This document shows, one piece after another, positions 1 to 64,000 of a DNA stretch of 64,000 nt (position 1 is the stretch's first letter; each line of letters starts with the position of its first letter). Source of the stretch: Paramacrobiotus metropolitanus. Taxonomy: Eukaryota; Tardigrada; Eutardigrada; Parachela; Macrobiotidae. Position numbers and translations under genes: made by a program. Where the stretch lies: assembly GCF_019649055.1 (NCBI RefSeq), contig NW_026570288.1, positions 620,001-684,000 of the forward strand, read 5' to 3'. Below the pieces are notes generated by a model. It worked only from the letters and a program-made list of their open reading frames with translations. It was not told the origin of the DNA and did not search any database.

Positions 1-1658
1 AGGTTGCACGACATGAGTATCGGTTTTTCCGACCTGACTTCGGAATTCGGAACTTAGCCGGATTTCCATGCCGCCGGTCAACTTACCGGTAGGCCGACCT
101 TGGTAAACCGACCTCGGTCTAACTCCTCCACATAGAGAGGATGCTTCGGCATTCGCAACTGCGACAGTGCCTCTCCATTCGTAACAGACGGATGCGAGTC
201 GGAAGTAAGTGTTTCACCGTGCTTACCCGACTTAGGTGAATTTCACCGGTTATGACGGATAACCCGAGAACCGACGCCTCGGATCCAGTCTACCGGACAA
301 CGTTGGACAGGAGACCCCGTGGACTCGACGCCCCGTGGAAGTCATCCTAGTCGGAATAAAGCCCCCGGACAGATTTTTGCATTTTTCTAGATTTTTTCCT
401 AACAAACGGAATTGTATTTTTCTAGTTAGATCTCTTTGACAGATCTGTTTTGTTTAACTCTTGCTCACAGGAATTGTGATTAAACTTTATTGCATATTTT
501 TCTTTCGCGTTGTATAAGACTTCATTACATTTCTCCTTTTTACATTGTTCTCCGATGCCAACCGAAGCAACAAGCCAGCCAACAGACGCCAGCCAACAGA
601 CGCATTACCGGTCCAACGAAACGCCCGAGCGACCTCCGGATTTTCGGCCGTGAGCTGCTTGCCTCTCACGGGTCTGGAAGGAAAACATGGGACGGTCAAC
701 CGGACACCGGACTCCCACGGCCAGAGGACGCGTACCGGCGACCCCACAATGGGTCTCACCGGAGAGTTGTGCGATACACTGGTGCGGTACCGAGTCGGAG
801 CATCCTTCGCGGGAGCTCGGATTCCCGCCCAGAGGCATATCAGGCGTACGAGCCTGTGCGTGGTGCTACGCCCACAAGTGGCGTACTAGCACTCACTTAC
901 ATGCCGTATTCGCCTCTCTCATGTACGTACGTGTGCTGCTGCACTGCACTCATCCACTGAAGTGGATATACCGCGTGCGCACACACTGAGCATACTTGCT
1001 CTCTCGTCCCTCTCTCGCCGTATGACTCAGCGCTTATACGCTCGCGTTGGATAGAGTCCAGTCTGCGCACAGCACACAGCTGAGATGGCCGCATCACGCA
1101 CACCGTTGCCGCCAGCGTCACTCACGTTTGGACACGCTCGTGAACGCATCTAGCAACAGTTTTCTAGATTCAGCCATACTGGCTTTGTTCTTTCTTCCTG
1201 CTATTACGCAGTATTGTGTTCAGCCTTTATGTCAATAAAGACATCTGTGAGCTCCTCGCGCTTGCCTGTTACATATCTGCAAATCTTAGTGAATTAATTC
1301 CTCATCGCCTAAAACTTGATCACTTAACTTTTCTAATAAATAAAAAAAGCAGCAAAAGATTAACACAAGCTGCCGCGGTTTCTATAAAATCCGGAGTACC
1401 AAGTCGTGAAAAACTTTTGAGAAGACCTTTATACAAACATTTCGTATACTGGACGACGACAGTATACTCCGTATAAGCGTTTATGCTAGATGGAGAAGGG
1501 TTGCGCCAAGAAATGAGTCTTTGTGTCAGTTGTCGCTTGCCTCTGTATTAAGTTTTTCAGATCCCATTATTACACTTTAGAAGCACCATCGTTAAATACG
1601 AACTAAAGATGCTGTTGTTGTATACAGCAATGCATGGAAGGCGGAAGCAGGCGGGTGA
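1..1658. other. No gene recognised; CCGG-rich spacer
   Basis: No convincing coding region is seen. The first 1.2 kb is GC-richer than what follows and full of CCGG and CGAC words, which makes several overlapping open frames on both strands without recognisable protein features. An AATAAA hexamer lies at 355-360. It could be the poly(A) signal of a transcript entering from the left, but nothing else supports that. Confidence 0.5.
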
Positions 1659-1666
1659 TATATAAA
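1659..1666 (+). promoter_or_regulatory. TATA-like box
   Basis: TATATAAA lies in a GC-richer context about 320 bases upstream of the reading frame that begins at 1983. Spacing would need a long leader or a small intron. A short frame with a hydrophobic start (ATG at 1860, 31 codons) lies between them. Confidence 0.25.
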
Positions 1667-1982
1667 GGTCGATTCTTTTTTTTCCCACTTTTATATGCAC
1701 TGAATATTTCATTATATTGTTTTATCAGTTCAGATTGAAGTAGTTTTTACAAAATTGTGGATGTGGCCTTTAATATGGAGTTGTCCTTAACTCTAGGACC
1801 AGTATAACGTTATTTGTACGGAACTTAGCAAAAAAATACTATAATTTCCAGTGCGCACGATGTGGGAATTTGCTTTAACCGCATTGCTGTGTTTGTCATT
1901 GGATTTTTGTGTGCAATGCACACAAAAATGCATGCATGCATTGCGCTCCTGTTAGCCCCGATTCCGTCAACGCACCAGCGGC

Positions 1983-2510
1983 ATGACCAGTTTCACCGGC
2001 AACCCGTTCCAACTACCGCCGGCAGAAAAGCAGACAATTCGCCAACAGTAGACTGAACTCCGATCGCAAATATACAAGCAGGCGGTCACTAACGTTTATG
2101 GCACGCAACTGACCGGCGCCGATGAACTGCAAGCGTACCTGACGATGGGTGCGCCACTATCCCATCCCTCCCCGGAACATAAGGAGGAAGTTCGCCAGGA
2201 GTTCAAACGGGAGGAAGCGCCCATCCGGGACGCCAAGGAGACGGCCCGGTGCAAGACGCAGCTGCGACTGGAAAGCGACATTGAACGGTTTCTCCGTTCC
2301 TTCAGCACTTCCGTTGCCGACCCATTGGACGGTAAGACGGATCAGGAGCGCCGGCAGGATCTGCAACCCCAGTTTGTGGAGCGGCGGAAGAAAGTTGGCG
2401 GCTGCAGAAGGAGGAAATCTCTCCAGTATCAGCCGCCGGCGGAGCCAAAGACTGTGTTGGTGCTCGGACCGAAGGACCGGATTATTATTAAGGATGTAAC
2501 TGTGCCGTAA
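1983..2510 (+). pseudogene. Reading frame of unknown family with one in-frame TAG
   Basis: A single frame starts at ATG 1983 (MTSFTGNPFQLPPAEKQ...) and runs to TAA at 2508-2510, broken only by TAG at 2049-2051. The product would be about 175 residues: highly charged, Glu/Arg/Lys-rich in the middle (residues about 60-110), with a basic stretch near residue 135 and a short hydrophobic C-terminal tail (IIIKDVTVP). The amino-acid make-up and the sharp rise in GC look coding. No family was recognised and no introns are needed. A young pseudogene, a retrocopy or an assembly error at the TAG are all possible. If the TAG is removed by splicing the intron would be implausibly short. Confidence 0.45.
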
Positions 2511-3435
2511 TCGCTGTATATGTTGCATTGCCCAGGTTACAATTGACAGTATTTAAAAGGAAATCAAATGCATCAGTTTATGCATTACATTGCTCGTACT
2601 GTAATATGTCAAACTCTTAAATATATTACTAAAAAGTCCGATTTTTTTCCCGAAATGTCTTGTTCAGCGCTGTAGCGCCTAGTATGAATCTGTTAAACGC
2701 CCAAGGTTATTACGCTGAACACTGGTATGCACATATTATAAGATACTGCAAGGATGATAATAAACTTGGGAAACCGATGCATTGTATGGTGATTAAGCAA
2801 AATGCCGCCCTCCCCCCATAAAATAGTAAAATTATAATACTTGTGTTAGTGAACGATTTACCTTGATTCCTGAATTTCTTGTGCAATAATATCCAACGAG
2901 ACACAGAATTCTCCGGTTTCAAATTATTATGTTCCGAATAGTATAAGTCCTGTATGATAATATTGTTGACTTTGGTCACATGCTGTATATCTTCACTTGC
3001 ACACGGATGTTAGTGAACTGTACGAGTTTGTGATTTATTTGTTTATGTCAGCCGGTATTTTGCTCTTTCATAAAGTTTTGAAATTGCATCCAGAGTCTTT
3101 TTAGCCGTTTAGATTTACAGCCCGACGCGGGTCCGCAAACAAACAGCAAACTGCTAGTAACGAACTCAAACCTTGTTAGCAACAATTAACACTATAAATT
3201 AGTTTTATGTACAATAAATTTTAGACTGATAAGTTTCAGATTCGCAAGTATTTCTATTTAACATCACATTCCAGAGAGAGAGAGGAAGCCGGTGCATTGA
3301 CAAATAAGACAAGACTACTTACAAAAATCAAGCACATATCAAACGTATGTATGCATACTCAAGTATACTACACATAATATCAGTTCTATGCGAGTACATA
3401 TGTGTCAGTGGCAAAATTACGGTACATCCGCACGA
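2511..3435. other. AT-rich spacer, probable 3' UTR of the InaF gene on its right side
   Basis: No gene seen. On the minus strand this lies downstream of the InaF-motif gene. A TTTATT (AATAAA on the minus strand) near 3034 is a possible poly(A) signal about 400 bases after its stop codon. Confidence 0.4.
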
Positions 3436-4511
3436 TCATCTGTCATCCAGCGCCGACTCCATGATCGACACACTGCGATCCCGCCGGACGAGGAATTCAT
3501 CAGGCGGCGCCTCCAGCTGGATGTCCACGTAGGGATTATAGAAGAGGACGTAGTAGAGCACCAGGACGAAGCCGATGGCGGAGATGGCCAGCAGGTAGGC
3601 GATAACGCTGGCGATGCGCGCCCACGTGGTGTTAACGCGCGCGGCCATGCGGGCGGCCTTCTGCAGGGTGTAGGTCGGCGGTTTGCCACCGGTCGACGGG
3701 GAGGGACTGATCTTCTCCTTGGCCACCGGCACGCCCTGGATGTAGGAGCTGGTGCGGATCGATGAGGATTTCGTGCTCTCGTCTGTAAAGGAAAGTAGCG
3801 TACAGATATTGTATATGCATACGAGTATGTACCAATGCTTGCACACTACGTCTACATGCACGGGAACGCCACAATTTTTATGTATAGATATTTATATAAT
3901 ATCCGTGATCGGTAGCTGCAGATTCTCTACTTCCGGTGTGCGGTAGAACATGATGCAGTATGATAATTATAGTTAGAAGAAAAGTTAATGCAAATCGGCA
4001 AAATGTCTGATCGATTGCAAGCAAATTTCCTCCACATCCAGATTACCAATACGAAAAACTGCTGATATTACTCATATAATTACGTACAAATTAAAGTAAA
4101 TGTTCATTAAGATACATATAAGAAGGTTTTAATATGCATTTACCAACTAAGACTTACTCATTAATTCACAATTTAGCAATATCAAAAAGACGTTATAGCG
4201 CCGAAAAAAATTCCAAAAAATTAATAAACAAGCTAACACGTCAGAACCATAACCACTGTAGTTCAAAATGCAACTGCAAAACATTTTCTTCAAACTTCGC
4301 GTCTGACATTTAAGCAGATTGTGACAGGCGGCAACAACCTTATGCAAACGCGTACAGCCAAGTGATTAGCACGCATGTAACTAGACAAGTAGCCTGTTCT
4401 GTATCATTATTCCGTTCCACCGGAAATGCCGCAGCCGGCTGTATGCACGCCGGCCTTGGCATTTTTCCTCCCCGATCCACGGCCACCGCCCATGGTTTTT
4501 AACGTGTTCAT
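3436..4511 (-). CDS. InaF-motif transmembrane protein
   Basis: The last exon (3436-3782) encodes an InaF motif: a KPPTYT lead, then an Arg/Ala-rich stretch ending in NTTWARIASVIAYLL, and a single membrane helix running into VLYYVLFYNP. This matches the conserved core of Drosophila InaF and vertebrate INAFM1/2, small one-pass proteins; InaF is needed for TRP-channel function in fly eyes. The acceptor (TTTACAG on the minus strand) is clear. The first exon is my inference: ATG at 4511 to a donor at 4421 gives matching phase (1+2) and a 145-residue product with a Gly/Lys-rich cytoplasmic N-terminus. In-frame upstream ATGs exist, so the start is uncertain. The short acidic/basic tail ends in ESALDDR. 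The family call is firm, the 5' exon is weak. Confidence 0.7.
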
Positions 4512-7500
4512 TTTAAACGCTTGTCGCTCATCACTTGGCCTGACACGATACAATCCGATCCGCGCGCATACTGCTGTCTCGTTACATTTTAGAAGGAGCT
4601 CAAAGTCAAAATTATCCAGCTTTCCATCATGGCATATAAGCTGCTTCGGCATCGCGCGGCTCATCGCCAGAGTGGTATCATTTTTCAAATGTCACAACAG
4701 CGCCCGTGTCACTCGCGGCTTCTAACCAGATCGCGACAGTTTTAGGGCCCAATTATTACATAATTTGCACTTTTTATCATCCGGCCAGCCAATCAACCCC
4801 TCATCAATTTGATGAGCTGTGTATTTTACACAGAACTACAAATATGTACTCATCCGGTGCTTCATTAAGGAAACGTAAAAATTACTGGGAAATTCTTCCG
4901 CTATATATTACCGTTGTTAGCGGCACGCCTTTTAGACAGATTTAACATATACAGTAATTGTCAACGCAAATAAAACATCCAGTGTACAGATGTATGAAGA
5001 TGTTATAAGGAAGTATCTATATTTCGTGTGAATTTATACTGGTTACATAGATGGTGCATTTAGAACATTACAGAGTATTTCCATATAAAAGCGCTAACGT
5101 AGCTAAGCGCACTTGTATAGTAATGTATACCAACGATAATCGAAAATTCTAGCACACCCATTACCCATATATATATATATACCCTGGATTTATCGAGCAT
5201 TTAACGGAGTTCGTTAACTGCATACTCTATATATGTAGTTGGGTCGTATTTACTGACGTATAAATACTACTGTTTTTTTAATATTAAGAAATTATTACTT
5301 ACATGAACTTGTGCGTCCCAGTTGTTCCGGCATGTTTCTTCGGAAAAATATATTCACTGTAAAAATTTGATGACAAAATCCTATAATTATATAGGTAGTT
5401 GTAAACTACGTCCGCCGTAGATTTTCGGAAGAAATGATTGTTTGGAAAAATATCAAAAGCCACCAACAGTGGAGTGCATAACCCATCAGGGTAAATGACG
5501 AGATATCATCTTGCCAAAAGAATATGGAATATTCATATGAATATAAAAACAGGGGAGTATTTATCCCTGTGGCGAAAATACACAAAGGCTTCCCGTTGAC
5601 GAAAATGTATACTCCTATCACAAATGTTGTACTTGTACGTCATGGAAGACACTGTTTTCTCTGACGATTTACGTACGATAACCGCCATCTAACGCCGATA
5701 AATCCCCATTGAGGAAGACGCAAAGTTTTTCAAGATTATCCAAGCAAACAGCAGCATCTGTGCGTAAACCGCAAAATCTGCACTCTTTCTCCATTATAAG
5801 CGGACAAACTGGAAAGTACTTGGAAGGCTTGTATAATATATACACTGTACTATATAGTAGTAGTACGGTGCAGTAAAAGTATATGCATAGAGGAATACAG
5901 TCGGCAGTGTATAATGTACGAAGGGCAGAAAAGTCGATGAACCGGCTGTGTTAACGGCCAGGATAAAACTAATGGGATGTACTGTTGGCAACATGCCGGA
6001 GCTGTGCCGATTGAATCACATCTAACTGCCTGTTCGCTCCTTTATCACATGATCAATTCCCACATCGCTGACTAGCACTTCCGGCTGGTGTGGTTCGACC
6101 AGATGCCGTAATGTCAGTAATGCAGTGTGTATGATTGCGGAACAGGATGGTTTGCTAGCAATGTGCCGAAAATCCACAATCGTACAGAAAACTATAGCAA
6201 GTTACTCTGTATACTTCTGTGTATAGACTTGTACAATAACTCACGTTATGCAATACAACCACCGAAACACGTGTAAAAATTTGCGCTGCAACAGCATCCA
6301 GATTGGTAATACTGAATTAGCATTTTTTATTGGGTGCGGATGGGATTCCTCCGGCATACAGTGCAGTGTGAACCTCGGCAAAAATTGTTGGATTAGTTTT
6401 GAAATAAATTTAATTTTCCAAAATTTTACTTTAGGCTACACTTTTACTGCATATCTGCCCATGCGGTTGTGTACAGATACAAAGTACTTTGTCACTTTAA
6501 TGACGCAAAGCAACTGTTTTCTCTCAAATATTATTATATCCAGTCATGTGGCCATTTTTCTAAAAAATCAACTTCGTCTGTGAAAAAGTCCTCGAACGAA
6601 TTTCGCACTTTGTGATTCGTATCAAAAACCGCAAAGTGTGATAAACCGCAAATTATGATAACCGCAAAGTGTGTTCCGGTCGAACATTTTTGCGTTATGT
6701 ACATCCAAATTCGCAGAGTACCGTCACAAAATCATAAAACTTTTGATGCATCAAACACATTTTCAACAATGGTCGTCGAAGTTCTGTATAGTGAAAACAC
6801 GAAAAAAAAACTGGTAATCGATAAGACTTATAGTTACACGAGCTAGTTATTTGGCCATGTACTACATATTTATTATCTCTTTACTCATTAGCCATGTCGG
6901 ACGTGCGCCAGAATTTTTAAATCTGCTCGACAGTTTATCCACATCCAAGAACCGGAAATACAACAACCGGGAACCGGTTATTTTCGATTGCGTGCAGGTG
7001 GGGCATTCCTGTTCCCTGTAGTTGTTTTGGAACTCGAGCCGAAGGACACCCGACCGGTTGCAGGCGGCGGTCTTGCAGACTGGTTAGTACTACCGTGACC
7101 TCCGTGATGGGGTTTTGTTGTGGACTTCGTTTGCCGGTATCCAGAACTGTTGTTTACATTGGCTTTCCGCGCCGTGGCCGTACTGTGTGTGCTGTGATGT
7201 GTATTACTTGGATTCGGGTTGGAGCAGTGTACATGTTGGTGTGGATGCGGACCTCCATGACCTGTGCAAGGATGCCTGTCTTATGTGAGAGTTAAATGGC
7301 TGTACAGACTGTACAGCCATTGTACAACTGAATTTTTTTTCCTCAAAACTGTACAGTACAGTATTTAAATGTGGAAACAAAAACTCAGTTAGGGAAAAGA
7401 AATGTGCCGGTACATAATTTTTGCAGTTCCCGTTGTGGAAAACTTTTTGAGAATGCCACAATCGTGGTTTGACGCAAGAACACTCTTTGTAATTATGTGG

Positions 7501-7772
7501 GTTAACGTGCGACATGTGAAGGAGATCGCGGTCCATAATGTGACATTTGATATCTCTGTTTGCGTTCAAAATTTTGGAACCAAATTACATTACTTCCCAC
7601 ATAATGCTGCGCGCACAAGCGATTTTCATGCCAAATTTTACAAATTACGTGGCTTTTGAATTCATAAGAAAATGCGCACAAGTGTCTGAGAGTGCGCGGA
7701 GTAAAGGTCGCCATGAAATGTGCAGATTGTGCACGAATTTTATACTACGTATACGTATATACCGGCACGGTG
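4512..7772. other. Intergenic, AT-rich; no supported gene
   Basis: Only short frames without protein character. A small (AT)n run lies near 5168-5182. A short exon-like stretch at about 6893-6990 (acceptor-like TCATTAG before it, CAG/GTGGGG after it) has an open frame reading PEFLNLLDSLSTSKN, but no partner exon was found. Confidence 0.4.
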
Positions 7773-8174
7773 TTACGAGCCTATTTCCGACGGTATTTTC
7801 TTTACAGTTTTCTGTATTTTCCATTTCATGTTAATGAGAATCCACATTCTTCTCGTACCAGACGTTTTGTTGCCTGCAGTTTGATGACGAAGAGTTGGTT
7901 TTGAGGGAACCGCAGCGGGACGTCGCAGCCGGCACTCCAGAGCGCTGTGATTACCACTGCACAGCATGCACCGATGCTGATACACACACGGATGACTGGG
8001 ACGGGATGCGCACGGTTGGTTTTGCTGGAAACGATGGCAGGGGCTGTTGGATGGCGGGCGAGCGGTTGGATTGGCTAGACCTTCCGCGAAAACGGCCACA
8101 CCGGCGTTGATTATGATGGGTGATCCATTTGCAGCGGAATGTTGCGACTGCGGTTTCCGTTGCATTACATACAT
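7773..8174 (-). pseudogene. Retroelement Gag-like fragment with zinc knuckle
   Basis: An ATG-initiated 133-codon frame on the minus strand carries a zinc-knuckle pattern C-x2-C-x3-H-x4-C at residues 69-81 (CMLCSGNHSALEC), preceded by a Pro/Ser/Gln-rich stretch and followed by a basic one. This spacing is common in Gag and Gag-like proteins of BEL/Pao and related retroelements, and is the same spacing as the knuckle in the large element at 54251-54289. No capsid, protease or RT is attached, so it is probably a fossil fragment. The opposite strand is also open over part of this stretch but shows no domain. Confidence 0.45.
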
Positions 8175-9841
8175 TTTCGGAATTTTATGTTCGGGAATGA
8201 AACGGTATAAGCTGATTTAATAAGACAGCTAAAAACACTAATAAAAACTACTTTGAAATGCAATTAAAAGCTTTGTCCTGTTAATATTGTAAAAACTGAA
8301 TACCCCGTTTTATATGAGTGCACAGAAATTTAGTTGCCTGTTATAAACTTACAAATACAGTAAATTCAAAAACTATCATCACTTATCAGTGCCGGTTTCA
8401 CGATATACAATAATTTGTTAAATTGGGTTAATTAGTTCCCATTGGATTAATGTTATCTCGGTAGCAGCGATATGGTTTCTGTCTTTTCTGATAGTTGCCT
8501 AAACCGACAGTCCGACAAGTATCCAGATCTCAGCTCATAATATCACGGCGACAATTACTAACGATAAGGTTAAACGTTTCAATTTCCGCTTTAATTCTTT
8601 ATATCGTAAGCAACCGGATCATATTATGCCCGCAGACCGTTCGCCCAGCAAAAGTATACAAATTATTAATTCTGGCTTCGTCGGAACACGATAAACGGAT
8701 AAGTTTCATCTGGGACGTTCGAGATCACGGAAAGTACATTACATACTTTATTGCCGGAGGCTCTGGTTATGTATTGTACACAATTTTGTAACAAATACGG
8801 AAGTACCGTGTAGTACTATGGCACTAGGGGCACTTATACAGTGCGTAATCTTTCGTATTCGTTTGCATTGATAATTAATAACATTATTTTATTGTCGTGA
8901 AATCTTGCGCGTAATCCCGAAAGAGAATAATGTGACCTAGGTAGTGATTGTTATTCGTTAGATACCGGCATGGACAATAGCCAAAGGTCACAGCAAAACG
9001 GCTGAATAGAAAAATCTCATTTCGTATTCGTGGAAGCTGTGTCGTTTACAGATAAGCGCGTTCAACCAGAAACTACAAACTAACCCATCGTTCACGATAT
9101 TTTGGACACAGTCTCTAATTTTAGGTATCTCTCAGTAAGTGCGTAATAAAGCATGTGCGCCGGTTTCTGAATGCCATTTTTTATAAATTGAGAAAAACTT
9201 TTGTGTTATCTCATGTTTTAATGGTAGTAATTTATTACAAAAATTTCGGAGTGCCGGTTTGATCAAATTCGCTCCTTTGTTTCCCCTTTAGTTCTCTTAT
9301 CGATGACTAATTACGGTACTTCCGGCTAGTGTGTTACCACAAAATAACAATAATAATACTTGTAACTTGTAAGTATAAAGAGTTATGTTAAGTATTTAAA
9401 GCCGAGCACGGATGGCTGACTCCTCCTTTAACCCGAAACACAGTGTTTTTCACACCGATCATACGGGCCGGTTAGCTAGCCGTTGCCCACTTCTGTAGAA
9501 ATGCATCCGTACGTACACCTACTACTACTGTCTACTGCGGACCTGCGGTTCACCATGCTGGTGTAACTGTGCTGACCAGCTCACCATGAGCGTAGTATGA
9601 GTGTACAACTGTACATACAGTGTGCACATTTTTCGGAACCGCGGAAGTTGAATCATTTTTAAATCGAGTTGTCGCTTGAGTTTTTGCCTTTTGATACCGT
9701 TCTTTCGTGCGGATCTCATTAAAGTTTGCTCTGCGATCGCGCCGCACATTGATCTGGTGTTTCTAGATTTCAAGTCATCGAAGTGATATTCTGCACAATT
9801 TATATTGTGGACCAAGTGCCACGAGGTATACGAATCCTCTC
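8175..9841. other. Intergenic; no supported gene
   Basis: AT-rich with no protein-like frames. A TATAAAG lies at about 9374 and could serve the kinesin-like region to the right, but the distance and lack of a clear first exon make this speculative. Confidence 0.35.
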
Positions 9842-10312
9842 GACGATGCCAGCCAACCCTCCGCCGTCATTGATCCACGTCTGTGTCAGCGCAAACGTAT
9901 CAAAATCCAGCGCGGTAATGGCCAGGTCCAACAAGCCTCGGTCAGCCAGATCGATCATGCGAAGCAGTGTGTCGTCGTTGAGTGGACCGAGAACGGGAAG
10001 ACCAAGGGGAAGAGTATGAAATTCGCCGCCGTGTGCAAGCTCAACCCCGAACTCAGCCTGCAGATACACCCCGATGGCCAGCGACGTCCCAGTGGGGAGC
10101 GGAAGGTGGCTACGGGGGATGAACTGTCGCTCGAAGGGACCGCCAAGGACGGCCGCACCTCCGCGGCTGGCGGCAGTGTGCCCGGGTCCAACGAGGGGCA
10201 GGAGGAGGCGCCGGATGGGTTTGTCACGCCCGAGCTGCGACCGGAAGACAAAGAAGAATTCTTGGCGCAGGCTCATTTAACCTGGGCGCCCATTGCCCCG
10301 TGGCGTCGATAA
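9842..10312 (+). pseudogene. Kinesin-13 N-terminal domain, orphan fragment
   Basis: The frame reads RIKIQRGNGQVQQASV, then CVVVEWTENGKTKGK, then NPELSL. This is the globular N-terminal domain of kinesin-13 motors (KIF2A/KIF2C family, microtubule depolymerases), where an equivalent VEW-E-G-TKGK motif precedes a LNP-L motif. A plausible acceptor ends at 9889 (CTGTGTCAG), which would make the exon 9890-10312. The frame goes on through a Gly/Ser/Arg-rich linker and ends with TAA at 10310. The motor domain (P-loop, switch regions) is absent from both strands of the window, and no ATG is seen in frame upstream. It is therefore a truncated copy, a lone exon of a gene whose remainder lies elsewhere, or a free-standing domain gene. 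Confidence 0.55.
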
Positions 10313-11826
10313 ACTGCTCCCGATATCCCTTAAAAACTCAGGTATTTAATCCGTATTTACTGTACCTGGAATCTGGATTTTCCCATCTTGTTAATTAGTA
10401 ATTATTACGTTTATAATGAATGATAATTTTTAAGTACTTTGTTATTACTTGGTGTAAACATTCCCTGTTTGGAAAACTAACTTAGATTTTGGTAACTTGA
10501 TTACTCTCGAACGCAACGCAGGTATTTAGTCAGTATTTTAATGTAATCTTCATTTTATTAATAAGTAAAAAATTAATATATTATTAAAAATAAATTATGC
10601 TTCAGCATTGTATTCAATATATTCTTGTTTATATTGAACATTCTCAGTCTGGAGAAATGCAATATCAATTACTTGTTTATTTGGCATTCAATAATTACTG
10701 TACGGATTATCGAAAGATGCTCTGGTTCTGTTTTCTTTCAAATTTATGGAATATTCTAGCCGTGTAGATTATAAGCATGCATCTGTATTAAGTAAAATTG
10801 ACGCTGCACAAACTGTTCTAAATGCGATTACTCTTGCAGAACATACGCTGCGGCTCGTGTCCCGTTGACGGAAAGAAGGGTTGTGGACGTTTCCGGCGTT
10901 TCAGTTTTTTTATCTGCTGCTGGTGTTTTTTTTTCGGACAATTTGTGATATTTTTGCTCGTTATACGTGTATTTTATGAAGTTTTTTGACGTTTTTCGAT
11001 ATGTAATATTGTGCTTTTCGAAATTACGAAAACGTTTATTCATGCGCATAATTTTATTGAAAGTGTGATGGCGGAATAGTTGCGGCTGCTCTCGTGATTT
11101 TACGGTAATTTACAATCCCATCGAACGCACAAAAAAAACGATACTTTCGCCACGGAAGCGTTTCACCGCTTGCATTCAGTTTTACCAAATGCACTTTATT
11201 TTTGGCGCTGCACGGGTTTGTCTTGTAGAACACTATTTTTAAATCGTGGCTGGATTTTTCCGGAAATAATTCCGCTGATTTCTTCCTCGACTGTGTTACT
11301 ATTTTTCCGTTGCATTATTCAATGCGTATCGCCCAGTGTGTATAAATAATTAAAAGCGACAATCATCCGAACGCCACAATGCCAATGGAATGCAACGCCT
11401 TTAATCGTCCCGGCAGAACAAATAACGTGCCACACATTCAAAATAATGTCTCACCAACCACGTGTCTGAAAACATCCTGCACATCCTCGCATCAAAACCG
11501 GGGGGCTCCTCCCTTCCTTTTCCAGCTACACACCACCCCGAAGGAGCCCCCGGGGGCACACCAACCAAAAAACGAAAACGAGTGTAAACCGGCCCGCGAT
11601 CAAGCAGAAGAAAACCAACAAAAAGCATCATCTCCCATTCTCATCTTAATCCACACCAAAAAATCTCCCGCCGGAAAAAGAAAAACATTAACACCACCCA
11701 TATCAACGGTAGCAGCACAGAATATCCAGAAAAAACCCAGCATTTTTCCAGGCAATCCTCATCCACTGTGTTCCCCCAGGCAAATCCCAAAACACCCGCC
11801 CACCACCGCGCCTTCTCTAACAATCC
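10313..11826. other. 3' UTR and spacer of the CK1 gamma gene
   Basis: On the minus strand this lies just after the CK1 gamma stop codon. The part nearest the gene (about 11380-11826) is strikingly G-poor on the plus strand, which gives a long plus-strand open frame with no protein character. TTTATT near 11190 (AATAAA on the minus strand) is a candidate poly(A) signal about 630 bases downstream of the stop. Confidence 0.45.
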
Positions 11827-14800
11827 TCACTTGGCCCCACCCGCCTGGACGCCGGCCGCGCCGTTCCCGCCGCCGCCCGTGCCCGGCCTCCCCAGCTTCT
11901 TGGTGCGCTTCTTCCGCCGCTTGAAACAGCAGCACTTCACCTCGTGATCACTGACATCCGTCTCCACGCCGCCGCCGCGGGCGATGGGCGTGTTACTCTG
12001 GCCCCCGGTGGGATCGTCCCCGCCCACCAGCGCCCCGTCCGTCGAGTTCATCACCTGCACACTGCCGCCGGGGGTGGGCAGCGTCTGCCCGGCCGGGCCG
12101 AGGGTCTGTGTGCTCTGTTTGGCCGTGGCGTTCTGGTTCTCCAGCTGCCAGGTAGAGCCTTTTAATCCGGCGGGTTGGCTGTTTTTCTGGGTGCCGCCGG
12201 ATGTGCGGCTGGCCGCTTCGGCCTGCTGCTGGGCGGCGGCTTGTTGTTTGGCATTCCAGTCGAACTCCAGGTCGTCCTTGTAGCCCATCCGGTGGTAGAG
12301 ATCCAGGAAGAGCCGGCGCAGGTAGTCGTAGTCGGGGGTTTCGAAGAAGTCCAGACGGCGCGCGTAACGGAGGTAGATGGCGAACTCCTCCGGGTAGCCG
12401 TCGCACAGGGATTCCACGGGGGTGGCACGTTTGGTGTCGCCGATCTTCTGGTAGCGCTCCTTCAGGGTGTCGGCCTTGAGGCCCTGCCACGGGAGGGAGC
12501 CGCGGAGGAAGTACATGAACATGTGCCCGAGGGCCTCCAAATCATCACGCCGCGATTGCTCTGCAACAACATTAACAACATTCTTGTATTAGAACTAGTA
12601 ACAGGAACATGAAGTGCGTATACTTCTACCTTTACTTAACTTAAATTAATAAAAATATAATTTGCAAATCTTTTTGATTTGGCAGCTATGATTAGTGATT
12701 ACGTAGTCCATATTAATTTAAATGAGAAACAAATACTGCGCAGAATGTACAATATGTATTAAAGATAACACAGACTACTAAAATCAAAAGTTTTACCAAC
12801 CAAGGCATTCAATTTTAAAGTACGCAACATGTAAACTGAATGCTGGAATAAAAAAATTGGTCTGAATAATTATAGTATTTGATCTCAAATTAATTACCAC
12901 AGTACAACACTGGATCTTACGCACGTAAATGATTCTTAATCCTTATAGTCATTTTGTCTGCACTCGTATAATTTCTTCTTTTAAAAATTACAACCTGACT
13001 CAGCATTATCAACCTATTAATTCATAACGAAGTTATTAAAAGCGCTGCAGTCATTCTTGTTGACATGGTTGACTGATTAAATTACCACAAGTTCGTAATA
13101 ATTAGTGCTCATCTACGAGGTACATTATAAAGATAGTTAATGGTAAATTTTATTTATTGTAACGTTATTTACTGTAACACCGCACTGCACAGCTGGTTGA
13201 GTTTGCAAACCGTTGTAAATGACTAACAGTTAACCCATTCTATACAAACCAATTAAAAGTATATTAACGGTATTAACTGACGTGAGAAATCGTAGTACAG
13301 CGGATACAGAAGTCGCAACTACTACAGCCAGTCATGTGCCTACGACAAAAAAACTGATAATGCAATCAATGCATTCGATTACTGAATACAAAAGAAATAA
13401 ATTTTTTGCTATAAAATAAATTAGATGTTCTATCCCCAATCAGAGAAAGGTTTTATATTTTACCGGAAAAGTTGTAAACACAAGAAATTTTTATTAGGCG
13501 ATACGGTGTCAGCATCACATGCAAACAACGACAGACACGCATGTCATTATTGCCGCAGACGTCAATAGGAAAACGCGTTTTTACCATGCGTTTCATTCAC
13601 TTCGTATGCTTTTCGAAAAAGCTGCCAGCCAAACACCGCACGCCATGGCTGCGGCACACACACTCTTGTCAAAAGACCACTCTTTTACGAACCACTCACA
13701 AATCATAGCGCAAATTGTTCGGCTTGGATGCCCGCCAACAGTGGCTTTTTTATTTCGTCGGATTACGTCGAAATATTGACGCCAACAACAAGAACCCGAA
13801 TGCGCACACCGCGCCGATCACGCAACGTCATCGTAATCATATGAAAAACTACAGCTGTAAAAATACACTGCAATGTTATCGTTAAAAACCTTCCATGGTT
13901 TCTCCCTCTGATTACGCATACCGATGACATTTATTATTAGAATACAATAAAAATATATAAAAAATTAAAAAAGGCACCACCAAAATTTTCGCACACAAAA
14001 TCAAAAATTCTTCTTATTTTTAAAATCATACAAAAAATAATAAATATATAATTCTCGAATGAAGCAGTTCTGAAAATCGCTAACTAACATATCCACAACT
14101 TTTCATCTTCGCAGAACAAAAAACTGGAATATATCCAGCACAAAATTTTCTTTTAATAGCGATGCATGATGATAAATCAGACTAGTCATTACAGTACGTA
14201 CAGAGTCAACAGTAACCGGAAAAATCTATTAGCAACCCGTATTTATATCTGCGTCTCTGAAACCCATGCTTTTTTCTTCCCGGCCCGTATTTGTGTGCGT
14301 CTCCCGTCGCCTCAGCATGGCACTGCAGGCAGCAATTAAGCACATTACGCCAGCCAACTCCACAGTCGTAAATAATGTTTCGGCTGCCGATGGGCACAAA
14401 TTCAATTTAAACCATCCACTACGGATAATAAGGGTAAGCACGCACAGCAGGCTCTTCCACGAAAACAATCAAACGCTATCGCAGGAGCTGGCTGGTGTTT
14501 TATAAGACCAATCAAATGAATCAAATCGTAAGCCGATTATTTTTCACATATCATTTTACACAAATATTTAAATTATTACAGTTCTATATCCGTTTAAAAA
14601 TAAAATATACATACTTTAGCTCGCTTGCAAAAAAATACAAAAAGGAAAAAAATTACTCAACGAAATTATTTTTTAGATATTGCAAAAATACTCGTAGTTA
14701 ATGGACAAAAAATCTTGCCAGCAAAAACATTCAGCTGGATTAATGGGAAATAAACTTATTTAACGAAAATGAAATTGTACATTAAACTAAATCAAATTTT

Positions 14801-17800
14801 AATATTGTAAGATTAATTAATGTGCAAAAAATCTCATTAGAAAAAAATCTCGCCAGCAAGAAAGTTTAACTGGAAAGCGAGAGAATTAACCGATTGTAAA
14901 TATAGCAAAAATAATGACGACTTCAGACTTTGAGCCACTCTCAGCCAGTAAAACTAATAAAAATCGTTTCCTTCGAACAATAGCATGCAAGTGCAAGAAC
15001 ACGCGCTTTTTGACCTTGAGAAGCCAGCGTAAAAATCAGCTGACGTCAGCCAGACATGTCTTGTACATCGATTGCATTCTTCAGCTTCGCGGAAAGGCAG
15101 CAAAACTGGCACAGACAAGTGCCCGGTCGCATCGGAAGCCGCGACACTTGGCCCGGAAATCTACCAACCAGAGTGTAATATTCCATCCGCTGAACATGTA
15201 CTGGGCCCTGCTCCAACTCAATGGCGATTCAAGAGGACACTGAACAATCCTCTTTGTTATCAATGATTGCTCCCAATGTTCAAAAAATACCACCTTCTCA
15301 ATGGGTTTCATTCAGTGATTTTCGAGGGCTCATTTAAGTAAATATTTGAACTCGACCGAACTATAATGCAATAAAGAAAATTGCAAAAAACCTCGCGTGA
15401 AAGCTTTTTTCCTACCGAAAACGGAGAAATGCATTAAAATCAATGCTCGACTCCTCATCTAGCAAATTTACAAGTATCATTTCAGCAAACAAACGCTCCT
15501 TCGTGAAACAAGCTCCAAAAAATTTTCAACAGATCCGAGAAACTGATTAACACAAATTATCAACCTATTCGTTTAAAATCAAAACTAAAATATTCGTTTT
15601 ATAAAAAAGATAAAACGATGACTGAGCATCTATGAAACTACACATAAAATGCTTCACGATTCTCGTTTTAAGCCACAGATCATCTATCACGAAACTGAAT
15701 TATTCGAAAAACGAATACAAATAATAATAAAAACGTATGAAAATTGTCACAACAAAAGATTTCTGAAAATGAGAAATTATTACAAAATGTCACGAAAAGG
15801 TTAAAAAATTCTCATACTTGAAAATTTAGCACACATTAAACGCAACCGATCAGCCACCGCAGTAGTACAGTATTACTGTAACACAAACGCTCATTTTACA
15901 ACGATCAACGGAATATATTCGAAATACAATACTCATAAAACGAAGAAAAAAAGGCGGATGAAAAAGCGTTTTCAGATCAAACCGGAAGTCAACTGTCAGC
16001 CACTTTCCACCCACCCACCTTTGCCCATGTGGGTATTAATGCTCATGTAGCGTGCCGTGCCGGTGAGGGATTTGTGCTCCCGGTAGGGAATATGGCGCTG
16101 CGTATCGGGATCAATGTATTCCTTGGCCAGACCGAAGTCCACCACGTGGATACTGGTGTGCTTCTTGTTGGACTGCCGGCCAATGAGGAAGTTCTCCGGC
16201 TTGACGTCGCGGTAGATGAGATGCTTGCCGTGAATGTACTCCATCCGCGACAGCAGCTGGACGGCCAGCATCAGGACCGTCTTCAGGGAGAATTTCCGAT
16301 CACACAGGTCGAACAGGTCCTCCAACGACGGACCCAACAGCTCCATCACCAGGGCATTGTACTTGCCGCACGGGCCAAAGTAGTAGACTTTCGGTATGCC
16401 CTCTGCAAAATACAAATCAGTACGAATATTAAACGAAATTTTCTCAAAGTGCAATTTATTCTGAACAACATCCAACGAAAATTCTATAATTAATTTGTTT
16501 TTTTTTAAAAATCTATTCCAGAACTGATTCTTTTTGCCTGCTACGCATTTTCAAAATTTAAAAAAACTGTTTTAGACTTACAGTACAGTAAACAATGGAC
16601 AATATTTTCCATAAAACTCAATACACTTTAATTTTTTAAACATAATTTATTTTCAACTATATTAAATAAAATTAACTAATCAACTAAATTTCAAAATTCT
16701 GTCAGAACTAATCCTTTTTGTCTGCTGCAAATGTTCAGATTCAAACGATATTTTTTATTTACAACGAAGAGCTATATTTTTCATAAACATTTTAAATCCG
16801 CTTCAATGGCCGCTAAAATTAGCACTATTTTCACAAGTATGGTGCGATCAATTGCAAAACCTTTCCCTTTCTCGATTGTTTACAGCTTTTCTTCGTTCGA
16901 CATTTTCTTTCCCAATCGATACGATCCGCCCAGAGCCTAAAATACTCTTTTAACCGAAAAAATCCCTCAATGGACGAGCGTCATAAATCCGTTGCTGGCA
17001 AATGCCTTTTCCAAATTTCATTACGCTATACAAATTATTTACTGGCATTTTTAGTCACACGTCGCTACCAATCCATCACACATATTTGCTCTACAAATTC
17101 CCCCAAATTAAATAACAGCGCAGTCGACGCACACCATGCGCATGGGTTCCGCCGACTATTGCGTAGATGGAACAAGCTCATTTTCCATGCGATTCCTTCA
17201 CGCCAGTCTGCACCAGCCATCAGTCACCGATCCACAGCCAGAAATATTTCCCATTAAGGGGGGCTACGGTCAATATCTATTTATGGAGATGGTAGAAATA
17301 TTTCATAACGACATTTTCATACATCAAAATAACCCAACCACGCAAAATGTCGATTTGTTCACCAATTACAGCCAATCTTACACCGTCAGGAATTTTTACT
17401 GCAATCTCGCATTTTTCAAGAATAAAGCAGCAGTGGATATCGAAAGGCAGACAACGTGTTAAGCCGCTAAATACAAAATTCGAAAAATAATTACAAGAAT
17501 TACTTATTGTTAGCCAAAATTATTTTGCAACAACAGACAAAATAATAAAATTAATTTTACATATGCGGACTTCTCGTTTTTTTTCGAACTGATCCAGCAG
17601 GGCCTTCGTCGTATCACTAATTTGAACCTTCAATCCTGCCAAGACAGTTTAATTAGGTTTACAGTTGACTTCTTTTAATTCAGTATTTCCTTTTAGTTTA
17701 TTATTTTAGACCAAACGTACAAAACTTTTTCGACGCTCCAGAAAATTACCTTCATTATGAGTATCACTTCTCCAGTTTCCCTAAATGAAATTTTTAACCC

Positions 17801-18998
17801 ACCCAAATTCAGCGCGGCACATTCAACCCTGCCCAGAAAAACCAAGCCTAATCTTCCCGCAACCGGCGAAAAGTAAAACCACACAGAGCCGCACCCAGCG
17901 GAAATAATCCCCCAAGAGAACCGCATACACATCCCCGTGATTAGGCGGCAACAGTGCCGGCTGACAAAGTACCACCTGCGGCCAACTGCGGCTGATCATT
18001 AGCCGGCGACACACAAGCCGTAAATAACGGGATAGCCACTCGGCTGTGTCCCACATGACCGCCGGATTCGTCTTAACATCCTCCCCTTCTTCAAACAACA
18101 TCCGATTGGAACAACAGAACAAATGTAAAAAACACCATGTATGTCGTTTCCTGCTTGCATTAGCGACTACTTAATCATTACTTTTATGGTGCTTCTACCA
18201 GAAAATCTTGTAAAAATTAAGCACTAGTGTAAACGTTTCTGGTAATACCGAACCCAATAATCTGAATCCTCTAAACAAAATAAATTTTAGTTGTAATGAA
18301 ACTCTTGAAAATTTCTCTAAAACTGGCACGCTTCTTAAATAATAGCTTGGGTGGGTTTTCCAGGCGAAAAAAATTAATTTAAGTTATTTACCTGCAAACA
18401 ACATTTGCAATGCTACATAAATACGTACAGGTAAAAATACGTAATAAAAATCGAAACCGGATTAATACAACAAAAACATTTAAAAACAGATGTTTTAAAA
18501 CCACTGGAACAATTATCTCCACCAAAAAATTGCATTCGAAAACACATTCAAAAAAATAAATCCAAAAAATCCGAAACTTTGAAAATAAATCAACGTACAG
18601 CAAACCAAATACTTACCTTGAGATCCGAGTAATTTATAGAAGCGATACTCCAGATGCAGCTGCGGCGCCTTGGTCTTCATGGGCTCCAGCTTGATGGCCA
18701 CGTGCTCGTTATTGTACAGATTCTTCCCCAGCCGCAGCTCCCCAAAATTACCCGATCCAATCTTCTTGCCCACCCGGAAATTGGGCCCGACCATCATGAC
18801 GGCCGTGGAGGCCGCCCCGCCCGCCTGATTGGCGGCCGCCGCCGTCCCGCCCGGGGCCGCCGTACCCCCGCGGGGGGCACTCATGGCGGCGCTGGTGGAG
18901 GATTTGTTTTTGGCCACGTTCCCTGCTTTGGCTGCTGCTTTACTATTCTCACCACCATCCACGCCCTCGCGCTCCGTCTCCGATCCTTTCCGGACCAT
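11827..18998 (-). CDS. CSNK1G: Casein kinase 1 gamma
   Basis: Three exons: 18617-18998, 16019-16402 and 11827-12560, joined by introns of 2,214 and 3,458 bases. All junctions are phase 1 with good GT/AG signals, giving 499 residues. The chosen start is ATG 18998, the first after an in-frame stop. Residues 1-60 are Ala/Gly/Lys-rich. The kinase follows: glycine loop GSGNFGE, catalytic Lys in [15 protein letters not shown] catalytic loop, DFGLAKEY, and the CK1 signature [10 protein letters not shown]. The C-terminus has [14 protein letters not shown], the palmitoylated Cys cluster with basic residues that anchors the gamma class to the plasma membrane and separates it from CK1 alpha/delta. The family phosphorylates LRP6 in Wnt signalling and acts in membrane traffic. 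The kinase core looks intact and expressed; the long introns are AT-rich without recognised elements. Confidence 0.93.
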
Positions 18999-21900
18999 AA
19001 CCTGTCGCACCACGCACTAGTCCGTGATGTGTGTGTTGGGAAATGCGCGGATTACGGGGGAAAACGGAGGCGCTGTGTGATAAATACCCCGGCTGATCCC
19101 GCAACACACACAACGATATCACAATTTCCCCGGATATATCACAACCGAAACACAAGGAGGATTAATAAATAACGGGTATGAGGCCTATTAGGAACCGGGT
19201 AACAGGCAAATAATGCGGAGGTTTACTGGGAAATAAATAAGTCGGGATCAGGCCATCGCACTCCGCACCCTGAAAAAAAAATCAGTCTGTTAATCATATT
19301 AACACGCAAAATTTAATACAGCATTCTGCAATATTTTGAGTCTCAACTAGGCGCACCTCAACCGCAATTGGCACGTTCACAAAAATTAGCGAAAACCCAG
19401 AAACTTATCACATATTCTTATTTTACTCTCGAGCATTTATTTTTTGCTTATTTATCACATCTTATTTTTTGCTTTTATTTAAAAATACTAAGTAGTCCAT
19501 TTTACGGTTTGGTTGTAAAAACTGTAAAACATGAATAAACTTAAATCACAGTCAGCTACTGTAAGCCGGTTTCCCGTAATTATGAAAATCTGGTAAATAA
19601 TTCAGTTGAGCTGCTTGAAAGGAAGTTATTCCTCGAAAAATCCATATTTTAAATCTCCCACTCTTTTTAAGATCGCATACTGTACGTAGCTCTATTTCTT
19701 CACGCTTTACATAATCGATAGCCAAGCGCAACGTGTCCGTCAAACATAAATCAATATGTGCACAACTCATAAAAAATTTAAATCCTTCAATTCCCAAGTG
19801 CATACAATGTTACTTTGCATAAAATATACGAATGCATTGATCCAGGCGGTGTTTAGTTAATCTCTCCATTAAATCCTAAACAGCACCGCTAGGAAACCGA
19901 AGTATAAACTCTTTCACAATTTAAAAAACTTAACAAAATCGACAAGATAAAATTTTAAACAGTTAAAAAATTATACAGCCTTATCCTTTACCGGAAACAA
20001 ATTCTGCCAGCAGAAATATATAATCCGCAAACTCATTAAAAATATAATATGGCAAGAAAGTGTACATACTGGCAAATACGCTCTGGAATAACTGTTTTGC
20101 ACCGAAAAGCGAAAAACAGACAAAATCTCGAAAATATCTCGACACATCCATCAACAAACAGCCAGCAGGGTGCCTGTGCTGAAATGTTTACACACGCCCG
20201 CAGTCGAGCGAGGAAGCGGCGGACTGCACCGCCGCAAACCCGACACACACACAACACATACGCCGTACGTACACGAAGAAAATCAAAAATCCATTATGCT
20301 GATAATTATTATATGGCTTAAACACACCGGCTAGAATCAATACACACATATATTCCTATCAAACAACTGATACGAAGAACCGGCTGGCTCGCTTCACCGA
20401 TAGAGAAAGAAAAAACCGACTTATCAAATACGTGGAAAATTAATCTTCCGGCTAAATACCAGTGCGGGTACTCTCGCGAATGCCAAGCCAGCAACACTGG
20501 TAACCTGATAGGGCTGACAATGCACGCATGCAATTAATTTCCCGGGGTAATCTTAAATGGGACGATTTTGCATTAACATGCGTTAGAAATTCGATACCGT
20601 ATGCCCATTTCCGTTATAATTTTCCAGTATCACCCAATACAACACTGAATAAAAAGAAGGAAACTTTAGACGCGTGCGCGTTTACCTGTATCTAGAAATG
20701 TAAAATTATTATCAGGGACTAATAAACAGCAAGATTGACTTTGAAAAACCTTCCACAAAAACAAAACACTGCAATTAAAATGATCAGCTTATGACCGGCA
20801 CTCAAGTTGCATAATCCAGCACATAAAAATTGTAATAAATTTTACAGTTTACGTAACACACCTCAGAAATTGTCGCAAAAACGGCAGAAGGAATAATAAA
20901 AAAGTCAAAAGCTTGTAGAAATAAATTTAAAATAATTTCTGTATTCGCTGAATTGTTCATGCTTTACTTCCGGTTATAGTTTCATTTTCTTATTAATAAT
21001 AAAATGGAAATTAAAAAATCTGTTAAAGACCAATCCCATTCCATTTCAAGAAAATCTTGCAGCATAATACTGCCAAATCTGTTTTCAACCCAGCAAATCC
21101 ATCCCCATCCCGTTCCCAGTAAATCCTTTGTTGAGATCTTTAAAGAAAACAGAAGACCCTCACCCGCGTCTGTGGGCGCTGCGTAGGAAAGACAAAAAAT
21201 CGATCGATCTTGACAGTGCAATCATCCAGTCAACGTGGTGCCGCTGTTGGCCCACAAGGCCCCGCACACAACGCGCTATCGAGCCTCAACAACAGCAGGT
21301 CTCTTACGTCGCTGCTGACTGCCAACGATCAAAGTGTACATTACCCGGCAGTAACACGCTTCCACCTGCTCAACGCGCGCACTCTACCCGGATTAACCCG
21401 CAACAAGGAGCCAACCGGAAATGAATTTCAATTGCCCTTCAGCCCAACACCACGACCAAAACAAAGAAAAAAACGCTCTCCCAATCTGACCGGCATCGCA
21501 CTTTAAGCCGTACAAAGTGAGAATCGGCCTCCGCGGATGACTTCCGCATGCGCCTTTTTAAAACGCAGAAAAAACAGAAAAAAAATTTTCTCAAAAATTG
21601 CATCACGTTCGGGCGGAAAAGGAGACCGAGAGTCACTCCCGAATCCGATTAATTATTTAAATACATATGCACTCTGCATGCATACCCTATGTACGATATA
21701 ATTTCATTGTAACATAAAGTCATAAACTGCTAGAATAAACATTGCGTAACACTATAAAAATGAAATCAGAATCCTTAAAATAATAGTATTATAATACAAA
21801 GTTACAAACAGAGTTAATCTTTAGGCTCAAGAAATTAAAATGTAAATCGCTACAAATCATGAGCGCAATACAAGCTCGAATACATAAAAAGAACATTTTT

Positions 21901-23599
21901 TAAAGGACTTGTTAATTTTAATCAAAAATGCATGCATTTAAAATCAGCCCAGGCAGGAATAATTCCGCGAACTATTCGACCAGCATGTACAGTTTACACG
22001 TAAATAAATCCGATAAAAATCGGACAGGACCAACAGACGTCAAAACAGCGAGCAACTGGACGATCGTATCATTCACGATGAGCAGCATATTTGCACCTAT
22101 TCATATTCACTCTCTTGAAGTCTCTTCCGTCTGCTCAGGTAACCTTCGAAGGGCCTTTAGCTTCAACAAAGAGAAATGATGTCACTGATGAATTCATAGC
22201 GATGCTAATGCAGATAATCATTTTATGACTGCACCTCTACGACAACCATGGAGACACAATTTCCAATACAAGATCCTAGAAAATGTAGCTAAATAATTAA
22301 TTATTCATCGAAAACTAAAATAATTTAAACTGCCACATTTTTCCCTACGTCAATATTGTCGATAATTTCATAATCCTCGAATGTCCAATTTCGAAACAAG
22401 ATCCGAAACGATTTTCAGATATTTTTCTAATTAAGAATTTAAGATATTGATTAGGTAATAATAATAAAATTTTATTATATACCCGCTTTCTAGCAGACAT
22501 AGCTGATTTACCACGAGCAACTAAAGTATCACTCATTTCCACAACAAAATCAGTGCCAAATTGTTTAGAAAATTGCTGTAAAAAATACCATTACTGGTTA
22601 CCATAAATATAATCTGCAATTTAACAGCGACAGCTGACTAAGCTTAAACTTTAGATATCAATTAATAATCATGCCCTCTTGGCTCTGCGTTCGTTTATTA
22701 ACTGCGTTTCTACACGATAACATTAATAAATAACTACGGTGTACGAGACCATTAAATCGTGTCGTAAGACTCGTAACCCAACGCAGCATTAATCGATGCA
22801 CCACTGAGAAGTTGAGAACTCATCACAGACTGTTTAAAATAATTGCCCCACTTCAACAATCCACCCAAAACGCCTCAACCTGCATTCAAAACATTTACAA
22901 AATATTCTTTATAAATCCAAATTTATTATAAAATTTTTTCTACAAAAAAATAGGAAGTAATTACAAAAATTATAAAAATAATCGATAAATTCAACTGGAA
23001 AATAACCGAAAATTACTCAACTGGGTTCCTCACAAGTTCTTTTCGTCTTCTACTCAACAACCCAATTTCTCGTAGATAGTTTACAAAAACAACAACACAA
23101 AATAATACTTTAATCCATAGCTAGTGAAGCCAGTGCAGTTAAGTACCCTATGAAAGGGACTTTCGATAAAGGCCACAGAAAATCCGTTTCAAGGACGCCT
23201 TTTTCCTGATCAGACGCTGGCCCACATCAAACTCAACGGGCTCCACGATTACACAATAAAATATAAAATTCTGCATTACCTGGCATCAGGCAGTTAATCC
23301 ACAATGGCAGCGTGATGCTATCTCCAGACACAGCGGGCAAAATCCAGCGCAAAAACGGGCATTTTTTATGGAATTTTTTGCAGTTTATCACAAAGCAGCC
23401 TGAGTGAAGCCTGAGCTGTACACCGTCACAATGAAATCAAAATCTGTTAGGAAAGACAAATGTAAAAAGAGTGTTTTGAGTTGTAAAACGAATCAGGGTT
23501 AAAGACGTTTCTGGCAAGCTCCCTTTTTTAGAAACAGAAAAACACGCGTTCCATCCCGCTGGATTAAAATTTTGTGAAAAAAATAATTTAATTTCAGCA
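18999..23599. other. Upstream region of CK1 gamma; no further gene recognised
   Basis: The sequence next to the first CK1 gamma exon is GC-rich and may hold its 5' UTR or promoter, but no TATA box or noncoding exon could be placed. The rest is AT-rich with short frames only. Short CA-rich tracts occur near 20230-20250. Confidence 0.4.
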
Positions 23600-24016
23600 A
23601 ACAGAAATTGCAGTCCGTCTCCTTTGGCTCAGCGCCGAATCACGCTGAATCAGGCAGGAAAAAGCGGAGGCGGGGCCAGACCGTCCGACTCGAACGCAGC
23701 CGACGCCGTACCGCGGACCAACCACGCGACAGTTTTACAGGATTTTTTTCACTTGCGCCATCGCAAGCATTCACCATCCTTACGGCTTCACGGTGTTTGG
23801 AATGGTCTAGTTCGCTGTTGCGTAGCGATCGACAGAAAGACCGACCGTCATATGGTGACTACAACCAAAATGTGGGCGTACCGGTGGCTTGCAGGATTAA
23901 ACACGTTTGCATTGGAATCTATGACGCCCATATCACGCCGTAGAATACTGACCAATCACAACGCACAAAGCACTGCTGGCTACTGCCGGAAGTTGCTTAC
24001 GTATTGTAAATGTTAA
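23600..24016 (+). other. GC-richer open stretch, unclear
   Basis: Two overlapping plus-strand frames (ATGs at 23608 and 23624) are open for 111 and 130 codons in a local GC-rich island. Their products are Arg/Ser-rich, low in hydrophobic residues and match no family I know. An island of this kind could equally be a distal promoter or 5' exon of the CK1 gamma gene. Confidence 0.2.
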
Positions 24017-25840
24017 TTAGATAGGCTGAGTTAAACTCTGATTTTTCATTTTATGTACATGTATTTACAGTATTTTCGTACAATGTATACTCTTTTACAA
24101 TTTAAATAGAAATAAGCTGTCTTTTTATTTCGTACATTAAATATTTGTTGGTTATTAGAACTTTGCGGTATTAAACTTCCCGCAAATGCAGGCCGCTCAA
24201 AACTCAAAAGTACAGCACGTATACACAGTTGTAGCGAAAACCAGTACTCTATAAAATTTACTAGAACTATCACAAGAACGGTTTAATTTCGTTCATTTGA
24301 TTGTGCCCAATTTTTTTATACCTTAAGGACTTACACCTTAATTGGGTAACCTAAAGGAAAGCAGGCGAAATGCCCGTTCACGATCCCAATATATTTTAAT
24401 ACAGTAGTTAGAGACGCCATAGGCTCAGTACTCTGTACAGAAATTTCTGTTAAATTTATCGGTTTCTCCGGCTCTTATATAAATCAGGAGAAAGCCACGA
24501 TAAGTGGGTAAATGTCTAAAATATAGTTTTATAATAAATGATAAAGCGTAGCTTGTTTAATTTGTACAGGCAGGAACACGGCCGAATCTCCGGTCGCAGC
24601 CTGAGACTTTCAAAATTATATATAGTGCAAGCAAGACACACCGATTAGACCAAAATGCCATGGGAGCAGCCAGCATGCGCCACAATTCCAATATTATTCC
24701 CCTTTTATTAACTTTCGACCTGTATTATTTTGGATTAATTGGATGAACCTTTACTTTAATGATACCTTCTGATTACCCGGGTTGCTATAAATCGCGATTC
24801 GTGATTCCTGTCGATTACCGCGCGTAAGGTCACATTGATTGTTTCGCGGAAGGGCTGCATGTGCGGATATTGTGCGCGTGGTGGACATACAATATATGGC
24901 ATTTAATATTATCAGACAAATTAAGAACGATAATTATGTTAATCCACATGATCAATAGGCTCACAGCATGCCAGATAAACGGTTCATTAAACGGTATCGG
25001 TGCCAATGGAATATTATCTTGTTTGTGAAAAATTTAAGTGCTTATATACCATTAGTTCATTACCTTCGAAAACTGCCGCATATTGTAGCAATCGTGTGTG
25101 GAATCGATAATTATAATTATGTTCTACGCTACTCTAAAGTGTGATAAAAAACTGATTGTGCAAGTCGTCAATTAACACGAGTGACCGAGTCCATCGAAAT
25201 AAGAAGCTTCTTAACTGGCGACTGACACTGCACTTTTAAGTGAAACATTTACGCAAAATAATCAGTATTTCTGCATGATAAAGAAATTCAGCAGATGCCA
25301 GTAAGTAATAACTGTGTTACTTGTGCACTCTGTACATTTTGATAACTGACGACTTGTCAGGAAATTTGGCGGCACGGTATGCAGAAGTACGTAGGTTTAA
25401 TTTCATTCCAGTTTTAGCTGATTTGTAATATTAATAATTAGGCCACGGTGTAAAGGATTTCATCTCTTTTATACCGTGGTTAGGTCTATAATAGTAAAAA
25501 TGTTGCATGTACTAATGTACATTAAAGAAAAAGTTCTTGATTTTCAAATGCATAGTCATTTATGATTTCCTAAATCAATAATTTAAATAATTTGTTATTC
25601 TTCGTATCCAGATAAGAAGTAACTTAGAGGTTGATAATGTTACGAAATATACATGTTTGATGTCTGCAGTGCAGTTTTTTGCCGATCGAAACAGTTCACA
25701 TCCCTCTCGTTCTTCAACTTAATCTTTGCAGACAATAGGCAACGTAAATGTGCGTGTGCCGGTATCTGTATGCGCAACCGATATCATTCAGGACAAGCGC
25801 CACAAAGGACAGTAAAGAGAGCCTGTTGTTTCTACCTAGC
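24017..25840. other. Intergenic; probable 3' side of the ITM2-like gene
   Basis: AT-rich, with no supported gene on either strand. The right end should contain the 3' UTR of the minus-strand ITM2-like gene; no clear AATAAA was identified. Confidence 0.35.
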
Positions 25841-27315
25841 CTACGTGCTGCGCAGGATCTGGATCACCCGGATGTTTCCGGCAGCGAAATCTACAAACCG
25901 CAGCACATGCTCCGTCGTCAGTAATGATCCAAATGTATCCAGGATGTCGGTGGATAACAGGAAGTAGGTTGCACGATCACCACAGAATCCCTGTACAGCG
26001 TAGCCATGGAATAATTTACTGGCCGAGAACGGTCCGAACCGGTAGAAGCTTTCCACCAGCGCATCCTCCACGTCCATGTTACAATATTCTGTTCAAAGGA
26101 AACCCAAATTAAATCTTCATAAACTTAAAAATCTTGCATAGTTTAGCGAAAGAATAATTGTTTTGTGAAATCTGGACGTTTTCGGCATGCATGAGCGATT
26201 AAGTGCTTGACCTTTGCCGGTCAGCGCATTGACGCGACATCGGCACTGTCCATTGGCCGGCTGTCGTTCACCACTTTGGTTCGTAATATTCTGATGCAGC
26301 GGAATGACGTAACAAATGTCGTCCGTCATATCCATCACGACGGTCCAGTTCCCCGTAAAATCGTTAAAAATCCTGGCGGGACGGTCCACTTGTAGGATCG
26401 GCACGACGGGCATATCCAATAGCAGCCACTGATCATTTAAATCCATCAAATACCTATACTCGAAAAACGGCGGGCGTATGGCCGCATCCAACGACATCAC
26501 GAAAGCGTCAGACGGTTGCGGATCCGCCAATTCCCCTGTTTTTAAAAGCTTTAGCTTACAAAGCTGTCCGATATCTATTTATTTAATCATGAGCAAAACC
26601 ACAGTTATTTATTAAAACCCGTAAACCATTTTACTAAAAAATCTTATAAAAAGTGCGACTAACTCGTTGATCAAACACTCTCAGTTGTAGGGAGGTCATT
26701 ACCATTTACCTGCTTTAAAGTTTAAACAAAAAACCACTTTAACAAAAAGTGTGCATTTTGGAAAAGTGTCACTAACTCTGTCGTCAAACAGTCTAAATCG
26801 TAAAAAGCCATCACCATTTAGTCTTTTACCTACTTTAAACAAATAAAAAACTACTATAATAAGAAATACAAAACGCGCAACCAACTCGATCGTCAAACAA
26901 CCTAAATAATAGAAAGGTCATCACCATTTTCCTTGACGATCTTAAAGTTTTCGCTGGACTTATCAGCAGTCTTGGGCAAATTGAGGTAGATGGTGCGATT
27001 GCCTGCTTTGCCTTCCAATTGAAGACTCGGTGTTGCATCCAGTTCCCGCTCCTTCATTACGTACACCACCGCTCCCACAAAGAAGCCCACGGCACACAGC
27101 GCCATAATAGTACTGAAAATTAAGAATCCCAGTCCGCGTTTGCCACTACCATCGTCCGTCTCCAGTTCGACGGCTTTGAAGGCCTGCAGGGGTGGGGCAT
27201 TGGGTCGATAGATGGTGGGATGCGGAGAGAGTACATTTCCCGTTTTAGCATCCACGGGGATCGTAAAGACGCTTTTGGATTTGGTCAAGGGATTAAGTAA
27301 TGTCGCGATGGTCAT
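25841..27315 (-). CDS. ITM2/BRI-like type II membrane protein with BRICHOS domain
   Basis: Three exons (26925-27315, 26212-26535, 25841-26088), all phase-1 junctions, give 320 residues. There is no signal peptide. A basic segment precedes a single membrane helix at about residues 60-85 (GFLIFSTIMALCAVGFFVGA), as in type II ITM2 proteins. The luminal part has RIFNDFTGNWTVVMDM followed by DDICYVIPL, matching the BRICHOS core of ITM2B, where an Asp and the first Cys of a conserved pair lie before an IPL. The second conserved Cys is likely in GFCGDRATYFLL near the C-terminus. ITM2 proteins are processed by furin-like proteases and act as chaperones against aggregation. At 320 residues it is longer than the usual 260-270. 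Another BRICHOS family member cannot be excluded. Confidence 0.7.
26590..26945. repeat. Degenerate tandem repeat in the ITM2-like first intron
   Basis: Roughly three imperfect units of about 115-125 bases lie side by side. Each contains TCGTCAAACA (or TGATCAAACA), then a CTAAAT-like word, then GTCATCACCATTT (at about 26695, 26807 and 26918), followed by a CTTTAAA-like tract. The last copy of the GTCATCACCATTT word spans the exon 1 splice donor, so the array looks like repeated copying of the exon-intron boundary. Confidence 0.5.
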
Positions 27316-28742
27316 TGTGTTGGGACAATATAATATTATAGCACGTCAGAGACTACCAGTACGTAACTAGAGTTTCCAGGTTTTCTCGCTGTGCAATTGA
27401 TATATTATTTGAACGGTCACTAATGCAGTACGGTCTAATATTATGTACTGCCAGTCTGCCGATCACAAATTGGCGTAATAGTGCTACCAAACCATACTAA
27501 AGGTCACGTAAGGACGTCAGAACAAACGTTGCATGACAACACTAACGTTTTATGGTTGTTGTTGTTTACTGTCAGCATGTTTTTCCGAAATCGTATATAC
27601 AGCCAGTATTCACGGCAGTCGAATATTACTAATAAACAGTGCTATAAAGGGCATTCCGAAAGTAAGTTTAGTTTACCTATTTTCCCTCCATGCCATTTGA
27701 AATAAAAAACCGACGATATTGTTTTGTGGGATAAGGCGATAAGCCATTATATACTATCCAGGGAAACCAAAATCAGAAGGTTTGATGGAGAACCGACGCG
27801 ATAAAAATAAAAATAGAATGACTTGCGCTGCTTTTGCGTTTTTTCATGGTTATTTGTAAAAATCATTCCTTTCAGTGCTCTTTACAATGTTTTCAACAAA
27901 AACATAAAAAAATCTGAAGTGTTAACTGCAGCTGTTGTGCTTAATATTTTTGTTTCGATAGAACCTTTTAAAACGTCCAGAGGTCTAATTATTTGTTTCA
28001 TGTGACCACCAGAATTCTTATTTTTCATCCTTCTCGCTTTTATGAAATCAAGATTCTTTGCATGCGGGATCGCATAAAAAAACGAGCAATTTGTAGCCAG
28101 TCAAGCGCGCCTAGGATACGCATTCCGCTATAAATTATCCCGACAGCAGGAATTGTTTTCCGCAAAATTGCAGTTAGTTCCTGTCGTCCGGATGTTGGGT
28201 AGCTTTGTGTTATGTGCACGGCGGTGCACCTAATGTAGTCGTCGACAGTTTCGATTTTGCTACAAAGCTGCTTGGTAGAGTTATTTCGTTGTGTACACAG
28301 TTGAGACGTAAGTGTTGTAAGACAAAGAAATCCCTACGCTAACGACATTCAGCGCTTCTCAAAAAGTGAGTGGGAAGATTGAGAAAAATAGCAAAAACAG
28401 TCCTGGAAAAACATCAAGCAAAGTGCGGAAGACCTTTAGCGGTTTTTCCAGAGCAGTTCATCCCGGTTCGGCTGAAATTATTTTTTACATTGCTTCTTTA
28501 ACAATATGGGCGCTTCTAACAATATGGACAATATGAGCTACAAGCCTAAAAGCGTTTATTCCGGGAGATGCAAAATAGGAAAATTTACTTCGGAATGCCC
28601 TTTGACCTTCGTAATAGAGTATGTATTTTATTCTGCTTTTGAGTTTTTAAAATATTCTTAGTTCTTCTAAAATTATTGTTAGTTTTCTAAATTTTTGTTT
28701 CGGCAGATACGTATACAGTAGCGCATACACGGCATAGTACGA
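27316..28742. other. Divergent intergenic region
   Basis: This lies between the minus-strand ITM2-like gene and the plus-strand Ig gene, so it should hold both promoters. A clear plus-strand TATAAAT lies at 28129. On the minus strand only AT-rich TATA-like words are present next to the ITM2-like start. Confidence 0.4.
28129..28135 (+). promoter_or_regulatory. TATA-like box of the Ig gene
   Basis: TATAAAT follows a GC-richer stretch. It is about 610 bases before the signal-peptide exon, so a 5' leader or a noncoding exon would be needed. Confidence 0.3.
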
Positions 28743-31700
28743 ATGCACCGTATAATTATGGATACTGCTGCTGCGATGCACCTGATCTTGTGGTTCGTTT
28801 GTATATTGCCATCAACAAGCTTACCATTAAGTGAGCGTCCTGCCCGGAATGCGCACCCATCATTGGGAACTGGTATGTGACAATATATGTGGGAGCAAAC
28901 TTAGCAGACTAAAGCCTTTTAATGGAATCTCCAAAGGAGAAATTCAAGCTTCCGATTACATACAAATATACCGTAGATACCATATTTACGCCGGCGTGCT
29001 GCCATTTTGACGCTGTTGCGTTTTACGCTTCGCACGTGTTCCTTTTAGCGTTTTTACTTTTGTCAAAGAACAAATACAAAGGTTTTGCTTGGATAGGTAA
29101 TCCAGGTTTACCTACTTTGATAAGCCCATATGAACCGGAGCTATTTGCCGTGGAAGGAGACACAAAGACCGAAATTGACTGTAACATTCACGGAAGTAAA
29201 GATTCCACGTCTGTTACATGGTTTCGCAATAGTGCACCGATAATTCCTGGCGGGAATCCTGGCGGCAAACGCTTCACCCTAAGACAGGGAGGATTCGTAC
29301 TGGTTGTACACAATTTGACGTCATCCGATGACAAAAGCGTATTCGGCTGCCGATTAACAAACTCACATGGCACTGTATGGCACAACATGACCTTAACAGT
29401 GATTTCGGAGGCGGAATTAGTAGCACACAACAGCAATCCGCTACGCCAATATGACAGCTTACTACCCAGTACGTGGGATCTAGCAGCTGTTTTCACTGTT
29501 TTCGCTGCTCAGTTTGTTGTCGAATCTCTTGACGTGTCGTATCAGCTACGCTTGACGCTAGTCATGCTTAAAAGAAATGCAGTGCATACTACACCAGAAA
29601 ATCACCACAACCGTTTGTAGAACCAAAAGCGCCATACATTCTAGTGCACCCGACAGACAGCCCGATATCGCTCAAAGAATACAGAATTAGGAAATCCGTG
29701 GGTGCGAGTCTCCTTTTGCTTTGTCCGGTAACAGGCATCCCCAAGCCGTCAACGATCTGGACAAAGGACGGGGTTGTCGTTAATATGGTAAGTTGTCATC
29801 AATATGGAATTCTGTAAATTCTACCTGGTGATAAATTTTATCAATATATCTGGGTTATTTCGAGTGCACGTGCACTTTAGTGAATCTGTAACTGTGTCAG
29901 AACTGGTTAAGTATGTGAGCGGCAAGAGGTGGGTCTAGCGTAGCCCGTAGTGTCTAGCGGCTACAAAAACTGGCCATCTCGGCCGAGCTGGATGATTGAA
30001 GTTACTTTTTTTTGATTTTTCTTTTCGGCCGAAGGAGAAGCTTCTAGTCCCTCCTCTACGTTCAAGAAAAGGGAACTTTTTGTCAGTCATGTCAGACATG
30101 CACGACGGTTCTTTACAGTAAAATCTGTATGCTTTGAACAACTACGGTTTCTTCGAAAAGATATAATGTGTGCAAGTATGCGACATTCGCAGTAACTGCC
30201 GGCGACACACCTTAGGCCGTCCCAGTTATCCTGTGGTGTGTCTTATAAAGGTCACGTTTGCACTATCAAGTAAAATTTTGGTAATTTTTTTCATTTCCGC
30301 GTGAAATCATAGGTCACAGAAAACGTCCGGCCGGGCAGCGGTACAGGCCCGTCGTTAGACCCCTATTCAGTTTTCAAAACACTACTCCTCCTACAGTTTC
30401 CATCCGATAATTTTCTGAATACATCATTGAACTCAGCGTAAAATTCTGAACAAGATGATTGAGGCCGATTTTTGAAATTTGAATTTCCCCTGGATCGACT
30501 ACCACGGGCGGTTGCTCGGTGCGACAGACATGTTTTTGGGGCTTTTCCCCCTGACCCCCCAAACGTATTTTGACACTAAAAAACACGGTTTTGGCTTGTT
30601 TTTACTCGTTTTTCACGAACTTTAACTAATATTTAGTTATTTAAATTCTTTTATGATTCAACACCATAAATATCATCATCATCGGCTGGAAGGAATATTT
30701 TCTGTTTTTCTAGCAAGCGTCAGCTCAGTATACAGTATACTACAGACAAATCCTGTTTTATCAACTTTATTCGTGATGATCTTTCGCGAATTTTTAACGA
30801 CATGTCGATCTGCTCTGAAAAGGAAGGTGGTATTTTACCAAAAATAGATGTTTACGATCACATTAAAACGGACTGGAAATCGCATGGCTTTACGGATTTA
30901 TCAATTCTTTTAACGCTTGATCATTGCGCTGTAAGTGATACCATGGATCCTCCTAGCGACATGCCGCTTATGCGCAAGCAATGTGGGAAGATTTAAGAGA
31001 CTATCCCTTCCAGCCGATGATGATGATATTTATGATGTTGAATCATGAAAAAATTTAAATAACTAAATATTAGTCAAAGTTCGTGAAAAACGAGTAAAAA
31101 GAAGCCAAAACTGTGTTTTTAGTGTCAAAATACGTTTAGGGGTTCAGGGGGGAAAGCCCCAAAAACATGTCTGTCGCATAGGGCAACCGCCCGTGGTAGT
31201 CGATCCAGGGGAACTTCAAATTTCAAAAATCGGCCTCAATCATCTTGTTCAGAACTTTACGCTGATTTCAATGGTCTAGTCAAAAAAATTATCGGATGGA
31301 AACTGTAGGAGGAGTAGTGTTTTGAAAACTGGATAGGGGTCTAACGACGGGTCTGCAGCGGTATAGAAAGCAAATATAAAGAACGCTGTAACCAATAAAT
31401 TACGTGCACGTGGAACGATAGTTTAAAACCTTTTAGCATGGTCACCATGGCATGGTATCCTCTCTCTCCCGCATACCAGAACCGGATTTAGTGTTTACAT
31501 CGAACAAAAACATTTTATTAGTGCGGTTCCACGTTGGGCACTGAGGGCATAAAAAACCTATGATGAGCAAGTGCAATCCGTTTCGAAAAATTTCCAACGG
31601 TTCCATGCTATGCTTTCATGCTATGCTATGTAATTGGCCGATTAACTACATGACTGAATAAATAATTCGCAGAATTGTGTCAGTTATTAATAGCCCCGGT

Positions 31701-32005
31701 TATCTGTCGTGGGACACGGGCAGAATCCCTCTCCTGACAGTACGTGGCGGTAGTTTACTTGTTAAAGTTGTTTTTGTTGTTCAGGTTAGATGTTTAATTG
31801 AGAAACCATTTAAGCATCATTTGGCATTTTTTACTGTGCGTAGACGGAAAGGATTTTCCGGCATCAACCAAATTTCTTTTTCCATTTGCGCATCGACGCG
31901 ATACAAGTAAACGACAGTGGACATTACCAATGCACAGCCACAAATGCTTATGGATCCGCCGTTGTTAAGTACCATGTTGACGTCTCCCCTAAATCAAAGC
32001 AGTAA
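28743..32005 (+). CDS. Secreted or truncated two-Ig protein, FGFR/FGFRL1-like
   Basis: Four inferred exons: 28743-28872, 29097-29468, 29621-29787 and 31844-32005, with phases 1, 1 and 0; the product is 276 residues. Exon 1 encodes a signal peptide (LILWFVCILPSTS core). Exon 2 is an Ig domain (EIDCNIHG, SVTWFRN, VFGCRLTN). Exons 3 and 4 form a second Ig domain (LLLLCPVTGIPKP, TIWTKDG, DSGHYQCTATNAYG, VKYHVDV). The lead KAPYILVHP and the NAYGSAVVKYHVDV end resemble domain D2 of FGF receptors. No membrane helix or kinase follows. The frame stops at TAA 32003, although a CA/GTAAAG donor overlaps it. The exon 2 donor and exon 3 acceptor are my least certain sites. Other Ig superfamily members are possible. 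Confidence 0.6.
30344..31355. mobile_element. hAT-like foldback element with 350-bp inverted repeats
   Basis: Arms 30344-30693 and 31006-31355 are inverted copies of each other, each about 350 bases, around a 312-base centre. The ends read CAGGCCCGTCGTTAGACCCC and, inverted, CAGACCCGTCGTTAGACCCC. The octamer CAGCGGTA directly flanks both sides (30336-30343 and 31356-31363). An 8-bp target duplication and CAG-starting ends are typical of the hAT superfamily. There is no transposase, so the element is non-autonomous. The centre has a short open frame (30802-30996) of no known family. It sits wholly inside the last intron of the Ig gene. Confidence 0.85.
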
Positions 32006-32204
32006 AGTAAAAGTAAGTAAATTCGAAAAATTTAAAATTACTCAATAAAATTTGGATGGCACTGGTTAGGGGTCATAACGTGACTTTTTGCATGCTTGAA
32101 CTTCCGGTCGGCTTCGCCCAGTTTTCCGTGATCCTATTTCTTCCATTAATTTTGAGCGATTTAACTTGTAACTAGTTTTGCGTAAATTTTCAGCCTATGT
32201 TTTG

Positions 32205-32860
32205 CAGGTACATCAATGGTTTATATCAGCTGAGTGTACATGGTTGACCAGTGTAATCAGCATCAACCGGTTGGACGAGCAACCATCCAATGCCGCCCGA
32301 TCACCTCCGTCGGCAGTCCGCTATCGCTGACCTTCTCCATGTGGCGCTGACCTTCACGTGGCACCCGGCGCAGGCTGCTTTCTACCTGGACACGCCAATT
32401 TCAGCTATGTGATGCTGTCGACGTTGACAAATCGTTCGCCGCCCGCAATTTTCATAATAACCCCAGCGACAGTAACCTTGAAATGCCCACTGACCGGCTT
32501 CATTTGGTATACTCTGGAGCTGGGCTTTATAAATATTTATCAGTACATGTATTCCACTTTAACTGTTTCCTTGTTTTCTTTTCATTGTTGTTGACTTTTC
32601 CTTGTTGATCTACAGAAATACCTGGCAGGCCGGAAATGTGCTATAGCTGGAGACACCGGCAGATTTAAACGGCACGGCAGTGCTGGCCGACGGTGCGTTT
32701 GACCACCGCCAGCTGGGCTCCTGTCAGAACATTGTCGGCGCACTGCTCGTCGATCCCGATTACGACGGTAACGACACGTCGCAGTTCCTCACCAACATTC
32801 TTTGCAATCTTACCGCTTTCATACCACCGATTATCGCTACTTGAGCCGCACACACCAAAA
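32205..32860 (+). pseudogene. Decayed coding sequence after the Ig gene
   Basis: After an acceptor-like TTTTGCAG (to about 32207) several short frames look protein-like but break. One reads GRATIQCRPITSVG with an Ig-type B strand and then LTFSMWR before a TGA. A second, shifted frame carries GHANFSYVMLS and ATVTLKCPLTG. After another acceptor-like CTACAG near 32615, a 63-codon stretch reads LNGTAVLADGAFDHRQLGSC and VDPDYDGNDTSQFLTNILC, preceded by a TAG. This fits degenerated downstream exons of the FGFR-like gene, but the second half matches nothing I know. Confidence 0.35.
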
Positions 32861-33519
32861 GGCCGATCCGATCATTGCACAAATTATTATAGTAAAATAC
32901 ATACAACATATGTATAGTATATATATGGAGAGTGTTCCGGGCACCACCTTTTATCACCACAGGCTTCCGACACCACTGTTTTCACCACTTTTTGTCTCGG
33001 GCCACCATTTTTAAGACACCACCTATTATTATAATGAAATACCGCGGTTGTCTCAGGGAACTATTAGTAGCGAAACGTACTGAAACGTACATACTTCTTA
33101 CAATGCATGCGGCTGCAGTTAGCAATTTGTGTTTAGCATACAGGTGCTAGTGAAATACTACAGTAATACTACAGTACAACTGCGTACAGTAATAATACGT
33201 ACAGTACAACACCGCTCGGGACAACGACCGGCCCATGTAAACGGCGGTAAAATTCCTTGTCAGACGGCGTAATTTTCATAAATTTGTATCACTGCCGTTA
33301 TCGATTTGAAACCCACGAATTCACCTGCAGTGCAAACTGCACTAAATCGCAACTGCCGCGCATTTATTGATCGCGCGCTGGTCCTGCTTAGCGTGAGCGA
33401 ACATTCATTCAGTACGTATGAATACCTGAAACGACGATACGTGGAGCCGATTTTATAATAATTATTATGCACGACACCGATTAGTATACCAATTGTTCAA
33501 TTTTTTTGGTATACTGTTT
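32861..33519. other. Spacer, no gene seen
   Basis: Contains short CACCACC-type repeats near 32940-33030 and runs of ACAGTA around 33170-33210. No coding signal was found. Confidence 0.35.
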
Positions 33520-33525
33520 TATAAA
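33520..33525 (+). promoter_or_regulatory. TATA box of the TMEM218-like gene
   Basis: TATAAA followed by GC-richer sequence, about 150 bases upstream of the ATG at 33672. The spacing is similar to that of the secreted-peptide and chitosanase genes to the right. Confidence 0.5.
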
Positions 33526-33671
33526 GCGCCGATACAGCAGCAGCATTACCAAAATCGCCCGATTCTTCGAAAGTTTGGCGGCCATGAACTGACTGCATAC
33601 TGCATATACAGAGTACATACAACTTTTACAAACAGCTATTGAGCCACGGAATTGATTGCCAAGAGCCTTTC

Positions 33672-34320
33672 ATGGCTTCCTCCACTATTGGAACAGGTGT
33701 TTGGATTCTGATCGGAGTTTGGGTGGGATCGTTGATTCTGTTTGCCATTGGTGTTCGAGCCGTTCGGGCACGTAGTGTGTAAGTAATCTGCAGCTCGAAT
33801 CAGATTGCAAACAGTGCGTTAAGTTCGTTCAGTATACAAACCCATTTGGGACGGTTGATAACAGGTCGTTGCGTATGAGGACGTTTGATACCAGTTTGTT
33901 GTAGTTCAGCGGCTGTTTTAGCCCCGGTGCTGCTGGTGCCGGCAATCATAACCCTGATCCTGGTATTCTATCCGCGATACGCCAACAAGGAAGCCCAGGC
34001 GGAAAGCTACCAACGTGCCATAGATGATCGTTATTTTTGGGTAAAGTAGCCTAGCTTGCTGATTTCTTTTTGCTTTTGCGCAGTGTGGAATTGTTGTATT
34101 TTTTCTACAGAATGCGTCGACGAATTATCAGCCGCTTCGTATCGCGTTCCTAGTGATTGGTGGTGTTCTGGCGTCAGTCGCCGGAGCAGTTTTGATATGG
34201 CAGACGTGTATGGAAACGGTGCGCCCACAAAAAGTCCAGTTCCGGCGCTCGTTCGCAACGGCAGTTAAAAACACACAAGGGCCGAAGACAAAAAATGCGG
34301 CGCGCCACCGCTCCCGATAG
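33672..34320 (+). CDS. TMEM218-like small membrane protein
   Basis: Three exons (33672-33774, 33910-34040, 34111-34320) give 147 residues. There are three predicted membrane helices: TGVWILIGVWVGSLILFAIG, then LAPVLLVPAIITLILVF followed by YPR, then IAFLVIGGVLASVAGAVLIW. The layout matches TMEM218, a ciliary transition-zone protein (Joubert/Meckel syndrome in humans): a Gly-rich first helix, a second helix ending in F-PR, an acidic DDR/DDF-type motif, then the third helix. The basic C-terminal tail (RPQKVQFRRS...) makes it longer than the usual about 115 residues. The exon 1 donor is CGTA/GTGTGT, chosen because it alone gives the right phase. A damaged paralogue lies 3.3 kb downstream. Confidence 0.6.
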
Positions 34321-34967
34321 ATTGAATATAACCGTCCGGTGCGCTTATTTGCTAAACGTTGTCTTAAGAAAAAGTCGTCTGTGTACTCAAAGGACAAAGC
34401 GAATCTCAACTCTGACATAGCAGTACGTGTATAATAAATAGAAACTGATATTACCAATGGTACTTTCGTAGTTCCACAAGCCGATTGGGATTCTGCACAC
34501 AGAACCGAGAAGTGCATCTCCGACGACAATTTAATCCAAAAGTTCGAAACTCCCAAAATCAGACTGCTCAGAAGCTAATGCCACAGTGAATACTTATAAT
34601 ATTATGGTATGTACAAACTATACGCTATGCTAATGCCATGATTCACTTACTGCTGCTTCGCGGCTTATATGTATAAGCGAATAGCGCATCCGTGTTGATA
34701 AACCAGAACAGATCATTACGAAACCAAAAGAAAAGAGAAAGTTCTAGAAAAGCATGAGTACTAGTACAAACAGAGAAGTATGCGAAAGTATGTACTCGAC
34801 TGTTAGCCGTTAGCGTCAGCCATATTCCGTCGCCAGCCAACAGGTATCACGGAGGGAATTTGGGCAGCTTTTTATTTATTTAATTAGTAATTTGTTGGCT
34901 GTGTCGGGTAGCTCAATATTACCAAGTCTTGAAGTCCACACTGTCTGCCATTGCTTCCTGTGTCACT
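34321..34967. other. Spacer between TMEM218-like and BTB genes
   Basis: No coding signal on either strand beyond short frames. Presumably holds the 3' UTR of the former and the promoter of the latter; no TATA box is evident before the BTB start. Confidence 0.35.
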
Positions 34968-36849
34968 ATGTCGCAAAACTCTCATGGGGAACGACGAGGT
35001 ACGGTCCGGGGTGTCGTTAACTGCATGAAAGGAACGTTAGCCAACGGGGATCTGTGTGATGTGCAGTTCACAGTGGGGCTCGATTATGGTCAAGCCCAAT
35101 CTTTCCGCTCACACAGGTAAGTTTGTGGTTCGCCACTTTACTTCATCATCAAGCTTGTTGCTTGATTATCAGTTTCTGATAATCTACTTGCAAATTGCAG
35201 GTATGTCTTGAGTATGCGGAGCGATGTATTCCATGCCATGTTCAACGGTAGTTTGGCTGAACGTTGTAAGAAGGCCATCAATATCCCCGACGTTCATCCC
35301 GAAGCTTTTGCTAATATGCTCAGGTAAGTGATGGAAATGCTTCCAGCTGCTAAGGAATACGGATCGCCCTCAGAACACTTTGCTCTTAATTTCGTGAAGG
35401 GTACTTTCGTGTATTGCTATCAACTTTAGTCTTTGATGCATTTGCAGCTACGTGTACACGGATGAAGTGCAGGATCTCAACGAGGGAAACGCATTTCGAA
35501 CCCTGGCCTGTGCCGATAAATACGACTTGCCGCTGCTGGTGGACATGTGCTCCAGCTTCATTCACAGTCATCTCAACACCGACAACTGTCTGGTCCATTT
35601 GGATGATGTACGTATGCGTTTGAAATTTTGGATCACAAAGATTTCAAACAGATTTAATTCTTTCGTACTTCATGTTTTATAAAATATTTTACAGGCTATT
35701 CACTATGGAGTTTCCAGTATTGTGGCCAAATGTCTTGAGTTGGTCGACGCTTCGAGTCAAGCCATTCTGCAGTCGAAACAGTTCGCATCGTTACAGCGAG
35801 AGGCGTTGATGTTGATTCTGCAGCGGGATACGCTGTCGGCTGACGAGAATACGGTTTACCAGGCTGTGGAAAGGTACAGTGTAAAGGTTGACTTTTGTAT
35901 AGCAAAAATGCACAGAAGATTTTGTGGTTACCAGTGTTTCGGTGCGATGCTGAAAAGTTTTAAAAAACGTAAGTTTTTTGCGCTGCAAGCGAAGGCTAAA
36001 AATACGGTTTTATCTTTTGACCAAAGTGGATACCGCATGCCTTTTGAACTTTTCTATTAAACCGTGAGTCTGCCGGTACGACGGGAATATCTTAAAAAAT
36101 TGTATAGATATATTATGTAAATGTCTGCTGTCTTAGATGGGCGGCGGCTAATTGTGCGCGCAATCACGTGGATCCTACGATGGTCAACCGGCGCGAAATC
36201 CTGGGCGACGCATTGTTCCTTGTCCGTTTTCCCTTGTTGAGCGACGCCGAACTAGCTGACGGTCCAGCTGAAGTAAGCGGTCTTTGCTTGTGCAGTACAT
36301 CAGACTTTGCATTTTTATGATAGACTCGTGATCTTCGCGTTCTTGTAGAGCGGTTTGCTCCTGCGAAAAGAATTACTGGACATCTTTTTGTACAAGCATG
36401 CGGTCAAGAAGCCTGAACTGCCGTATTCAACTTCGCCACGCAACAGCGCCTTGATCCGCATCGATACATCCGAATTTGTGGTCATCAAAGATATGGAAAA
36501 GGTGTTTGTGAAACATGGCGGTGATAATTGCTGGTTACCTGGTGAGGTTAGAGGTGTTGCGGGATCGCGCTGTGTTGTTTCGCTGTGTGGTAAAGAGAAC
36601 CTCTCGCAACATAAACCGGAGAACGTCATCCGTGCTGCGGACATTCTGAAAACCGGTCAGAAGGTGTATTATGTCACCGAAAAGACTCGAGAGCTGGCAG
36701 TTTACTGTCTGGAAAAGGATGAGTCTGCCTTATACCTGATTCAGATCGGTGATCGGGATTACAATGTCAAATTCGCAGAGTTAGCCATCCCGGACTCAGA
36801 TGTAATCCGGAAAACGAAGCCTAAGATCGCCTATATTCCTCGCGGCTAG
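34968..36849 (+). CDS. BTB-BACK protein with Tudor-like C-terminal region
   Basis: Six exons (34968-35116, 35201-35323, 35448-35607, 35695-35873, 36137-36272, 36349-36849) give 415 residues, with all phases consistent and introns of 76-263 bases. The BTB domain (about residues 20-120) shows LANGDLCDVQFTVG, SFRSHRYVLSMRSDVFHAMF and YVYTDEVQ. The BACK domain follows with LACADKYDLPLLVDMC and ANTVYQAV-like NTVYQAVERWA, as in BTBD2/3/6, which are CUL3 substrate adaptors. After FLYKHAVKKPELPYS the family normally has a PHR domain. Here there are about 125 residues with two short barrel-like units instead (VFVKHGGDNCWLPGEV, then GQKVYYVTEKTRELAVYC), resembling Tudor/SH3-type modules. The ATG at 34968 follows an in-frame non-ATG open stretch. 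The BTB-BACK call is firm; the Tudor-like description is inference. Confidence 0.85.
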
Positions 36850-36977
36850 TATACTTTTAGTGTGTGTAATTTTATTGTGTCGTAACTGTCGTTTAGGATG
36901 TTTTATGCGATGTGGTTTTTAAAGATGAAAATATTGTGTAACTTTTGATATCTGTGCGGGTAGAAACGCGTTACGCG

Positions 36978-37594
36978 GAGTTTGGGTGGGATCAATGGTA
37001 CTATTAGATTGTGTCATTTGGTGTTCGTGCACCCGCCACGCAGTGCGTAAGCAACCTGCAGCTTCCTCCTGAAGCGGATCCGATTATTCTTTACATTTGT
37101 CAGTTGGTACCGCATACAAACTCATGTATGCAGGTCGCTTCCACGTCGTACCTTTTCTACTGCATTTTCTAAACAATCTTCGCACAGTTCTGGTAATAGA
37201 GAAAGAAACACACAACTAGAATATTAGTTCGAGGGCTGTTTTACCAACCGTGCTGCTGGTGCCGGCGATCACAACCTGGAACCGGGTATTGTATCCTCCA
37301 TACACCATCAAAAAAGCCCAAGCGGAAAGCTGTCAACGCGCCACACATGATCGTTATTTTTTGGTTATAAACTAGCGTGGCTTGCTGAATTCTTTATATT
37401 TAACAGTGTAGAATCCTGTTGTTGTTCTACAGAATGCGTCGACGATTTATCAGCCGCGTCGTATCGCGTTCCTAGTGATCGATGGTTTTCTGGCGTTACT
37501 CGCCGGAGCAGTTTTGATGTGGCAGACGTGGAAAGTAGAAACTGTGCGTCCACAAAAGTCCGGTTTCGGTGCTCGTCCACAATTTGCAAAGTAG
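36978..37594 (+). pseudogene. Decayed second copy of the TMEM218-like gene
   Basis: The order and much of the sequence of the gene at 33672-34320 recur here. The GTTTGGGTGGGATC of exon 1, the LLVPAI-T part and AQAESCQRA of exon 2, and an intact exon 3 from 37433 (NASTIYQPRRIAFLVID... to TAG 37592) are all recognisable. Damage is clear: no ATG corresponds to the original start, a small insertion shifts exon 1, and the exon 2 donor GTAAAG has become GTTATA. Introns can be aligned in part too, so it arose by DNA duplication rather than retrocopying. The BTB gene lies between the two copies. Confidence 0.75.
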
Positions 37595-37767
37595 TTATCA
37601 GTTATCGATCGAAGTACGTTGTAGTTATCGTTGTATATTCTATGTTCAGGTTGGCCCGCAAGCGTTATAGAGCGCTATTATTTTACAGCCGTAAATGCTC
37701 AAGTGATTGTTGCAGCGTTTTCAAATATGACTCGACTACTGTAGTGTGTACAATCAGTACTACATGT

Positions 37768-37958
37768 ACGTACTCTAGAGCCACTGCAAAGGTACGTCCA
37801 CTCAGACCGGAAGCAGCCCGCGTCGTTATGGAAGCGGGAAAGAAGATGATGCAGCATAACAACAAGAAACGGGGGAAGAGCGGCAACACCAATGCAATGC
37901 ATCGGTATCAAAATCAAAAGCGTTAAGTTGCGGCATCTCTCCAGTCATCTGAAATAAA
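37768..37958 (+). CDS. 3' end of an unidentified gene
   Basis: An acceptor-like TACTCTAG precedes a frame reading AAKVRPLRPEAA-like residues (ATAKVRPLRPEAARVVMEAG), then a Lys/Asn-rich basic tail ending YQNQKR and TAA at 37924-37926. An AATAAA at 37953-37958 lies only 27 bases after the stop, so this looks like a genuine transcript end. No upstream exon could be linked; the decayed TMEM218-like copy next to it is the only candidate and its frame already stops. Confidence 0.35.
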
Positions 37959-39607
37959 ATTAAACCAAAATTAATGTTCATGTCTCTATGATGGGATTGA
38001 TTGCGCCCGTCAAGTGCTGATACGTCAAACAACTGCACCGGGGCGACACGGATCCGCTCCAGTTAGAAAAGTTAATTTATCTTATTTTTCTACATTTACT
38101 TTGATTACGCAACAAAATTTTATTAAACAGTAACAAATAGCTGTCTAGTCCTCTTTTATTATACTCTCCTCTCACTAAAATAATGAATGTCACCGTGTTT
38201 GGTTTTTGTATGTCTTATTTACATGTGGATGTTGGGGAAAAACTAACGGATTTCATTTGGGTCCATTAATTTAACAGAATATAACGTATGGTCTCCTGGA
38301 CTGTTAACAGGACATTTATATCCATTTTGTCATTGATGGCGCCTGTGATATTTCGATGTTCTATAGACCGGCTTTCTTCCCTGATCGATACGCACCCGGT
38401 TACGTTCTTGTGACAGCTATAGCTTTGCTAAAGCCTTTTCATTGCTAAATCTTTAATGTGTAGACGGATGATTTTATTTCACAAAATGCGGTAACATCAC
38501 ACTTTCAAAACAACATCATTTGGGTTAGCATTGGTAATTTGCTACCTGAAACGCGCGATATTATGCCGGCTTTCTTCCCTGATCAATACCCGGTTACGTT
38601 CTTGTGCATCTGCAGATACAGCGTGATTAAAGATAGCCTGCAACCGGCAGTATTATGCAGGCTCCATTTTTCGGTCGATATGCGCTAGCTTTCTGGCTTC
38701 TGCAGGCAGCTCTGCCATACATTTTCGTGTACAGGATAATTATTCCACGATGTTGGACAATAAATCTGTGCATAGAAGTATGTGAGGTATGCATAGTGTT
38801 AAAACATTTTGGTCTTTGTGTGGCTCTATACAAATCACGACCCAGTAGTGCATTACTACTGATTACTAGTTACAATAATTTTTATCTTTCGTCGTTTTTT
38901 GATCGCGCTTTCCTTGATTGATTCTGGTTAATTATTTGTGAACCTTGCATGTTTCACTAGCGTCGCTTACGTTTTACAGGCTGCCAGCCTGCAAGGCTGC
39001 AACGGAAGGAATTTTAATTGGCAATAGCCACCAAGATAACAATAATGGCAAGCGTCGATACACTACTTAATAGTTAAAATTTAAACATTGACTTTTAAAT
39101 TTTACGAAATGGTTTACTGATGTCATGACATGTGACTATGTAACTGCAAGTATAGTAGCAGTCAGGGAATATGTACTGTACCCTGCGCAACTACGTTTCT
39201 GCATGACTTCCAATAACTGACGTATCCTCTTTATTGATGTTCTTATCGCGACATAACAGTCGTAATTCATATCACTACGGTCAACTACTGCACAATTCAG
39301 AATTAAAAAACAACCGAAATCAGTATTATCAAAACAACCGAAATCAATAATTAACTATAATTGGATGTACATAGTACGAGTAACAAGCAGCTTTACACAT
39401 GGGCAAGATTTTTTTAGATAGTCGGTTGGGGAAATCCTGCAGTAACCGTTGTGTATTCCCCATTTCGCTATTCTTGAAACTCTGCTATGCGCTGACCACA
39501 CACTGAAACTGTGGCAGCGTGAGAGATCTGCTATCAGAGATCTGAAACCAGTGATTGCATTTCCCGTACAAACATTTTCTTTTCCCCCGTCTATAAGCGA
39601 ACCGGTG
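37959..39607. other. Intergenic spacer
   Basis: No gene recognised. An approximately 45-base word beginning CCGGCTTTCTTCCCTGATC occurs at 38368 and again, with small changes, at 38566, about 198 bases apart. The text between is not otherwise repeated. Confidence 0.4.
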
Positions 39608-39614
39608 TATAAAA
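39608..39614 (+). promoter_or_regulatory. TATA box of secreted peptide gene 1
   Basis: TATAAAA after GAACCGGTG, 106 bases before the ATG at 39720. The TTAACTCAGTTG about 30 bases downstream resembles an initiator. Confidence 0.6.
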
Positions 39615-39719
39615 ACCCTTTGCATCACTTAGTAATTTTAACTCAGTTGTAAGATACAATAACTTCATCCCGAGCTTCGTTACTATCTAAATTATAAATT
39701 AAAGCCTTTTGCTGCTAGA

Positions 39720-40069
39720 ATGCATAAGCTGACCTTCTACCTATTTATCGCGGTGTTGGTGGCAGTTTGCCATGCCAGTCCACGGGATCGCCGGCAGGTT
39801 GTTAATGCGGTATGTGTTCACACTTCACGGGGCCGTGGTGCAGATGGTTATGATACTTCCCGTAATTATACGCAATGCTCTTTGCTCAACGAATTTGTTT
39901 TTAGGCGGTTGATGCGGCAAAAGCCGTGGGACACGGAGTGGCGGCGGCAGGCGATGCGTTAACCCTGCAAGGAGCCAAAGCCGAGCACCAGGGCGGGCGC
40001 GCCGTTGACCGGGCTGGCGATGCCGTCGGTGACTTGGGCCACGCCATTTACAACCCGAATAAGCCGTAA
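39720..40069 (+). CDS. Small secreted Ala/Gly-rich peptide precursor, copy 1
   Basis: Two exons (39720-39809 and 39905-40069, phase 0, 95-base intron) encode 84 residues. Residues 1-19 are a signal peptide (LTFYLFIAVLVAVCHA). It is followed at once by SPRDRR, a furin-type R-x-R-R site, and then Q, which could cyclise to pyroglutamate. The mature chain of about 58 residues (VDAAKAVGHGVAAAGDALTL..., ending IYNPNKP) has no cysteine. It alternates Ala/Val with Lys/Asp/Gly in a helical, amphipathic-looking pattern. It has its own TATA box and poly(A) signal. The family is unknown to me. An antimicrobial peptide, a secreted lipid-binding or stress-protective protein, or a neuropeptide-like hormone are all possible. 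Copy 2 is at 41411-41851. Confidence 0.85.
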
Positions 40070-40276
40070 AACGAAGGTCAACACCGAATGCCTTTGACCA
40101 CGGATTGAGTCGGATACCGCTGTATAAATTGTATATACGCGTCATGAGATCGAAAATACGAATGGATGGTCCGTGGACCGTGATGCAGAAAAATTCCTTT
40201 GCAGTGCTTTTTTTTAAGAATCTGAATTACATGCATTTTTTCCTCATGTTGCTGTCACCTGTGGTGGAAAATTTCT

Positions 40277-40282
40277 AATAAA
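40277..40282 (+). terminator. Poly(A) signal of peptide gene 1
   Basis: AATAAA, 208 bases after the stop codon, is the first canonical hexamer downstream. Confidence 0.5.
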
Positions 40283-41367
40283 ACTGTTTCACTCCGAAAC
40301 TGATACGAAGTTTTAAACTGATAACCGTCCGGGTATACTAATACTTTATAATAGGTTTTACATGTACATGCAGCATGTGACCATAATATTACTAAATGCT
40401 GTATTTTATAATAAAAAGGGAAATCCCAGAAGTAGATTTCTATATTTTGCCTCCCTGCCAATTTCGAAGTAGTACATGCTACTCTAGGCTCTGCCTTCGA
40501 TTCGATGCAATTAAAAAGCACAATATCCGGTGCACAAAAAATAAAAAAATAATATTGGTACAGGTCATTTAATTACTCTGCTGTAGCAGCATGCTGATGC
40601 AAATGAAGACACATTATCATTTTGTATTATGGACTAGGGTGCGTGCTGACGCTACAACGAAATAAATCAAATAATTATTTCGATGTTCAACCTGGCAGAG
40701 TGGAATCATAATAAAAACTTATACTAAATGTACTAAGTACAGTAATTGGGTACTCGTACAGTCGTACTGTACCTCTGTGCGGTGCAGTTGTTGGCCCTCT
40801 TAAAACCTAAAGCCGTTCAAAAACGATGCTTTTATACGTTACTTACTAGTGTTGTTTTGGTGTGAGTTACATTCCAAGCAACGGTATCACAGTGTACAAC
40901 TGCAGCGTCATGATGTTGCGCCTCGGGTACAATGCCGTGCAGTGCTTGAAATCATTTTTCTAAAATGTTCATGAGCAGAAATTTCCAAAACGTGTTTGTT
41001 GTTATGAAATAAATCATATTTTTTATACGAACTTTTGCACGGTAGCTTATTCAACGAACAATTTCTTGTACTTATTTATGGCCCGTTTATTGTACTGCTA
41101 TAACCGGACATAGACACCGGCCTTGCCTCCACGACTTGGGTGCGTAATGCGCCAGTACAAGTCGGACAATAATACACAATTAAACTATACTTAAGTACCG
41201 GTAATAATAACTGCAGATTTCGCGTATTTCAAATTCCGGGTAGGCATACGTGGTGCTGCTGTATAGAGCTTCAAAAAAATGCGGGAAAGTTCCAAAAAAG
41301 CCGTATTTAATCATGTGCGTTCCAGCCGTTTCGATCACTTTATTTATTGCATCAGTAGCAAGCAGAA
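40283..41367. other. Spacer between the two peptide genes
   Basis: AT-rich with no third copy of the peptide and no other coding signal. GTAC-rich stretches occur near 40735-40780. Confidence 0.4.
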
Positions 41368-41373
41368 TATAAG
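41368..41373 (+). promoter_or_regulatory. Possible TATA box of secreted peptide gene 2
   Basis: TATAAG, 43 bases before the ATG at 41411. This would leave a leader of only about 12 bases, so a more distant promoter (for example the TATAGAG at about 41261) is also possible. Confidence 0.3.
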
Positions 41374-41410
41374 CTGCAAGAATTCGTTATCGATCTCCGT
41401 TATCGTTATC

Positions 41411-41851
41411 ATGCAGAAATTACTCTTATGTGTATTCCTTATGCTGTGCAGCATTGTCTTTTGCCAGGGCAACCCGCGAGAACGCCGGCAACTAGTAAAT
41501 TCCGTAAGTACAAAAATTAATACTAATCAAAAGCTTTGTGCGTTCGTGAACAGTTATTATTTATTAATATTACTGTATTACAGAGTACACTGTACCATAA
41601 TCCTTTTTAGATCACACCCAATTAAATTTTCTTTTTATTTTATCGTAACGTATGCGCATACATTTGGCTCAATTGTGGGCACATTGCAGGCAATCGATGC
41701 CGCAAAATCGGTCGGGCACGGACTAGCGGCAGTGGGTGATGCGCTGACGTTGCAAGGCCACAAGGCGGCTAACCAGGGGGGAAAGGCTGTCGACCGTGCG
41801 GGTGATTCTGTTAAGGATTTGGGAAAAATTGTTTATAACCCAAAATCATAG
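41411..41851 (+). CDS. Small secreted Ala/Gly-rich peptide precursor, copy 2
   Basis: Two exons (41411-41503, 41690-41851, phase 0) again give 84 residues. The signal peptide is KLLLCVFLMLCSIVFC, the furin-type site NPRERR, and the mature chain begins QLVNSAIDAAKSVGHG and ends VYNPKS. Over the 51 alignable residues of the second exon I count 38 identities with copy 1, and the exon structure is the same. The motif DALTLQG and the motif AVDRAGD are unchanged. The 186-base intron is a multiple of three and has no in-frame stop, so retaining it would give a longer protein. The ATG at 41411 was chosen because the signal peptide begins there; the frame is open further upstream. Confidence 0.85.
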   Translation: MQKLLLCVFLMLCSIVFCQGNPRERRQLVNSVSTKINTNQKLCAFVNSYYLLILLYYRVHCTIILFRSHPIKFSFYFIVTYAHTFGSIVGTLQAIDAAKSVGHGLAAVGDALTLQGHKAANQGGKAVDRAGDSVKDLGKIVYNPKS

Positions 41852-41997
41852 TCCCAGAAATTATGTTTCGTTGTTATACTGTATGTATCGGTATGCGAGC
41901 ATCGCTGTCTGTATTATGTATGTACTATGTAGTGTACAATTGCACGTATAAACGTAAGCTTATCTGTTTGGACTAAATGGATTTGTACAAAGCTGTA

Positions 41998-42003
41998 AAT
42001 AAA
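41998..42003 (+). terminator. Poly(A) signal of peptide gene 2
   Basis: AATAAA, about 147 bases after the stop codon. Confidence 0.5.
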
Positions 42004-42671
42004 TTTTTGTTCATGTAATTTTTATCACGGTGACGTTGTGAATTGCTAACTGTAAGTTGAACGGCAAATCTGGGCGTAATAAAACACCCGGTACATTCGC
42101 GAATTCCGCAATTGGCAAGTGCAGTACTGTAGGTTCTGTCCGATAGACTGGCTAAAACATTTTCATAAACAGTTTTATAAAGTACGAGTAAATGCACAGT
42201 CTTCCCGTTCTGTCTGCACCAAATCGAAGCCGGAAACCAACGGGTTGGTTGTTTGTATCAAAGCTTTTTAGCGTCAATAATACTAATTTGGGAAAAACAA
42301 CGTTACGTGGGCAAAAATCTGCAGCTGGGTCCCTACTTTCCATCGTATCTTTTTTGGCAGGATTCGGAGAGGGGTTTTCTTGTATCTGTACGTGTCTACT
42401 GTATTGTTTCAGTGCTCCGAACAAAGAATTACCGTATCCCGAACTGCTGAGAGCGAACAGGCTCCCGGACAAAACAAGGTCAACTAGTTTTGAATAAAGT
42501 TCAAAAATGAACTGTAAAATGCTGATTACCCTGATGTACTGCCTGGATGACCAGATCTAGAATTGCCAGAACCAACCCCATCATATCTTAATAACCAACC
42601 AGCGCCGCTCTTTAATAGTGCATATTAAGTACTGCCGTCAGTAGACTGCACTATTGTCATAATTTATTTTT
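42004..42671. other. Spacer with unconvincing open frames
   Basis: Frames of about 100 codons are open on both strands around 42152-42497. The two overlap, neither shows a domain, signal peptide or splice support, and composition does not favour one strand. Confidence 0.3.
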
Positions 42672-43530
42672 GTTTTAGAAAGCCAGTAGAGCGGAGACGG
42701 CAGATGTCGAGATTTCCGGATCCCCGTTGATCGGTTTGCCTTTGGAACTGCAGTGAGAAGTCTTCCTGAGCCTGGAATTGCACAATCAACAGTGATGCCG
42801 GCGTGTGTGTCAAATCTGGGATGCCGTGATTTCAGCGTCTCCATTGCCAGCGACGATCTGTCTAAGCCAGTTCCCACATGATCACTTTTTGCCGTACAAA
42901 CTGAACGTAAGACAGTCAAGGCCTCCACGCCCATGGTCACCATTACTGGTTCTTTCTCGGACGATGTACGCCATGTCAATACCATAATCGACATGCTAAG
43001 CGCAATAGGGGTCCAGACGTCAAAGGTCAACATTGTCCTGAAAGTCCTCTGGATGCGCGATTTCTTTGACATGAAATCAGAGGCGCACAAAGACCCTGTA
43101 CAAGCCCATCCCGACTGGACACGACTTCACAGTTGGTTGACAAGAAATGTTCCCGGTCTGGGACTCAAAGCACAGTATCATTTCGCTGATTTCTCGCAAT
43201 TGTGCTGCTGCAGTGCGCTGGATGAACAGCCATCAACAGCTGTGAGGTCTGCTTGTTACAGCATCTGTAACTTGCTCGAGCTGGAGAACGTAGGCGTATC
43301 TGTACAGCTGACGCTAGGTGATGAAGTAGGGTACAAAAAAGGTACCAATAAGAATGCCGCAATCCACCCATCAAACGTAAACGATACAGAAAGGTCACAA
43401 TTACAATCATCGGCTGCTGGAACGCGACAGGTATTGTCAATTTCGTTTGCCAATGCAGATTATGTGCACACGATACTTGTGCATGCAGTTACTTTTATAG
43501 ATAGAAGTATGACTATGAACTTACTATGAA
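42672..43530 (+). pseudogene. Unidentified reading frame with one in-frame TGA
   Basis: One plus-strand frame is open from about 42672 to TGA at 43527 except for a TGA at 42879-42881. Several parts look protein-like: VSNLGCRDFSVSIASDDL before the stop, then VTITGSFSDDVRHVNTII, LHSWLTRNVPGLGLKAQYHF and a Cys-rich SQLCCCSALDEQ. A possible donor follows GCGACAG at about 43431 (GTATTG), after which the frame turns AT-rich. No family was recognised. The opposite strand is also open over 42638-43090, with a less protein-like product. It may be a decayed gene or a true gene with a short unseen intron. Confidence 0.35.
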
Positions 43531-44833
43531 GTACGTATGACTACATATGAAGAAATTCTTATAGATAGAAGTTTGACTATGAACGTTGCTGTGGTATAAG
43601 TCGATTCGTTTATGTAGGTTTTAAGATTACGGCAGCCTCGTAAAGGAAGAGGACAACCAGATGAGGTTCACGGTTCACTCTGGATAGGGATAAGCGACGA
43701 AGAACGAAAGCTGCTGTATTCGTGGATTCTTTTAATACATAGATCGGGAATAGGCGCGCTAAACATGCGCTATAGTGTAGACTGTGTGTCCATAGTCCAT
43801 ACTGTAATTGTTTTCCTCATACTCTATTGCTTAACATAGCCAGTGGAAGTAATGACTTTATACTCGTCACGTCCTAGGTTGCTCTAGAGAGTTTCAGACA
43901 CTGTTCTCTTTTTTAGTTTGGTGATGACATGAGTCCCTAATTACATTATTTCGATCGTTTTGCGCACTGACGAATATTGAAACTTTAGTCTGTGTTTGCC
44001 ATCCGATACCCTTTTGAGACTTCGATGTGATCGAACCCGGTAACCGAAGGGTAAATTAACCATTAAATTACAGTAGTAAGATCTATGATGTTGTCTTACT
44101 GTCAGTTACGTAAAAATTTGTTCTGGTCATTTTTGTGAAACTGTGAACTATCGACGATCTTGGTCTGTACCAACCAGTGTGACAATAAAGGCTGAATATT
44201 CAGTTTGTACATGTACAATATGTAAAGGTCACAATCGGGCGGATTCATTAACGAAAGTTTTGCCCTGGACGACAGAACTTCCGTAGGCAAAACCGGTCGG
44301 CTGCATTTCTACCGTACATTATTAACATAATAGCAGTCGTTCCAAACTGCATAAAAATATAACACATTGTTTTAGAACGCCTTTTAAACTTGCAATCCAT
44401 AATTTATCTTTTTAGGCCTGCCTAAATTCTATGAAGTCGGCAGCACAACATTTCAAATAATCACACAAAGCCGATAGGAAAGCTGAGTTCCAAGTTTGCG
44501 GTGTGATAACATGGTCTGTTTACGAACGGTGCACACGAGTTTTAGTTGAAAATTTGCATTGAAAATTTTGGAATGCAAAGTCTATCTAAGCCGCCCTGGC
44601 TTACATGCTGGATGCTCAATGCAGCGATTTTGTTGATGTAGTTGTTAGCACTGACAATCGCAGATAAGTATTTGGCTAACTATGCATCGCTATCAGCTTA
44701 AACAATATAATGACGACGAATTTCTTACTGCACCTGTAAAATTAAGCGCAATCGTGTCTTAGCGCGGATATATATGATGAATGAACCGTTAGTCAACGTT
44801 CATCAACACATATTTCAGCTTTCTCTGGTACAT
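43531..44833. other. Spacer before the chitosanase remnant
   Basis: A 27-base word, TTATAGATAGAAGTATGACTATGAAC and its variant, occurs at about 43495 and 43558 as a direct repeat. No gene is seen. Confidence 0.35.
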
Positions 44834-44842
44834 TATATAAAA
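44834..44842 (+). promoter_or_regulatory. TATA box upstream of the chitosanase frame
   Basis: TATATAAAA, 150 bases before the ATG at 44984. Spacing and form resemble the TATA boxes of neighbouring animal genes. Confidence 0.5.
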
Positions 44843-44983
44843 CGGATTAATTCATTTCACCGACTTCTTTATCGGCACTAAATTTAGTAATCTGTTTCGA
44901 AATATTTATTACGCTGTTTATTCGCTGAAGTCGGGATTTGCATTCTACATATATACAGCACTGCACATGATCTTTGGTTGACC

Positions 44984-45482
44984 ATGGAAACAGATCCTTT
45001 TATCCTTCGAGCACGAAGCTTAACCTGCATTTTCGAGAATGCTAAAACTACAGAGCAATATGGTTACGCTGAAGACATTGGTGATGGACGCGGGGTGACC
45101 TTTGGTTTTATCGGTTTCACAACGTATAACGGAGACGGAGAAAAAGTTATCATGGAGTACATGCGCAGAAAGCCGGACAACAATCCCTTTGAGCCGTTTA
45201 GAAAAGCCCTGGCTAACAAGGGAAAAGGGCTGACCCAGCACTGAAAGTGAACAGAAGTGGATGATTGCGTTTTTGCAACAGCGTTACTGCGCACTGACAA
45301 CGGCCACCGGAGAAACGGGAGAAGAGTGGAAGAAGTCAGTGCCCCGGATTGCCATTTACAAAGATCTGATGGATGCCGGTGCCTGGAAAATGGAAAAGCC
45401 AATCTCCATTGGCCGACAAGTGCCAGGGACTTATCATTCGTCTAATACACATTATAGCAGTCGTGGCTTCTACATTGCGTAA
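44984..45482 (+). pseudogene. GH46 chitosanase remnant, internally deleted and frameshifted
   Basis: The first frame (44984-45244) has the N-terminal half of glycoside hydrolase family 46: LTCIFENAKTTEQYGYAEDI, then GDGRGVTFGFIGFTTYNGDG. The Glu of FEN and the Asp of GDGRG correspond to the catalytic acid and base. The second frame (45234-45482, shifted) has the C-terminal end: EQKWMIAFLQQRYCALT, RIAIYKDLMDAG and WKMEKPISIG. About 110 residues between them (the rest of the substrate cleft in bacterial enzymes of about 240 residues) are missing, and only a few bases separate the two parts. There is no signal peptide. ACCATGG gives a strong start context. The family is mainly bacterial, so transfer is likely, but the host lineage is not shown here. 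Confidence 0.75.
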
Positions 45483-45589
45483 AATTCTAAGCTGCGAACC
45501 TGATAATTAATATTGCAGTAAAATCTTTGATTTGTGGATTACGTTTTATTAATGGTTTGATCGGTTTATGTTCTTGTATAACACCATCG

Positions 45590-45782
45590 AGGTAGATATA
45601 CGAGGTAGATATACGTATCATATAGATAGACGTATAGATATACAGACTGTACGTATATATATAGATACGTATCATATATTATATAGAGATACGTATATAG
45701 GATACATAGTATATACGTATATAGCATATAGTATATAGATACGTATATAGTATATATAGAGATACGTATATAGTTAGATGAA
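45590..45782. repeat. TATA/CGTA microsatellite
   Basis: Imperfect repeats of GATACGTATATA-type words fill this stretch. The same words (TATAGATACGTATCATATATTATAT) continue on the far side of the TIR element at 48493-48519, so the element landed inside the array. Confidence 0.8.
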
Positions 45783-46004
45783 TACAAGCCCAGCACGGAT
45801 GAATAATGTCTTAGGATTTCGAGCATGTAAAAGGGTTAAGTGCATATGTATTAACGTAAATAATGGCACGATGTTTATTACATTAAGGAGGCACGAACAA
45901 AATAAACAGGCGTGAGCAGAACCTGTTATTTTTGCTAATGCGCAGTTCGCTAATTTCAATGACAATTCGATATAATAACACATAGTAACAATCTGGGGAT
46001 TTAC

Positions 46005-46280
46005 AAACAGCCCATGTTAAGCTAATGGCCACCATGGTAACAAGCTTTTGAGTGACCACTGGATACTAACTACGTGACAAGGGTCCCCGACACTTTGCCG
46101 TTGTCTCGAATGTTCTCCCGTTCCACACATCCAATCTGCACGCTCTAAAGTGCTACAGAATCCTCTCAGTGTCGAGAGTGTTCCTGCATCATTAATTTTC
46201 TGGAATGCCCACTACCCACAATCCAGTGGTCACTCAAAAGCTTGTTACCATGGTGGCCATTAGCTTAACATGGGCTGTTT
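46005..46280. repeat. 59-bp inverted repeat, nested MITE-like hairpin
   Basis: 46005-46063 and 46222-46280 are inverted copies (core GGTAACAAGCTTTTGAGTGA) around a 158-base centre. The left arm starts where the outer 224-bp arm ends. A third, diverged half with GGTCACTCAAAAGTTTGTTA lies at about 47828-47885. Confidence 0.8.
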
Positions 46281-46285
46281 GTTAA

Positions 46286-47642
46286 CTACATCCGTAACAA
46301 CCGTGACAGAGTAAGGTTAAAAAACCTATGTTTGGGAGAACGGGTAGGCCGATTTCAACGCGGTCAAGTGCGCCAGAACCGCTGCAACGACGCGGTGGAT
46401 GTTACGCTATTACCGAGACGATGCGCCCCTAGAGGAAAAAAGGGGGCCGGAAAGGAAAGTTGTTACCATGGGCCTCCATAGACATACATGGACAAGTTGT
46501 TCCCATGTGCGTAAATGACACTACACGCCTCGGCCAGCGGCCTCGATGCGAACAAAAACAAAATTAATTAATCACCAAAAGCCGACGCCGAAAATTGGTT
46601 ACGGATGTAGTCCTCCGTAAACTGGTTAACTACATCCGTAACAACCGTGACGGCATAAGGTAAAAAAACCTATGTTTGGGAGATTGGGTAGGCCGATTTC
46701 AACGCGGTCAAATGCGCCAGAACCGTTGCAACGACGCGATGGATGTTACGCTATTACCGAGACGATGCCCCTCGAGGGGAAAAAAGGGGACCGGAAAGGA
46801 AAGTTGTTTCCATGGGCCTCCATAGACATACATGGACAAGTTGTTCTCATGTCCGTAAATGACACGACACACCTCGGCCACCGGCCTCGATGCGAACAAC
46901 ACCTTAAATTAATCAACAAAATCCGACGCCGACAAACTGGTTACGGATGTAGTCCTCCGTAAACTGGTTATCTACATCCGTAACCACGTATACACGATTG
47001 ATAATGTCGCTAATGTTTGGGCGAACGGCTGAACCGATTTCGACGCGGCCAAGTGCGTTAAATTCGTCTCAACGGCGCGAATGTTCTTACGCTATTGCGC
47101 CATCGATACGCCCCAAAAGGAAGGAGTAGCCCCAAAAACAAATTGTTGCCATGGGCCCCATAGATATACATGGTAAATACATTGTCTGTTTGCGGGCCGT
47201 TCGGAAAAAACTGAGACAGACCGCGGCCTTCGGCATCGGCACGTTACAAAATACTGAAAATTTAAGAAACATGTGCAAAAATTAATCGCAGTCAATCCCA
47301 CCAGCGTGATTGGTATACCTCGGATTCTTCATATACGATATTTCTTAGATATCTTAGGTTTCTTAAGTTTTCTTAGGTTTCCTAGGTTTCTTAGGTTTTC
47401 TTAGGTATTCTCAGGTTTCTTAGGTATTCTTAGGTTTCTCACGTTTCTTAAGTTTCCTAGATTTCTTGGGTTTCTTTGCTTTCTTAGGTTTCTTAGGCTT
47501 TCTTAGGGTTTCTCAAGTTTTCTTAGATTTTCTCTTTCTTAATTTTCTTAGTTTTCTTAGCGGCTGGGACCAATGCAATTAACCGTTGCGAAGTGTGCAT
47601 TGCGTAACAAACTTGCGCCGCAAAATTTGTGTACGGATGTAG
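46286..47642. repeat. Three tandem MITE-like units with CTACATCCGTAAC ends
   Basis: Units 46286-46610 and 46630-46952 are about 324 bases each, closely similar, and both begin CTACATCCGTAAC and end in its inverse GTTACGGATGTAG. Spacing between starts is 344 and 342 bases. A third, more diverged unit begins at 46972 and ends with GTACGGATGTAG at 47631-47642, enlarged by a minisatellite. A short frame in unit 2 (46672-46962) is matched, in broken form, in unit 1, so it is not a gene. Confidence 0.8.
47335..47560. repeat. Pyrimidine-rich TTTCTTAGG minisatellite
   Basis: About 20 imperfect copies of a 10-11 base unit TTTCTTAGGT run head to tail on the plus strand. The tract is almost free of A-rich or G-rich interruptions apart from the AGG of each unit. 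It lies within the third MITE-like unit. Confidence 0.8.
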
Positions 47643-48519
47643 ATCCCGTAAACTGGTTATATGAATACTAAACATCTCTAGCAGGTGTTCGGCCTCTCTT
47701 CATTGTCCCGGGTGATCTCAGCTCCTGATAAACCGATTTTCATGCTTTAAAATATTCCAGAATCCTTTCAGGGCGGTGGGTGTTGTGAGACTAACGACCT
47801 TTTGCTGCTTTAAGAATTCTCAGGCGGTGGTCACTCAAAAGTTTGTTACCATGGATGCCATAGGGCTAACATGAGCTGGCCTGTTACCACGGGCACGTTA
47901 TACCGCACTTGCACAAAAAAAAGTTTGGCTTCGCCCCTGTGTTGCTTGTGGTTAACCGACGGAAACCGTGCTTATTTCAATCAGTTCATAATTTGATATT
48001 GGATCTTTTAAGATTTTGGTAAGATCTGCAATTAAGTCGAAAAGCACATTACCGTTTTCTAATATTTCACTTGATCACTGTCGCACCTTGCGGTCCAATA
48101 CACTGACCTGCATCAGTAGTTCGGTCAATCTCTCACATATACAGTAGCAGCCCAGTTCACTAAACAGTACATATTACTACGACGTAATTTTACGACTTCG
48201 AGTAACAAAAAATCCTAACTCTTATTTTACATTACCTAGTCGTAAGCCAATATTCATCCGCGCTCAGCTTGTAAATCCCCAGATTGTTACTATGTGTTAT
48301 TATATCGAATTGTCATTGAAATTAGCTAACTGCGCATTAGCAAAAATAACAGGTTCTGCTCACGCCTGTTTATTTTGTTCATGCCTCCTTAATGTAATAA
48401 ACATCGTGTCATTATTTACGTTAATACATATGCACTTAACCCTTTTACATGCTCGAAATCCTAAGACATTATTCATCCGTGCTGGGCTTGTATATATAGA
48501 TACGTATCATATATTATAT

Positions 48520-49509
48520 TGACGTGTACTGGCGTCCCTTAGTACACATCGGTACTACTTTACTACTTCTACCCTTACAACTAAGGCTTAGGCTTTACTA
48601 CATCTTCTACGCGAGTCCTGACCCCGAGTCTCTACCTCGACTTCTCAGAAATCCCCAGCAGAGAACTTTGACCGCGACTTGCCATTTCGACGTGACCGCG
48701 CTTCGATGACGTAGCTCAACCTATTGTTCTAGTGTATTAGTTGACCTGATGTTCTCATTAGTCCACGTGTAGTTGTGCAGCGGTGTGATTAGTCCACGTG
48801 TCCTTAGATGTCTCTTATTGGCTAGTTTCTAAATCCCTATTGTTCTCAGACCCGTACCTGCGCGTACGAAGAGCCAGCACTTGCGGTGCCCACGGCTATA
48901 TAAGGCGCTCGTCGCCCACACAAATGTCAAGAGTTGTAATCCCAACAAAAGTAGAGTCTTGTTACTCGATCTGATTAACTTCAGGCTTTTGCTCTGGTCT
49001 TCTCTTCCAAGTGAGGCTGTTCAAACTGACCTCTGGGTGACCTTTCACCTATTGTCAGGGGTCATTCCTCTACTTCGTCGACGTGCATTATCATCTTCGG
49101 ATAGTCTCGTGACGTAACAGGCTACCCACTTGATCCCACTTGTTTGCCGTGACCTTTCGGTCCCATCGATCTTCATGCCCTGTAGCGCCAGGTTGATGGA
49201 TTTGTCATACTCATACGCTTCGGCTACCATCTAGCGTCGGACAGGTAACGTATAACTTCACGCATCCCTTGTGTTTCCTTTCGTGTCTTCTCTTTCAGCA
49301 GGCTTTCGGGTTCCGGATCCTCCTCATCATCCTTGCATATCATCTCATACTTGTACATCAACATCCTTAACCTTTCGCTCCATGAAATACATAAGAAGTT
49401 GAGATTAAGAGTCGCTCTATTCCCCGACTGGTCGTGGTCTGGGAAGTGCATATTTCCATCGCACGCAACCCCCTTATTTATTTATTTTCTGTTTCTCTAT
49501 TGCACGACA
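48520..49509 (+). mobile_element. Putative 5' LTR
   Basis: The stretch begins TGACGTGTAC directly after the microsatellite and ends TTGCACGACA directly before a TGG-starting primer-binding site, giving TG...CA ends and a length of about 990 bases. It contains a TATATAA box at 48897 in a GC-rich context. No second LTR was found before the window ends, so the boundaries rest on these signals only. Minus-strand open frames inside (49045-49451) are Lys/Glu-rich and broken, and I do not call them. Confidence 0.5.
48897..48903 (+). promoter_or_regulatory. TATA box in the putative LTR
   Basis: TATATAA in the context CACGGC...GGCGC, where a U3 promoter would be expected, about 610 bases before the LTR end. 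Confidence 0.5.
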
Positions 49510-49524
49510 TGGCGCCCACCGTGG
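49510..49524 (+). other. Putative primer-binding site
   Basis: TGGCGCCCACCGTGG begins with TGG, the complement of a tRNA CCA end, right after the putative LTR. The TGGCGCCC start is the form found in many retroelements. The matching tRNA was not identified. Confidence 0.5.
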
Positions 49525-50553
49525 TTCAAACTTTCCCGATGGAGCAGAAAGTTTAATTTAATTTGATAGTACAATTAAATTGATGGTGCAGGATGGTTGG
49601 TGGTCAACTCGAGAGAGCCCACATTTAAGAAAGTCCGTTAGGAGCCACTAGTGTGGTGCAGGAGGTCTGCGTTCCAGTTCTGACCTAGGGTAACCGAGTC
49701 CCCCGGTTTGATTGATGTATAGATTGATTCGCACTTAGCGATATATATTTTGGGTGACAATACGGACTGAGAACAGTATAGGCTCTTGAAAACTGTTCGT
49801 GTATGCGGCACTTTACGTGTCTATGATTGAAAAAGCACCGTAAGACCATTCGAGGTCAAAATTTCCTTTCATTTTATTTTTTCTTTTCTGAACCGGGCAA
49901 GCCAGAAAGACTACGTGAATTTGAACGGCAGAACCAGCAGAATCAGCTGATCGGAAATTGTAAGTCAAACGTGCGAAAATTCGCAGTATATTTTAGCCGT
50001 TCCTTGATTCTGAATCTTCGTAAAAATGTCGAATTTTGTAAATATGGCGTATCCGAGTTAGCGGAGTAGCCATCGTACTACGATTTTGGAAAATTTTCGG
50101 TAATCAACAGAGCAGATATAGCTGTCTCTTGTTGTGAAACGCAGTGTCACTGTTAACTGGAAATCAGTCACAGTGTTGTAACTAGCGGTTAAAAACGATT
50201 CGCAGTTGAAACCTTAAAGGTCAGCTGTAAATACGAGTTGTTTACACATGCTTGAGTGCGTGTTGTAGCAACGAGATTCATACGAGTTGTTTACGCATGC
50301 TTGAGTGCATGCTGTAACAACGAGACTTTCGGACGTGTTGTTTCGGTACCGCGGAGGTTGGTATTGAGTCAGCGTCGTCCTAACGAAACGGTGTTGTCAG
50401 GAGTCACAGCTTTGAGTAGCGTACGTGTATTTCTGTCAAGAGCCGTGGGTCATACGAGTTGGTTGATTCGTCAATCAACGGGAACAGTGTAACTTTCACT
50501 TTCTGAATCCAGTTGTAATTGGTAAGGTTAGTCGCGGTTGCATTGCACACAAA
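49525..50553. other. Retroelement leader with a 49-bp tandem duplication
   Basis: The noncoding leader between the primer-binding site and Gag. Two copies of a 49-base unit starting ATACGAGTTGTTTAC lie at 50231-50279 and 50280-50328. Each contains a CATGCTTGAGTGC(G/A)TG word that could fold back on itself. Confidence 0.6.
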
Positions 50554-51561
50554 ATGTCAGAATCAGCAGATTTAACTGTGAAACGAGATGGCTTTTGGCC
50601 ATTGAGAAAAGTTGAATCAGATAGATTGCAGTCGAAAGCAGTTGAAAGCGGGTTTGACACTCGTTTTCAGTTTCCGAAGAAAGTTCCCCTTGGCTTAATG
50701 TATAGGGCAGTAGGGTTAGAACCTCCGGAGAAAAAGAGCGCGTATTGCAGTCAACAATGGGTTGACTGGGAAGACAAAAATTCAACGTTGGTAAGAGCTC
50801 CGAGTTACTATAGCACTTGGTTCTCGCACGAACGGTCTATCCCGTCAGCTTATTTGAATATGTCAGAAGCAGAGTTTAAGGCAGCGAAAGAATGGGCGAC
50901 CTTGAATGTCACTGCGTACGAGGCAGAAGTGCAGCAAAGAAAGGAGTCAGGTACTGGTAAGAAATCTCGGGATACCATAGTTATGTCAGATGGGCAGTTA
51001 AACGCCTCGGTAATTATTGAGAATTCTGGGAATGCGGTAAGTGAGTCGTTGTTGGACTTGGAAGATAGTTCGGCTTCGAGTGCACAGAAAAATGGCATGA
51101 CTCTGTCCAGTATGCAGTTGATTTCAAGTCAGTCAGTTGGTACGGTTAATCCTGGGAAACAGGTAACTCCGTCAGTGGTAAATCCAGATCAAGTGGTGGA
51201 TCCGAGGAGATCGGTGATGTCGCAACTGGTAAATCCACATTCAGTAGGGCAGTCAGTAAATGTGCAGAATGCAGAAGTAGTTGGAAATGCAGTTGAAAAT
51301 TTGAATTCAGTAGCGGTAGGGAATTTTGTAACTCCGTCCAATATGGCGAGAGAACGTAGTGCAGCGGCTCAAGTGAGCGATGAACGCGTGTTTGCTATGA
51401 GCAATAATCAGAATAATAATACGGTTGGCAGTAATTTCCTTGGTAATATTACGATGAGAGAAGGAACTCCTTTTTCTGAAAATTCAGATGATGAAAATAA
51501 TACGGCGTTTAATTGTGAAAAGTCGTTGTTGGATGAAGATATTCCTTTGATGAAAATGTGA
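50554..51561 (+). CDS. Gag N-terminal region of a Ty3/gypsy-type element
   Basis: ATG 50554 opens a 335-codon frame that ends in TGA. The first 130 residues are folded-looking (RDGFWPLRKVESDRL, WVDWEDKNSTLVRAPSYYST), then a long Ser/Asn/Val-rich linker with repeated VVNPDQ/LVNPHS words, and an acidic end. No match to a matrix domain could be named. Coding continues in another frame a few bases before the stop, through a TAA at about 51649, into the next frame, so this is one Gag broken by a frameshift. The plus strand is very C-poor, with codons ending mostly in A or T. Confidence 0.6.
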   Translation: MSESADLTVKRDGFWPLRKVESDRLQSKAVESGFDTRFQFPKKVPLGLMYRAVGLEPPEKKSAYCSQQWVDWEDKNSTLVRAPSYYSTWFSHERSIPSAYLNMSEAEFKAAKEWATLNVTAYEAEVQQRKESGTGKKSRDTIVMSDGQLNASVIIENSGNAVSESLLDLEDSSASSAQKNGMTLSSMQLISSQSVGTVNPGKQVTPSVVNPDQVVDPRRSVMSQLVNPHSVGQSVNVQNAEVVGNAVENLNSVAVGNFVTPSNMARERSAAAQVSDERVFAMSNNQNNNTVGSNFLGNITMREGTPFSENSDDENNTAFNCEKSLLDEDIPLMKM

Positions 51562-51651
51562 ATAACCTTTTGCATCCTCTTCAGTCAGATTTGCGGCATT
51601 TTATTTTTGAAAATGATTTTGATCCTTTAAATCAGGAATTTGCGCAATAAG

Positions 51652-53354
51652 TAAGTGAGGTTGACGCTAAGTTGAAAGCTTCTAAATCGGAGCAAGAGGC
51701 ATTAGCAGTCACTCGTGATTCATTGGGTACTATGATTCGGTGTACGAAAAATTATGTTGCATTATGTCTCAGGCAATTGCAAAATAGCAGTGAAATTAAT
51801 CGGTTGAATGAAATTTTGTCTAAAGACGATAAACTGAAAAATAAACTGCACAGTGATATTTCGGCTCTAAGGCAGCAGTTAACGGCAGTTCAGGCAAGTA
51901 ATGCAGAACATGAGAGAAATGTTCGTGCACTTTCGAGTAAGTGTCAGGTGAATGAAAAACGTATTCGCGATCTTGAGGAGGAAGATTCTCAGTCGTCGAA
52001 ATTAATTTTGGAAAATCAGGAGCTTAGTGCTCAGTTGCGGTCAGTAAATGAACAGTTGCAGAAAATCAAGGCAGAAGCGTCGAAATCACTTGGTTCGAGC
52101 AATTTGCAGGCTTTAGCTGTTTTCAAAGAAAATGAGAAGAAATTGCTTTTGGAAATTGAGCAGTTGAAAGTTAATTGTAAATTGGAATGTAATGCGAAAA
52201 TTGTTGCGGAAAAAGATTTGAAATCGGCTCTGAGCAGGGAACGCAAGCTTAATGCAACGCTTGAAGAGAAAGAGAAATTAATTCATTCAGTTGGTGTCAG
52301 GATTGACGGTAAAGATTCCGAAATTCTGGATTTAATGCAGCGTATGGAAAAATTGCGAGTTGAAGCAGAAGAATTGAAAGGTAATCAGATTTCGCATGAA
52401 AGAGAGTGGAATTTTGAACCTGAAGTTCGTGTAGGTACGGGTAATTTGGCTTTTAATCAGCCACCGGCTTACACTAATATTTCGCATATGTCAGGTCAGT
52501 CTCAGGGTTTTGTACCAATGAGCAGTAACGCGAATGTGAGTAATCACGGTAGCGGAAGCAGTCAGTTTTACGCGGGTAATTCAGTCGGTAGCAGCAGCAA
52601 TCAAGTTTGCGGGGGTGAAAACTCTCCCCGAGTTCCCTTAGCTTCGCGTAATGGCAGTGGTCAGTTAAACGAACCGAGATCAGATCAGCCTCGTTCGGCA
52701 GCATCTCGTGTTAGGTATCAGTCGCAAGATAGGCGGCATACGCAGGTGGTTAACGTAGGGCATGTTCCCTTGATTAATGTGGAAATACCGGTAAATAGCG
52801 GTATCGATGAGGACGGTAATGTCGACATGGAAGACGTGAATGCAGCGCCGGCAGGTGGTTTGGCTGCACAGCAGAATGCGAATCCAGATTGGCTTGGTGT
52901 GATTAAAATTATGGCGGAGGCGATGAAGAATGCAAACTCCAGCAAGCCGAGTAATGTGATGAAATTACAACCGTATGAAGGTAAGCGGAAGTCAGGTTCG
53001 ATTGAACATTGGCTCACGCAAGTTAATCAGTGTCGATTGTCGAACGGATGGAGTGACAACGATACGTGCAGGCAAGTTGTCGGTGCATTGAAAGGTAACG
53101 CAGTATTATGGTTCCAAGGTTTACTTCGCGATAAACCAAATCGCGAATGGGAAAATTTCTATAAGAAAGAAATTCTTGAACATTTTAATATTGCGACGTC
53201 TCCAGCAGATATACGTAGGGAAATGACGGCAAGAATTTTTCGTGACGAAGATACAGTTGATAACTATGCGGATAGTTTTATTAAGTGGTTTAATGACTTG
53301 GAATTAGGTGACATTGAGAAAACTAGCATTTTGCTTGAAGGATTTGAAAAGTAA
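51652..53354 (+). CDS. Gag coiled coil and retrotransposon-gag domain
   Basis: A frame without its own ATG. Residues about 10-240 are a long coiled coil (heptads of Leu/Ile with Glu/Lys/Gln, for example LILENQELSAQLRSVNEQLQ). A Ser/Asn/Gly-rich linker includes QVCGGENSP. The C-terminal 130 residues are a retrotransposon Gag (capsid-like) domain: MKLQPYEGKRKSGSIEHWL, ALKGNAVLWFQGLL, WENFYKKEILEHF, MTARIFRDEDTVDNYADSF. It ends in a double stop (TAATAA), but homologous-looking coding goes on in a shifted frame (KPDWYRHLF). A coiled coil of this length in front of the Gag domain is unusual. Confidence 0.7.
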
Positions 53355-53428
53355 TAAGCCAGATTGGTACAGGCATTTATTTATCATGAATATTACTGAT
53401 CCGTATGAATTGATTAAGCATATGAGAG

Positions 53429-54685
53429 TTGGAAAAACTACAGAATATTCTCGGTGGTGAGAAAAAGTCTCCTGAAACTCAGCGTGTAAGTGCAGGCGGT
53501 ATCAATGGTTTCAGCGGATTTAGCGGCACTTTCAGAGGTGGCCGTGGTAACTATGGAAGTCGCGGTAATTATGCAGCGCGAGGTAATTCCTTCCGTGGTC
53601 AGTATTCAGGGCGTGGAAATTATGCACGTCAGTATGGTAATTTCGGTAATAATGGCGGTAACTGGAGTGGTCAGCCTGTTCAGATGGTTCCACCAGTCTA
53701 TCAGAATCCGGTAGTTTTGCAGCAGCCTGTGTTGTCTTCAGTACAGCAACCAGTGTATGCTCCAGTACAGATGTCGAATCCAGTTCAGATGTCGAATCCA
53801 ATGCAGATCTCAGATCAGCAGTCTTTTGTTCAGATAGCGCAACAGCCAGGTAGTATGGCGATGGCCCCGGTAAATAGCGGTCAGCCAGTTCAAAATTTTC
53901 AGCCCTTGCAGAATAATCAGAATATGATGAATTCACAGAATTTTCAGAATCAGGGTAATTTTAGGCAAATGGCGCCTATGAATAATTTTCGCGGACAGAA
54001 TAATTTTAGATCGAGATTTCAGAACGGTAATAATTTTAACCGCGGTGGTTTTAATGGGAATAACGGTAATGGAAATTTTCGTCCTCGGTTTAACGGTAAT
54101 AATAATTTCGGTAACGGTGGTAATAATTTTGGAAATAATGGCGGAAATTTTTCGAATGATATTCGAAATGATCAGCAGCAAAATAGTGGTCAGTTTAATG
54201 AGAGTCAAATTCAGAGAGATAAGTGGCGATTGTCGAATGGTAGGGAAATTTGCTATAAGTGTCATGATTTGCATGCAGCGTCAGCATGTCAGCGACCTTT
54301 AGCGTATCCTCGATTGATCGAACCGACTACAGAAATGTTGCGACGTTATGGTGCGCAGGTAAATGTGATTGAATTCGAGTATATATGGCAGAAGAAACCA
54401 GCGCAGTGTAATACGACGGAAGTTATCGATATGTCGAAGTATCCAGCGTCAGAATTGGTAATTCATAAGCCGACGTTAGACGCGCAGGCGTGGTATTGTA
54501 CGATTGACGTGAATTATAAGCAGGTTAAGGTCATGATCGATACAGGTTCGAGTATTTCGATAATTCCTTTTCGATTAGCGAAGAAGTTAGATTTGCATAT
54601 TTTTCAATGTCCGAGTCATGTTAAGGGTATGTTGGTTAATACGGCGTATAATGGTCAGCATGCAGTTGAACCTTGTCGACTGTAA
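53429..54685 (+). CDS. Nucleocapsid-like region and aspartic protease
   Basis: A 418-codon frame. The first part is rich in Arg-Gly-Asn (RGG/FRGG-type repeats) and in Gln-Pro (QPV), then very Asn-rich. A zinc knuckle CYKCHDLHAASAC (C-x2-C-x3-H-x4-C) is at 54251-54289. It is followed by a retropepsin start, VKVMIDTGSSISIIP, with the DTGS catalytic motif at about 54539. The flap-side end of the protease (HIILGMDFS) is found in a different frame at about 54751-54780, after the stop at 54683, so the protease is broken by a frameshift. Confidence 0.7.
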   Translation: MEKLQNILGGEKKSPETQRVSAGGINGFSGFSGTFRGGRGNYGSRGNYAARGNSFRGQYSGRGNYARQYGNFGNNGGNWSGQPVQMVPPVYQNPVVLQQPVLSSVQQPVYAPVQMSNPVQMSNPMQISDQQSFVQIAQQPGSMAMAPVNSGQPVQNFQPLQNNQNMMNSQNFQNQGNFRQMAPMNNFRGQNNFRSRFQNGNNFNRGGFNGNNGNGNFRPRFNGNNNFGNGGNNFGNNGGNFSNDIRNDQQQNSGQFNESQIQRDKWRLSNGREICYKCHDLHAASACQRPLAYPRLIEPTTEMLRRYGAQVNVIEFEYIWQKKPAQCNTTEVIDMSKYPASELVIHKPTLDAQAWYCTIDVNYKQVKVMIDTGSSISIIPFRLAKKLDLHIFQCPSHVKGMLVNTAYNGQHAVEPCRL

Positions 54686-55030
54686 TTACTATTCATGAAT
54701 TTGGTACGGCATTTGAGCACACGTGTTTGGTAAGCACAAATTGCGATCGCGATCATATTATTTTGGGAATGGACTTTTCGTCACGAAGCCTTTTATTTTG
54801 GACTTCAGTTCTATGACTTGGCGTATGATTCGTCAGAATTCGTTAGCAAAACTTCATGAGAATGCGTTAAGGAAGACTTGCGATATGGATGAGATTGTCA
54901 GAGAGCATAATTTCGTTGAGTTAGCTCCAGTGCATACGTATTATGGTAAGTCGATTCCGGCTTTAATGCAGGCGAACATGTTGGGTTTGCTCCGTATGCA
55001 GAATTTCTTCCGTATAAGACAGCGCATAAT
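54686..55030 (+). pseudogene. Frameshifted protease C-terminus and following segment
   Basis: The reading frame changes at least twice here. The protease C-terminal motif ILGMDF is in one frame and the next stretch (FILDFSSMTWRMI, then AKLHENALRKTCDMDE) in another. The second looks like the residues that usually follow the protease in this class. Confidence 0.5.
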
Positions 55031-55918
55031 GTGTACATCGGTGCACCAGTCGATATTTGTCAGATGGAAATGGATTATGCGGTGAGAAAATGGCCGAGAG
55101 TTTCAGATTCGATTTGTTATGCAGACGTAGATAATTCGGAATCTCAGTTGAGTAATAATCAGCCAGCAGGTGGCGGTAAGCAAGTTTGCGGGGGTGTGTC
55201 TCAGCCCACCACCCAGCAGAGAGAAGTTACGAATATTACGGCAATTAATCGTAGTGTAATGGATGCGGAATTAGCGGATGTGCATAAACGGTATGATAAA
55301 TTACTTGGTCATGTTGACAAACCGATAATCGTGAACGATCAGAATTTTCGTTCAGTTAATAACGGCAGAATTTTTGAGGAAGAGGTTTTCAGTATTACGA
55401 ATTCAGGTGAACAGCAAGTTTGCGGGGGTGTGTCTCAGCAAGTTTGCGGGGGTAATTCTTTCCCAGCCGATAGCAGTATTAAGCAAGTTTGCGGGGGTGA
55501 GAACATGCCAGAGAATGTGCGTAGTTATGCGGTCCCACCCGCCCAAACCCTTCAGAATAATTCGCAAAATAGGAGTATTGTGCAGCGACGTACTTTTCCC
55601 GATTCGAATATGGTTAAGCGTAATCAGCATTTTACGGAAAAAGGTATTAATCAGCCGATGGTTAATAACGGTAAATCCTTGACGATTGCGGGTAAAAAAC
55701 TAAACGTTGTTCCAGTCGAACAAAATAACGGTAAGAGAGTGCCTGTTAAAAGCGCACAGTATAAAGTTGGTTCGGATTGGAAACGATGGATGATACCGAG
55801 ACTTGATCCGGAAACGCGTGAGATGAAACCGAGACTTGCGGATTTAATAAGGTCACGTTTTGGCGAGCACAGCAGAGACCGCAGGGTGACGCTAAGTGTT
55901 GGTATCATTTGTACTTAA
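55031..55918 (+). CDS. Post-protease region with CGG repeats
   Basis: A 295-codon frame with no catalytic domain. It is rich in Asn, Gln and Ser and carries four copies of a QVCGG motif (KQVCGGVSQ, QQVCGGVSQ, QQVCGGNS, KQVCGGENM), encoded each time by CAAGTTTGCGGGGGT. The C-terminal part is basic (KRWMIPRLDPETREMKPR). In a complete Ty3/gypsy element the reverse transcriptase should be near here. No YxDD motif or other RT block was found in any frame. Confidence 0.5.
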   Translation: MYIGAPVDICQMEMDYAVRKWPRVSDSICYADVDNSESQLSNNQPAGGGKQVCGGVSQPTTQQREVTNITAINRSVMDAELADVHKRYDKLLGHVDKPIIVNDQNFRSVNNGRIFEEEVFSITNSGEQQVCGGVSQQVCGGNSFPADSSIKQVCGGENMPENVRSYAVPPAQTLQNNSQNRSIVQRRTFPDSNMVKRNQHFTEKGINQPMVNNGKSLTIAGKKLNVVPVEQNNGKRVPVKSAQYKVGSDWKRWMIPRLDPETREMKPRLADLIRSRFGEHSRDRRVTLSVGIICT

Positions 55919-56607
55919 ATCCTCATAAGGCAGATACTAATTTCATTAAGGAAGAAATAAATTGGTTTACGATTTACGATGGAGTTTTGTGTCATAAGAA
56001 TGAAGCGCGAGGCGCCAAACCACGTATTTTTGTACCGTATCATTGGCGTGTTAAATTAATTTTAGCAGTACATGCGGCAGTTAAGCATGAGAAAATTTTG
56101 AAAGATACTACGACTTATCGTCTTTAAGTTGAAAAATTTTATTGGCCGAATATGCTAGTTGAAATCGATCATGTGGAAACTAATTGTAAGTTCTGCTATC
56201 CTGAACATCGGGATACGCGTCCTCCGAGACATCCTGATCCGACAAGTAACGAGTACTTGCAGTCAGATTTATCGAAAGATGAAGTAGCGACTTGGGTTGA
56301 TCCGAAATACATGAATAAGTTCGCGGTGTTGCAAGGAGAAACTGGAGATTTTGTCGATGGAAAATTTGTACCGGCTGAAGGCAGTTTCGATGTTGACCTT
56401 GGTAAGGCACCAGTCTCAGCGGAAGACCAGCGTGCTATGGCGAGAGCTATTTCTCGAGTGGACTTTGACGGTCCGATTCAGGTAAATAAACCGGGAGTAA
56501 TTCGAGATGTATTACCAGATAGTCTGTTGGATCCGATTAAGCGGAATAGAGTAGACGCGGCATTTAAGAAGAGTGATAAGCCGACGAAGGCTAAGAAAAA
56601 CGGTTAA
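55909..56607 (+). pseudogene. Integrase N-terminal zinc domain, copy 1, and tail
   Basis: One frame with a single in-frame TAA at 56125-56127. It reads IYDGVLCHKNEARG, then VPYHWRVKLILAVHAAVKHE, then EKFYWPNMLVEIDHV, then NCKFCYPEH. This is the H2C2 (HHCC) zinc domain of retroelement integrases: two His in the AVH...KH part and C-x2-C in NCKFC. The integrase catalytic core (D,D-35-E) does not follow. Instead there is a tail (TRPPRHPDPTSNEYLQSDLS..., ending KPTKAKKNG) that is charged and unlike any domain I know. A paralogous copy occurs at about 58680-59080. Confidence 0.6.
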
Positions 56608-56609
56608 AA

Positions 56610-57941
56610 ATGACACTTTCAGGAATAGCACCGGCAGATGATGATGAGTGGTCAGTTCCACCTGTTCAGTCGAATGTTACGCAAATCGTTAGACAGTCGA
56701 ATGTTGAGAAGAGGAATCTTCGGAATGGGTCTGTTTCTCGGAATGAGTCTGTGTTTCGGAATGAGCCTATATTTGAGTTAAACAAAAAAGTACCTGTGGT
56801 GAGCAATGAAACGGCACGATTTGTGAAGGATGCGGCAAAAGAAACGGCAGTGAACAAACCGGCAGTTGATTTTTGCATTATGGAAGTTTTTCCTCAATTT
56901 GCGGTTGATATTAAACCTCGGTCTAAAGGTGTGATTCGTGCACGCATAAATAAGTCCGAATCTGAAATTGCGGAAATGGTGAGAAATGGTTTGGTTGAGC
57001 AAAATTTTGAGTATGAAGGTAAACGGTTTGGCAACTTGCTTTTATTTGACGGTGTGATTGATGTTAATGAAAATGGGTGTTTGCGTATTCCTGTAATGAA
57101 TTTGTCGGATAAAACTGTGCAAATTGGCGGTAATCTATTTCTGGGTGAATTAGATCCTATTGACGAGATTTATGCGGTCGGTTCGGATAAATTTAACGAG
57201 AATTTTTATGATGCAGTTTGTACCGTTGCAAAAGCTTGCGAGTGTTGGGCGAAAACACTCATTAATAGGAAAGCAGGTGTCGATAATATCGACCGAGATA
57301 CGGAGGAAATGGTTAGCAAACTTGAGTCTAAACACTTGGTGTCCGATTCAACTTTTGGAACTCTAGCGGTGATCGTACAGAGGAGTAACGGGTCAGTAAG
57401 TCTAACTGACGATTGGCGGAAATTATCGCATAGGATAAAAGATTTACCGAGACAGGAGTGTCAAGTAGCTTGTATCGAAGCAAAGAAGGTTAGTAGTGTA
57501 CCACAAATTCAGAACAGTAGGCAGGAAGTCGATATTAGTATTGAAGGCATGTTTGAGAGTGTGCCTGAATCGGAGCTAAACATAGTAGTTCTGGGAACTC
57601 AAAAGGTCGTAGAAGTCGGGCCGACTCCGACAGTACAGGCAGTTAAGGAAGTTGTTTCAGTACCGGCGGTACATAATCAGAAATCAGTAGAAGTTAATTC
57701 AGCAACAATGAAACGGTTAGCAGATTTTAGTAAACTAGGGTTAGTTCCTCAGTATCCGATTGAAATTCAGCCGAGAAATAGGGGAGTTATACGTGCTCGT
57801 ATTAATAAATTTGGAAGTGAATTATCAGAATTAATTAAGGAGGATTATTGGAGCAATTTTGAATATGAAGGCAAAATTGCGGCTTATTATTGTTTTGTGA
57901 CGGTATTGTTAAGTTTGATGAAAACGGTTTTTGCGGTATAA
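56610..57941 (+). CDS. Pol linker-domain protein, two copies of the pre-RT domain
   Basis: ATG 56610 follows the previous stop by three bases. After an Asn/Arg-rich start (NVEKRNLRNGSVSRNES), residues about 90-190 match the domain lying between protease and RT in Ty3/gypsy polyproteins: VDIKPRSKGVIRARI, LLLFDGVIDVNENGCLRIPV, MNLSDKTVQIGGNLFLGELD. A spacer follows, and from about residue 370 the domain begins again (IEIQPRNRGVIRARI), then breaks by frameshift near 57895 into the next frame. The RT that should follow such a domain is missing both times. Confidence 0.6.
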   Translation: MTLSGIAPADDDEWSVPPVQSNVTQIVRQSNVEKRNLRNGSVSRNESVFRNEPIFELNKKVPVVSNETARFVKDAAKETAVNKPAVDFCIMEVFPQFAVDIKPRSKGVIRARINKSESEIAEMVRNGLVEQNFEYEGKRFGNLLLFDGVIDVNENGCLRIPVMNLSDKTVQIGGNLFLGELDPIDEIYAVGSDKFNENFYDAVCTVAKACECWAKTLINRKAGVDNIDRDTEEMVSKLESKHLVSDSTFGTLAVIVQRSNGSVSLTDDWRKLSHRIKDLPRQECQVACIEAKKVSSVPQIQNSRQEVDISIEGMFESVPESELNIVVLGTQKVVEVGPTPTVQAVKEVVSVPAVHNQKSVEVNSATMKRLADFSKLGLVPQYPIEIQPRNRGVIRARINKFGSELSELIKEDYWSNFEYEGKIAAYYCFVTVLLSLMKTVFAV

Positions 57942-59080
57942 TTGTTGTGAATAATTCGGACGAGTCAGTCGATTTATCTGAAAATTTTTATTTGGGAAAC
58001 GTTGTTCCTGTTGAAGAAATTTACTCAGAAGGCGAAAATTACTATGAAGATAATTTCCACGATGTCATTTGTAAAAAACTACAGGCATGTGAGTGTAATG
58101 CAGTTAATATTTTTAACAAAAGAAATGGCGCTAACAGTATTTGTATTAAAACTTCGAATGCTTTTTGTAATAATGGAAAGTCAGTCTGTATTGTTAAAGA
58201 TAGTAAGGGAATACATAAAGTAGCGGACGATATTAGGAAATTAACTAATGAGGACTTTTATTGTTATTTGCCGAAGCAGACAGTTGCAGCTAATGCGAGT
58301 CCAGAAATTATTTTTGACGGTGTAGTTAGTAGCGGCAGTCAGGTACAATATGTTGATGTGTGTACAGCTGAGAAACCTACGATAGTTCATAAGCAGGTTG
58401 AACCGGAAGTTAGTTCCGTGGCAGTACAACAGAACGTTGTTAAAGAGTCTGAAGTACCAGTAAATGTAACGGGTTATGCGGAAGTACCAGTAGAGTTGCG
58501 TGGTAAATACATACCACCGAAAGAAGTACCTAAGAAAGCAGAAGCACAGTGTATAGAAGTTGTTAAGAATGACGAACCTAAAGTGAAAAGTAAGCGGTTA
58601 GGAAAATCGAATAGTTTGCCTAAGTGGACTAGACCTAAGACGAATGACGGCGATGAATTTTACTTTCCATCAAATGCAGAATGGGACAGTAAAGCCTTTT
58701 GGTTGGAACAACAACAGAGGTGTGTAGATATTCAGTCATGGCGTAATTTTTATAAAAATCCAAAGAATGTGGATTCTGAGGCAGTACGTGCGGAAATTAA
58801 CTCGTTGTTAGTCGAAAATAATGAACTCGTAAGACATAAAACGCCAGGTAGTGAGCGGTACAATTCGCATATTTTTATTCCTTTTCAGTGGCGTGAGAAA
58901 CTTATGTTAGCTACGAATAAACGGGTTAATTATGAGAAAGAATTTGGTCCAGATATGACGATATTTAAATGTTTATATGAAGTTAAGAGATATTATTGGC
59001 CTAATATGAGAGAAGAAATTGAAAAGTTTGAAAGCAAACTTCCTGGGCATATTTTTAGGCAGAAATGGGGTACGAGTTGA
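57890..59080 (+). CDS. Second linker-domain half and degenerate integrase N-terminal domain
   Basis: A frame of 396 codons overlaps the previous one by about 50 bases. It begins with the second half of linker copy 2 (VKFDENGFCGIIVVNNSDES, LGNVVPVEEIY). A Val/Lys/Pro-rich spacer follows, then a block aligned with integrase N-terminal copy 1: HIFIPFQWREKLMLATNK, then KRYYWPNMREEIEKF. All four expected zinc ligands are gone: the His pair is replaced by Asn and Tyr, and no C-x2-C follows. The fold signature around WP-M is kept. It ends at TGA without an integrase core. Confidence 0.6.
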   Translation: MFCDGIVKFDENGFCGIIVVNNSDESVDLSENFYLGNVVPVEEIYSEGENYYEDNFHDVICKKLQACECNAVNIFNKRNGANSICIKTSNAFCNNGKSVCIVKDSKGIHKVADDIRKLTNEDFYCYLPKQTVAANASPEIIFDGVVSSGSQVQYVDVCTAEKPTIVHKQVEPEVSSVAVQQNVVKESEVPVNVTGYAEVPVELRGKYIPPKEVPKKAEAQCIEVVKNDEPKVKSKRLGKSNSLPKWTRPKTNDGDEFYFPSNAEWDSKAFWLEQQQRCVDIQSWRNFYKNPKNVDSEAVRAEINSLLVENNELVRHKTPGSERYNSHIFIPFQWREKLMLATNKRVNYEKEFGPDMTIFKCLYEVKRYYWPNMREEIEKFESKLPGHIFRQKWGTS

Positions 59081-61607
59081 GGAAACTGCACTTCGCAGTA
59101 TAAGCGTTGTTAACTTCAGTAGATAAGAAATGACGTAGTGAAGCGGCGTGTACATAGGAGCTGCAATCTGCCTGGTATAAGCGCCTATAGTTGCATAATC
59201 AGTAGGCAATGCTTTAAAAATTGAGAAATTCGATGTAGCGTATAGCAGTGTGAAAATTTTTATTATAGGGAATAGTAGTTAATTGTAGTGCAATGGCTTA
59301 AGAGCACTTCCACAATGCTGTAGGCATTATGCTCAGTTAAAGACTAACAGAGCTGTACAAAGCCAGAGCAATGATAATTTCAGAATTTAATTTTTTGTTG
59401 AACATTGTAGTGCATAGGCAAACATATACATCGGGACAGTTGAGGTTGAGATCACTGAAAAGTCCAGTCAATTTAAGAAATACAGCGGTTAATTGAGGCC
59501 TTATGCAGCATTTAAATGGAAACTTTAAATTTTTCATTTTTACGTTAAATTATGTGAGTCGTGGGTATCATTTTTAGTCAGAAGAATGGAGTAATTGAAG
59601 TGCAACAGGTATTATTATTTTGCGGTATGTGGAAATTAGAATTCAGCGTTGTGGGGAATTGTAGCTTAAAGGCTAACGAAGTACTGCATGTCGCTCAAAG
59701 CGCTCATCACACTAAATGCGAGACTATGAACGACAGTGGTCAGCAGCAGGCTGGCTAAGAGAATTTTTTTTTACTGAAATTTCGTAGAATATGGGTTCAG
59801 CGCGGATAAACAACGATGATAAGTACGCTCAAAGAACATCCTGGTTGAGTGCGTATGAATTTGTAAGTGTAAACAAATTTTTAGAATTACGGGATAGTTT
59901 TTTAGGAAATCGTCGCGGCATAACTGGGTGCCAGTATGACTTTTAATAATACAGAGGCAATTGGAAATCGATGTAAAATGGTGTGCTCACAGCTCAAGTA
60001 AATTCGAGTTGCAGATTAAGTTGGCGATTCGGCGGCTTAAAATTACATTTTTGAGAATAAACGTAGTGAAATGAGTGTTTGGCAGATTACCGTTGAACAT
60101 AGTGTTGACTTAACAAGAAAAGCAGCGGTTAATGAAAATTCAGGTTTTATCCTTTCTTTTTGAAATATTGGAATGAGGAATAAGGTAGTATAGTTTTTCC
60201 ATGAACGGCGGACATGCTATTTTGCGGCATGATTGAAATCACTGGATGTAAATATAGCAGATTGTAGTTCAATGGTTTGGTTCTACGGCATTTTGGGCGT
60301 AGGAAAATCAACTTAATAAATAGAGCTAATAGAAGTTGGAACGAGTAACTTTTTACGAGGCAAAAATGAACGACATTGCGGCATGTTTAAATTTTTGAGT
60401 ACGGATATGGCGAATCGTAGTAGTATGGTTAAAACGCAGGGAATTCCATATATTGTGGTTCGAACCAGCCATTTGATACAAGTATGGATTTAACCGGTAT
60501 AAGGCGGTTAAGAAATTTAAGTTTTATGAATAAAAATGTAAATGGAGGAAATAATTTTTGAACAAAAGACGTCGGTAAATTTTTAAATCAGCGAATAAAA
60601 GTAAGAGAATTTGTATCGGTATCTGTCAAGAAGTATAACAGATTTAGGATATTGCAACATGACTTAGAGTAAAGTAGGAATTGTAGCGAATCGTAGTACA
60701 GGGGTTGAAACCCAGACCGACATCCGTTTTAAGAACCAGATGAGTTAGTGTACTAGCGGATTTAGCCAGCGCTAAGGTGGCTCGAAAATTAAGTTTTTGC
60801 TGATTTACGTAGTATTAAGGCTTGGAGAGCAGCAAGCCATCCACGGCACTAAGTCTTTAAAAGTACGCGTCAGAGTGTGAATGTAATTAATAAGAGAGAA
60901 ATGCTAGAATTCGAACTTTTTGGTTTGGAGATTATGTTTTTGCATAAGAAGATTTTTATAGGATCGGAAAAGTAACAAATCGGACTGAGTAGAAATGCTT
61001 TTCGAGTTGGTTATGAAAATATGTATATTGCGGCATGCGTTATTTAACTGTAGTAAACATGAAATTTCGTAGAATACTGGCTGTATGGTTCAGTATCTGC
61101 TGGTCTCGAAACGGTACGCATTCTTCATCTTGAAGTGCGAGAAAACAATTATTAAAATTTATTTTTATCGCAAGTTTGTAGAACTGCGGCAGAGCACGGA
61201 GTGACCGTCTCAAGCCAATGCAGCATGTGAAAATTTATTTTAGCAAATGTGAAAAAGTGTAGTGTAATGACAGCTGCAGTTCTTCTTTGCTATTGTTGTC
61301 GATAAGCAGCTAATAAAACAAACGTAGAAGTTTGTATTCATTTTTCGAAAAAATTAGAATGAGAGATTAAGTTTTCGCGGAAATACAGATAGTATAAGTA
61401 AAATTAAAATATTTATGGAGTATGAGTATTGTTAGTGAGAAATGGCAGAAACGGAATGTGAGTCATGTTAGAGTAATTAGATGACGTAGTATTCAGCACG
61501 TGTCTGATTAGCGGTCAGCAGTGCTTTGTGGATCGCGGAACTTCGTGTTGTAGCAGTGTAATTTTGCGCGGTGTAGAAATTGTCCTTTAAATTTGAGAGT
61601 GTAAATT
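59081..61607. other. Long C-poor noncoding tract
   Basis: No open frame of note on either strand. The plus strand stays rich in A, G and T and poor in C, as in the coding part of the element before it. The word TTGCGGCATG recurs (60222, 60376 and 61028, with TTTGCGGTATG at 59619), and CGTAG/TGTAG-led segments with tRNA-like A-box words (TAGTTCAATGG at 60266, TAGTGCAATGG at 59286) recur irregularly. I do not call any tRNA gene. Confidence 0.4.
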
Positions 61608-61910
61608 ATGAATCCTTCGCGTGTTGGAAGACTTGATATTTTGGCTCAGCACTTTGACAAGTTTAGTTCTGAGAAATCTGTCGAAATGCCAGCGTTGATT
61701 AAACCTGATGCGGAAGGCTTGATTCGCAGCGGTACGAAAACGATTTTCGTACGCCAGTACAATCGCGAAAATGGCGAGAAAAGTGTGTTCGTGACTACGA
61801 TCGAGGAAGGGCCGGAGGCGGAGAATTCGGAGTTTTGGGTGAAAGTTCACAGTCTGGTGGACGAGCAGTTGCAGAAAACTGCGCAGCAACAGAATGCGGG
61901 TCAGAACTGA
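61608..61910 (+). CDS. Unidentified 100-residue protein
   Basis: ATG 61608 follows a purine-rich leader and opens a 100-codon frame ending in TGA. The product is soluble-looking, with a β-hairpin-like middle (KTIFVRQYNRENGEKSVFVTTI) split by EEGPEAENSEF, and a Gln-rich helical end (LVDEQLQKTAQQQNAGQ). Base composition shifts toward C here compared with the preceding 2.5 kb, which supports coding. It may be an accessory frame of the retroelement or an independent gene; no family was recognised. Confidence 0.5.
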   Translation: MNPSRVGRLDILAQHFDKFSSEKSVEMPALIKPDAEGLIRSGTKTIFVRQYNRENGEKSVFVTTIEEGPEAENSEFWVKVHSLVDEQLQKTAQQQNAGQN

Positions 61911-62876
61911 CCAGTGAAACGCATGGAGGAAGCGCGTGAAATTGTTGGTATCTCTTACTTGAGCTTTCAGTGAAAGCCTGTCTAATTTTGAAATCTTTAT
62001 TTGTGAATTTTACGGATTTTAAGCTTCAATTTTCTGATATTACACGGTTGGGAGAACTCAGTGGTATAAGCGCAGTAAAATAGCGGATTGAATGTGCCCT
62101 TGCGGTATTTTGATTAAAGAAATTACCTATTGTGTTGATGGATTGTGAATTTATGGATTTTATTAGAGAATTTGTTCCTCTTCAGTTTTGAACACTTCCG
62201 AATCGAAAGTGTTCGGCAATTGTCAATAAAACTTGACGTCGACGGTGTATTTCCGGTTATTTGTATAGTTTAACGTACTGAATGTATCCCAGCCGGGATA
62301 GTAGCAGTAAAACTTGCGGGAGGAGTATATGTGCATAGAAATGCACTGTAAAATCGTAAAATAATTAGAAGTATAAAATGGTACACTTCCAGAACGAAGA
62401 CGTATGGTAGATGGGAAGAAAAAGGACTTCCGAGCATTTCAGTGTAGCATGACACAGCATAATACAGAATCCTGTATTGTAGCGTAACGAAGTATGCAGC
62501 AGGGGTACGAGTATACGGTAGAGAACCCAGCAATTTGGGGATGCATTTTACAAATCTCAGACGAATGTTTTCGTCTGTCAGATGTGAATTTAAGGTAGAG
62601 AACTTAATTCTCTATCATCCTGAACTAAAAGGAAGGAGAGATTGGTAGTTTCTGAGTAGAAAACAGCGGTTTTGTAAAGAGCAGTGGTGTAGCGAGCTTA
62701 GGCCCAATAAATCAGCTGTGTAATGTTTGCACAATCGCAATGTTGTGGTTTTCGGACTTCGAAATTTTTGAAATTTTAATACTTTTATTACTTCCGAGAT
62801 TTTCGTTGTGTTCTGAGCAGTCTGCTCGTTTAATTTTTGAAATTTAGCACCTGGGAGTGCGATTGCACTGATTTTA
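61911..62876. other. Spacer, C-poor
   Basis: No plus-strand frame. Minus-strand frames (62270-62533, 62615-63136) are open by virtue of the C-poor plus strand and show no domain. CACTTCCG/GAAAGTGTTCGG near 62190-62215 forms a short inverted pair. Confidence 0.35.
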
Positions 62877-63233
62877 ATGATGGCAGCAGCGTTTCGTGCG
62901 GATAAGAGCGGACAGGAGTTAATTGTCCCTATTCCTCGTCGTGTCAGACGTGTTGAGCCAGTTGAGAGCTCTGTTACGGAGAATGTTGTTGTTTTGCGAG
63001 CGGATGGCGAACCTGTTGATTCGCAGCGACCTGTGGCATGTCGCTCATGTGATCTGAAACGACGACATGATATCAGTGGTCTGGAGAGAGCGTTGGAAAA
63101 GCTCGAGAGCAGAACGCGGAAGTGGAGTGGCAACAACAGCCATCAGGTACGGGATACACCGTATTTAGGTACCCTCTTGTTGCCCTTGGTGTGTGTGTGT
63201 GGCAGCAGTTTTCAACTCTGCACATGTTTGTAG
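62877..63233 (+). CDS. Unidentified protein, possibly spliced or frameshifted after residue 90
   Basis: ATG 62877 opens a 118-codon frame. Residues 1-90 look real: VPIPRRVRRVEPVESSV, LRADGEPVDS, a C-x2-C pair in VACRSCDLKRRH, and a short coiled coil SGLERALEKLESRTRKW. After NNSHQ the frame meets CAG/GTACGG, a good donor, and the remaining residues become hydrophobic and Cys-rich, typical of intron read-through. No family was recognised. A nucleic-acid-binding or Gag-type protein would fit the basic, coiled make-up. Confidence 0.45.
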   Translation: MMAAAFRADKSGQELIVPIPRRVRRVEPVESSVTENVVVLRADGEPVDSQRPVACRSCDLKRRHDISGLERALEKLESRTRKWSGNNSHQVRDTPYLGTLLLPLVCVCGSSFQLCTCL

Positions 63234-63617
63234 AACGCAGTCGGACCTGCGGTATGCAGGTTAAGGTCCCGCGTAACGTAACCACAAGGCGCTCAGCCAA
63301 GATGATTGCCGAGCGTGTTGAGCGTGCGGAGTGGTCAAGAGCAGCAACTGGAGGAGATGCGTGCCGCCACAAACCAGGCGAAGTGTACCGCACCCCATAC
63401 GGATATAAGGAGAATACAGACTCGACGAAGGAAGATGTGGATATCAAGCGAGCCAAGAAGGAGTCAAGAAGACTGTAAAGCGGCGAAGGCAGCCGAGCAG
63501 AAACCGAAGACGCTGGCCGAGTTGTCGGCTGAACTGTACAACAAAAGTACAAACCGGAGAAAGTCCGTGACGGAAAACAGAAATTCGCGTCAACTGTGCG
63601 AATTTGAAGGAAACTGA
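63234..63617 (+). pseudogene. Coding-like fragments continuing the preceding frame
   Basis: Two overlapping frames share the protein-like character: one with KMIAERVERAEW, the other with QEQQLEEMRAATNQAK and further on KPKTLAELSAELYNKS, ending TGA at 63615. Both are Arg/Lys/Glu/Gln-rich and helical, like a coiled coil that has suffered a frameshift near 63330. Spliced exons of the gene at 62877 would also explain it. Confidence 0.35.
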
Positions 63618-63705
63618 ACTGGAGCCTATTGAAGATGCGGTCTGAATGATTCAAGTTTCCTAATTACTTGTCGGAGAGCTCAGCGTCTGAAGGTGAAAAA
63701 AAGCA

Positions 63706-64000
63706 ATGGTGCAACGTTGTTTCCGTCGTGAGCCCGTGGCGATCAAACAGTTGGCAGATTCTGCCATGGAGAAGTTCCGCGTGCGCGCAACCACCTTGGA
63801 AAGATTCCGTTTTTTGGGCACTTACGGCAAGGGTCGTAACGCGATTGATTACGGATTACGGCAAGCGTGTGACTGCTCTGCCTGCGTTGACCAGGCGACC
63901 GGGAAAATGTATCGAGCGACTACCGTTTCCAAATTGCGGAGAAACGTGCTGAGGTCGGGTCGAAGTTGGTTCATGGGATCAATTACATCAAATCACCCGT
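63706..64000 (+). CDS. Unidentified protein, cut by the window edge
   Basis: ATG 63706 opens a frame of 98 codons that is still open at the last base. It reads REPVAIKQLADSAMEKFRVR, then ERFRFLGTYGKGRNAIDYGL and a Cys-rich ACDCSACVD, then basic residues. GC content and codon choice are balanced, unlike the C-poor sequence before 62.6 kb. No family could be named from this fragment. Confidence 0.45.
   Translation, partial: MVQRCFRREPVAIKQLADSAMEKFRVRATTLERFRFLGTYGKGRNAIDYGLRQACDCSACVDQATGKMYRATTVSKLRRNVLRSGRSWFMGSITSNHP

Follow-up and report, generated by a model that had tools for sequence, protein, structure and literature searches.

A conserved tandem gene pair for putative small secreted helical peptides in the tardigrade Paramacrobiotus metropolitanus

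Moricins, antimicrobial peptides of moths (Pfam PF06451), follow a signal peptide with a strongly cationic amphipathic helix that carries a basic tail, while attacins and gloverins, furin-processed glycine-rich peptides of insects, are Cys-free chains released from an R-x-x-R pro-segment. ApoA-II, as generally described, runs from the signal through a short basic pro-segment to an N-terminal Gln, found as pyroglutamate, and a Cys-poor amphipathic helix. Among proteins linked to drying, LEA group 3 chains have a typical 11-residue period, and the tardigrade-specific SAHS family consists of secreted lipocalin-like β-barrels of about 15 kDa.

The pair of P. metropolitanus genes described here can be set beside each of these. 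With moricins it shares an amphipathic helix placed after a signal peptide and, locally, a similar motif around AAK-x-VG-x-G-[VL]-x-A; unlike them, its chain is near-neutral rather than strongly cationic (net charge −1 in copy 1, +2 in copy 2), conserves Asp, lacks the basic tail and is preceded by an R-x-R-R spacer. The pro-segment, the absence of Cys and the Gly-richness recall attacin and gloverin, but the tardigrade chains are much shorter, predicted to be helical and without a Pfam match. The order of parts is that of apoA-II, whereas there is no sequence match to apoA-II or apoC, and the pair has a heptad rhythm and a small-residue face. LEA group 3, SAHS and CAHS proteins likewise offer Ala/Gly-rich amphipathic chains in an anhydrobiotic animal, SAHS being secreted as well; in contrast to LEA group 3, however, the pair lacks the 11-residue period (lag-11 z −0.25) and any LEA match, and in contrast to the SAHS barrel it is a short predicted helix.

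Organisation of the two genes

The locus lies at 39720-41851 on the + strand of the window (the whole stretch of DNA analysed, 64,000 nucleotides) and holds two tandem two-exon genes. The original prediction had given these coordinates, a common exon plan and two 84-residue precursors, and all of this agrees with our translation of the spliced coding sequences. The features are as follows.

39608-39615, + strand: TATA-box-like TATAAAAA upstream of gene 1 (by eye)
39720-39809, + strand: gene 1 exon 1 (sequence)
39720-39776, + strand: gene 1 signal peptide MHKLTFYLFIAVLVAVCHA (predicted by eye)
39777-39794, + strand: gene 1 spacer SPRDRR
39795-39809, + strand: gene 1 mature-chain start QVVNA
39810-39904, + strand: gene 1 intron, 95 nt, phase 0, GTATGT..TTTTTAG
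39905-40069, + strand: gene 1 exon 2 AVDAAKAVGHGVAAAGDALTLQGAKAEHQGGRAVDRAGDAVGDLGHAIYNPNKP and stop (translation, pair comparison, AlphaFold)
40277-40282, + strand: AATAAA polyadenylation-signal-like hexamer of gene 1 (sequence)
41411-41503, + strand: gene 2 exon 1 (sequence)
41411-41470, + strand: gene 2 signal peptide MQKLLLCVFLMLCSIVFCQG (predicted by eye)
41471-41488, + strand: gene 2 spacer NPRERR
41489-41503, + strand: gene 2 mature-chain start QLVNS
41504-41689, + strand: gene 2 intron, 186 nt, phase 0, GTAAGT..ATTGCAG
41690-41851, + strand: gene 2 exon 2 AIDAAKSVGHGLAAVGDALTLQGHKAANQGGKAVDRAGDSVKDLGKIVYNPKS and stop (translation, pair comparison, AlphaFold)
41998-42003, + strand: AATAAA polyadenylation-signal-like hexamer of gene 2 (sequence)

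Both precursors consist of a hydrophobic leader, recognised by eye, a six-residue R-x-R-R spacer (SPRDRR and NPRERR) and a chain that starts with Gln; this chain has 59 residues in copy 1 and 58 in copy 2 and contains no Cys, in line with the predicted Cys-free chain of about 58 residues. The motif PR[DE]RR|Q stands directly before the mature chain in both copies, as in convertase-type secreted peptides, with the leader assigned by eye.

The intron takes the same position in the two genes, phase 0 with GT..AG borders, after VNA in gene 1 and VNS in gene 2. Gene 1 needs to be spliced, because its intron length is not divisible by 3 (remainder 2). The intron of gene 2 is divisible by 3, stop-free and in frame, and only 0.9% of its shuffled versions are stop-free; a retained-intron product is therefore possible, and retention of 41504-41689 would add a hydrophobic stretch, giving a longer open product. 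Since the splice plan is shared by the two genes, splicing is the natural reading. Close to the genes, κB-like sequences (GGGGAAATCC at 39428 and a consensus site at 40418) were too few to carry meaning and were set aside.

Conservation, further copies and genomic surroundings

In exon 2 the copies are identical at 38/51 residues, with DALTLQG and AVDRAGD unchanged, so that our recount matches the predicted one exactly; the alignment scores 51, where shuffled sequences reach at most 13. From the Gln onward 41/56 residues are identical, compared with 9/25 in the pre-pro part. The Asp columns (5/5) and Gly columns (8/9) are conserved, while Lys, Arg and His vary. No alignment above shuffles was obtained for the introns and 300-bp flanks of the two genes. 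The three codon positions of exon 2 are 75/88/35% identical, and GC at third positions is 64% and 52%, against 38% in intergenic DNA. Over the 56 codons of the mature chain pS is 0.83 and pN 0.17; because the synonymous distance is saturated, omega is stated as well below 1, which is far from the dN/dS near 1 that the original prediction had named as speaking against itself. The leader and spacer are looser than the mature chain (dN 0.45, dS 1.2 for the pre-pro part). Judged from these two sequences, copy 1 and copy 2, this is an old tandem gene pair under strong purifying selection.

Throughout the genome (169.8 Mb, 533 contigs), protein searches with E up to 10 and two codon-degenerate patterns returned this pair and one near-copy on contig C292, a non-match in such searches being short of strict proof of absence. 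The exon-end pattern P-R-x-R-R-Q-x-V-[NK] likewise occurs only at the pair and the near-copy in the 170-Mb genome. The near-copy, at 1-4500 of C292, duplicates the locus region with 97% identity; over 4577 aligned columns it differs by 23 substitutions and 55 indel events (44 deletions), coding and non-coding parts alike, and both of its genes carry frame-shifting indels. Nanopore reads had been assembled under settings that retain heterozygous variants, and the result was then haploid-merged and polished. Because of the indel excess, equal in coding and non-coding DNA, and this assembly procedure, we take C292 to be a duplicate that was not fully polished; a pseudogene allele or gene decay was rejected, the indel pattern fitting an under-polished nanopore contig, and the copy was left out of the dN/dS estimate. 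A candidate third paralogue on contig C112, found through the DALTLQG pattern, proved to be unrelated sequence.

Elsewhere in the window lie an exon with a KIF2A-like N-terminal domain at 9767-10309 (+; E 1.1e-16), from a kinesin-13-type gene; a casein kinase 1 gamma-type gene of several exons at 11830-16550 (−; Pkinase E 8.6e-16, CK1gamma_C E 2.1e-7); and, upstream of the pair, an exon with a BACK domain of the BTB-Kelch type at 35683-36057 (+; E 2.4e-7). The long open frames at 50467-59080 (+) form a retroelement-like unit, with a coiled-coil gag-like frame and an Asn/Gly-rich frame; the latter matches two aspartyl-protease-like models, PF13975 at E 1e-4 and PF13650 at E 1.3e-4, each time below cut-off. 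With a SAHS sequence as query, matches appeared in a cluster on contig C3 (33-64% identity, with 3e-19 as the best E) and in a single exon on contig C78; the peptide locus, on contig C68, gave none. The C3 cluster of SAHS-like exons extends over 446414-467166 (−), one of its frames having an internal TGA, and a fatty-acid-binding-protein gene was found during the same search.

Helix, periodicity and family searches

AlphaFold2 gives one helix for both copies, spanning residues 2-49 of exon 2 (48 residues), with mean pLDDT 86.7 from the two-row alignment and 89.8 from the single sequence; this is no proof of a stable helix, because pTM reaches only 0.47-0.51 and Ala-rich chains are often predicted as long single helices. 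The helical moment of residues 1-54 exceeds that of 1000/1000 shuffles in each copy and is best near 99-100 degrees, which bears out the predicted amphipathic character, and the charged residues are mostly on the polar side of the helix. Self-similarity is strongest at lag 7 (z 5.05), followed by lag 14 (z 3.0) and lag 22 (z 2.9). Written out in heptads, position 3 is mostly Ala/Val/Leu and position 7, in the first half, mostly Gly; in copy 1 the motif V-x-x-A-G-D-A-[LV] occurs at mature positions 17-24 and 39-46. An 11-residue repeat of the LEA/synuclein type, first read by eye, was dropped, as lag 11 is flat and lag 7 dominates. The description "Ala/Gly-rich" holds for copy 1 (25% A, 15% G) and fits copy 2 less well (17% A, 14% G). 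GRAVY is about −0.15 to −0.2, so that the chain is not strongly hydrophilic.

No family in the collections searched claims the pair. The full precursors match the Pfam Moricin model at E 0.0015 and 0.01 (18.7 and 16.0 bits, below the gathering score of 27.6), the mature chains alone at E 0.92 and 0.46 (9.7 and 10.7 bits), and six precursor versions with a shuffled mature part have no match. On these scores the weak signal needs leader and helix order together and is not membership; among the papers searched, none joined tardigrades with moricin. Three further matches were set aside as products of hydrophobic or Gly/Ala composition: the F0F1 ATP synthase c-subunit model of NCBIfam (E 0.00086, 19.8 bits where the cut-off is 135) and Pfam Collagen_mid and UL20A. 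LEA and apolipoprotein models in Pfam gave no match at E up to 10, single-sequence and profile searches of the PDB nothing convincing, and scans of prokaryote and viral contig collections no relative. By sequence comparison, then, the pair is an apparent orphan, without a family in Pfam, NCBIfam, the PDB or the prokaryote and viral collections; the animal sequences covered are those of this genome, and "tardigrade-specific" is for that reason not established. The predicted undescribed, furin-type secreted pair of an animal lineage thus stands, in a tardigrade genome, under purifying selection and with no family above cut-off.

Candidate functions

The most plausible reading is an amphipathic helix that binds lipid, a surface or itself. 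Our preferred form of it, put forward tentatively and as somewhat short of an even chance, is that the old tandem pair encodes small secreted peptides which may act outside the cell as a self-associating or surface-coating helix in a structural or protective role. The leader would be removed in the ER and a furin-like convertase would cut after R-D/E-R-R, at sites predicted by eye; the new N-terminal Gln would probably cyclise to pyroglutamate. The free chain of about 58 residues would fold as one long helix, or as a hairpin, whose narrow Val/Leu/Ala/Gly stripe could pack on a second helix or on an extracellular lipid or cuticle surface, in an arrangement set by the conserved Asp/Gly pattern. 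The spacer might prevent helix association in the secretory pathway before release. Self-association or surface packing is what we infer from the sequence; against helix packing, L26 lies on the polar face and G28, G35 and G36 could break the helix.

One rival would have furin-released amphipathic helices attack microbes as host-defence peptides, in the manner of moricins or of the glycine-rich insect peptides. The precursor plan is like that of insect antimicrobial precursors, and the weak Moricin match to both precursors, lost on shuffling the mature part, points the same way; a survey of tardigrade immunity found immune effectors to be little known and left novel antimicrobial peptides open (PMC7056985). 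Yet the mature chain alone reaches only E 0.5-0.9 against Moricin, is conserved rather than fast-evolving, and combines a charge of −1/+2 with conservation of every Asp while Lys and Arg vary. In HeliQuest, no window of copy 1 has D above 0.68 and none of copy 2 above 1.34, against four of six in magainin 2. Because the apoC-I helix is also low by this factor, the low values speak against charge-driven membrane attack and not against lipid binding generally. We therefore regard host defence as unlikely, and a self-associating or coating helix most likely to be preferred over a membrane-lysing antimicrobial.

Small lipid binders of the body fluid, resembling exchangeable apolipoproteins and coating lipid particles with their helix, seem improbable to us to a similar degree. 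The apoA-II-like order of parts, the high helical moment of both copies, amphipathic by prediction only, and the lag-22 signal with its repeated motif in copy 1 would suit them. No Pfam apolipoprotein model matches at E up to 10, however; the apolar face is rich in small Ala, Gly and Val with few large aromatic or aliphatic residues, and lag 7 outweighs both lag 22 and lag 11.

It is distinctly unlikely that the peptides protect against drying outside the cell in concert with the SAHS proteins of P. metropolitanus. The species is anhydrobiotic (PMC8277472), its genome has the SAHS-like cluster, though on another contig, and the chain is putatively secreted, Ala/Gly-rich and amphipathic. But it has neither LEA nor SAHS similarity, lacks the period typical of LEA group 3, is not strongly hydrophilic by GRAVY, and comes from two genes only, whereas this species has expanded LEA, CAHS and SAHS families. 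A convertase-released signal or pheromone, for example one that is sex-biased, is very improbable: the convertase site and N-terminal Gln typical of hormone precursors are present and the mature chain is strongly conserved, but it is a long, helical, Cys-free chain with no match to known families in Pfam or the PDB, and the precursors, ending YNPNKP and YNPKS, have no GKR-type amidation signal and no repeated short peptide copies.

The functional interpretation first offered is thus partly supported. Its antimicrobial side is the weaker part and is disfavoured in the classical cationic sense, and a LEA-like stress-protective role has lost ground with the missing 11-residue period and LEA match.

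The self-associating or coating helix that we prefer has a bolder extension: a tardigrade-specific family of secreted peptides whose Ala/Gly heptad helix self-assembles into an extracellular coat or gel. This is a long shot, but if true, such a coat would be an outside-cell counterpart of the cytosolic CAHS gels. If ordinary, the pair would be one more lineage-specific secreted peptide. As it stands, a conserved orphan pair for secreted peptides is a modest discovery. The peptides are small enough for synthesis and for direct tests of whether they bind lipid, assemble, protect on drying or act against microbes, and the pair, if expressed, would represent undescribed, strongly conserved secreted peptides in an animal group whose secreted effectors are poorly known.
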